From: Ulva prolifera
Taxonomy: Eukaryota; Chlorophyta; Ulvophyceae; Ulvales; Ulvaceae
Assembly (NCBI GenBank): GCA_023078555.1
Contig: CM041196.1
Location: forward strand, 4,661,658-4,725,657
Length of the DNA stretch: 64,000 nt
Direction: 5' to 3'
Numbering within the stretch: the first letter of the stretch is position 1; each line of letters begins with the position of its first letter. The notes beneath the pieces were generated by a model. The model had not been told where the DNA came from. It did not search any database and saw nothing but the letters and a program-made list of their open reading frames with translations. A program made the position numbers and the translations under genes. Positions 1-64,000 of the stretch are shown here, piece by piece.

Positions 1-297
1 ATGTTGACATTTTCGGGCTTGTTGGGACAGAACTTGACGCACCTTCAGATGTTCTTCCGTACCCATGGCATACCTGCATGCATGCATGGGTGTGTCAACA
101 CAACCTCCCACACGGGAGCATCTGCCTGCATCACAGCACTGCAGCCGCCTTGTTCACACAGTCCACACGGGATCGTTGATCAACCGACGCAGTGCACCTA
201 TAACTACAATTATGATGGTGATTTCAACTTCGAACTCTTTGAAGTCCCCGGGGGGCCTTCCCGCCCCCTCACCCCCTCACACCCTGTCCGCATGCAG

Positions 298-2959
298 GTC
301 CTCGACGTGAGCCTCCCCGACCCCAAGGATCCGTACGCACCGGACGAGCACTACGCCCTCAAGCTCCCCCACCCCCAGCACCCCCTCAACGCCGGCCTTG
401 CCATCGAGGCCTCGGCCCTCACGTCCCTCCACAGCCACGCCCCCGGCGGCCACCACCCCTGCATCGTCGGCGTCAAGGCCATCGTCGCGAAAGTTCACGT
501 CACGCATGGGGGAGCGCGGGTCCGCCGCGTCGACGCGCTCGGCATGGAGTACTGCCCGATCGACCTCGAAGCCCTTGTGAAGCAATCCCCCCCAACACGC
601 AAGGCCTTCTGGCGCCTCGCCGGCCACATCGGCGACGGACTGCATGCCGCACACGCCCTCGGCATCGCGCACGGCGACCTCAAGCCGGAGAACATTCTGC
701 TGAAGCTGAACGGCCGCGACGCCGTCATCGCCGACTGGGGCAGCGCGTTCATCCCCGGTGTGACGCCCCCCGAGCCCGCGGGCACGCCGCTGTTCTCCCC
801 GCCGGAAGCCTACAACTTTCGGCGCGCCGAGTGGGCCCCGGATGTGGGCTGCGCCCGCGGACCCGCGTTTCCACATGCATACGAGCCCTTCACTGCCGAC
901 GTGTGGGCGTTCGGGGCCCTGCTGCTTTACACCGCGTTCCCCCGCACGATGGCCGTGCTACTCGAATTTGACGACAGGGTGCTTGAGCACGGGAACCCTA
1001 CCGGCATGGGCTCCGCGATCGCGACGTTCATCGAGATGCTGAAGACGCGGTACCGCGCAGCCAGCGCGGCGGGTGCGCCGCGTGAGCCGTTCGCCGAGAT
1101 CGTCCAGCGGGTGTTTGTTGAGGACCCGGCGGAGCGGTGCACCCTAGAGATGGTGCGGCGGCTCGTGGCCGCGGGGCAGGCGGCGGAGGTGGCGGCCGTG
1201 CATGACGACAACGATGCCGATGCGCTCACGGACCAGGATCAGGCGTGGAGAAACGATGACGAGGAGCTGGCGGAGATGGCCCGCCGTTCACTGCCTCAGG
1301 TTCCAGTGCCTCCTGCATCTGCGGTGCGCTGCTGCCCGGACCTGTGCTATGCTGCGCTCTCCTTTGCAGTGCGATGTTGTGTCTGCTGTAGCCGCGACGA
1401 GCTCGCGGCGGCAGCAGTACCACATGCATGCATCATGCGCGACCTGCACACCCTTTCAAAATCAAACTCAACCGTCTCAAGCCTCCACCCTGCGGAGGCT
1501 GTGTGACAGTCTGTTGCAGCCGCACGCTGCGGATGCGTGCGCTGTGCTCCACGACGAAGTGCCTCCGCGTACACATATGCATGCGTACGTCATGCACATC
1601 GTCGCCAAACTCGAGACCTCACAGCGACGTCGCACAGGCTGTTGTTGACTTGTTTGGGACCCTGTGCAGGGCGCTCCTGTGGCCCTCACCGTCGCCGCTC
1701 CCGCCACAGCAGGGCCCCCACCTTCGGCAACCCCCACAGCCACCGTTCCGGCGTGCGCCGTCCATGCCGCCCCCACCCCTACACTCACCTCCCATGCTTC
1801 CCCTCTAGAGCCATCCCGCCTCCCCGGCCTCCCATGCACGGCCTCCGCCGCAGTGCCTGCCTCGAGGGGCCTCCCGGCTCCCTTCCCCGGCATCCCGACC
1901 CCTCCCGCCGCATCCGCCACGGAGCCTGTTGTCGCGTTGAAGCCGGAGGCACTCCCATCCACAAGAGTATCTGAGTCTCCCTGTGGCCCCCGAAACGCCT
2001 CCCCCGCGCCACCGGCGACACCACCCCGCGCTCAAGGTAGGGTGCATGTGTCGCTGCTGTCCGGCAGTTCAGATGCAAGTGCACAAGGGCGATTCACGTG
2101 CAGCCCCAGCTATGCGCGCGCAGACGGCGTTGCGAGTGCGGGCCGGCCTGGGGATCTGCAATTGAAGTATATCGTGGCAACGGCAGGCATGTGGGCGCAC
2201 TCTACTAGTAAGCTGCAAGGTGCGAGCTACCGGCATCAGGCACAACTTCATAGACAACGTTTTGAGTTCTGCTTGTCATAACGGATCACGCCTGGGTGAT
2301 GGGCACTGCGCACCTGCCGGGCCTGAGCTCACACCGGCTGAGCCGCTCCTGCACCGTGAACTCATGGTCTGTGAACTAGTGGTCTGTGATCAACCCGATT
2401 GCCTTGTCTGTTTGATGCTATGTGTCCTTCATGTTGGAGGTTGGCATGTGCCACTCAACGCATGCATACTTCACGGCCTCAGCTGTACTAGCACATCTAA
2501 TCCCCACCCCCGGCCCTTCCAACAGAATTCCTCTCCACACGTTTTTCTCTCCATCCCTCTTACATTTGAATCGCTGGCCATGTCCCTTCTTATTCCGTAT
2601 GTCTCTTTGCAATTGCAGGCAAGGCTGCAGATGGCACAGCACAGAAAAAGAGGGGGAAGCCCGAGCAGCCGCGGCGCGTGTCTCCCCGCACCGAGGCGCG
2701 CATGCTCGCCGCCGGGCCCGGCCTCAAGCGCCTCCGCTGCTCCACCGAAGACGCCCCCGCTGCCGCGCCGGCCTCGAAGTGTCGCGCCGCCGGCGCCTGC
2801 GGTACCCCCTCCAGCGTCGCCGCCGCTCCCGACAATGCTGCGGCTGCCACCGCAACCGTAGCCCGCCGCAAGCGCTGCCGTGGCAGTGACAGCCCCTCAG
2901 ATGAGGACACGTGTGCTTGGTTGTGTGGACCCTCCGCGAAGAAACATCATGCTTCGTAG
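298..2959 (+). CDS. Serine/threonine protein kinase-like protein, 3' part of gene
   Basis: Three exons keep frame: 298-1299 (after a CAG acceptor), 1670-2036 and 2619-2959, with stop at 2957-2959. The first visible exon encodes most of a kinase domain. YALKLP supplies the likely ATP-binding Lys, HGDLKPEN is the catalytic loop with Gly replacing the usual Arg of HRD, and DWG stands where DFG is expected. GTPLFSPPEAY is the activation-segment/APE-like region, and VWAFGALLLYT matches subdomain IX. The glycine loop is not visible, so one or more 5' exons probably lie left of the window. Exon 2 is Pro/Ala-rich linker. Exon 3 is basic, with RRKRC and a KKRGK cluster that could be nuclear localisation signals. 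A TGTAA polyadenylation signal lies at 3409-3413. The substrate is unknown. The DNA-level open frame before 298 is probably intron. Confidence 0.75.
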
Positions 2960-4176
2960 CGGGGCTGTAGCCGCGGGTGTGCCAATAATTTACAGGACGG
3001 ATGTATTCCCTGTGTCAAATAACCAGAATGGCAGGGTGACGACCGTTTGTGGGAACTTTCTCTAATATTACTGAGAAGAGTGCTTTGCGCACCAACTGAG
3101 GAGGTGTGGGCTGTCTCACAGTGCAGTGAGAAGCTAGTGACTATATGGTGAATCGATGGGCATGGGCATACCGGTACAGCTCTGTTTTCTCAGAGCGCTG
3201 TTCTGGGTTTTTACGTGTGGAGGTCGTGGTATGGAGTTGTGGGTATGGGTGTCACGAGTGTTGCTGTGCCGCCCTGTCGAGCGTGACGATAGAATGCGAG
3301 CATTCATGACAAGGATGGGTGAACGAATGATGATTTGATGCGCGGTCCGCGCCAGTAGATATAGGTATGGTAGACAGGACCTGTGTGGGTAGTCAAATGA
3401 AGAAGCAATGTAACAGTGTAGGTTAATGTGTGCGCTTGCAGCGCTGTGCATGCTGTGCATGCTGTGAATTATGCTGTATTTCACCTGCAGCTAGATCTCA
3501 CAGCCGGACACACCGATGTCACCCCCGAGTGTTCCCTGAACACCAGACTGCAACTACAGGCCCGGTGCCACCGTGTAGCAAGTGCCCGCAGGAGCATGCC
3601 ACGCATACAGATCATCGCTCCACACGTACACCCGCAGCGCCCTTGTGGACACGAATCCGCCCATAGACATGCATGCCTGTGGAATCCCACACAATCCGAG
3701 AACAAAGGTCATGTGTGAACACTGCTGTGTCCTGCATCGACAGGGGTGTGGCAGACGGCGGCAATGTGCATGTTTCGCGCGTGAAGGTACCTAGGCGGAC
3801 GCTGAAACTCACATCGGGGCACACCACGAAGTGCTCTCGACCAGCACAGCGCGACAGTGTCATCCACGTGAATGCTGTACAACAATGGACAAGTGGCCAC
3901 CGCCGCGTTTTGCCACTGCTGCATCCTCTCTAGATGACAACCTGAATGCATCGGTTCAGCGGAAGCACGCCAGCTTCACAGCTGTGTGCAGGGGTGTTCC
4001 GCTGCGGCAGCCGTTTGGCCACCGCGGCCAACACCAGGTGCACCGCTCCCGGCCGTGCGCCCCATGCATCGCTTGCTCGCCTGCAACTTGAATGTGGTAC
4101 AAGGACTAGGTGAGCGAGGCGGGTAGCACCGCGCGCAACAACCAGCCGCAGGGGAACCACACACAAACGCAACCAG
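2960..4176. other. 3' untranslated/intergenic DNA between kinase gene and transposon
   Basis: No open frame here resembles a protein family on either strand. The stretch includes the probable 3' UTR of the kinase gene, up to the TGTAA at 3409-3413. It then continues as ordinary mixed sequence up to the left terminal repeat of the CACTA element. Confidence 0.5.
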
Positions 4177-4195
4177 CACTAGGAGAATGGCGACA
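4177..4195 (+). repeat. Left terminal inverted repeat of the CACTA element
   Basis: Nineteen bases (CACTAGGAGAATGGCGACA) match the reverse complement of 21761-21779 perfectly. Identity stops immediately inward: CGGTG on the left versus TTGCG on the right. Confidence 0.9.
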
Positions 4196-4199
4196 CGGT

Positions 4200-4510
4200 G
4201 AATCGGAGAGCTGACGTAGTGTGTGCGGAGGGGCAGTTGGAGAGCCTTCGGAGAATCGGTGGAGGCCGGACGTAGGTTGCACGGACTATCGGGGCAATGT
4301 TGCGGAGGTGGGCAGGATGTTCCGTTTCCCGTCCGGTGAGTCACAGGGCAACGCTCGTTGCCTTCAGCCTCTCCGTCGGAGCTCCATTGGACGTTGAACG
4401 GAGGAAATCACGGATCCGTTGGCCGTCCGACGGACGGAGAACGGAGGTTTGCATAAACTGCCTGATCCGGTCCGCATACGTATGGCGTCCGACAGGGGGC
4501 GACGGACAGC
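4200..4510. repeat. Left subterminal repeat zone of the CACTA element
   Basis: The zone is dense in CGGA/TCCG words. Examples are TCTCCGTCGGAGCTCC near 4371-4386, CGGATCCG at 4411-4418, GTCCGACGGACGG near 4425-4437, GATCCGGTCCG near 4464 and CGTCCGACAG near 4487. CACTA elements typically carry short subterminal repeats bound by their accessory protein. CGGATCCG recurs twice in the right subterminal zone. No gene is seen here. Confidence 0.6.
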
Positions 4511-4996
4511 AAGGGCTGGGCCGTAGTCCATGGTGATTTCTGACGTGCGGCTTGTGAGGCATGTCACAAAATGTCAGGCATGTCACGAATGGTTCGTTAC
4601 TCGTGGACACTGATACATTCGTGACTCGACCCGTGTACTTGTAGACACGCAGCAATGAGTCGCCAAGAGCGTGCTGGGCGTGAGTTGCATCAATTGACAT
4701 GTACATGGTGTTGTGTTCGGCGTGCACGCATGCGCACGTGCACGTGCTTTGATTGGGAATCTAGTGTTGACCATTTGGGGAACGTGAATACGGGACTGGA
4801 ATTGGCTGCTTGCCTGAATCAGTGATGTGTGTGCTTACATTGCCTGCACTTCCCACATTCAGAGCAAACATTCTCAGTCAGTCAGAGCAAACATTCTCTC
4901 CTACAGGGACACTCAACATCCCGTAACACGATATGCACCCCACCGGGAAAAGGCTCTATGGTGGACGATCAACCAATATTGCCCGAAGTGCCTTCG

Positions 4997-7506
4997 CTAC
5001 TTGTAAAGCAATAAGGAGTCTTGGATCTTAACCAACTCCGCCTGCAGGCATGACCAGATGCATGAGTCAGGGGCAATCATCCGTGTCTCCCAGACCACCT
5101 GGGATCCATTCGTGGTATGGGTTAATCATATGCAAGCAATGATTTAATACAGACTTTGGTGTTAAATGTAGTATCAACTGTATCGAATCAAGATTGACGT
5201 ACCGTGAATAGCGCAATATCATCTTTTAGTTTCTTCACTTCCGGTTTCTTACTCGTGGGCCGATATGCCGCCAGCCGAGTCTCGTACTCCATAATCTTTG
5301 TCTTCAACTCATCACGTGCTTCTTCGTCAGCTTTCTTGTCGGCCTTGGCCTTTCGCCTCGCGATCGCGTCTTGAGACTTCTGCATCGCGCAAGAGCTCTT
5401 CCAGCTGGCAGGGCATTGGACGGGGCAATTACCCACGGACAGAGATATCAGACACAAGCAGTTATCTGGAGAAGCCGTACCGGTGCCATGGCTTGCACTT
5501 CCATCTCCGGTGAGGGGCTGCGTGCGTCCGCAGGCTGATCAGGTTCGGCCTCTTCATCCGACGCGGCGGGATCTGCCTCGTCCGCTTCCGGCTGCTGTTC
5601 ACTGTTATCATGAACGGGTTGGTCTGCCCTTGATCGTCGCAGGAGTGCTCGTGGTGGGGATGGCAGATCGTCGAGCACCTTGCGCCGTCCTGTGTTGGGA
5701 TGACCTCCCTGTCTCGATGCCTTGTTTGCGGTAGGTGCCTGCAGGCGCGCCTGCTTGTCTCGGTCGATGTCACAGGTAGAACATATTAGTGGCGTAGTCA
5801 GTACAGGGTGTCAGGTGGAAGTACCTTCCCACTCTTTCTTGGTCTCTTGCCAGGCTTCATGGGCGAGTCTGCGGTCCCTTCGATAGCGCGTCGGGCCCCA
5901 GTGATTGCCAGGAGATTTTCGCACACATACACGCCGTCCTCCATTGCCCATGCCTCGGGCGTTTTCAATGGTTCGTGGTCTATTGGGGTCCGGTCTCCGC
6001 TAAAGGTGAACTGCACAGGCTCTTGGTACGTCGCGTGCAGTGCAATACAATGCATGACGCGCTGGAGTAGCCATTCGGCGAATGGCTACTCCAGCCGCGT
6101 GCAGTGCAATACAATGCATGACACCGCACCGAGTGGCCATTCGGCGAATGGCTACTCCAGCCGCGTGCAGTGCAAGACAATGCATGACACCGCACCGAGT
6201 GGCCATTCGGCGAATGGCTACTCCAGCCGCGTGCAGTGCAATACAATGCATGACACCGCACAGAGTGGCCATTCGGCGAATGGCTACTCCAGCCGCGTGC
6301 AGTGCAAGACAATGCATGACACCGCACCGAGTGGCCATTCGGCGAATGGCTACTCCAGCCGCGTGCAGTGCAAGACAATGCATGACACCGCACCGAGTGG
6401 CCATTCGGCGAATGGCTACTCCAGCCCCTGCCAAGGAGAAGTACGTACCTTGGATTCCGCAGCCTTGTGCAGTGCCGCGAGCAGATGGGGCTCTTTACGA
6501 TACGATTCCTTCCTTCGCATCGCCACGTTGTGGTCATACGCCCGTCCCGGAAACTTCCTGCACACTCGGTAAACGCCCCTCAGGTTGCCCATATCGGGCC
6601 CGGGTCGCAACACCACAGCTGCGTCAAAACAAGTTGAAGACTTAAGCGTCGAAAACTTAAGCATTAAGCTGCGCAGCGCACTGTTTGTTCTTGTTGCTGA
6701 GACAGCCAATCTGACTGTAGAAAGCGCTGCTGATATTCCTCGCAGCGACGTAAGCAGGGCCAGTTTTTCCGTCCTGTACAGAAGATCTGTCAGTAAATAC
6801 TGCACGCATGTATTATCACGGACAGGATTCAGGAGCTCGCACAATAGGTCGGCAGCCACAGGTGCTGGAGGGCTGACCGCGGACGACATGTTCCAAGCAC
6901 GTTGTTATTCTGACATGGCTGTCGCACCCCTGCTGCTGCTTTCCTCAGCGCGTCCGCGTAACCTTTCGTCAGCATGCTGCCTGGGTACATCCTCTCGTCT
7001 GCTGGGGCGTCCTCGTTGACGAGTGCAGCCACCAGCTTTCCTTGTTTGTCAGCCTCCGCCATGCGAGCGACTTTTTTCTCCATCCCTGCCGTCCACATCA
7101 GCACCCCATCCTTCATGCGCTTCCACTTCTCGTCATCCTCGCCCGCAACCGTGGCGGTTGAACAGGCAGTGCCCTGCGCTGTCGGCGTTGCTGCAAAGCT
7201 CCCTCTCCCTTTCCCCAACGGCTTCACGAGCACGGGCGACACAAGCACACCGGCTATGGTGCCTTTCTTGAAGAAGTACAACACGCAAGTCTTCAGTTTC
7301 TCTTGACTGTCGATGTCGACGGTGCTGTCCTTGTCAACCGTCGACGCCAGAGTTAAACCGTCGTTGCCGGCGCCTCTGCTCCATACGTTGCTCACCAGCA
7401 CATCGAGCATCCCTCCCCCGTCCTCTACATCCTCTACATCATCTACAACCTCTTGCTCGATCACGACCGGCGAGGCGCGATGAAATGTAAACTGGAGCTT
7501 GGTCAT
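4997..7506 (-). CDS. CACTA-element gene of unknown function with coiled-coil C-terminus
   Basis: Start is ATG at 7506. Frame-keeping exons on the minus strand are 7506-6928, a second exon ending at 6449 (start unclear, about 6600), 6010-5825, 5750-5481, 5379-5203 and a terminal 5041-4997 ending in TAG. The donors at 6449, 5825, 5481 and 5203 are all GTAC-type. The N-terminal exon (193 residues) has an acidic stretch (VVDDVEDVED) and a later Lys-rich region. The middle has PGKRPRKSGK, then an acidic Glu/Asp-rich linker. The C-terminal exons form a charged helix with KADKKADEEARDELKTK and a heptad-like tail, probably a coiled coil. A TGTAA signal on the minus strand (4839-4835) follows the stop. 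I recognise no family. Position inside the element suggests an accessory or DNA-binding role (inference). The intron 6448-6011 contains the 66-bp palindrome array. Confidence 0.65.
6032..6430 (+). repeat. Tandem 66-bp repeat with six palindromes
   Basis: Six palindromes repeat at exactly 66 bp; the GGCT of each right arm starts at 6084, 6150, 6216, 6282, 6348 and 6414. The first (6061-6095) is perfect, with 17-bp arms around one central base. Its core is GCCATTCGGCGAATGGC. In the other five the left arm has GAGTGG instead of GAGTAG, a change a G-T pair would tolerate in RNA. Spacers contain GTGCAGTGCAATACAATGCATGAC-like sequence with A/G variants. Because 66 is a multiple of 3, several shadow open frames cross the array. 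It lies within an intron of the element's left minus-strand gene. Confidence 0.92.
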
Positions 7507-7823
7507 ACTGCGGTATTCGACGTAGATGTTTAGACACTAAGAGACGCAACGGCAGTAGGTGTTATTGTGAATCAGTATCAGACATAATAGTCCTGGCGTG
7601 CTGTGCTGTGTTGCGCTTTCACTGGTAAGGCAGTCAAGCGTCGTTGCGGTGTCTGCCTTTGAATACCGGTCTGCCTCGATATCCCGGCGCACGTCCCGTC
7701 GCCGTGGCGGCCAGGCGTTCTGTGTACGTGTCGCTGTACTCTTTCGACCTGAATGCGGTTGTCCTCACAGTAGGTGCCAGAGACTCAGGTAGCCTTTCCA
7801 CCCCTTTCTGCCGGCCGCTGGAG
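7507..7823. promoter_or_regulatory. Divergent intergenic region, probable shared promoter
   Basis: This 317-bp gap separates the start of the minus-strand element gene (7506) from the proposed start of the plus-strand transposase (7824). It is the only place for both promoters unless further 5' exons exist. No convincing TATA box was identified. An in-frame upstream extension of the transposase frame exists, from 7644, but has no zinc finger or other recognisable content. Confidence 0.4.
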
Positions 7824-10800
7824 ATGGCCGCATCCAGAAGGACGAGGGATGAGGTCGATGCCTTGATGGGAGAGATTAACTGTAAGCGTCTACTCCGTCC
7901 AGAGCGTGTGGGGAAGGAGACACTTAAATTCCAGTGTCAAGCCTGTGGTGAGAAGTTCGTCAGACATACCACCGCTCAAAACCACTATGAGCCTTGCCAA
8001 AAGCGCTTGAGGAGGGCCCCCGCGGCCCGTGCCAAGGGAGCCGCTGGTGGCCACGATGGGGCAGGTCCATCCTCGCGGCCACCTACGCCATTCTCCTCCG
8101 CTACCCTTGGGGCTGACGTCAGCGGGGTTCCCGATGGGGCTGGCCCCTCTTCGCCACAGCCCATACCCCCTGCGCTGGCTTGCCACCCCAACCATCCCGC
8201 CAACTCTGACGACCTTTTCGCTGTGCGAACCCCTCCATGCATCCCGGCGCTCTAGGCCCGCGTGCCTTGCCTGCTGTTGTATGGTCTGACAGTGACTGGT
8301 GTGGCCCATGTGTGGGCCCGCTGTGGACCCAGGCCGGGCGGTGCGGCTGCCCATACCTGCATCTGCAGCTACTGCACTAATTCGCGTGATTTTACAGCTG
8401 CCCCCACCCTCCGACATCGACGAGGCCGAGTACCCCGCCCGGGATACAGACTCGGACTCCTACCTCTCAGACGCTTCCTCCATCCCCTCTTCGTCCGAAT
8501 CAGAATACAGCACGGACGGGTCCGAGGTGTGGCAACTTTAACATCGGGGCATGTTACGTCGTGTCTCCCCTGGCGTGCTGATTTCCCAGGTCGCATGTGT
8601 ATCCCTCTTGCAGGACGATGACGTCGACAGCCCCCCCCCAACCACCGGGGCCCGGAAGGGCTCAGGAGCCTGGTGGCATGAGCAACGAAAGAAACACATA
8701 TACACCGGGAGCGTCCTCACCGTACTTACGGTGTGCATGTGGATTGCGCAGTTGAAGAGCCTCTTTCGCATACAAGACGTGGTCGTCGATACATGGTGCA
8801 GGTTCATACATTACCTCCTGCTACCTGATGGCAACTTTTTCCCACCCTCGTTCCACCTCGTCAAGGCAGTGCTGGATGTCCCGGATGTGTCGTCCGTGAC
8901 GCGGCACGTTTGTCCCCAGTGCTGGGAACTGTTTCCTGAACTTGATCCAAGTGACCATCAGCATCACTTGGAGGACACCTGTGGCACACCTGGATGTACA
9001 CAGCCACGGTTCGATGTCGACCTCACGGGAAAGGGTGTCCCTGTCCGCTCTGTCTTCTACTTTGGTGAAGAGGCCTCACTGAAGGACCTCCTGCTGCAAC
9101 CGGGGCTGCTGATGAGCATCCAAGAAGCCAGGGCAGCAGCGATCGAGGACAAGACCAGCTTCATCAACTCCCCTGCAGGAAAGGCCCTGGACGAAGCATA
9201 TGGGAACAAGATTACAAACCCACAGGCCGGGGAAGTCGTTCTGCTGTTCGGTCTCGGTGTGTTCAGCCCTCCCCATCTCTGTCGCTCTGCTTTCTGGGAA
9301 ACGCAGTGAATTGTGTCCCTTGGTTGCCTCACCACTCACTTGCAGGGGGGGATGCTGCACAACTGTATGTCAACAAACAGCACGGCGTCACGATCTGGGG
9401 GATCCGCCTGCTTGATCTCCCGCCCCATCTCGCATGTACTAACGAGGCCTGGATTCCCCTTGGTGTGGTGGAGGGTCCATCCGAGCCGACATGCATGGCC
9501 AGCATTCTGGAGTCCGTGGTGGCGTTCTTCAAAAAGCATGATCGGGGCGCGCACTCACCTTGCCTGCCTGGCCACTGGCGCGTGATGTGTACAGTTCCCG
9601 ATCACGTAGTGTCTGGCCCCCGCACCATGTGATGGCTTGAATGCAGGAGCTGGGGGTAAGGCACTCAAAATCACACTGCCAGGGGGCGAGGTACTGTCCG
9701 TTTGGCCGGTGCTCTGCTGTGTGGAGGGGGATATCCCCTGGCTGGAGAAGCTTACTAACAGCATCGGTCATACGGCCAAGAGGGCATGTTTCAGATGCGC
9801 ACAGAACGGCGTGTGGGTGTTCGCCGCCAACACTGTGAGGTGCGTAGTGTCTGCGTCCAGGCACATCCCACGCCTGCCTGTCTTGGCCCTAACGTTTTCT
9901 TCCAACCACTCCTCACCTGCGTGCAGGTGGCTTGGACACCATCGCCCTCTACAGCAGCCCGCCCCCTGCTATGTCAACGGGCCTCTGAAGGGGAAAACTC
10001 TCACTCCAGAGGAGGAAGCTGCAGCATCGACGGCAACCCCGCGGATGGTGGCCGGGAGTGTGCAACCCGACGCAGGGGGCATCCCCCCGCGGACTGCGTG
10101 GACTGAACCGCAGCCGGTGCCACCGAGTTCATGGATGTCAGACAACCGACTGAAGTACTCGGCAGCGGAGATCATGGCCAGGGGCAGGAAGGGCGACAAG
10201 ATCGCCGCCCAGGTGCAGCTTCGTATGCTCGGTCCCTATTCCCCATTCCCGGACTACTGCATTGATCGCTCTGTGGCCACTCCATCTCGATGTTCACCAT
10301 ACTGTCGCCAACACGACCTGAAAGCCGTCTGACCAATGCCACTAGCAGGTGGCGCAGACGGAGTGCCATTGCACCCCCGCAGGAATTCCTAATGCATGGG
10401 TGGGCGTTCAGGTGCATACTCCGACCTGGGATCGATTCCGCAAAAAAGACACGCCGGAGTTAAGGGCTAAGCTCGCCAAGGATGAGTACAAGCTATTGGG
10501 TGTGAAAGGGTCCCCGCTGTTCAGCATCCTCTCCTACTTCAAGTTCGCCCTGCACCCTCTGCCGCGTGCTGCTCCCTGCCTTGCCTTCGAGTCAATTTTG
10601 TGCACCCCATCATGCGTCGCGTGCAGCCCCTGTCATTTTGTTCGGCTTGGAGTGGCGCACGTCTTCCTGCTTGGAGTTCTGATGGACTTCTGGAACCAGT
10701 GGCTCCCTCCCCTAGGCAGGAAGAAATCCAAGAAGGCGCCCCCGACAGGGCCCTGCGCCCTGTACCGGTTGCCGGAGGATGTTGTCAAGGCGATCGCCGC

Positions 10801-12337
10801 CAGAGCTCCCCATATAATGCAGACGTCTCTTTTCAAGAAAGTGTACACTGACATCACCAAGTGCGTCACCTATGCCGTCAGTTCCTAGGCTGTGCCGACA
10901 CTTCCCCTGCCTGTGGAGGGGCCCACCTGTAGCCGGTCATCGCCGTGTCATCACCTCTGCATGAATCACTTGACGGAAGGGTCTCCTGCAGGCACCGCAG
11001 TCGGTGGCTCATGGAGGACTGGCTGGCCTTTACTGAGACATTCTCCCTGTACCTCCTACACAATCTCCCGTGGAAGCCGTCCGAGTTGCCAATTCGGAAA
11101 GTGTTTGAGCAGATGTGGGGGCTCCTGCGATCAGGGGCCCTGTATTTCCTCAGATATGAATCGGGGCAGCACACACCAGCCCGGATCACACAGGCCCAGG
11201 GGACGCTGCTGCAGTACGCCAAACTCGCGGAGGAGACGTTCGAGGGTAGCTGCTATCAGTACCTACAAGCTGCATCTGGCGGCTTGTCACCTCCCTGATC
11301 AGGTGAGGTGTTGCGGTGCAGCCTTCTTCAGTCTCGAATTCTGGATAGAGCGGATGGTCCAGCTGCTGAAGAGGCTGATCAAGTACCGTTCCACTCGTTG
11401 TCCAGAGCAGGTGTATGTGAACGATGAATTGCTTCGTCGAACTTGCATGCGGTTACTGCACGATGCTGGCACAGTGAATGCAGCAATGACAACTCTGTCG
11501 GATGCCATTGCCACCGAAAAACGCCGGAGGGCGCGAACGCGCAGTGGCAGGTCAGCACCCGAGCAATCTCTTGATATTGACCGGGTTACCGGCCGGGTGC
11601 ATGGTGCTGGCAGGGAGCTGTCTCTTTCGGAGTCAGCCGAGGTGCTCCCTCTGGACTTCAACGGAGGGGCCATTTCCGGGCTGCCGTACCTCCTCCTCCA
11701 CCAAGACTCCCTCCAGGAAGAGGGCTGGCCTACGCACCGTCGCCTGGGGGCGGGCCATGCCCGCCGGGTGGCTGTCACCCGGGCTATCGGGTTGCCGGTG
11801 AGAGGTTCTGTAGATGAAAGTCGCAAGGAGGGCACAGTGACCCTGTGCAAATTCCAACGGGTACAGTCCCGCGTGGGGGACGTCTTCAGCAGTGCACAAC
11901 AGTCAACACAGGGTAAGAAGGATAATAAGTGGTGCCTCGTGAAGTACCTTATTGAGGGGGGTCGGGGAGAGGGCGGAGGGACAGTGACGTACTACGTAGG
12001 GGAGCTGCAGTACTTGATGCGGGCGACGTTGCAGCCCCGGGACGGGGTCACCTGCGTGTCATGTGTGCACGAGCCCGACCCCTTGTATCTGGGGGTTGCC
12101 GACCTGTATAGGAGTACGGAGCCAGTCACACCCGGAGCCCGCGCGCCGGACCCCGTGTTGGGGCGGCCCCCCGAGTTTTTTTGTGTGGCGGGTGCACACC
12201 GTGGGTCCAGGGCGTATGAAGGCAGATACGTAATAGACGTGGATGCTGTGCCCTGCCAACTAGTCCCCGTCAGAAGTAGTGTACAATGTGTGCAGTATTG
12301 GGCGACTGCCAATAAGGCTTCTGGCCGCACGGTGTGA
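7824..12337 (+). CDS. CACTA transposase (Tnp2-type) with BED-like zinc finger
   Basis: A multi-exon gene. Exons with clean phase are 7824-8222, 8398-8526, 8614-9256, 9346 to about 9600, 9647-9812 and 9927 to about 10270. Later exons lie near 10348-10560, 10627-10887 and 10992-12337. The N-terminus has a C2HC/BED-like finger (CQACGEKF, then NHYEPC), followed by an acidic Ser-rich linker. The Tnp2 region includes HVCPQCWELFPELDPSDH, GGDAAQLYV, VTIWGIRLLDLPP, VEGDIPWLEKL, KRACFRCAQNGVW and VAHVFLLGVLMDFW. Candidate catalytic acids lie in GGDA and EGDIP. The C-terminal part (DWLAFTETFSLYLLHNLPW, then CHLPDQVRCCG and EFWIERMVQLLK) resembles the domain after the catalytic core in plant Tnp2/DUF4218 proteins. 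Between about 11245 and 11260 the frame changes by one base with no usable intron. TGTAA lies at 12354-12358, right after the stop. It would bind and cut the element's ends in the nucleus. Confidence 0.82.
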
Positions 12338-12665
12338 AGGACCCTTGCTGTCATGTAAACTATCCCTTCTGTCCCTGAGGGACGGATCATCTGGGACCAA
12401 GATGGACCGAGACGGGTCGTGTTCAGCGTCCACATATGTACACCGGTGGTCGCCTGCCTCATCCAGTCCCTGTGCTCAGTGCGCGTGTAGCCACATGTGG
12501 CCTTCTTCGACCACCGGCGTCGCAATCGCTAGCGCATGTCGTCTCCATTGCACAGAATACTACCTGTCGATTGTGCAATCGTCTTTGCCAGTGTATGTTG
12601 ACAATGACGAAGGAGTGAGGTTTCATTTCGCGGTGAATCTCAGAGTACTGTCGTCGTGTGCAAGT

Positions 12666-15600
12666 ATGATGTCGGCTGGGGCCTTACGGACATTGATAGC
12701 TAAATTAGACAGTAATGAGTCGTATGAGAAGTCTTTCTATCGATTCGTGAAGGCCGCAGAGAGAGGAAAGTGGACGCCTGGGCAACCCATCCCAGAGATA
12801 TCGCTATGCGACAGGGACGCGGGATTCCCCGTCGATCTCATGGGTCTTGGCTACGTTCTTACAGCAGCAGACATTACCATGGTGGGATGTGTGGTAGCAG
12901 CCGGTGGGGATGGGCTGGAGATGTACCTTGATTCGATACAGGCGATGAAAGAAGCGGCAGACGCAGTGACCCCGACGGACAACGACTCCTACGTAGAGTG
13001 GAAGATGGTGTCCTTGTGGCATGACCTTCGAGCACTCGCGTTCGAGCGCGCGGTCCGTACCGAGGCCCCGTGCGAGCCCCCAGAGATTGTGTTGTATAGA
13101 TCGTGCCTGGACACGGTGGGAGTGGGGGAGGATGCCGGCGGCGCCCGCGAGCGTGTGCTGCTCACAGGCGGGACAGAGAGGATACAGGAATGGGTGGAGC
13201 GGGAGTCCACGGCTCCGCGGAATCCGGTACCGAAGTGGCCAGCGGCTGCAGTAACGGAGGCCCCGCTACAGGCACCGAGGATGGCAGTGCAGATCGATCT
13301 GGGGGACGCCGATCGCTCGAGTCCGGTGGGAGCTCCGAGGCACGCCATAACCTCGGGACCCGAGGAGGACCGTGCTTCGGTGCAGGCTGATTCCAGCGTC
13401 GGCAGTGCATCGGAGGGCGGGGCCAGGGGAGGGCGTGGTCACCGGCTCAGGGGGCACGGGGGGAGGCCGGTTCGGGGTGGGCATGCCCTTAGTCGTGGGC
13501 AGAGCCTACAACAGCCAGCACGGGGGCGAAGGGGGGGTCATCGTGGCAGGCGAGGGGGTGCTGCCGCAGTAGAGCGGGCCTTGGGAAGTCAGCCAGCCAA
13601 AGGGGGGGAGCACGCGAACCCCCAGGCCGATGGGGGGCCCCAGACAGCAGAGCCGCCTGAGCAACTACAGCCCGGCACCCTAGAGGCACCTGCCTCCCCA
13701 CCCTCCAGGACCACCGGATGTCTGCCCCCACCGCTGGAGGGCTTGGGTCCATCACAGGCCGCCCCGCCCGCGCCCAAGGCGTCTGTGCTGCCAGGTGGGT
13801 CCAACCAAGAGCCTCTCCCAGCAGCAGGAGAGGACGTCAGTCACAGCGACACCTCCCACCACTCTGGTGGAGGGGTGGTAGCGGGCGCGGGCCCGTCTGC
13901 CGGGCCTGGCCCCATTGCCCCCAATGCGGCCGGGTACAGCGCGGCCACCCCCATCCCCGGCGGCGCAGACCCCACGGCGCAGCCACCCGCCGACCCGTCC
14001 GGGGCTACCCCCGGACTGGTGGGGCCGAGGCTGCCTGCCCCCCACCAGGGAGCGGCCGATCGAGATGCTGCTACCATGGCTGAAGGTGTCGGGGTGTTGT
14101 CCGTCGCACATCTTGCCCCGCCTTTGTCTGATCCTCCGGCGTGGGTTTCAAACCTGCCAGCCAAGCCTCGGGCGAAACTGAAGCAGCTGTGGTCGCCCAT
14201 TGCTCCAGGAGCTGGCGCCGTACAGTTGCATGGGGGGGAACCTGCGACGGAGATTTCCTCCGGCGAAGACGACGAGCCATCTCTACCGACGGGGGGCGTC
14301 TCGGTGCAGCTGGGTCACTTCGGGGAAGCTAGGGTGTTTGTGGAGGTGAGCTTGGATGCCATCGGGAGAGGCTGGCCCGAGGAGTGGCTGGAGTCGACCC
14401 ACGTAGATTATGCGTGCGCTAGATGTGTGCAGCTGGCAGGTGGGGGTGTCATCGCAGTGCCTAGCCAGAACATGGCTAGGGTGTGCATGGGGGATTCGGG
14501 AGCAGAATGGACTGAAAGCCGCTCCGTCGCCTTGGGGAGCTGGCTGCACAAAGCGCATGCATTCGAACACGATAGCATCCTCGTCCCAGTCCCGCGGAAC
14601 GGCCATTGGGCGTTGGCTGTCGTATGGCATCCATGTACGCTCCCTCGGCTGACCATGCCTGTGCAGAGTGTTAGGTGGGCATATAGTCCTCTCACCTGGC
14701 GGGGAGGCCCCTGACTGTCAACACACATTGTGCTAGCTTGATGCAGGGCTCATGCTACAAGACCAGACCCCGAGTATGTTGTTTTTTGACAGCTTCACGG
14801 AAGCCGGGCCGGGCACAGCTGAGCGGGTGCAGGACGCCCTAAGCGAGGCCCTGTGCAGGGCTCTCGACAAGGCGGAGGGCAGGGCCCCCGCTCATGCCAA
14901 CCCCCCCCCAAAGCCCCAGTCACTGCCGGCAGGACAGGGCCGGCGACACAATGTTAGATTGGTCACCCGGCCGACAAAAGGAACGGCGAGGATAATGCTG
15001 AAGTTGTCGAAGGTTCGAATCTCACTGTTAGACACGCAGCTTAGAACGAGGCCTAGCAGTCCCTGAAATCTGCGTACAGCGAGTCGGATGAAACAACAAA
15101 TGACCTTGTAGCCCCATTACAATCCGCATCCCGGCCCCACCCCTGACAGCACCCCACTGGGCCGTTCCATCGTTCTGGACCGTACGTTGCATCGGTTACC
15201 CGATGTCACCTCAGCCCCCCCACCAGACCCCACTGTGGAGTGCAGGTCGCCGGAGTCCCGCAGCAACCGAACGGCCACGACTGCGGGGTCTACACAGCTT
15301 TAATGGCCGACGCGCTATGCCAGGCTATGAGCGAGATGCGACAGGAGGGGGGGGACATGTTGCGCAGTGATCAGCACGGCGTGGAAATGACTCGAAGGAT
15401 CCTTGTTCGCACAAAGCTCATCAGCGTGCAACACGCGGTTTTGTACCGTATCCTCGTCACCCGGGCACTCATACAAGAGTGGCACCGGGGTGGGAGAGGT
15501 GGCGATGTGCTGGGCCGCCTATCCGCGGAGGATGCCACCAACATTCTAGCCGACGCGAGATGGGACCGCCACCTGCAGTCTCCGCCCTTTTCAAACAAGA

Positions 15601-16056
15601 CCGAAGAGGAGTTGAGGTATGCACCTCCACACCCAACTGTGATGAACAGGGCTACCTGTTTCCCTCGATGCATCTCGGCGCAGTAGGGTTCCACAGGGGT
15701 AGCAGACCCATTAAGTATTCAGAATCTCGGGAGAGCTGCTCCCCCCCCCGCCCCCCCCCCCACCCCGCAACGCCGCTGTATCAAGACCGTCTCACACGAG
15801 GGACTACCTGACTGCAGGCATGTGGTATCTCCGAGCGAGTTTTGACGCCTTCATGGAGGAAGCAAAGCCGCACGTCAAAACACTCTGCAGGCAATACAAC
15901 CAGCTTAATGGCCAAGAACCTGCAACTGCGTCGCTGAGTCATGAAGACGTGGACATCATCGCCGGTAGGATCACAGGCATAGCCAAGCAGCCGGTGGTGT
16001 GCTCGCCAGTCAGGTGGCAGGGATCCTGTATGTGCCACTGCTACTGTAGGCCATAG
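12666..16056 (+). CDS. Ulp1-like SUMO protease domain protein (C48 family) of the CACTA element
   Basis: Proposed start is ATG at 12666 (MMSAGALRTL); the frame is open further upstream. Exons 12666-14634, 14747-15012 and 15246-15616 join in frame. After an unrecognised N-terminal domain comes a long Pro/Gly/Ala-rich linker with RGGRGHRLRGHGGR-type basic repeats. The protease core follows. VPVPRNGHWALAVV gives the catalytic His, MLFFDSF the Asp, and GVPQQPNGHDCGVYTALM the oxyanion Gln region and nucleophilic Cys. This order matches the C48 triad. The C-terminus is unsettled. Splicing 15616 to 15818 meets a stop at 15843-15845, while the adjacent frame 15820-16056 (ASFDAFMEEAKPHVKTLCRQ and onward) looks coding, so a frameshift or missed exon is likely. 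TGTAA lies at 16217-16221. Ulp1 genes are known passengers in some plant DNA transposons. Confidence 0.75.
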
Positions 16057-16825
16057 GAAATGGGGCGGTGGCCACAGGGTCCCTTTGGCGAAGGGGCTAC
16101 TGTAGAGGTTGACATGTCAAATCTCGACCTAGGGTGTTGGACTGCCTATCGGTACAACGGATACACCAGAAGTTGTACACCGAGTACTGAACTTGTATAT
16201 TTGCAATATGATTACTTGTAATATGTCACATTTTGGACAGGTTGTACACTCGACAATACAGAAACGATACTCTTCAGCTATGATGTGAAGGACGAAGGGT
16301 AGCTTGTTCGCAGTGTATTGAGTACAACTGTAGAGGCCTAAGAAAAGCTCAACATTTGATACCCACGCTCACGCAGCCGCTCTGTCACATATGTACTGAT
16401 GTACAGCATGCCAACAGCTTACATTCGTTAATATTCCAAGGATCATCATCAGAAACTGAGAAACCAGCTTCGACAGCACAGAATGACTGCCTCCATACGC
16501 CCAACAAAACAAGGCTTAACCGCACGTCAAACCCCATGGGACCCCCCCCCCCCCCCCCCCCCCCCACCCCCCCCCCCCCCCCTGGTCACGGAACCCTGCT
16601 GCATGCCCACATACCCCCTGTAGTGCATCTTCGACCGCCGGGCACTCCTTTACAGTGCTCCCCTAGGTAGTCTGGCGTCCCTGCACTTGGAGAAGCGTCA
16701 CGCCGTAGGAACTACCGATAGAGGACAAGGCGGGGGCAGGGCGGAGCGGCGGTACAGGTTATGGGTACGGGGAGCATATGCAACAGTAGGGGGCTGGGGC
16801 AAACAGCTGTCACGTTCAGGGCAAG
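16057..16825. other. Convergent intergenic gap with poly-C tract
   Basis: The gap holds the 3' ends of the converging Ulp1-like gene and the right minus-strand gene. It contains TGTAA at 16217-16221 for the plus gene and a minus-strand TGTAA at 16654-16650. A nearly pure C run spans 16542-16582, broken once by A at 16566. Around 16068-16092 a degenerate relative of the element's palindrome is visible (GTGGCC, then GGCGAAGGGGCTAC). No gene is seen. Confidence 0.6.
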
Positions 16826-19800
16826 TTAATTGAAAATGACGGAGCATACCCGTCGGAAAAGCTGGATGACCTCCCTGACAGTGGCATCGTCGGGCTGAAG
16901 CCCATACAGCTGAATCACCGACATGAGGCTGGCAGTCAGTGCTTCCGGATCCGACTGCAGCCTGGGATTACTCATCATCATGCATTCGCAGGCCACCACG
17001 ATGAGCCGCAGTTGAGCAGGGCGCCCTATTCCATGTGCCTGCGAGGTGTCTAAGTAGGCGTCCACCCGCAGGTGGGTTTGCTGCGCTGCGGGATACTGGT
17101 CCACGGTCAGCTGCAGGCTGCCCTCTTCATCCTGCAGGTGGATGCCCTGGGACGGCGGGGGCCCCGGCATGAAGTCCTCACCCGCCTGATCATCATCCGA
17201 CTCACCGTCAAGGCCCAGACTGGAAAGACCGTCCGATGCTTCATCTGTAAGACGAACAGCGAAGGCGATGGCTGATGCATAGTCGGTGATGGCACAAGCA
17301 GCATCAACACCATCGCCATGGCCACCGACAGCTTCCCTTGCCCCTAATGCCGCTGGTCTCGCCTGAGGGGAAGATGGGTTGGCCAAACCCGGCCCTGCCG
17401 ATGCAACTCGGCTTGGGGCCCCACCCGACTGTGCAGCAGTAGGCACGGCACTCACCTCGCTCGGGCGGACCGGCATCCTGAGACCACATCCGAGGTCGTC
17501 TGGGGGACATGCCCCATCCGATGGAAGTGCTGCAGCTACAGCAGACGGCGCTGCTAGGCCCGGCGGCATGACAGGAGCCAGCGACTCGGGCGGCCTGCCG
17601 GCTGCTGGCGCTGTGGACTGAAACTCTCCGGGTTCTGCTGGATCAGGCACCAGGCCATCCTCACCCCCCCCCGCCCTCCCTCGGCTGCAGAGCTGGTCCT
17701 CCCTGCCCGGACATAGCTGCGTCAGCGCTGCCGAGCGGCTTAGGAGCCGCTGCCCCCCCCGCCCCCGCTCGGCTGCGGAGCTGGTCCCTCCCTGCCCGGA
17801 CACAACTGCGTTAGCGCTGCCGAGCGTGTTAGGAGCCGCTGCCCCCCCGCCCCGCCCCCGCTCGGCTGCGGAGCTGGTCCTCCCTGCCCGGACACAACTG
17901 CGTCAGCGCTGCCGAGCGGCTTAGGTGCCGCTGCCCCCCGCCCACCCTTGGCTGCGGAGCTGGTCCTCCCTGCCCGGACACAACTGGCGTCAGCGCTGCC
18001 GAGCGGCTTAGGAGCCGCTGCCCCCCCGGTTGGAGGGGCCGGGGTCCCCCCCTGCCCACCGGACTCCTCAGTGTCGCTGTCGCTGTCCGCGGGGGCACTG
18101 GCAGCCGTGGCTCCCTTTTCGGCTTTCCGGGCGCCCAGTTTGCGCAGCAACAAAGCCTTTCCGCGTGCAGTGGTGCCTCCCGCGCCGGTCACCCTCCCCA
18201 CTCCAGCCTTCCCACCGGCTACACGAACGCGCTTGTCAGCAGCAGCCTTCTCTGCTGCACTGCGCCCGACGCCGACCCCCCCCCGTGCCGGCACTTGGTG
18301 GTATGACAGGGGGGTGGCGGCTGTCCTCCGGGAGAGCGGCGAGGATGCCCGCGGGTATGTGGACGAGCTCGGCACTGCACAAGTACCAGATGTGCACCCA
18401 AAGAAAGATACACTGAAGTGGCCACAGGGTATTACATAACAAGTTGGGACACGTGGTACAGGCAATAGACACAGCAATGTAGTAAACAGATACCCGCTGG
18501 CACAGAAACACACGGCTTACGGGGTGTGCGCACTTGTAGCAGCTTGGACTCTGCATTCCTTTGGCGATTGACAGCTTTGCCAGTTCCACAGCGCCGGCGT
18601 ATCCCCAGTCCTTGATCTCAGGGAACGTCCCTGGCCTTAGGCGAACGGGGGTCGTGGAGACCGGCCTGCCCGAACTGCTCCCCGCGGAGACTTTATGCGC
18701 CACACTCAGGTGCCGCCAGCTCCGGAGCGCCCAGTGCCAGAGCGTGTGGGAAGGGCACAAGGGCAGCAGCTCGTCCACCAACCTCTTGACGGGAAGACCG
18801 TACCCCGACTTCACCAAGGCTGCACGCGCCGTGTGCGTCAGGTGTCCGCAACGCCTGCTCATTATTGGCTTGCCCCACACGAGGGGCTACTACAAGGCAG
18901 CACTGTACAGTGCACTGGCACCATGGCAAAAGAAAAGGAGACTGCGCACCGCTTGTATTCACCACGCACACCAGGATGGCGGCAAAGGCAGGATCCTCGA
19001 GGGTGGGCTCCATCGCTGGAACGTCCTCTTGGCACCGCGTTTCCAGGACAGGCGCCCCAGGATGGCCGGTCACTGCCGCAGCGACGAGGCGCCGGTAGGC
19101 ATGCATGAAGAGGTGGACACCACTTTCGGCAAATGCCGCCAGGTCCTCGGTGGTTCGCCGCAGCCCTACACATGCTCCCATAATTTGGGAGTAGCAGTTG
19201 TGGACAGAGCTCCACATGGGGCGGAGGGCTCGGGCAACTCGGTCTCCCTACACGGTTAGAACAAGGTGTTAACCAGCCCGGGGGGATGGACAAACTGGTG
19301 GAAGCCATAGCATAACGAAGTCACGCAGGTCAAGCTAACACTTACAGATGATTGGCGCATCGCACCCCTGACCTATCGAACAGCGGGTGCTCCGCCGCAT
19401 AAGCCAACACCCAGGGTGTTAGAGTGGAAACGGCGGAGACAAGGTCGCCGAGGCATTTCATATCCTGCACACAAGGAGGTCTGCTGGACAACTCGAGCGA
19501 AGCCCTGTGTCAGGGTAGGACCGAGGTGTCACTCGTGACGGGGACACCACAGCCACTACCATGCATGCGCGAGTGAAGGCAGTGCCCTGCGTACAACAAC
19601 CCGCACGAATACATGCAATGCTGCCAAACGACACAGCAAAAGTGTAAAGTCAGGAGCGCACGAGCGCGTGGATGAGGTCAGAGTGGAAGGATTCCACGTC
19701 CGCTAAGACCGGAGCGCCCGAGGTCAGCTGGTACACCGGGGTGGCAGGGACCCCATTTGTGTTGGCCAGCATTGCGTGACACCGGTCCCCAATGTGCCGG

Positions 19801-21009
19801 GCTACCGAATCGGCCGGCTGGAGCAGCTTTTCATTCATGCGGCTGAATCGGCTGCAGTGTGCGTTTTCGTACAGCACCCACGCTACCAGAGGGTTGAGTC
19901 CCTCTGGAAGGTTGGAGGTGGGTCTCTCCCTGCTCCGGCCTGCCTCGGCCCCCCCCTCCGCGGCACTCTGCTTCCCGGCGGTCCACAGTTTTGTGGCATG
20001 TGGGGACAGGCCGGAGACGTACGAAGCCCATGCCCACACAATGTGTCGGGGTGTTGAGCACCAGAACACTGCACCGACGACTCCGATTAAGTGCCTTACC
20101 CAGGACCTCTGGGACACGCCAATGAACTACAGGTACTGCAACTATGTACAAACGCGGTGGTGTTGGCGCGCACGCGGGGGCGCCAAAGGGACTGACTGCC
20201 GCAGATGGAACGTGAGCACACCGTCAGGAGGCGGGGGGTCCGGGCCTTTGCGCTTTTCCCCCACGTTGGCGTGTGGGATCTCAAAGCGCTGGGCCAGCTC
20301 CGGATCTCTTGCCTCGGTGATTGCTGTTGTCCAGACGCCTGAATCGGTTACCTGGCCGGTCACCCTAACCTGCACAGGTGGTGGCACTAACTCCTCACCC
20401 ACTCCGCACGTCGGCTGGGCCCCTTGTCAGTCAAACAGGCGGTGTCAGTCAAACAGGCGGTCGCAGCAGAGCGAGGGTGCAGGTCATGAACATGTGATAC
20501 CGCCCACGTGCCCAACAGGCCCACACCTCCGTCGTTCCCTTCAGAGGCTTCCACCTCCGGGGCTCCGTACACCCAACTGGGGTCTTCCCCTGTCCCTCCC
20601 ACGAGGACACGAGCAGAGTCTGCTCGTGGAGCCAGCCGGCGAACAGGAGGCAGGCTGTAATGATCACCTCCTTGGCCGTACCCAGCTCCTCGTCCCGACT
20701 GGCGACCACGGCGTCCCGCAATACCAACCCCAGGCCCCACCACACATCAACCCCAGGCCCGGATGCTGGACCACTTGAGCCACCGACGCGGGCACGGTCC
20801 GTAAAACGCCCGTCTCTAGTAATAAACGATCCCACTACTGGGATTCTCCTAGTGCGCATGCGGCCGACCAGTAAGTCTGCGCTGCGCGCGGAAGTCACCC
20901 CATGTTGGGTACTTGGCAGGCCTGCCACAGCTGCAGAATGGCGCGGATCCATGACTACAGGCCACAGTAGGAGATCAAATGCTTTTTCGCTAAAGCGATA
21001 ACTACTCAC
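16826..21009 (-). CDS. CACTA-element gene of unknown function with repeat-rich C-terminal half
   Basis: A multi-exon minus-strand gene proposed from ATG at 21009 (MSSYRFSEKAFDLLLWP) to the stop at 16826. Stretches that look coding, in order, are 21009 to about 20450, about 20377-20193, about 20120-19655 (NEKLLQPADSVARHIGDRCHAML), about 19257-18925 (GDRVARALRPMWSSVHN), about 18890-18535 (KSGYGLPVKRLVDELLP) and about 18290-16826. The last exon opens basic and Ala/Gly-rich, passes through a coding minisatellite (17683-18030), and ends in a helical domain (LRLIVVACECMMMSNPRL to VIQLFRRVCSVIF). I recognise no family. A minus-strand TGTAA lies at 16654-16650. Exon joins are approximate and the region could hold two genes. 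Position in the element suggests an accessory transposition protein, which is inference only. Confidence 0.5.
17683..18030. repeat. Minisatellite, four units of about 86-93 bp
   Basis: Units starting GGCTGC(A/G)GAGCTGGTCC begin at 17683, 17771, 17864 and 17950. Each contains CCTGCCCGGACA and GCGCTGCCGAGCGG and ends in a C-rich stretch. Unit length varies because the C-run length varies, so the frame changes between units. On the minus strand the units read as SADAVVSGQGG-like or LTQLCPGRE-like peptides depending on frame. Confidence 0.8.
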
Positions 21010-21760
21010 AAGCTGCGCAAATATGCGTTTAAACTCGACGTCCTTCCGACTGCCTCAAAGTGCAACACCAGGTCTGCTAAGAACGCACGCGATCAATACA
21101 ATCCTGCCTCAACAGGCTCTAGATAGATCTATCCTGTCCTTCTGCAAGAGTCAGGTTCGAGGGCACCAAAGCAGCTGCATCGTGCTCTCTCGGATGGGTG
21201 GATGACGTCATTCCACCAGAGTAGCCATTCGGCGAATGGCCACTCTGGACCAGCGCATGCATGCGTTATTGGAAAAGTATTTCGCAGCGCGACGACCCTC
21301 GCATAACACTGTTTTACCTGCTGCCGCGCCAGAACTGCAGACTATTCGTCCTGATCAAATAAAACATCCAAGAATACAGTGCCCGCCGCCTCCAAGTTCT
21401 GGCCACAACGTCACCTGCCCAAAGTCTTGCTCATGCCGTCCAACTCGAACATGCTATAGCACCGTCGTTGATACTAGCCATCTAAGATGCAAAACGAATC
21501 GTAGTAATATTGTATCTGCCCATCCACTGTGCGCAATAGCGTGGTCCAACGTGGCCTCGTAGCATGACAGCATCGCCCGCATTGACCAGCAGATGCCAAG
21601 TATACGAGCACGGTCCGGCAGATAATGGGCGTGTCAACGGATAATACGGCGCCAAAGTCCAAGCACCTCGGATCCGGTGACATCGGAACGCTGCCGAGAA
21701 GTGACGGAGAGTCAACGGCCTATCCGAATCTGTCGGACGACACCCGGATCCGTCTCGCAA
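21010..21760. repeat. Right subterminal region of the CACTA element with single palindrome
   Basis: No gene is seen. A 33-bp palindrome at about 21217-21249 has the same core as the six in the left array (GCCATTCGGCGAATGGC) with CCAGAGT/ACTCTGG flanks. Nearer the end, CGGATCCG occurs at 21669-21676 and 21745-21752, with TGACGGAGAGTCAACGG and TGTCGGACGACA between them. These match the word content of the left subterminal zone. Confidence 0.7.
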
Positions 21761-21779
21761 TGTCGCCATTCTCCTAGTG
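21761..21779 (-). repeat. Right terminal inverted repeat of the CACTA element
   Basis: This is the exact reverse complement of 4177-4195, ending in CTCCTAGTG. The sequence immediately outside (CCCCCACCCACACCCGCC) is the start of a repeat that also occurs at about 56807, where it is preceded by CTGCCGCTACCG. That locus is a possible empty-site relative. Confidence 0.9.
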
Positions 21780-22413
21780 CCCCCACCCACACCCGCCTTC
21801 CCTAGCGGGAGCCACGCCCCAAGTGCGCAGAGAGCCGGGCTGCCGCCTCTGGCACCGCCGCGCGGGTTGTGGTTACTGCCGCGCTTGACCGAGGCCCCTA
21901 GGCCTGCGTGAGGTGTGTTCTCCATGCATGCGTGCACCGTGTGCTGCCGCTGCGGGCGTAGGCTCAGGGTGGCATCACGCCACGGGACCGTGCAGCCATC
22001 TGCCCCTCTCGCACTTAGCTGGCTCTGCACTTAGCAGGGCAGGCTGTGTATACATTCTGTCCACGTGCGCCGACCGCGATGGCAGCACTGATTGTACAGT
22101 GGCAGCACTACCTTACGAGTAGCTACGAGTACCCTGCCTCGCATGCATGCGCGTTGAGTTGATGCTGCAGTTTGCGGAATACGTGACACAATCACATCAT
22201 GGCGCGACCTGTGATAAGTGTCAGGCTGACAGTGCATTCGTTTGTTACCTCACCCGCCCAGATTCTTTGCATCGCTGATGGTGCTTTCGAGCGCAGCACG
22301 CATCGCACTTTACATCGCGTTGATGCCAATTCACCCGATACCCCGAACCCGAGTCAGGCTGCTGAAGACCCTGCTTGACTGCCAGGTCGTGCGGTGCATA
22401 CACCCGTGTGGCC
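21780..22413 (+). repeat. Receptor-gene upstream flank repeat, copy 1
   Basis: This stretch is closely similar to 56806 onward upstream of the second NB-ARC/LRR gene, and also to 52755-53450. Shared landmarks are CCTTCCCTAG(A/C)GGGAGCCAC, TACTGCCGCGCTTGACC, GAGGTGTGTTCTCCA, CTCAGGGTGGCATCAC and CATCATGGCGCGACCTG. Compared with copy 4 it lacks about 450 bp just before GTGTCAGG(C/T)TGACA. It presumably contains the 5' UTR/promoter of the receptor gene; I could not fix a TATA box. Confidence 0.7.
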
Positions 22414-25400
22414 ATGCATCCAAGGATGCACCTCGATCTGAAAGCCGATGCCCTGCAGGTGATGATTTGTGGGAAGGAAGCACGCAAGAAAGCAGGAGAG
22501 AATGCAGGCAAGGCTGCGGGAAAGGCAGCAGGCGCCACCTTAAAGAAAGCCATCCCTTTGCCGATCGTCAGCGACGTCGCCGGCTGGGCTGCTGAAGAGT
22601 CCATTCAGTGGCTGGTAGAACGTGGAATAGCCATTGGCGGCCACCCGAAGCAGTGCCAGAAGCTGCTCGTTCAGCTGAGCGACGAGGCGCTCCTGAACGC
22701 CGCACATGCCCTCGACCAGCTGACGGATCTGCCTGAATTTGCATGCCACCGGTCAGATTATCGGGCCCTGTGTGACACTCTGCAGGAGGCCGAGGTGCTC
22801 CTACTGCACGTGCAACACAAGCCACAAAGACGGTGGCAGCGACTTGTGCATAGTAGCAAGCCCAAGGAACTGCGCTGCTCACTGCAGAAGTTCTGCAAGC
22901 TGGACAAGAGTATGCAGCTGTTCTCAACGCTGAAGCGCATGGCGGGGCCTGTGCCCACAGCGCCCCGCATCCGCTTCGGCAGGTTACCGTCTATGCATCC
23001 CCACAGAGGCCCATCGAGCGAGCTGCCGCAGTGCAGTGAGCCTGCCCTGCCGAAGCACGTCTTCCAGCATAGCGACGACCTCGTGCCCCTTATTGACGAG
23101 CAGCTCAAGGACAACCGCAACATCGGCATCGTCGGGGCTGGCGGCATCGGCAAGACGACCATCGCCCGCGCAGTGTTTGAGCGCGCCAGGTCGCGCTTCG
23201 ATGCTGCGGTGTGGCTGACAGTCGGGAAAGATGCAAACGACAGAGAAATGCTGCGCATTCTCGAGGCGGCGTTTGTCAAGCTGTATCCCCGCCAGAGTGT
23301 TCCCTTCGCAACCGCGGCTGAGGGACTGCAGGCACTGGCCCGGCTGACGCACGGCGGAGATGAGCGGGGTCGGGCGGTGCTCCTGGTGCTAGATGACTTG
23401 TGGCCATGGTCGCAGGGCCGCCCGCTTCAGCTGGCGGCTTTGAACTTTGCCACGCAGCCCAGTCTGCGGCATGACGGAAGCAGGCTCATTGTTACGACGA
23501 GGAGCGAAGAGACTTTGTCTTACCTTCCCCGCGATCCAAGCACAGGTGAAGTCACGCGCATGCGCGAGCTGCGCATTCATAAGCCTGGTCTCCTCGAAGA
23601 AGGGCCTGCAAAGCAGCTGTTCTGCCACCATGCCTTCGGCTCGGCCGATGCGGATCCGCCAGGGTATGTGCCTGCTGCTGCCTGCTCAGAGCTGCTGCAG
23701 AGCTGCGGCCGCAATCCCCTCGCGCTGGAAGTGCTCGGCGGCGCACTGAGGCAGTGCAGGACAGCGGAGGCTTGGGAGGAGCACCTGAAAGTGCAGAAGG
23801 CGCAGAGGGCAGCAGGTGCACGTGATGATGCTGTCACGCATACCTGTGCAACGAGCGTTGAAATCTTGTCCCCATCCCTGAAGGAGTGCTTCATGGACTT
23901 TGCGATGTTTCCCGAGGATGCGAGGGTGGGGGAGGAGGCTCTGCTGCACCTCTTTGCGACGCACGCGCCCCTGTACACGCCCGCCAGCGTGAAGGCAGCC
24001 GCCGCCAAGCTCGAGCAGCTCGTGAGCCGCAGCCTCGTTTCCAGGGCTGTGGCACCAGTCTTCAGACGGCATCATAACCATCAACACCATACGCATGAGT
24101 ACTACATGCACGACATCCTGCGAGACATTGCGCTGCGACTGTCAATGGAGGACCCAGAGCGTTGCATCTCAGGCAGTGCACACAGCCATGCATCCTCATC
24201 GTTGCGGTACATCAGCTTGCACCAGTCGGCAGGTCACGTCGCGGATGCAACGATTGATCCACAGTTGAAGGTCGATGGGAGGCGGTTACGAGTCTGCGTA
24301 GTGGTCGATGGGGCCAGTTCGCACTGGGGCAAGCAGTGGTGTTGCCTATACGCGCCAAGGCTGCAGTGGCTATGGCTGGAATTTCAGGGATGTGCGGAGG
24401 AAACGGCTGGTGAGTACCTTTGCTGCTGGCCCATGCTCAGGTTCCTCAAGATGCGACTTGACCATGCCTTGGCATCCAAGGTTCAAATGGAGGGACTAGG
24501 AAAGCTGGGGAAGCTGGAGCACCTTGACCTCAGTGGGAGCAAGAGTGTAAGACAGCTGCCGCAGGGCATCAGCAGCTGCAGCCAGCTACAGCACCTCGAC
24601 CTCAGCTGGTGCGGCAGTCTTAAACAACTGCCAGAGGGCATCAGCGGCTGCAGCCAGCTACAGCACCTCAACCTTGTCTTGTGCAAGAGTCTTACACAAC
24701 TGCCAGAGGGCATCAGCGGCTGCAGCCAGCTACAGCACCTCAACCTCAGCAGATGCCAGCGTCTTACACAACTGCCAGAGGGCATCAGCGGCTGCAGCCA
24801 GCTACAGCACCTCGACCTCAGCTGGTGCAAGAGTCTTAAACAACTGCCAGAGGGCATCAGCGGCTGCAGCCAGCTACTGCACCTCGACCTTGCCTTGTGC
24901 GAGAGTCTTACACAACTGCCAGAGGGCATCAGCGGCTGCAGCCAGCTACAGTACCTCAACCTCAGCAGATGCCAGAGTCTTACACAACTGCCAGAGGGCA
25001 TCAGCGGCTGCAGCCAGCTACAGTACCTCAACCTCAGCAGTTGCGAGAGTCTTACACAACTGCCAGAGGGAATCAGCGGCTGCAGCCAGCTACAGCACCT
25101 CGACCTCAGTTGGTGCACAAGTCTTACACAGCTGCCAGAGGGCATCAGCTGCTGCAGCCAGCTACAGCACCTCAAACTCAGTTGTTGCAAGAGTCTTACA
25201 CAACTGCCAGAGGGCATCAGCGGCTGCAGCCAGCTACAGCACCTCGACCTCAGCAGTTGCGAGAGTCTTACACAACTGCCAGAGGGCATCAGCGGCTGCA
25301 GCCAGCTACAGCACCTCAACCTCAGCAGATGCCAGCGTCTTACACAACTGCCAGAGGGCATCAGCGGCTGCAGCCAGCTACAGCACCTTGACCTCAGCTG

Positions 25401-25539
25401 GTGCAACAGTCTTAAACAACTGCCAGAGGGCATCAGCGGCTGCAGCCAGCTACGGCCTCTCAATCTCAGTGGATGCAAGAGTCTAGCAGCTGTTCCAGAG
25501 GGCATCAAAGTGCAACTCCACAGCCTGGCGAGGGCGTGA
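22414..25539 (+). CDS. NB-ARC/LRR immune-receptor-like protein (NLR), copy with 14 LRRs
   Basis: A single exon of 1041 residues from the first ATG (MHPRMHLDLKADALQV). Residues 1-190 form an Ala/Lys-rich, helical N-terminal domain (KKAGENAGKAAGKAAGATLKK, then an amphipathic helix set). The NB-ARC domain follows. GAGGIGKTT at about residue 240 is the P-loop, VLLVLDDLW at about 325 is kinase-2/Walker B, SRLIVTTRS is RNBS-B, GRNPLALEVLGG is GLPL, and ECFMDFAMFPED is RNBS-D. YYMHDI at about 565 is the MHD motif. From about residue 693 there are 14 nearly identical 24-residue LRRs of the pattern LQHLDLSxCxSLTQ then LPEGISGCSQ. Plant NLRs of this layout are nucleotide-switched intracellular immune sensors; the ligand here is unknown. 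TGTAA lies at 26529-26533. All key nucleotide-binding residues look intact. Confidence 0.93.
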   Translation: MHPRMHLDLKADALQVMICGKEARKKAGENAGKAAGKAAGATLKKAIPLPIVSDVAGWAAEESIQWLVERGIAIGGHPKQCQKLLVQLSDEALLNAAHALDQLTDLPEFACHRSDYRALCDTLQEAEVLLLHVQHKPQRRWQRLVHSSKPKELRCSLQKFCKLDKSMQLFSTLKRMAGPVPTAPRIRFGRLPSMHPHRGPSSELPQCSEPALPKHVFQHSDDLVPLIDEQLKDNRNIGIVGAGGIGKTTIARAVFERARSRFDAAVWLTVGKDANDREMLRILEAAFVKLYPRQSVPFATAAEGLQALARLTHGGDERGRAVLLVLDDLWPWSQGRPLQLAALNFATQPSLRHDGSRLIVTTRSEETLSYLPRDPSTGEVTRMRELRIHKPGLLEEGPAKQLFCHHAFGSADADPPGYVPAAACSELLQSCGRNPLALEVLGGALRQCRTAEAWEEHLKVQKAQRAAGARDDAVTHTCATSVEILSPSLKECFMDFAMFPEDARVGEEALLHLFATHAPLYTPASVKAAAAKLEQLVSRSLVSRAVAPVFRRHHNHQHHTHEYYMHDILRDIALRLSMEDPERCISGSAHSHASSSLRYISLHQSAGHVADATIDPQLKVDGRRLRVCVVVDGASSHWGKQWCCLYAPRLQWLWLEFQGCAEETAGEYLCCWPMLRFLKMRLDHALASKVQMEGLGKLGKLEHLDLSGSKSVRQLPQGISSCSQLQHLDLSWCGSLKQLPEGISGCSQLQHLNLVLCKSLTQLPEGISGCSQLQHLNLSRCQRLTQLPEGISGCSQLQHLDLSWCKSLKQLPEGISGCSQLLHLDLALCESLTQLPEGISGCSQLQYLNLSRCQSLTQLPEGISGCSQLQYLNLSSCESLTQLPEGISGCSQLQHLDLSWCTSLTQLPEGISCCSQLQHLKLSCCKSLTQLPEGISGCSQLQHLDLSSCESLTQLPEGISGCSQLQHLNLSRCQRLTQLPEGISGCSQLQHLDLSWCNSLKQLPEGISGCSQLRPLNLSGCKSLAAVPEGIKVQLHSLARA
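24490..25510 (+). repeat. 72-bp tandem array encoding LRRs
   Basis: About 14 units of 72 bp (24 codons), most identical apart from the codons for the two variable positions before and after Cys. Typical nucleotide landmarks are CTGCCAGAGGGCATCAGCGG and CTGCAGCCAGCTACAGCACC. Because 72 is divisible by 3 and the antisense lacks stops, long shadow frames occur on both strands. Confidence 0.95.
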
Positions 25540-27533
25540 GTGCATGCATGGTGCAGCTATGTGCATATATCCTCATGAAAGGAGAAGCAGACAATTCCAC
25601 ACAGCTACGCACAGAAGGCAACACCAGCCTTGTCAGCACTGTCACCAGCCTTGTACACACTGCAGCAGTGTGCTGCGGCTATGGTTCTTTGCATCAACAG
25701 CTCCTGGACCCTTTGCCACTGATGTATTTCTCAGTGGTTGTCACCAGTGGTCTGGGCATTTCTGATTCAAGAGAAGGTGCGTGTGCCACCACTGCAGTGT
25801 CTGGCATCTTCGTCATGCTGCTCACCTTCACCTATGCCTTCGCCTGTGGGGACACCCAGGGCTCCTGTACTACTGGATCCATGGCGCTGTTAGTGCTGCA
25901 CTGACAGTGACGTCCCTCTCTCAAGGGATCCGCGAGGTTTGAGATCGCAAGCAGTGCAGCCGCTTTACAAGTAACATGTATACCCCCCTCCCGTTGTTTC
26001 ATGATGCATGTGCCCAGCGCTGCGTGTAGAGTTTTCGCTGTTTTCGCCGTTCGGGCGTGTGGAGAAGGTGCATCCAATTCCAGAGCATTTGCTCCAGTGC
26101 AGAGCATGCAGCAGCACTGTGCAAGGCGCCTTTTCACAGACATGTTGACAACCTGTGCGCATGTTGCAGACGTTGTAGAGCAGTCCAATTTTGACTGTGT
26201 GCAAGCCGGTGGAGCAACCTGTCATGGGATTTGCAATGATTGAAGCTGGCCACTGCCGACGCAAGCATGCTGAGCCGGACATTAGCGTAGACAGCCGGGG
26301 CAACCCCTGGACGGCACGCTGAGGTGCATCGAGGCTGCCATGCTGATGCCAAACCTCAGAGGGTAGTCAAAGCAGCGTGAAACAGGCACAGCACAAATGT
26401 TGCTATTCAAGCAGCACATCAGTCATTACATCAAAGCACAGAAGTGCTGTAGTGTGGCAGTGTGTACAAATGTTGACTTAGAAAGCTTCTTCTTTGTTTT
26501 GGGTTTGTCTAGGCCCGTGTCAATCTTCTGTAAGAAATATTACAATACAGCTAGACTAGACACACTGCTTTGCAGCTCAGGGCTCGAGCTTCCAGCAACA
26601 GGGTAGCATGTCCCACTCTGTACCAGGGGGTTCTCGTTCCGGCCATCGTTGTGCGTGGCATGTGTAGCTGCAGCATGACAGGATGCATGTACTTCAGCCC
26701 TTTGACTCCTCGTTCAATGGCTCAGACCTGCGGCAGCACCTGCTCGAATGACAGTGCCTGTCAGGGGCATCCTGTGCATGAGTCTCATGTGTTGTTCAGA
26801 GTCCAGATGCTCTGCAATGATTGTGCAGTGGGCCCAGTTGGAGGCTCTGCCGCCGCAGATCGCAAGGCTGTTCAGGATTTCTATATTATCAACATAATTG
26901 CGTGGCATTCTGGGTGTCGCATGTCATGTCAGTTGGCATTGCCTTACACCCCATCATGGCCAGACTGCCTCTTTGACAGGATGTCCCCCTGGCGCTACTT
27001 TGCACAAGCTCATGAGTGTATCCTGAAGCAACAGTCCCAAGACACAGTACCTGTAGTCCTTGAAGGTCGTTCTCATGGATGAGGGGTACAGCCAGCGGAG
27101 CCGACGCTGCAGTGCCCGAGGTAGTGTGCGCAGCCGCTGCCTGCTAGGCAGGGTGTACAGCGCGGGGCCGCCCACGCGCACCTGGACCAGCGCTGCCACT
27201 CAGCCCCCGGAGGCCCCGTGGTCCGATCAGGTGCTGCAAAACTATGGCATCCGGTCGCCTCCACACGTGGACAGCAGCGCTAGGAGTGCATGCGCAGTGA
27301 GCCCCGGTGCTGCCTGTCGGCGGCCGCCCGGACCGCATGCTCGCGCTTGCAAGCATGACCAATACCCAACAGCATGTGCAAGCAAAGAGTGCTAGCATCC
27401 ACAGGCGGGCAAGGTGCTAGCCTCGTGCGATCCAAGCAGCGAACCTGCTCAGCATGCCTGTGTCCCCTAGCTGCGGAGATGCCAGGTCCACAAAATCCTG
27501 CGATTGCTTGTTGGAGGGGCGTCAGATGCGGCT
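25540..27533. other. Receptor-gene downstream flank and intergenic DNA
   Basis: From about 25747 to about 27006 the sequence is paralogous to 60370-61459 downstream of the second receptor gene, including the TGTAA (26529-26533) and the GGGCTCGAGCTTCCAGCAACAGGG stretch. Similarity stops close to 27006 (GGCGCTACTTTGCACA). Between 27059 and about 27215 on the minus strand, a frame reading RQRLRTLPRALQRRLRWLYP ending in KDYR before a GTACTG donor looks coding. It may be an orphan exon of an unrecognised gene cut by the duplication boundary; confidence in that is low. Confidence 0.5.
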
Positions 27534-30500
27534 CTAGAAGCGGGCACCGCTGGAGGCGGCATCCCCCTGAGCCTCTGCGTAGATGCCCATCACGCTGTGG
27601 CCACCGTCAACGGCGAGCGTCTGCCCTGTCACGTATGCCGCCGCCGGCGACGCCAGGAAGGCCATCACCGCTGCACCCGCCGCCGCCGTCGCTATCGCAC
27701 ATGCATGGGCGCTGAGGTGCCGTACACGTGGCCATGTTTGGGTTCCTCGGAGTCAGTGGCAGGTATGCACGCACCGCGGTCTGTGCACTGCGTTGGTCTT
27801 GCAATGCAAAGCAGTAACGCGGCTGCACTGCAGTGTACTCGGCGCGTGTCAATGGTGTGACCTGGCAGGATGGCCCTCATCCTCAAAGACGCTGCATACT
27901 GCTTGAACCCCTCGGCTACGACGGTGTTCTGCGGGTGTGAGACGATATGTTACAGTTTACAATATGCTATGAGGAGGCAGGTGTGGCCAGAAGAGGAGAA
28001 GGCGTGGGCGCACCGGCGATCTCGGCGGGCTGGCCGATGCGGCCAAGCGGCGTGCGGCCGAGCACGACGGCCTCGTACTGCGGGTCGGCGCGCAGCGCGG
28101 CGGCAGCGGCGGGGGTGGCGGTGTACCACGGCGCGACCGCGTTGACGCGGATGCCGTCCCGCGCCCACTCACACGCGAGGTTCTTGGTCAGCTGGTTCAG
28201 TGAGGCTGCAGCAGCGCTGGCACGGTGTTTGTGCGAGGCATCTGTGGCTGACGTGTTCAGCAAAGTTCCAAAGCACCAAGTGGCTCCCACGTACTTGGGG
28301 TGACACGCTTGAGGGGGGCCCGGGTGTGGGCTGTTGTGGTGAAGGATTGGGGCCATCCAGGCTGGGGCAGTGTGCAAGGGGCCTGGTGTCTCAGCACTGT
28401 GCGCACTATGTACCACAGATTCCCGCTGTAATTCTAAAAAATGGCCGATGTGCTGTGAGCAGCCTCGGCTGGCCTAACAGGGGTGCAAGTGACTCTGCAT
28501 TGCAGCAGGCTAAACTGCAAAAACTGCGTGGCACAGGGGCCACGTGAGGCCTAATTATTAGCATAAGTGGGTGCAAGTGACTCTGCATTGCAGCAGGCTA
28601 AACTGCAAAAACTGTGTGGCGCAGGGGCCACGTGAGGCCTAGTGATCAACATCTCCATCACCCGCAGCAGCACAGCGGCCAGTGCGCACACATGCATGCT
28701 TGCTTGCTGACTCGCTCACGTTTGCAGGAGCCCTGCCAAGTCTGCCATTGACTCACAGGTGAGAAAGCCTCACCTTTGGTCATGGCGTACATGCAGCCGC
28801 TCTTCATCGCCTGCGGCCCGCCCGCCACGGACGAGTTGAGCACGATGGTACCGCCCACCTTGGCCAGCGCCGGGTGGCACAGCTGGCTCAGCTGCAGCGC
28901 GGACTGCACGTTGGTGGCCATCAGGAATGCGAGGTCCTCCGCTGAGGCGTCAAGGGCGGCCTTGCGACGGTTGGTGCCCACATTGTTGATCAGCACGTCC
29001 AGCCTGCCTGCATGGAATTTAACGTCTGACTACACACATAGATGCTTAGCCTTTGACCTGTCTCTTCAAGGCATCATGCGGCTGAAGTGTGGCTGCAGAA
29101 GTGTGTTTGCAGTTGGGCCTGTTGGCCCCATCACACTGCAGCATGACGAGGCCTGAATGCTCACCTGGCTGTGTTATCGATGCTCACCTGGCTGTGTGCA
29201 ACACCCGATCCGCCTCTTCCAGGCCGCACTTGACCATCATCAGATTCGCATGCAATCAACATCAGCGGCGGTGTGATCACAACCTTGGACCACAGTCCAA
29301 CACTGATATATGTGAAGCAGTCTGCATTGCAGCATACGCAAGCAAGGGCAGGCCTGCCCCACACGCAGCATGCAGCTGTAGAGGCGCCCCATGTCGTTGC
29401 GTGACAGGGCTCAGTGCTATGCTAGTTTGGAGTGGCATGGTTACGTATGGAATGAAGTGCCGCCCGGGTACAGGTGTGGCAGAGCTGACCAGATATCCAC
29501 GGGAACATGCCGATTCCACCACGGTCCGGACAGACCATGGCGAGGTGTCAGTATGCACTCGCTTGAGGGATGCTAGCTAGTGATGTCGATGGGCTCTGCT
29601 GCCTGGTTCTCTGCGATGAGCGGCTGTACTGATGCACAGTTCTGCCTGCCAGTGGGATTAACAGTGGTAATGTGCACTGATGAAAGCAAATGCCTTAAAT
29701 GATCCCATCACAATGGATGCATACCGTCAAAGAACGTTGTTGCTTTCGCCACCAAGTCCTTGGCATCTTCGAGGTTGCAAACATCTGCCGGGAAGCCTCC
29801 GACCACGTGGCCTTGGTCGCTGAGGTGCACCACCGTCTCGCTCAGCTTCTGCTCGTCTCGGGCACATGTGTACACCTTCGCTCCGAGCTTTGCAAACTCC
29901 TCGACAACGGCCTTGCCTATGCCTGAATCTTCGCAGACCTGTCAAATTACTGTGAACCAGTGGGTGATGCTCGTGTTGAGGCCCTGACGTGCGCATGCTG
30001 TTCCCAAACCGGCCCGGTCTGACTCTCTGGTGTCAGATACATAGACTATCACCGGGCAAGATGACATGCAAAGGCGTCTGAGTGGTATGTCTTGACATGT
30101 GTCCCGCAAAATTGTATTCGTGGTTTACTTTCAAGAGTGAAGACGGCCTGCACCGGGATGTTGATGCATGATCTTGCCCATCCATTGACAGGTGGGCACC
30201 AGCTGAGGATGCATATATCTCAGATAGCACATGACTGGACCTGGCTGACATTTGACACATGCTCGTGATCTCATGGACACGACAGCTGTTGACAACGCTG
30301 TCTCTGTACTGATGCGACGAAAAGCTGATTGCGTTGACCAGCATCGGCTGCATGACAGTCCTGGCCTGGCTTCCCCAAGCATATGGCTTCAACTTTTAGG
30401 TCATTCTCAGGAAACGTGAGTGCAAAAGATCGAAATCATTCCAATGTGCTTTCCTTTATCAGTGGCTGGAGATCACCCCATGTTGACGCACCTGACGTGC

Positions 30501-30570
30501 CACCGGTGACCAGGACGCACTTGCCTTCCATCCCGAACAGCTTGGACGTGTAGCTGGCTGCACTTGCCAT
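27534..30570 (-). CDS. Short-chain dehydrogenase/reductase, tropinone-reductase-like (SDR copy 1)
   Basis: Five exons on the minus strand, all splices phase 1: 30570-30492, 29922-29725, 29007-28774, 28205-28014 and 27670-27534, giving 279 residues. The Rossmann motif TGGTSGIGKA spans exons 1-2. YTCARD suggests NADP(H) preference. GRLDVLINNVG carries the usual NNAG as NNVG. ATNVQSA gives the catalytic Asn, NSSVAGG the Ser, and YAMTK the Tyr and Lys. NQLTKNLACEWARDGIRVNAVAPWY and YVTGQTLAVDGG are typical of the plant tropinone-reductase-like classical SDRs. The predicted enzyme is a soluble oxidoreductase with unknown substrate. All motifs are intact and the length is normal. The gene is a paralogue of the SDR at 31717-36724, with identical intron positions and an identical 198-nt exon 2. 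Confidence 0.93.
28481..28645. repeat. Two-copy tandem repeat, 88-bp period, in SDR intron
   Basis: GGGTGCAAGTGACTCTGCAT begins at 28481 and again at 28569. Each copy runs through GCAGCAGGCTAAACTGCAAA to GGGGCCACGTGAGGCCTA with only a few differences. It lies in intron 3 of SDR copy 1. Confidence 0.9.
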
Positions 30571-31716
30571 TGTCAAAGTACATATGACGATGTAGAAGAG
30601 GAAAAGTTGAAAAAAGTTCCACTTCGTATATCGCTGACGATCTACATGAGAAGAGCTGTAGATACGCCTGAGAAAGCGTCGCTATCGCGATCGCAAACGA
30701 CGGGTGTGCAAAGTCAAACGCGGCGATTGCACGTACGGAACACCATCGTCAAACCAGAACCATGTTTCATTATAGCAAGATGCCAGTGCTCTTCAGGTAG
30801 TTCTGCCGAGCTCAGGATCCCGGACTATGCAGAACTGTGTTGCGCGCATGAACATGTGTCGGGGTACCAATAGCCATGGCAGGGAACACAAAGAGTGATA
30901 TGCACAACCTCCTTTCGGGCTTGCAAGTCTATATGAGTGACTAACATAATGTGACGCACGTGATTGACGATGTTGCGCTGGCTGCTGCGAGCTCTCTATT
31001 CAGTCGGGTTTCAGGCGAAGTGCTGTGAACGAGCATGCGGTGTGCATGTCACACTGACGAGGTGGATGCAGATCATGGCCCATGTGCAGCAACATTGACA
31101 TAAAAGCGACCTGCCTACGCTTTGGGCTTCTTGTGTAGCCTTATGTGGAAGCTGCAGTTTTGCAGTGGTACTGCGGCTTTGCCTTCCAGTGGTGCCTCAT
31201 TGCCAGAGCTTTAACGCCACAGCATGCTGCTGGGGACCGTGGCAAGGTCATACGGACCTATTATTGAATTCTTGGCATGACAAATCTATAATTCTGTTAA
31301 CACATGTAGCTTTGGATCGCAAGCTCATGTATTCTGCCCATAGTCACATACGTCATGCATGAACAGAACTGCAATCAAATCGTGCTGACGCAGCACATGA
31401 CTGGTTGCATCGGGTAGCAGTTGGCATTCCCAGGATGCACCACTCCCTTGACTGGAGCAAAACACATATTTCCCGGTGGATTTTGAAAAATCCTGCAGGC
31501 CACCCTAAAAGCCCGTCCTTTTGCAGCCCCAACAACGAGCACCCACGCCATCTCTGTGCACACCACATGCACACGGGCCCATGGAGTGGTTTTATTACAA
31601 AAATGTCAACGGGTGCGAACAGAAAAATCTTTTTGTTTACAAATCTGTGAATGGGCCCATGCAGTGGCCGGTCTGAAACGTGGGAGTTTTCAAGCGCACG
31701 GTCACCACGGCTTGCG
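30571..31716. other. Intergenic DNA between the two SDR genes
   Basis: No supported gene. It contains the upstream region of SDR copy 1 and the 3' flank of SDR copy 2, with a minus-strand TGTAA at 31641-31637, about 76 bp past the SDR copy 2 stop. Confidence 0.6.
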
Positions 31717-36724
<5,008 letters not shown>

Positions 36725-37578
36725 CGTGCCGCGCTTCAGTCTACGTAAGGGGGGGCGCTCCTCAAATGCGCAGTCGAATGTCGAGCAGTTTGGTGCTCGG
36801 CATTGCCTTACAAGACTTAAAGTGGATGTTGACAAACGAAACAGTTGCAGTGACTTGTCTCGAGTGCACTGCTGCCGCTGCTGTTCGGCTTTGCCCCGCG
36901 CCACGTGAAGGCACCGGCTCAACACTTTCAGACGCTGAAACAGACACCAAACAATCTATGGCATATGCAGATGCTCAATAGCTGTTAAATAGATGCATCT
37001 CATATCTGATGTGGGGGCGGTTCTCTTGCGGAAACATGCCTGCTTTGAGCCAGGTGTGTTACAACTCTTCAGGAGGCAGCTATTCTGTCATGCTTGGCGC
37101 AGCACTGTACATACATGTTTGGCAGCAAAGCAACTGCAATGGCCTACACCAGGCACATGGGAATGCACGTGATGTTACCATTCCACTGCATTGATCATGC
37201 ATCCATCAGGACTACTACTGCAATTTGGGATCCAGCCCCACGCCGTTACGACACACACACCAGGCATGTGGATACCTGCAGCCACAGTGAAGCGCCTCCA
37301 GCATCGGATGCTCAGGAGGGTTGCAATCCCGACAGGTACCCACCGGCACACTGGCCATGTCCGTTTTGGCTGCCCATGTATACACTCTGTGTAGGACTGC
37401 TGCACTCCGGTGTCATCTATCCACCCCCCCCCCCCCCCCCCCCCAACCATACACCTGTTCGGCAGGTGCGCCTGTATACATATACACTGGTCTATAGTCT
37501 GCGACAGATAACCCAGCGAACAGGCTGCACCGCCGCCGCCGCGGTCAGCGGCCGCAACGCGCATTTGTCCACAACACC
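36725..37578. other. Intergenic DNA upstream of SDR copy 2
   Basis: No supported gene. It contains the probable promoter of SDR copy 2 (minus strand) and the 3' flank of the ATPase gene, with a minus-strand TGTAA at 37063-37059. A C21 run lies at 37424-37444. Confidence 0.55.
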
Positions 37579-44363
<6,785 letters not shown>

Positions 44364-45936
44364 CGACCGCATTGACGCGGATCCCGCACCCAACGCAAGG
44401 CTCCGAGTCAGCTGGTTCAGCGCCGCTGCATGCATCCCGCTGTGCTGGCAAAGGCTGTTGAACAGTGCGCTGCCCTGGTGCCTTGGTACACATCAGATTC
44501 TATGCAACCCGCCGTGAGTAGCATTGCTTGTGGTTGACGATTCCGTTGTTTCTGCGCTTGCCCCATGAGAAGCCCCGTGTGATTTCTCCGCCGATGCATG
44601 TTGTCCTGGGAGGTCAACATCGTTAAAAGCCTGGATGTTGACAATGCGCCCGGGGCATACCTTTCTTCATGCCATAGACGCACCCGCTCCATAGCGCCAG
44701 CGGGCCGCCGGCCACGGAGGAGTGGAAGATGATTGATGGTGAGCTGGAGCTGGCAGAGTTGCGGGGCGGAGCGCACGTTGGGTGCCATCATGACGTCAAA
44801 GTCCTTTGCGCTCGCATCCTCAGCCGGCATTGTTGACGAGAACATCCAGCTGCCCTGGAATCATGGATATTGTTGAGCCCGTTTGCAACTGAGGTGAAGT
44901 AAACGTAACTGACTGGTGCAGGAGCTCCTAGGAGATACGGGATCAATGCCAGCTGCGTGAGTGTTGGAATTTCAAGCGAAGTTCGATTGGTTGTGCCCTC
45001 ACCTTCCATGTGCGGACAGCTGATGACATCCCGGCATATCATAGAACGTCAAGGACACGGCATGCCACTAGCGTGAGTTCAGGCCTTGCGCATGCGACGA
45101 CAAACACTCATGACCTACTAGCTCAGCGACACACACATTGCCTGCCATGTCGAAGCTGCATTTGGCAAGCGTCGTGAGCAGGAGACTGTGCCAGCTGGCC
45201 AGCAGCAGGCTTGCTGATGAGAGTGGTATGGCATTCGGTGCCAGCAGATGTTACTTCTGGTGCTCAGAAGTGGTCTGTGTTACAAGGATGAAGGTGGCAG
45301 GGGTCTGTGACACACCTCCGAAGAAGGCAAGAGCTTGACTGACCAGATGCCCAGCTGCGCCTGTGTCAGTGAAATCAGCCCGGGAGCCTTCCACTGATAG
45401 ACCTCTGGCCTTCAGAGGCTGCAGCACAGTGTCTAGCTCCGCCTGGTCTCTCGAGCATGGATACACTCGAGCTCCTACCGCAGCAGACTCCCTGACAGCA
45501 GCTTTGCCAATACCTGCAGAGGTGCAACGCCATGAGTCACCTGATCAGCATGAATCTTCAAAGAGGCCTCTCACAGCGAGGTTCGTGGCTCTGCGTTCGA
45601 GAAATTGAGCGGCCAGGTGCGTGGCATTTACCACTGCTCGACACGCCGGTCGCACCTTCAACGTAATGAAAGCCAACTAGGTCGAGACATGCGAATGATG
45701 CCACCTGATAATGCCTCTGAAAGTCTTGAACGTTTAGGCAAGCACAGCGCGCGTGCCAAGTGATTGCCGACGAAAGCGTGATCAAGCCCGACTCTGCTGT
45801 TCCCGTAGACACTGTGCACTGACATGCTTAGCTATGGCAGCGACGCCATCGTCATCATGAACACACCTTTCGAGCCTCCAGTGATTAGAACACAGTTTGT
45901 ATCCAGTCCGAACCGTTCAAATGTGCGGTCAGCCAT
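44364..45936 (-). pseudogene. Broken SDR gene (SDR copy 3), fused to the ATPase
   Basis: Exon 1 (45936-45867, MADRTFERFGLDTNCVLITGGSKG) and exon 2 (45513-45316, GIGKAAVRESAAVGARVYPCSR) are intact and equal in length to SDR copy 2. Exon 3 (about 44859-44667) has lost about 20 bases right after NNAG, which brings a TGA into frame. A second loss of about 19 bases removes the end of the CQLCRPHLARS region; the Ser motif survives only out of frame and YGMTK reads YGMKK. Exon 4 (from about 44430) has an internal deletion after NQLTRSLA and then stops matching at ...GCGGTCG. There it joins ATPase coding sequence (TTCGGCACGCGG). Exon 5 is absent. A functional product is not possible from this copy. 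Confidence 0.88.
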
Positions 45937-47208
45937 CGTACCGCGCTTCAGTTCAGGTGAGACTCGTTCCACACATGCTCCGCTGTGACTCTTCAGCAGT
46001 GCGGTACTCGACCTTGCCTTGGAAGCCGTGACATCATTAATGACAGAAGGTACACATGGAGGCGGGGTTTGGTCTCGAATGCGCTGCTTCCGCTTCTGAC
46101 GTTCCTCTCCCCGCGCCACATGCAGGCGCTCGCTCAATGCTTTCGGACACTGAAACAAACATCAAAACGTCTATGCCACATGTACATGCTCGACGGCTGT
46201 GTATCAGCGTCATTTTCCGGGGATGTAGGGGATCCTCTCTTCCAGGCAGCTGCTTTGAGCCAGGAGTGACTCCATTTTCAGAAGCCAGCTCTGCTGTCAT
46301 GCTTGGCGTAAAGACAAAGCAAGCGCGGCACTTACCACAGCAGGCAACAAGCAGGGGAATCTCACACCCACACTACCAGCAACACGCAGCACAGGCCAAC
46401 ACACCCATGCAACTGAACACATCAGCGCTCACCGAGACCACTGCACACACATGTGTGGGATGCATCTCCCATTGCTCGCCGTTGGTTTCCGGTGGGAGTA
46501 CTTTGCCGGCCGTCGCGCGCCGCCCGGTCCGCGTGATCCAGCGCCCGGGCACGTCCCCAGGGTGCCGTGGCTTGGGCGTGCATTGGCCTAGGCAGGCAGG
46601 CGGATGAAGACGCTGCCGTGGCGCCCTGCCGCTTGGTGCTGACCTGATCGGACGCGGGGATTGACGTGGGGACGGCTGCGGAAGGGGGGGAGGGTTGGGG
46701 TCTGGGGGCTTGGGTCGGCAACGGCAACGGCAATCACCGGTCAGATCTTGTGCTGGGAGCCCTGCTGTGGAGACCATCGGGAAGCAGCGCGGTTTCGAAT
46801 TCCCGCCAGACAGCTCTCCAACGCCACAATCAAAAATGCACACGGAATCAACAGCCAACCGGCACAATCAACAATCCAAACGGAATCAACAGCCACCCGA
46901 CCACCTGGCGCGTGTGCAGGCGGTACGTGTGATACGCTGCCGGTACGTGTGATACGCTGCAGCCATGGTTGCAAGCTGCGTGTGTCACAAGGACAAAGGC
47001 AGCAAGGCGGGCAGCACCGCGAAAGATGCAAACAGACGAAGTAAACACCGAGACACCCACGCATGCGACACCCACCACGCCCAGAAAACCCATCACCGGC
47101 GCAGCAAATGACACAGACCCGCAGACCGCCAAGCACACACCCACACACCCATACACGCACGCACAGACCCCACGGCCCACACACAACAACACAACGTTGG
47201 TTCCAACG
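45937..47208. other. Repeat-bearing intergenic DNA
   Basis: No supported gene. Small tandem repeats occur at 46920-46961 (CGGTACGTGTGATACGCTGC twice) and around 46840-46900 (CGGAATCAACAGCCA variants). At about 46978-47020 there is an inverted relative of the retroelement 3' end (TGTCACAAGGACAAAGGCAG). Confidence 0.5.
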
Positions 47209-48192
47209 TTCGCGCGGCTGCGCTGCGCGACGGCGCCTCGGCGGAAGCCGCCGACCGGCGGAAGCGCGACAAGTACGGCCGCTCGGGAGTCGGAGGGCTC
47301 AGCTTGGTCCCGCTGTCGCATGAAACATACGGGCGTGTGGGCCCGGCGGCGTTCGCATTCCTGAACAGGCTCGCCGATGTGGCTGCAGGGGCAGGTGCGG
47401 TCTCTCGGCGGCTCTACCTGGAGAATGCGATGCGCGACATCTCCACGACGCTCTGCCGCGCCGTTGCGCGCCAGGTTCACGCCGCTGCCCCGCTGATGGC
47501 GCGTCACGCGGGAAAGGCTGTACTGACGGGACTTACGGTCCCATGTGATGATCTCTCGCCGCTCACTGGCCATCCGGCCTGAGCGGCGAGCCGCCCGCGG
47601 CGTCCTCGCCGCTCTCTCGCGGGCCGGGCTCCGTCCCAGGCTCGGACGCGCTGATACGCGGCGTGTGCTGCCTCTGCCGTGTGCCCCAACCCCCGAACAC
47701 GGCGCGCCTCGGGCGGGCTCCGTTCCGGGTGGGTCCGCGGATGGGGGCGCCCCCGTGTGTGTTGTTCCGGCGCTTGGGGCTGGCCTGGTCGGGCTTTGGG
47801 GCGGGGGTCCTGGAGGCCCCCGGCGGTTTCCGTGTGGGGCGGGCGCCGGCCGGGCCGCTGCATGGGGCTGCCGCTGCCGCGCGGGCGGCGGGGTCGTGTA
47901 GCGTGTTGGCGTGTGGGTGTGTGTGTTGGGGGTTAGGTCTGGGCCGCGTGCGGGTGCGTGGGTGCGTGGGTCGGGTTTCAGGGTGTCGGTGCGTTTGGGG
48001 GTGGGTGCGTGTGGAGGTGCGTGTGGGGGTTGGTTCGTGTGGTAGTGTGTCGGAGTGTGGGGGTGTGTGGGTGCTTGTTGAGCCTTGGCGGTGGCTGTTA
48101 CTCTCCTGCTGCGTGCGCATTGCGTTTCTTGTGCTCTCCCTTTCGGTCCTGGCGGTGCTACCGGCCCCTCCGGCTTTTTCCTTTGTAACACA
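47209..48192 (+). mobile_element. LINE-like retrotransposon remnant: polyprotein C-terminus and 3' UTR
   Basis: An open frame ending at 47582 (stop 47580-47582) reads ASAEAADRRKRDKYGRSG, then VPLSHETYGRVGPAAFAFLN, RLADVA and ARQVHAAAPLM. It resembles the extreme C-terminal tail that follows reverse transcriptase in many green-algal LINE-like elements (a VPF/VPLS..ETYGR..GPAA..FL pattern). No RT core is present, so the element is 5'-truncated. A roughly 600-bp G/T-rich 3' UTR follows (47905-48080 is strikingly GTGTGGG-rich) and ends near 48192 with the GGCGGTGCTACCGGCCCCTC...TTTGTAACA tail seen also at 41773. Family assignment is from pattern memory and needs a search. Confidence 0.5.
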
Positions 48193-51100
48193 ACAACACA
48201 ACCGCCAACACCACAACGCCCGTCGCCGTACGACAGGGCCACGCCCACCACACTGCTGCCTGAGGCCGCCCATCCTGGCCGCCCGATTGCCGGGGCCGCC
48301 CTAGCCCCAAACCCCACCCCCACCCCCCGAGCCACAGCACACCACGCCAGCCCGGCACACCGCCGCGCAGCCCCGCCGGCCCACGCCGCACCGTACCCAG
48401 GCTGCGTGTGGGCCAGGCGCCGCATGCTGTGTGCATGCATTGATGTCCTTATTTTGTGCACGCACGTCACTTCCCGAACCTTGTTGTCGGCGGCTGTTGG
48501 TGGTGTTGCTATGCCCTGGGTGAACGTGCCTTACCGGTGCACACAATTGCAATGGGTGACATGAGTTTGAAGCCGACCAGACTTCGATTCTGGCTATGCA
48601 GCTGGCAGTGCTGCAGCATGCTTGGGACGTTTCAAGATCTTGGTGTAGCACACGAATGGAACCGCGGAGCATGCAGCAGACTTCCACCTGCAAACAAATG
48701 ACATGAGCTCCAGCCACTGCATGGCACAACGCCAACGCAGCCTGCCGCGATCGCTCAACAGTGCACAGCTTCCTGTCAGCGCGATGCATGCACTGTGGCG
48801 CTACTTCACACCGCGTCAGTTGGTAACTTACGCGGCGTAACCCGTCTTGAGGGCGCAAGCGTACTTGGCTGTTGCCGTCGGCTTCGACGCCGTCCCTGCT
48901 GCATCATAAATGTGGCTGTGCCGTGTTCACCAGCTACATATGCATAAACTTCTTATTCGCTCCTTCACGCAGCGGCGCTCTAGAGCGCTCTATCTCTCGC
49001 CCATTGTCGACTGACATCGTCGAGGAAAGTGGCACGCAGATGGCTGTGGCTCTGGGCCGATGGGATGATCTCTCGCACTGAGTGAGCTTTGTGCCTTCAA
49101 AACTGACCGAGGTACGATTTCTGAACTTGCCTGGCGACCGCGGGACTCGCTCCCGGTATATGTGGTATGCATATGCTGTCGCTGTGTCTGCAGCTGTGCA
49201 CGCGGCAGCCCTGCATAAAGCGTGACAGCTCTAAAACAGACCCATATATAGCAATGGCTCCTCTTGTTCTTAAGTTGTATGCTGAGCTGCAAAACTTCTG
49301 TCGGAGGTTTCACGCGCGCAAAGCCTCGTTCCTGATGCGCCCCCAGTCCCGTCATCGTGCAGCACTGTTGAGTTGCGTAGACATCGACGTGTATGGGTCC
49401 GCGGTATTTGGTCCAGCGTTCCTTGGACTCTGGCTTGTCACGAACGACGAGCACCCTGTGCCTCTTTGTAAAGCTTGCAAAGCTGGGCAGAAACAGACTA
49501 TCCAACGCTGTTCTGTCGATTGCTGTGCGGAGCCAAAGCAGATCCAAACGGCCAGCGTCGGGTGTAGCGCGGGACAGGCACACTTCTCACGGGGCCCCGC
49601 TTATGACACTTCTCACTTTTGCCCTTGTAACACTTCTCACGGGAACACTCATCTTAGCTGCCTTTCTTGTATATGTATGTACACCTTCATCCGCGCACGG
49701 GCTTCTGCTACATTTCGCTGGCTTTCCAGAGGCCGATCGCGAATCCAGGTCGACAGATTCGGTTCAGACGAAAACTTGCTTTACAGGACATAGACACCGC
49801 CTTGACCGGATGATCAAACTTCAGCTGCCTTGCGAGGGAAGCTTTCACGTCGTGCACGAGCGTGTAGAGCCAACTACGCATGGCACACGCTCCACTCGTG
49901 GCCACCTCTGCTTGTCCTACACTGCTTCCCACATGCCAAATATAGTTTTGAATCCGCATCGACCCTGATTTTAGCCTTGTCTGCCGACATCACAACCAAC
50001 CATGTCCGCATCACACACCTGCGATCTGCACCTTGCAATGTTGCTGCTCAGCAGTGAGTTGAGAACCCCAGGTGTGAGCACATATGTATGTAGGCGTGCT
50101 GACATGTTTGTGCACGGTCACAAGACATGGCTCTGGTGCAACGGGTGATGTATCGCAGTGTGACAGAGGTTTTACCTTATGGTATGGGAACACCAAAGTT
50201 GCATGCGTTGTGCGTCACTCTCATGGCATTGTGCACTGCATGCCAGATCAACGATGAAGGCTTGGCCTGTGCGTCTTGTGAATTCAGAACCAGTGGTCCA
50301 CGGCCAGTAATGGACTGCTTCTTGCCTAGAGACCAGGTACTGATCGGAAAGTGACAGGTAAAATTCGCGCTGGTTGAGTCTGGATATCGAGCTTTCACCT
50401 CGAAGCCAGGATGGTGTCTTCATCAGCCTGTTCCGGCCGATTGACACAAATGCTTTGTAGACTGGATAACAGACATATTGTTCAGCAACACATGCCATAT
50501 CGTGGTGATCAGCCCCAGCGAGCTGGTCGCTCGCCGTGGCTACGCTGGCGAGTCGTCGCGAGTCGTGCTGTCAAGTCAGACGGACACTCGACAACTAGCT
50601 GCTTTATCAATCATCACCAGTGACACATATTATCGTGTTTTCGAGGTGTTCTCGGCCCACCAAGCACACTGGGCATGCGCTGGGCGCCATTTGACGTCAT
50701 TTGAGCCGCGCTGGGCAAAACAGCACTTTTCATCAAACACCCCTCGTTTCGATGGGCATTCAAATCTGTTTAACCCAGAAGGCTTCAGACCGATTCAGGT
50801 TGTTCTACTCAGTCTATGGCTCTTTAAAGCGTGTTCCAGAGCGTTCTGAGTTGCCCGCGTTCCCGGTGGACGTGCATGCAGACCGAGTGCCCACCCCCCT
50901 GCTGACCAGCAACGGTTGTATTCTGCGTCTCGTAGATCACACTTCCTACCGCAAGAGTCACATCAGTCAGGTCTGGATGCGGTCGTGAGAGTCGGTAGAT
51001 GGCACCGCGAACAAAGCGGCAGTCACGCAGCGGCAGTCAGGTATTTTTGCACAGGCTGTTCAGGAGCCTGCGACGTCCACGAGAGACATGCCAAGCCAAA

Positions 51101-51629
51101 TGCTAGCCAGGACCAGGTCGTGACCACAACGAAACCATCCGCACAAGCCAGCTTCTGTCGTGCTTCCAGTGATGCCACATTCTCCAGGTCAGCTGTTCGA
51201 CCCAAACATGGTGAACGTATCGCTCATATGGCCGCTCATACGGAGGCGCTCATACGCATGAGCGACGACCTGTGTAGACGCATGCAACTGCGATCTGGGC
51301 CCTGCAATGTTGCTGCTCAGCAGTGAGTTGAGAACCCCTAGCAGTGAGTCAGCATCTCCGCTGCAGCATGAGTGTGTCCCCGTCGTGGATGTGTCGCGAT
51401 TGCTACAGCATCTGCATGTCGCTCAGGGTGCTAGGGCGCCTGCCTGTTTGCTGTCCGATTCATGCATGTTCACACTGGCCCGGTCGACGAGTGCCTGTCA
51501 CGTCCGCGCTGCAGTGTTCCTCTTGCAGTGCCGGCGGCGCTGTCGATGTATCGCTGATGCGGCGCACCACCGCGAGACGGGCAAGAATGCATCACAACAG
51601 AGGGCATGTCCCTAGACTGCCACACAGTG
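48193..51629. other. Intergenic DNA without a recognisable gene
   Basis: The longest open frames (about 190-210 codons, at 48990-49583 minus and 49167-49793 plus) overlap each other and resemble no family. A short dispersed repeat (CCTTGCAATGTTGCTGCTCA, then GCAGTGAGTTGAGAACCCC) occurs at about 50030-50072 and again at about 51300-51341. A diverged relative is at about 54338. I see no supported gene. Confidence 0.4.
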
Positions 51630-52705
51630 TCACTCGAGAGTGTGATGCTGCAGGACTGCGGCTGCCTGGCCAGGCCCTCTCAGAGCCCACCGGGGCCCGT
51701 CTCTGTTCCTTGACTGTGCCGACCCCATCCGAACCGCCCCTCCCGTTTTCGCGCCACGCCGAGACAACAGCGTCTCAATCCGTGCTTCGGCCACGTTTTT
51801 GGTCAATTGGAAGACGCCAATTTCCAGGTGTGCAATGCTACATCCCATGTGCCCGCAAAATGGCATAGTGTGTTGTGTGTACTTGTAAATAGGCCAGTGG
51901 ATGACTTTGAATGGCGCAGGAATGAGATTACAGTTGTGGCGCCAGTCAATGCAGCTGTGCCATGGCGCCAGGGGCTCGCTGCAGCGTGCAATCCATCTAG
52001 CAATTGGGATGTGCATCCGCCATGATGCATTGAGATGCCAAATGTGGCGGAAAACCGCATTGCCAGATTCGATTCTTCTGTCCAACGGTGGCCGGGGTGC
52101 CCCTGACCGCCGCAGCGTGTGCAGGCCCTCTCAAACCCCAACTCGCACGTGGTTCTGCATCTGCAGCTACTGCCTCCAGAGCCCACCAGTGCCAGCCTCT
52201 GTCCCTTGACTGCGGTGAGCCGATCTGAACCCCAACCTCCCCCACATGCCACACTGAAACAACAGCGCTTTAAGACGTGTTTCCACCACAACTTTGGTCA
52301 ACTGGAAGACGACGATTATCAGGTGTGCATGCATCCGCCACATGCGCACGTGTGTCTGCAAAGCGGCATAGTGTATTTGCTAACATGCTACGCCATGACT
52401 TTGAATTGCGCAGGAATGAGTCGTTGCAGTGCTGCTGCCATCCATTGGAGACGTGCCGCCAGCCATTGGAGATATGCCACGGTGTCAGGGGCTCGCTACA
52501 GCGTGCAATCCATCTTGCAATTGGGATATGCATCCGCCATGATATTGTGAGATGCCAGATGTGGTGGCGAAGCACGGTGCCACAAGTGTTTGTTTTGCAG
52601 ACACTGTGACACATGTCTGTGCCACGGCGCCGGGGGTGCCGCTGACTGCCGCAGTGTGTGCAGGCCCTCTCAAACCCCAATTGCACATAAGTAATTGGTC
52701 TTGCA
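51630..52705 (+). repeat. Diverged tandem duplication of about 480 bp
   Basis: Two consecutive units share the same order of landmarks: GCCGC then CAGGCCCTCTCA, (C/T)CCTTGACTG, ACAACAGCG, GGTCAA(T/C)TGGAAGACG, CAGGTGTGCA, ATGACTTTGAA(T/A)TGCGCAGGAATGAG and AGGGGCTCGCT(G/A)CAGCGTGCAATCCATC. Unit 1 starts near 51655 and unit 2 near 52115. The start of a third unit is at 52655. Further diverged pieces occur near 54884-55060 and 56735. No protein is supported. Confidence 0.75.
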
Positions 52706-52729
52706 TCTGCCGCTACTAGCGTAGTACCG

Positions 52730-53705
52730 CCTCAAGAGGCGCCCCACGCCAAGCTCTCCTGCCCCCGCCCACACCCGCGTTCCCTAGAGGGAGCCACATC
52801 CCCAGTGCACACTGAGCTGGGCTCCCGTCCCCCCCCCCCCCCCCCCCCCCCCTCCCAGCACCGCTGCGCGAGTTCTGGATACTGCCGCGCTTGACCAAGG
52901 CCCCAGCGTGAGGTGTGTTCTCCACGCATGCGTGCACGGTGGACTGCCGCAGCGGGACTAGGCTCAGGGTGGCATCACACCACGGGAACGTGCAGCCATC
53001 TGGTCATCATGCATGGCTCTGCACATGGCAGGGCAGGCTATGTGTAAAAGTAAAGTAAATATAAATTTACTGAGCCGTATCCTATTGGACATTTACAACT
53101 CCGAGTTAACGGGACCACATATGCCGAAGGGGTAAACCACCTGGAAACCCGCCTCAGACGACCATACGCAACTCACAGGGCCTCCTCCTGTGCTAAGCGA
53201 GGTGGTCACGTACGGCTGTTTCGATTCCCCAAAGCGCACGGAGAATCGAACCCACGACCTCCTGAAACGGAGGGGGTAGCTTTTAATCCGTCCTCAATCC
53301 ATTGGACTGTGTATGTTGTGGCAGCAATAACTGCAGCGATGGCAGCACTAACTTACGACTAGATACGAAAACACTGCCTCGCGTGCATTCGCGTTGAGCT
53401 CGTGCTGTAGTTTGCAAAATGCGTGGCACAATCGCATCATGGCGCGACCTATATAGTACAGGATAGTGAAGTCGTAGAGTGTCGCGCAGTACGATGGGAT
53501 CTGTAACTTGACATCAGCTAGTAGGTGGCTGACAGATCCATGTTGCGGCTAATGCACTATGCTATACACCACGGAATCTCTGATCTGTCTCAACAAACCC
53601 AGCAGGTGTGCACTGACATCATGATTGACAATGGCACACGGTGGAACACCATGCATGCATCAATGCAGCTCATATGGTAGCACATTCCGCAGGCTCTGTA
53701 GACAC
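52730..53705 (+). repeat. Receptor-gene upstream flank repeat, copy 2 (no receptor gene follows)
   Basis: Closely related to 56800-57540 (copy 4) from the TTCCCTAGAGGGAGCCACAT stretch through CATGGCGCGACCTATATAG to GCACATTCCGCAGGCTCTGTAG. A C24 run lies at 52829-52852. The copy is interrupted at 53046-53307 by a SINE. After 53705 similarity to the receptor locus stops, so this is a flank without its gene. Confidence 0.8.
53046..53307 (-). mobile_element. tRNA-derived SINE, copy 2, with target-site duplication
   Basis: Nearly identical to 39162-39429, including the B box (GGTTCGATTC on the minus strand) and the TTTAC-type tail. It is flanked by TGTGTA at 53041-53046 and TGTGTA at 53308-53313, a probable 6-bp target duplication. 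The related sequences at 57071 (GGCTGTGTGTACATTC) and 22052 lack the insertion, so they show the empty site. Confidence 0.85.
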
Positions 53706-55264
53706 CTGCCAACCAAGCTCGTGAGGCCAGGCTACTTCAAGTTCGGCGCGCCACGTCACACCTGCCTTGATGACCTCTTGAGACATTGCATTGCAGAGCT
53801 CCAACACAGCCTGCAGGAATCCCCCACCTGAGCACAGTTTCTTGTCAGTGCGATGCATGCATTGTGCCGCCAACTCACACCGCGTGGTGCGCAGATCGCG
53901 CGCAATCAGCGTTGCAATCGGCTCTTGCCCGACGTTGTCGGCGTCCACAGTCGCATCCCTGTGGCACCATAGCTGGGTACACCGTGTTTCCTGAGCTCAG
54001 TATCAGCTGTGGTCCACAAGTTTGTTCCCCGTGTTCGATTCTGTATATCAACCCGCGGTGAGGTAACCCGCAGGGCGCGCCCTCACTCTCATTCCACAGT
54101 TTGCCCGCTCATCGAGTCCTTGCGCATACCGATCTGTGGTGATGGACTCATTGACCCTTGAACTCTGGTGGCATGATATATATGCATGCGTGACCACCTC
54201 TTCTGCACTGCTTTCCACATGACCAAGCAGGTCTAAAATCGAGACTCTCAATCCGCCTTCAGCTCACTCCTGACCTATCCTGCCAATGTCAGAAACGGTG
54301 GTGCCTGCATCACACCACCGCATCATGCAATCTTTACCCTGCGATATTGTTGCTCAGCAGCTCAGGCTGGTTTGCCTGCGGTCCGTTGCAGTTCCCAAGA
54401 TGCACGGCTGTGTTGTGTTTGCTGGGGCATCTGCTTGTTGCTCAGGCGGCTTGTGCAGCTGCCCGGTCACTGTCAAAATAGTATTTACGCGGCCGCTCCC
54501 AAGATATGCCCAAGATGTGCCCCTCACTGTGTGTCGCTCAGGCTGCTTGGGCGGCTGCCTGCCCCAGTGTTTGCTGCCCAGATCATGTTGACACTGCCCC
54601 TCCCAGCACGTCCCCATGCATCACGATGGCAGCAAAGGTCTTGTTGGAGCTTTGGCCAAGTCTGCATATGCACATGCATGTACCAAAAACACCCACTCGC
54701 ATTGGCATAGGACATCTATCATCTGTGAGATATGCAACGCTGACAGTTCTGACTTTTAACACTATACCGGTGCGGCGGCAAGGCGAGATTTGCAAGGGGT
54801 CGATACTTTCTGGGCTTCTCACTACATTGCAACACAATGTCAGTTGCATTTGTGATGCATCGGGCTGTGCAGCTGGTGACTGCAGCTGCCCGTGCAGGCC
54901 CTCGTGCCAGACTGAGGCAGCCACAACCACAGTCTACAAGAGGCAGCCACATTTGGTCTTCCTGAAGACGCCCGCTGGCAGGTGTGTGTACATTCGCCAC
55001 ATGCGCATGCATCTGAAGTGCACAGTCTCCAGGGCAAAGTCTTGGCAACTCGGCCACGGCATCAAAGGCTCAGTGGATCCATCTAAGAATCGGCCTCCGC
55101 TATGATGTATGCTGATGCCAAATGCGGTGGTGATGGTGACAGGCCGTGCCACATTCGTCCATCTGGTGCCATGGCGGCGTGCGTGCCCCTGACAGTTGCT
55201 GCCCTGCAGGTCCCCTCAAGCCCCACTTGCAGTTGATCCTCCATCTATAGCCACTGTCTGACAG
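53706..55264. other. Intergenic DNA without a recognisable gene
   Basis: Mixed sequence with relics of the dispersed repeats of this region, for example GATATTGTTGCTCAGCAG near 54341 and the CTTCCTGAAGACGCCCGCTGGCAGGTGTG relative of the tandem duplication near 54959. No open frame is convincing. Confidence 0.4.
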
Positions 55265-55800
55265 GCGCTCCACCCCACGCACTCCCGCCCCCACCGGCGC
55301 CCCCTTACCCAGAGGGAGCCGCCTCCAAGTGCACACAAAGCCGGGCAGTCCATTCAGGCGCCCCTGCGTGAGTTGCGGCCACTGCCGCGCTCGGCTCGGG
55401 CACCAGCGGCAGGTGTGTTCTGCGTGCATGCAGGCGTTTGCCATGGACTGCCCCAGCATCCATAGGGCCAGGGCCACATCAAGCCACGGCACCACCAAGC
55501 CATCTGGGCGCATGGCCTTGTGCATGGCAGGGTAGAACATTTCCGTGTTTTGTCCATGTGCTCCGAGCGCGATGAATCGTCGACACCCTGTGTCTCGCAC
55601 CCTGTGTCTCATGCCCTGTGTCTCAGGCGTGCGTGTTGAAGCTGCACTGACATGATGCGGCACTGCGCCCATTGCATTGTGGAATCCACGACACTGCGTG
55701 ACTCAACAAGGATTCATGTTGTACTGCATTATGTATGTCACGCGCAGCGCAATGGGATCTGCAGTTCAGCTTGTAGCCAGCTGACAGATCCATGAAAATT
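55265..55800 (+). repeat. Receptor-gene upstream flank repeat, copy 3 (diverged)
   Basis: A clearly weaker relative of copies 1, 2 and 4. Shared pieces are CCCAGAGGGAGCCGC, CCACTGCCGCGCTCGG, AGGTGTGTTCTGC, GCATGGCAGGGTAG and, later, CGCAGCGCAATGGGATCTG...AGCTGACAGATCCATG. No receptor gene follows. Confidence 0.6.
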
Positions 55801-55918
55801 AATTTAGTGGGCATGCCACGCAATTTCCCACACATCCGGTAGGTGTGCTTGTGGCGACGGTGCCAGCAGGTTTGCTCACAATGTGGCACGCAACCAGGCA
55901 AGCTATCACCGCCATGAC

Positions 55919-56050
55919 GCGTACAATGCTGACGATTGCGCTGAAGATTATGCTTTGGGAGTCGCACATCTGGGAGTCCACTCGCGTACAATGCTGACGA
56001 TTGCGCTGAAGATTATGCTTTGGGAGCCGTACATCTGGGAGTCCACTCGC
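55919..56050 (+). repeat. Two-copy tandem repeat, 65-bp period
   Basis: GTACAATGCTGACGATTGCG begins at 55921 and again at 55986. Each copy runs through GAAGATTATGCTTTGGGAG to CATCTGGGAGTCCACTCGCG with about three differences. Confidence 0.92.
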
Positions 56051-56799
56051 GCCACGTGAAGCTCAAGCTGGGCACATTGCAGTGCAATTGTTCAGCATCG
56101 CCATCAGCTCGCCATACTGGCGTCTGGCGACAAAACAACCCTGCATTGAGGCTGCAGGGCCACAGTGAACTCAGGAGCTTGCCGGCATAGGGATCAACAG
56201 AGTGCTGACTGCTGAACCTGTTTGCAGGACGTCCGGAGCCTGGCCCCTGTCTGTCAGGCAGCCGACCCCACGCTCACTGCCCCCCCCCCCCCCCCCCCCT
56301 ACAGGCCAGCTGAACAAGCTTGGACGAGCTCAGACCCCTCTCATCCTTCCCTCATCCCCTCCCTCAGCCCCCTTCCAAGTCGCCACTGCCCCTGCAGTCA
56401 CACCGAAACGTGTCTTAGACACCAGGGCTTGGACGTCAACCACGGTGGTTCATCTTGAATTCCCAACGTGAGGTGTGCTCTACATGCATGCACATCATCG
56501 ACTCAATAATCGTTATGCGTGTAGATGGCTTTTGAACATGATTTAGCTGGACGCTTATGGCATGATTGCATCTCATGATATCACATGACCACAACCTCCG
56601 CAGGCTCTGCTCCCTGCTGCCTTCGGACCCCGTTTGCAACTGCGCGGGGATTGTGCTTCAGGGAGTGTGGCTAACTATAACCTATAACCACACACCAACA
56701 GTCATGACTATGCGATTGTGCCAAGCCAGGTGTCGCTGACCGCCGCAGCGTGTGCAGGTCCTCTAAAACCCAAATTGCACTTTGGTAATTGGTCCTGCA

Positions 56800-57866
56800 T
56801 CTGCCGCTACCGCCCCCACCCACACCCGCCTTCCCTAGAGGGAGCCACATCCCAAGTGCACACTGAGCTGGGCTCCCCCCCCCCCCCCCCCCAGCACCGC
56901 CGCGCGGCTTGTGGATACTGCCGCGCTTGACCGAGGCCCCAGCGAGAGGTGTGTTCTCCATGCATGCGTGCACCGTGTACTGCCGCTGCGGGCGTAGGCT
57001 CAGGGTGGCATCACGCCACGGGACCGGGCAGCCATCTAACCCTCTCGCGTGGCTCTGCACATGGCAGGGCAGGCTGTGTGTACATTCTGACCACGTGCGC
57101 CGACCGCGTTGGCAGCACTGACTGTAGCGATGGCAGCACCCACTTACGACAAGCTAAGAGTACCCTGCCTCGCATGCATGCGCGCTGAGTTGATGCTGCA
57201 GTTTGTGAAATGCGTGACGCAATCATATCATGGCGCGACCTGCGATGGATGCACGATATAGTACAGCACAGTGAAGTCATACGTATAGTACAGTATAGTG
57301 AAGTCGTAGAGAGTCGCGCAGTGCACTGGGATCTGTAAGTTGACATCAGCTAGTAGGTAGCTCAAAGATCCGTGACGCAGCTGTTGCGCTACGCCACGGA
57401 CTCTCTGATCTGTCTGAACGAACCCAGCAGGTGTGCACTGGCATCATGATTGACAACGGCACACTGTGGAACACCATGCATGCATCAATGCAGCTCATAT
57501 GGAAGCACATTCCGCAGGCTCTGTAGCCTGCTGTCTTTGGACCCCGTTCGCGTTTGCATGCGCGCACTGGGAGGGACTGCTCATGAGTGTGGCGCTCCGC
57601 GAAGCGGCTGCCATGGCTCCTCACCTTCACCAGGCTTACACTTAGCACATGTGCCATGGTTGTGTCAAGTGTCAGGTTGACAATGTACAATTGTTTGTCA
57701 CCTCACTCGCCCAGATTGTTTGCATCGCTGATGGTGATTTCGAGCACTGAACGCATCGCACTTTAGATCGCATTAATGCCAATTCGCCCGCCATCCCAAA
57801 CCTGAGTCAGGCTGGTGAAGACCCTGCTTGACTGCCAGGTCGTGCGGTGCATACACACGTGTGGCC
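56800..57866 (+). repeat. Receptor-gene upstream flank repeat, copy 4, and 5' region of receptor copy 2
   Basis: Closely similar to copy 1 (21780-22413) and copy 2 (52730-53705), with a C-run at 56875-56892. It contains a duplicated ATATAGTACAG(C/T)A(C/T)AGTGAAGTC motif at about 57254 and 57286. Copy 1 lacks the roughly 450 bp from here to GTGTCAGGTTGACA. The region ends at the ATG of the second receptor gene and probably contains its promoter. Confidence 0.7.
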
Positions 57867-60386
57867 ATGCATCCAAGGACGCACCTCGATCTGAAAGCAG
57901 ATGCCCTGCAGGTGATGTTTTGTGGGAAGGAAGCACGCAAGAAAGCAGGCGAGAATGCAGGCAAGGCTGCGGGAAAGGCAGCGGGCGCCACCCTGAAGAC
58001 TGTCACTCCCCTGCCGATCGTCAGCGATGTTGCCGGATGGGCTGCCGAAGAGTCCATTCAGTGGCTGGTAGAATGGGGAATAGCCATCGGCGGCCACCCG
58101 AAGCAATGCCAGAAGCTGCTCGATCAGCTGAGCGACGAGGCGCTCCTGAGAGCCGCACATGCCCTCGACCAGCTGACGGATCTGCCTGAATTTGCGTGCC
58201 ACCGGCCCAAGTATCGGGCCCTGTGTGACACTCTGCAGGAGGCCGAGGTGCTCCTGCTGCACGTGCAATCCAGGTCGCAGAGGTTGTGGCAGCGAGTGTT
58301 CTACAGCAGCAGGCCCAAAGAGTTACGCTCTTCGCTACAGGAAGTCTGTGATCTGGACACAGCCTTGCAGCTTTACCCAACGCTGCAGAGCAGGGCAGCG
58401 TCTGTGCCCACAGCGCCCCGCATCACCTTCGGCAGGTTACCATCTATGCAGCCCCACAGAGGCCCATCGAGCGAGCTGCCGCAGTGCAGTGAGCCTGCCC
58501 TGCCGCCGCATGTCTTCCAGCACTGCGACGACCCCGTGCCCCTTATTGACGAGCAGCTCAAGGACAACCGCAACATCGGCATCGTCGGGGCTGGCGGCAT
58601 CGGCAAGACGACCATCGCCCGCGCAGTGTTTGAGCGCGCCAGGTCGCGCTTTGACGATGCTGTGTGGCTGACGGTCGGGAAAGATGCATACGAAGGAGAA
58701 ATTCTGCGCCTTCTCGTGGCGGCATTTGTCAAGCTGTATCCCCGCAAGGATGTTCCCTTCGCAACCGCGGCTGAGGGACTGCAGGCACTGGCCCGGCTGA
58801 CGCACGGCGGAGATGAGCGGGGTCGGGCGGTGCTCCTGGTCCTGGATGACTTGTGGCCATGGATGCAGGGCAGTCCGCTGCAGCTGGCGGCTTTAAACTT
58901 TGCCACGCAGCCCAGTCTGCGGCATGACGGAAGCAGGCTCATTGTTACGACGAGGAGCGAAGAGACTCTGTCTTTCCTTCCCCGCGATCCAATCATAGGG
59001 GATGTCACGCGCATTCATAAGCCTGGTCTCCGAGTCCTCAAAGAAGGACCTGCAAAGCAGCTGTTATACCACCATGCCTTTGGGTCAGCCGATGCGGATC
59101 CGCCAGAGTATGTGCCTGCTGCTGCCTGCTCAGAGCTGCTGCAGAGCTGCGGCGGCAATCCCCTCGCGCTGGAAGTGCTCGGCGGCGCACTGCGGCACTG
59201 CAGGACAGCGGAGGCTTGGGAGGAGCACCTGAAAGTGCAGAAGTCGCAGAGGGCAGCAGGTGCAGGTGATGATGCTGTCATGCAGACCTGTGCTACGAGC
59301 GTTGAAATCTTGCCGCCATCCCTGAAGGAGTGCTTCATGGACTTTGCGATGTTCCCCGAGGATGCGAGGGTGGGAGAGGAGGCTCTGCTGCACCTCTTTG
59401 CGACGCACGCGCCCCTGCACACGCCCGCCAGCGTGAAGGCAGCCGCCGCCAAGCTCGAACAGCTCGTCAGCCGCAGCCTCGTGTCCAGGGCTGTGGCACC
59501 AGATTCCGTCACAATGTGTCACCATCATACGCATGAATACTACATGCACGATATCCTGCGAGACATTGCGCTGCGTCTGTCGATGGAGGACCAAGAGCGC
59601 TGCATCTCAGGCAGTGCACACAGCCATGCATCCTCAATGTTGCGGTACATCAGCTCGCACCAGGCGGCAGGTCACGTCGCGGATGCATCAATTGATCCAA
59701 AGTTGAAGGTCGATGGGAGGCGGCTACTCGCCTGCGTAGTGATCGATGGGGCCCGTTCGCACTGGGACAAGCGGTGGCGACACTTATGCGCGCCAAGGCT
59801 GCAGTGGCTGTGGCTGGAATTTCAGGGATGTGCGGAGGAAACGGCTGTTCAGTACCGTTGCTGCTGGCCCATGCTCAGGTTCCTCAGGATGCGACTTGAC
59901 CATGTCTTGGCCTCCGAGGTTCGAATGGAGGGACTGGGGAAGCTGGAGCACCTTGACCTCAGTGGGAGCGAGAGTCTCGAAAAGCTGCCAGAGGGCATCA
60001 GTGGTTGCAGCCAGCTACAGCACCTCAACCTGAGGGGTTGCAAGAGTCTTACACAACTGCCAGAGGGCATCAGCGGCTGCAGCCAGCTACAGCACCTTGA
60101 CCTCAGCCAGTGCGAGAGCCTCACACACCTGCCAGAGGGCATCAGCGGCTGCAGCCAGCTACAGCACATCGACCTAAGTGGTTGCTTCAGTCTTACACAA
60201 CTGCCAGAGGGCATCAGCGGCTGCAGCCAGCTACAGCACCTCGACCTCAGCAGTTGCAAGAGTCTTGCACAACTGCCAGAGGGCATCAGCGGCTGCAGCC
60301 AGCTACAGCACCTCGACCTCAGTGGATGCATGAGTCTAGCAGCTGTTCCAGAGGGCATCAAAGTGCAATGGTCTGGGCATTTCTGA
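57867..60386 (+). CDS. NB-ARC/LRR immune-receptor-like protein (NLR), copy with 6 LRRs
   Basis: A single exon of 839 residues, a paralogue of 22414-25539, starting MHPRTHLDLKADALQV. The N-terminal helical domain and NB-ARC domain are intact. GAGGIGKTT is the P-loop, VLLVLDDLW the kinase-2 motif, SRLIVTTRS RNBS-B, GGNPLALEVLGG GLPL, ECFMDFAMFPED RNBS-D and YYMHDI MHD. Only six LRR units follow, against fourteen in the other copy, each again 24 residues. The two copies differ most in the segment after the helical domain (near residues 140-180) and around the kinase-2 to RNBS-C interval. The 3' end lost about 230 bp relative to copy 1, replacing the C-terminus LHSLARA with WSGHF. TGTAA lies at 60983-60987. 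It is a probable intracellular immune sensor; the ligand is unknown. Confidence 0.93.
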   Translation: MHPRTHLDLKADALQVMFCGKEARKKAGENAGKAAGKAAGATLKTVTPLPIVSDVAGWAAEESIQWLVEWGIAIGGHPKQCQKLLDQLSDEALLRAAHALDQLTDLPEFACHRPKYRALCDTLQEAEVLLLHVQSRSQRLWQRVFYSSRPKELRSSLQEVCDLDTALQLYPTLQSRAASVPTAPRITFGRLPSMQPHRGPSSELPQCSEPALPPHVFQHCDDPVPLIDEQLKDNRNIGIVGAGGIGKTTIARAVFERARSRFDDAVWLTVGKDAYEGEILRLLVAAFVKLYPRKDVPFATAAEGLQALARLTHGGDERGRAVLLVLDDLWPWMQGSPLQLAALNFATQPSLRHDGSRLIVTTRSEETLSFLPRDPIIGDVTRIHKPGLRVLKEGPAKQLLYHHAFGSADADPPEYVPAAACSELLQSCGGNPLALEVLGGALRHCRTAEAWEEHLKVQKSQRAAGAGDDAVMQTCATSVEILPPSLKECFMDFAMFPEDARVGEEALLHLFATHAPLHTPASVKAAAAKLEQLVSRSLVSRAVAPDSVTMCHHHTHEYYMHDILRDIALRLSMEDQERCISGSAHSHASSMLRYISSHQAAGHVADASIDPKLKVDGRRLLACVVIDGARSHWDKRWRHLCAPRLQWLWLEFQGCAEETAVQYRCCWPMLRFLRMRLDHVLASEVRMEGLGKLEHLDLSGSESLEKLPEGISGCSQLQHLNLRGCKSLTQLPEGISGCSQLQHLDLSQCESLTHLPEGISGCSQLQHIDLSGCFSLTQLPEGISGCSQLQHLDLSSCKSLAQLPEGISGCSQLQHLDLSGCMSLAAVPEGIKVQWSGHF

Positions 60387-61631
60387 TTCAAGGTGCGTGT
60401 GCCACCACTGCAGTGTCTGGCATACCCCCCTCCCGTTGTTTCATGATGCAGCGCTGCGTGTAGAGTTGTCGACGTTCGGACGTGTGGAGAAGGTGCAACC
60501 AATTCCAGAGCATCGGCTCCAGTGCAGAGCATGCAGCAGCACTGTGCAAGGCGCCTTTTCACAGACATGTTGACAGCCTGTGCGCATGTTGCAGACGTTG
60601 TAGAACAGTACAATTTTGACTGTGTGCAAGCCGGTGGAGCAACCTTTCATGGGATCCGCAACTGTTGAAGCTGGCCGCTGCCGACACAAGCATGCTGAGC
60701 CAGTAGCTGAGCCATCAGCTGAGCCATTAGCTGAGCCATTAGCGTAGACCACCATGTAGCCATAGAGACCGCTGGATGGCATGCTGAGGTGCATCGAGGC
60801 TGGCATGCTGATGCCAAACCTCAGAGGGTAGTCAAAGCAGCATGAAGCAGGCACAGCACAAACGCTGCCACTCAAGAAGCACATCAGTCATAACACCACA
60901 ACTCAGAACTGCTGCAGTGTGTACAAATGTTGACTTGGAAGCGCTTCTTTCGTTGTGTTTGTCTATGCCCGTGTCAATAATCTGTAAGAACATATTACAA
61001 TACAGCTAGACTAGACACGCTGCTTTGCAGCTCAGGGCTCGAGCTTCCAGCAACAGGGTACCATGTCCCACTCTGTACCAGGGGGTGCCCGTTCCGGCCA
61101 TCGTTGTGCGTGGCATGTGTAGCTGCAGCATGACAGGATGCATGTACTTCAGCCCTTTGACTCCCTGTTCAACGGCACAGGCCTGCGCCAGCACCTGCTC
61201 GAATGACAGTGCCTGACATCCTGTGCATCAGTCTCACGTGTTCTTCAGAGTCGAGATGCTGTGCAATGATTGTGCAGTGGGCCCAGTTGGAGGCTCTGCC
61301 GCCGCAGTGAGATCGCAAGGCTGTTCAGAATTTCTATATTATCAACGTAATTGCGTGGCATTCCGGGTGTCGCATGTCATGTCAGTTGGCATTGCCTTAC
61401 ACCCCATCATGGCCAGACTGCCTCTTTGACAGGATGTCCTCCTGGCGCTACTTTGCACATGCACACCTGGGACCCCGTGACACGTGGGACCATGCACACC
61501 TGGGACTCGAAATGAACAGTATGAAACTCACCGGCCGACTCAACTTCTGGCTCGATGCCACTTGGAAACAGGTCCTCTCCAAGCGATTGAACACAATTTT
61601 ACTGGGACACCACTGTCGTTCTACTACTGCA
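60387..61631 (+). other. Receptor-gene downstream flank, second copy
   Basis: Paralogous to about 25747-27006, with the same landmarks (TGTAAGAA at 60983, GGGCTCGAGCTTCCAGCAACAGGG near 61034, GGCGCTACTTTGCACA near 61444). It contains a small local repeat, (A/T)GCTGAGCCAT(C/T)A, at 60704-60745. Similarity ends near 61459. No gene is seen. Confidence 0.6.
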
Positions 61632-62157
61632 TCATGCTTTCCGGGTTGGGAGACCCAACAATTCGCTAATCTGATCACCGGACATCGTCTCGTGCTCCAC
61701 GAGGGCAGTTGCTAGCTTGTGGAGTTTGTCCTCATTCGCCTTTATCAAGCTCTTTGCCCGGTCGTATGCATCTTGTACAAGAAGCTGCACCTCCTCCTCG
61801 ACGATCGCACGCGTTCCCGGAGACAGCGAGCTGTCGTCATACTGCATACTCAACCCAGAATTGAAGCCATGCGCAATTGAAACCATGTGCACTGAAAAAA
61901 TGTAGCCTGTCCAATGCTGTAATGGGACCAGCTCATTCATCAGCAGCAAAATTACACATGAAAGCCCGTTCATATCCACTCGTGCATGCACGGGCCTACA
62001 AGCACAAGGAAGAGGCCATCGCTGCAATCTCGACGCAGCTCTCCATAAGTTTCTCGGACACAGCCTATTACGAAGTACAGAGGTGGGAGAGTGCACACGG
62101 TGAGCGACTGCGGTCCGACACGGTTGCTGAAGCCGTACTCCGTGACCATCGCGCTGG
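61632..62157 (-). pseudogene. C-terminal fragment of an FtsH/Yme1-like ATP-dependent metalloprotease
   Basis: Two minus-strand exons join in phase 0. The first (62157-62099) encodes AMVTEYGFSNRVGPQSLT. The second (61841-61632) encodes YDDSSLSPGTRAIVEEEV, LLVQDAYDRAKSLIKANEDK and LHKLATALVEHETMSGDQI, then a stop. This is the conserved M41 tail after the metalloprotease site (MVTEFGMSDRLG-like, then the EVRxLLxxAYxRAxxLL pattern). The HEXXH motif and the AAA+ ATPase are absent, because the fragment's 5' edge is fused at about 62157/62158 to SDR sequence. The reading frame is intact, but the gene is only a tail. Parent FtsH proteins degrade membrane proteins in mitochondria or plastids. Confidence 0.82.
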
Positions 62158-62479
62158 GCGTTCTAGACATTGGCCGGTCCTGGGCGTGACATTCCCCGCT
62201 GGCGCTCTGATCGACACCGATTGAACCTCCAACATAATAAAATATATTCAGGTCGTTACATGCCAGCTGATGACTCCTTAAAAATTTTTCCACAGTCTTG
62301 GCACGCGCGTTGTGCTTGCATGAATGGGACAACGACATTGCAGACGCAAACGTGAGCGTGCACGACACTTCTGTTCATGAAAGACCTGTGCATTGACGTA
62401 CTTGGCACGAGCAGCGACGCTGCCGTCGGCATGAACACACCTTTCGAGCCTCCGGTGATCAGAACGCACTTCCTGTCCA
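62158..62479 (-). pseudogene. SDR fragment (part of exon 1 and intron 1 of SDR copy 2)
   Basis: Sequence from GGCGTTCTAGACATTGG (62158) to CACTTCCTGTCCA (62479) matches about 36366-36690 of SDR copy 2 with few changes. It includes the GTGTG splice donor and 13 codons ending ITGGSKG. Similarity ends abruptly at both sides. On one side it abuts the FtsH fragment. On the other it abuts a GC-rich stretch (62480-62583) whose minus or plus frames look mildly coding but unrecognised. Confidence 0.88.
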
Positions 62480-62584
62480 GGTTGGGGGCTTGGGTCGGGG
62501 GCCCCCGGCGACTTGCGCGTCGGGCCGGCGGCGGCCGTCGTGCGCTTCGACGAGCGCCTCGCGCACCGCGGTACCAGCACTGAG

Positions 62585-62860
62585 TTGTCCTTACCCCGGC
62601 CTTATTGCGTCATTATACTGTCCTTATATGGGGCGTAGGGACAATATAAGGCGAGAATAAGGCTCGAATGAGGATTGGGGGCAGCCGCCTGTCCTTACTT
62701 AATGACATCAAAGGACACTATAAGACACGAAGGATTCTTCCTTATAGTAAGGACATCTTAACCTAATATGTTCCCGAATGAGAGGACACCGTTAGGACAA
62801 ACGGCGGGACACCATAGGGACAGTATAGTCCTCAGTAGGCAATATCAAAGGACTGTGTAG
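62585..62860. repeat. Cluster of GTCCTTA/TAAGGAC motifs
   Basis: Within about 270 bp there are more than a dozen copies of (T/A)GTCCTTA, CCTTAT, ATAAGG, TAAGGAC or AAAGGAC in both orientations. Examples are TGTCCTTACC (62586), TGTCCTTATATGG (62620), ATAAGGCGAGAATAAGG (62645), TGTCCTTACTTAATG (62690), TTCCTTATAGTAAGGACATC (62738) and ACAGTATAGTCCTC (62819). The base composition is AT-richer than the GC-rich stretch to its left. It may be a subterminal region of a DNA transposon or a binding-site array. Confidence 0.7.
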
Positions 62861-64000
62861 TGACGGTGTATTGGTGTATTGCTCTTGCTCACATATTGCT
62901 CATGGGGTGTATGGTGCATCACGTACATGCCATGCTCGCATTATGTATTGTCTGGTTGATTGGCTGGAGGGCTGCCGGTGGGCAGCAGGCTGCACAGGGC
63001 AAGCATGCCATGCCCTTCAGCATGACCACACATGGCTATGCTGAAGTACATGACAAGCTCTTCCCCCTCAGTAGCACTGCTCACTGCACCGCTGCTGCTC
63101 ATAGCAGTAAGCTGCAACCTCGTTGTTTTGTCTTCCCACTCTGGTTATACTAGTGGCTGATGTAACAGGAATGTCGGTGCAGTGCAGAACATCTCATCTG
63201 ATCATGCACAGTCATCTCCACATGGTGTCAGCGCCAGATCTGCACCCATCCACATCATTGACGCACATTAGATGCAAGCAGCAGATGCAGTTGAAAGAGC
63301 ACCATTCCATTCGCAGAAGTGTGACTATCTCAGGCAGCTGCGATAAAGTGAGTCTTAGTATTGCACAGCACCAATCCACATTGCAACATTAACAATACAT
63401 TGCTACCCTGCTTCTCCGCTTGGCCGTGTGTACCTAGGTAGCTTCCAATACTCGTGAAACTTAGTGTACGACCATGGTGGGTATGCTGCAACTGGTTGCA
63501 TGGTGAAATGAGTCTGCTCGTTCCTTGTATGGGCTGGAGCGAGTGGGTCACCATGGAAGATACAATACCAGCTACAGATCCGACGGAAAGTCAACTTGAG
63601 TGCTTCATCTCGCTATGAATGTAGGCCGCCGTAGGCCGCGGACGTGCTTGAACCTGTGCTCTCACTAGTCACGGCAATATTGTTCAAATTGAGTGGCTGC
63701 CCTCGCTGAAACGGAAAAGAAACTTACAAGTCACGAGATAATTTTGATCGCACTTCATGACCAGACCGATGTGATGTTTTGAGCGTGGACAATTGTGCAT
63801 GACTGCATCTCCGTCGGGCGGACGTCTGTGCGCTATCACATACATCAATCAGCCGTACTAATCTGCTGCAACATGATGTCATACCTTGATCCATATACGA
63901 AGTTGCACACTGTGGCTGTGGCGTCGATGCAGCGTCTTTTTTGGCTGCTGCTAACAATCGCGACACGAAACGACTCGCGAATCAACGACCGTAATCGCTT
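62861..64000. other. Intergenic DNA, no supported gene
   Basis: Short open frames only; none resembles a family. Nothing else is recognised up to the end of the window. Confidence 0.45.

Follow-up and report, generated by a model that had tools for sequence, protein, structure and literature searches.

Why should a transposon carry, inside one of its own genes, six long palindromes at one exact spacing? This question was raised by a 64,000-nucleotide stretch of the Ulva prolifera genome (the window; GenBank assembly GCA_023078555.1, contig CM041196.1, positions 4,661,658 to 4,725,657 of the forward strand), for which a preliminary description had proposed an internal array bound by the transposase or by an accessory protein, or else a structured RNA element. 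Having compared copies of the element across 88.9 Mb of genome, we regard it as likely that the palindromes constitute a subterminal cis-acting array, with putative sites for a protein encoded by the element, comparable to TNPA sites.

A CACTA-type element with palindromes near both ends

Among eukaryotic DNA transposons, the CACTA elements form a major class. As summarized in Table 1, the window contains one such element, and both of its termini (at 4177 and 21779) start with CACTA, as in other members of the superfamily. A 3-bp target duplication, a further mark of the superfamily, was found in 8 of 12 matched end pairs; the pairs lacking it were the window copy (CAG/CCC), L068/L071, L066/L067, whose pairing is uncertain, and L079, where 4 bp matched. 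Repeated motifs, the third mark, occurred in both subterminal regions, the right end of the window copy having one palindrome. PF02992 (tnp2/Transposase_21) was not listed in a scan of the separate frames, with exons unjoined, and a search for further terminus variants of the form CACTANNAGAATGGRNAC returned none.

Table 1. Coordinates of the features of the element in the window
Feature	Position	Strand	Remarks
CACTA-type DNA transposon	4177..21779		17,603 bp; ends CACTAGGAGAATGGCGACA / TGTCGCCATTCTCCTAGTG; recognized by terminal inverted repeat pair and related copies
Left terminal repeat	4177..4195	+	starts CACTAGGAGAATGGCGACA; contains common core GAATGGC
Putative left-gene intron, filled by array	6011..6448	-	GT...AG ends by eye; conserved flanking coding sequence
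Left subterminal array	6032..6426		six palindromes, period 66; centres 6078, 6144, 6210, 6276, 6342, 6408
First 33-nt palindrome of array	6062..6094		perfect 17-nt arms 6061-6077 / 6079-6095
ATGCATG word	6114..6120	+	terminal to the second palindrome, with 27 bp between the two centres
Conserved left-gene exon	6829..7503	-	identity mostly 85-100% in family A, 62-66% in B, 41-46% in C
Rightward gene region	7827..15686	+	one or several genes; start placed at the onset of family-B matches
Leftward open frames, right side	16826..21054	-	
TGACGTCA word adjoining right palindrome	21203..21210		
Right subterminal palindrome (seventh)	21216..21248		centre 21232; single in window copy
Right terminal repeat	21761..21779	-	complement of CACTAGGAGAATGGCGACA, ending 21779; contains common core

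The exact 66-bp period of the six left palindromes, as first described, was borne out by Tandem Repeats Finder on 6032-6426 (period 66, 6.0 copies, 96% matches) and by a repeat search of the window, in which the unit spacings were 66, 66, 66, 66 and 66. The units each contain one odd palindrome, about 33 nt long and with its centre at 6078 + 66k, together with one ATGCATG word; that of the first unit lies 25 bp ahead of its palindrome. The additional palindrome announced near the right end was likewise recovered by the repeat search, at 21217-21245. In total, 8 odd palindromes with an arm of 11 and no more than one mismatch were counted in the element, versus 0-1 in 20 first-order Markov simulations.

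Several other features were recorded in the window. C-rich tandem repeats (17664-18028, period about 89-92, four copies) lie within the element; beside it is an NB-ARC gene with 72-bp LRR units (22366-25539, by Pfam), and a further array, whose 72-bp unit is similar, lies at 59947-60360. At 31839-34573 there is a (CA)n array of 2.7 kb whose strand skew is extreme. The window copy is flanked by CAG (4174-4176) and CCC (21780-21782), while a copy on contig C9 (L068/L071, C9:360494-378281), 100% identical to it in the array as well as in the three frames tested, has the flanks swapped, CCC and CAG; an exchange between two identical elements would produce such a swap, and so would a mis-join of the assembly across the repeat.

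The left array occupies an intron

Placement of the array inside an intron of the left gene, also part of the preliminary description, was supported by exon-like frames on both sides (...RKEPHLLAALHKAAESK / FTFSGDRTPIDHEPLKTPEAWAMEDG...) and by GT...AG ends. The second of these frames is clearly conserved in family B (FTVRGDRFPIDSEPMKTPEAWAMEDG...), where the donor of the intron is non-canonical, the splice sites having been read by eye. Thus, the array appears to fill an intron. A protein-coding repeat was considered, since the 66-bp unit keeps both strands open, but the 64-bp unit of family B breaks any frame; because of this difference in period and the position between exon-like frames, it was rejected, and an AXH match of a minus-strand frame in the array (E 4.6e-6, below its cut-off) was consequently taken as chance.

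The rightward gene region includes a tnp2-like part with a weak DUF4218 match (E 0.032) and, at 15147-15686, an Ulp1-type C48 peptidase (Peptidase_C48 E 2.2e-4, above its cut-off). Its N-terminal frame, with a C-x2-C-x12-H-x3-C stretch seen by eye and a weak zinc-ribbon match, was less conserved between families than the other two parts compared (identity in B mostly about 50-56%, in C 30-36% among the matches listed). Of the leftward frames, 20449-21054 and 19650-20126 have relatives in one B and one C right end, the former with 65% identity over 177 aa in the B right end L016 and 33% over 160 aa in the C right end L074. The right palindrome lies directly upstream of these frames, 20449-21054 being the nearest.

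Palindromes recur at the ends of related elements

To judge from the genome searches, neither of the two observations named in advance as speaking against a function in the element, namely related copies without any array and a palindrome that is a common repeat unrelated to the element, was cleanly made. The array DNA gave 121 matches, the exact palindrome core GTRGCCATTCGGCGAATGGCYAC had 409 copies (reversed control, 0), and the 18-bp terminus was found at 252 sites with at most one mismatch (control, 0). We read 60 of the 73 perfect 18-bp termini among 100 places listed (of the 252 sites), and in 51 of these 60 ends an A/B palindrome (at most 3 mismatches) lay within 3.5 kb of the terminus. 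Of the 18 palindrome clusters on contig C1, 16 were within 2.6 kb of a listed CACTA terminus, versus a mean of 0.29 and a maximum of 4 in 2,000 random placements, and one of the two remaining clusters lies past the listed stretch.

The nine ends without an A/B palindrome were L024, L032, L028, L031, L039, L047, L048, L056, and L026. In six of them (L028, L031, L039, L047, L048, and L056), similarity to intact ends is lost 117-804 bp in, short of the usual array position, and L024 and L032 have C-type arrays instead. The alignment of L032 with the intact right end breaks off at 230, and we read L032, with its C-type array, as a C element inserted into a B right end. The diverged end L026 showed no palindrome in 3.5 kb. 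In L018, the left end is kept and its sole palindrome unit is degenerate; clean loss of the array was seen in no intact copy among the ends read.

Identical 100-bp flanks were shared by L021/L022, L040/L043, L047/L048, L065/L066, and L067/L068, so that these ends are not independent insertions. The last pair (C9:341.4 and 360.5 kb) consists of family-A left ends in opposite orientation, and the identity of their flanks suggests a possible inverted duplication. The truncated family-A left end L028 (C2:6205737-6209337) continues for 572 bp and is followed by about 72 telomere-like ACCCCTA copies and then a 168-bp tandem repeat, well within the contig.

Layout in families A and B

In family-A left ends, the first palindrome lies 1,876-1,899 bp in, and the period is 66. 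Six such ends have 5-8 units, L018 has a single degenerate unit, and the broken ends L028 and L056 have none. The family-B left ends L069 and L070 have their first palindrome 1,937 and 1,950 bp in and 7 units with a period of 64. Hence, of the array's conservation between copies, which the preliminary description had suggested checking, the period stood (66 in A, 64 in B) and the unit number did not. At right ends, the first palindrome is mostly 536-580 bp in (farther in L019 and L021/L022), and those with palindromes have 1-7 copies at spacings of mainly 102 or 110 bp. Family B was assigned to the right end L016 by its match to L009 (92.6% identity over 821 bp), a right end flanked by the same GAG duplication as the B left end L069. 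Helical phasing was rejected, as spacings such as 61-74, 93, 102, and 110 represent no single multiple of the helical turn.

The units also share fixed features. Of 200 A/B palindromes, 151 (119/148 right, 32/52 left) have ATGCATG on their terminal side at exactly -27, and 16 left ones have it at -25; most right-array palindromes examined were followed by TGACGTCA itself or by a similar word such as TTACGTCA. All 200 A/B palindromes have G or C as their central base, as do 90 of the 91 C palindromes.

A second palindrome design in family C

Family C, whose terminus is CACTAGGAGAATGGTGAC and whose transposase exon is 60-63% identical in the copies read, shares with A or B ends only the terminus and a few short stretches. 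Its palindromes, GAATGGTYGGTGG-S-CCACCRACCATTC, had 591 exact copies in the genome (control, 0) and are located near both ends, from about 2.2 kb on the left and at 0.5-0.9 kb on the right, likewise with ATGCATG, here at several offsets. GAATGG points outward from the centre in A/B and inward in C.

In the window copy, GAATGGC is common to both terminal repeats and the palindrome half-sites, as the preliminary description had noticed, and each design shares a 7-base word with its own terminus, GAATGGC in A/B and GAATGGT in C. Shuffled half-sites had an equally long shared word in 364-427 of 20,000 cases for each of four A/B comparisons (196-427 per case over A/B and C), which makes word-sharing by itself modest evidence. 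On inspection by eye, the likeness of half-site and terminus extended past the core, if gaps of 2 or 4 bases were allowed, in no more than some of the B-right and C-left ends, and no conclusion is drawn from it. Strict covariation of core and terminus was rejected, being broken by L024, whose terminus GAATGGCGAC has GAATGGC and whose C-type palindromes, GAATGGTCGG, have GAATGGT; the seventh core base thus need not match.

Exon identity falls to 40-42% in family D and 38% in family E. The terminus of the latter, CACTACAAGAACG (CACTACAAGAACGCC), is one that we take to be close to the plant En/Spm terminus, and no palindrome array was found in its left 4.66 kb. GTACAC occurs eight times, on both strands, in the first 700 bases of a family-E left end (L082, 842-1500) and is perhaps a different subterminal motif. 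A 169-bp tandem repeat of 5 copies (L083, C4:2806684-2812184, positions 1-842) adjoins a family-E left end.

The palindromes are conserved and symmetric

To locate conservation, the ends of families A and B were compared. Between the right ends L014 (A) and L016 (B), identity was 86% over bases 0-73 and 58% over 73-513, and it rose to 89% in the 66-bp palindrome block at 513-579, whose best 40 bases matched at 37/40 versus a maximum of 27 in 40 simulations; with the block masked, a weaker 31/40 patch was left. On the left, identity was 79% over 0-350, 58% over 350-1650, 74% over 1650-1833 (a stretch that includes the flanking exon), and about 87% in the array. Outside the array, A and B ends align at about 64% under gentler scoring.

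These comparisons bear on whether the array could be a functionless minisatellite inherited from an ancestral element and homogenized by slippage and unequal exchange. Such an origin would account for the near-identical units and for their variable number (one degenerate, otherwise 5-8, in family-A left ends). It fits poorly with the same palindrome at both ends among different spacers and periods (64, 66, 102, and 110 bp), with a single right palindrome of an A copy that is so much closer to B over 66 bp than its surroundings are, and with a second family having a differently built palindrome at similar places. We consider this explanation highly improbable.

Symmetry statistics were computed on all distinct rows, 43 A/B and 33 C sequences. 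Paired cells agreed with dyad symmetry in 89.5% (A/B) and 92.2% (C), versus 20-56% with a slid partner. The covariation score was reached by 5 of 500 shuffles in A/B and by none of 500 in C; the A/B value is soft (0.096 versus 0.080-0.084 for slid versions), and the counts of changed pairs and pair types fell within the shuffles (121 and 294 of 500 for A/B, 280 and 153 for C). Covariation is not proof by itself, because kinship can beat shuffles without constraint and template switching can correct palindromes.

The same data are relevant to an action as RNA, whereby the array, transcribed within the left-gene intron, would form hairpins that affect splicing or feed small-RNA production for self-silencing or dosage control. 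The array does fill the intron, which folds with a z of -10.5 versus shuffles, and arm covariation is clear in family C and weak in A/B. However, strong folding and covariation arise from any kept palindrome, whether DNA site or RNA, and the hairpins would have a one-base centre. Moreover, the right-end palindromes sit outside the left gene, an RNA role predicts neither mirrored placement at both ends nor a core common with the terminus, and no Rfam match was obtained at gathering scores over 4000-22000. An RNA action is thus unlikely.

Short copies keep the left array

TNPA-type sites would be expected to persist in non-autonomous deletion derivatives. Of the two short copies read, L078 (6,027 bp) and L079 (6,511 bp), both keep the left array, with 10 and 15 palindromes, respectively, at a distance of 1.25-2.3 kb from the left end, and near their right ends none of the left-array type was found. 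With the 15 window frames, tblastn gave no match in either copy (E 1e-4), a weak test for family C since the C-left pieces L072, L075, and L077 were likewise matchless, and no exon or N-terminal-frame match fell inside them among the matches listed in the genome searches.

These copies are informative about a purely regulatory platform, a silencer or enhancer of element genes that acts through an element or host factor and is dispensable for movement. The left array lies in a gene and the right palindromes lie upstream of leftward frames, as such a platform would have it, and TGACGTCA-like and ATGCATG words recur; these words presumably resemble plant bZIP and B3 sites. Yet the left array persists in two short copies in which no genes were detected, and such persistence is not required of a purely gene-regulatory site, and the palindromes share the terminal core. 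We judge a platform of this sort to be quite improbable.

Proposed role of the array

Taken as a subterminal array of protein sites, the palindromes would each be bound by an element-encoded DNA-binding protein, probably as a dimer. The many sites near the ends would load this protein, which would help bring the ends together for transposition, and the bound protein could also repress or tune transcription of element genes, given that the left array is in an intron of the left gene and the right palindromes are upstream of the leftward frames. Since the core GAATGGC/T is common to both, the comparison suggests that the same protein or domain may also read the terminal repeat. We infer protein binding, dimerization, the identity of the binder, and a role in excision or regulation from sequence comparison.

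The originally proposed binding array gained from recurrence of the palindromes near both ends, the conservation peak at right ends, dyad symmetry, a terminal-core match in most copies read, and the left array of the two short copies, binding itself being put forward on these grounds. Against it stand the core mismatch of L024, the one degenerate unit of L018, and the palindrome-free 3.5 kb of L026, as well as the right ends of L078/L079 and the left 4.66 kb of family E. The sites are also deeper than classical TNPA sites, lying mostly 536-580 bp from the right end and about 1.9 kb from the left end instead of about 200-300 bp from both.

A bolder version, which we offer tentatively and consider rather doubtful, is that one protein reads both the terminus and the internal palindrome array, and that A/B and C re-engineered the palindrome while re-matching the terminal core. 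If true, one genome would hold a natural series of specificity switches involving a transposase together with its loading platform.

Comparison with known CACTA elements

To our knowledge, the manner in which the many subterminal sites work together with the terminus has been established for few CACTA elements. The genome studied here offers two palindrome designs, with 409 and 591 exact copies (1,000 in all), spread over families that differ in core and spacing. Families and short copies permit site number, spacing, symmetry, and core matching to be compared from sequence only, and these features are also open to simple binding and excision assays.

In maize En/Spm, TNPA sites are located within about 200-300 bp of the ends and are not known to be related to the 13-bp terminus, and separate proteins read the terminus and the subterminal sites. 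These sites are 12 bp long, in contrast to the 33-nt palindromes of Ulva. The likeness lies in multiple subterminal, cis-acting sites, and En/Spm deletion derivatives move if the cis sequences are kept (PMC2613891).

Soybean Tgmt*, as described in the same source, is a 20.5-kb CACTA element with a 3-bp target duplication, and it resembles the Ulva element in being large and in having asymmetric subterminal repeats able to form palindromes (2 left, 12 right), which were proposed as sites for a TNPA-like protein and whose motif differs between subfamilies of one species (PMC2613891). In Tgmt*, the repeated motifs are 17 bp long and extend no farther than 159 bp (left) and 732 bp (right) from the ends (PMC2613891), whereas the Ulva element has 33-nt palindromes in units of mainly 64, 66, 102, or 110 bp, with onset at about 0.55 kb on the right and 1.9 kb on the left, a partner word ATGCATG, and a core common with the terminus.

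Chenopodium CACTA elements are similar in their mirrored tandem repeats at the ends and differ in that a palindrome array or a terminus-matched core is not mentioned in the part of the report available. Tpn1 of Japanese morning glory is reportedly a CACTA element with tandem repeats at both ends. No report of the present array was found in the open-access literature searched, as far as its accessible parts go. Thus, palindromic subterminal repeats (soybean Tgmt*) and mirrored tandem repeats at CACTA ends (Chenopodium) are already known, and what is distinct here is the combination of long palindromes in tandem units deep within the ends, a partner word at a fixed distance, and a core that also occurs in the terminus.
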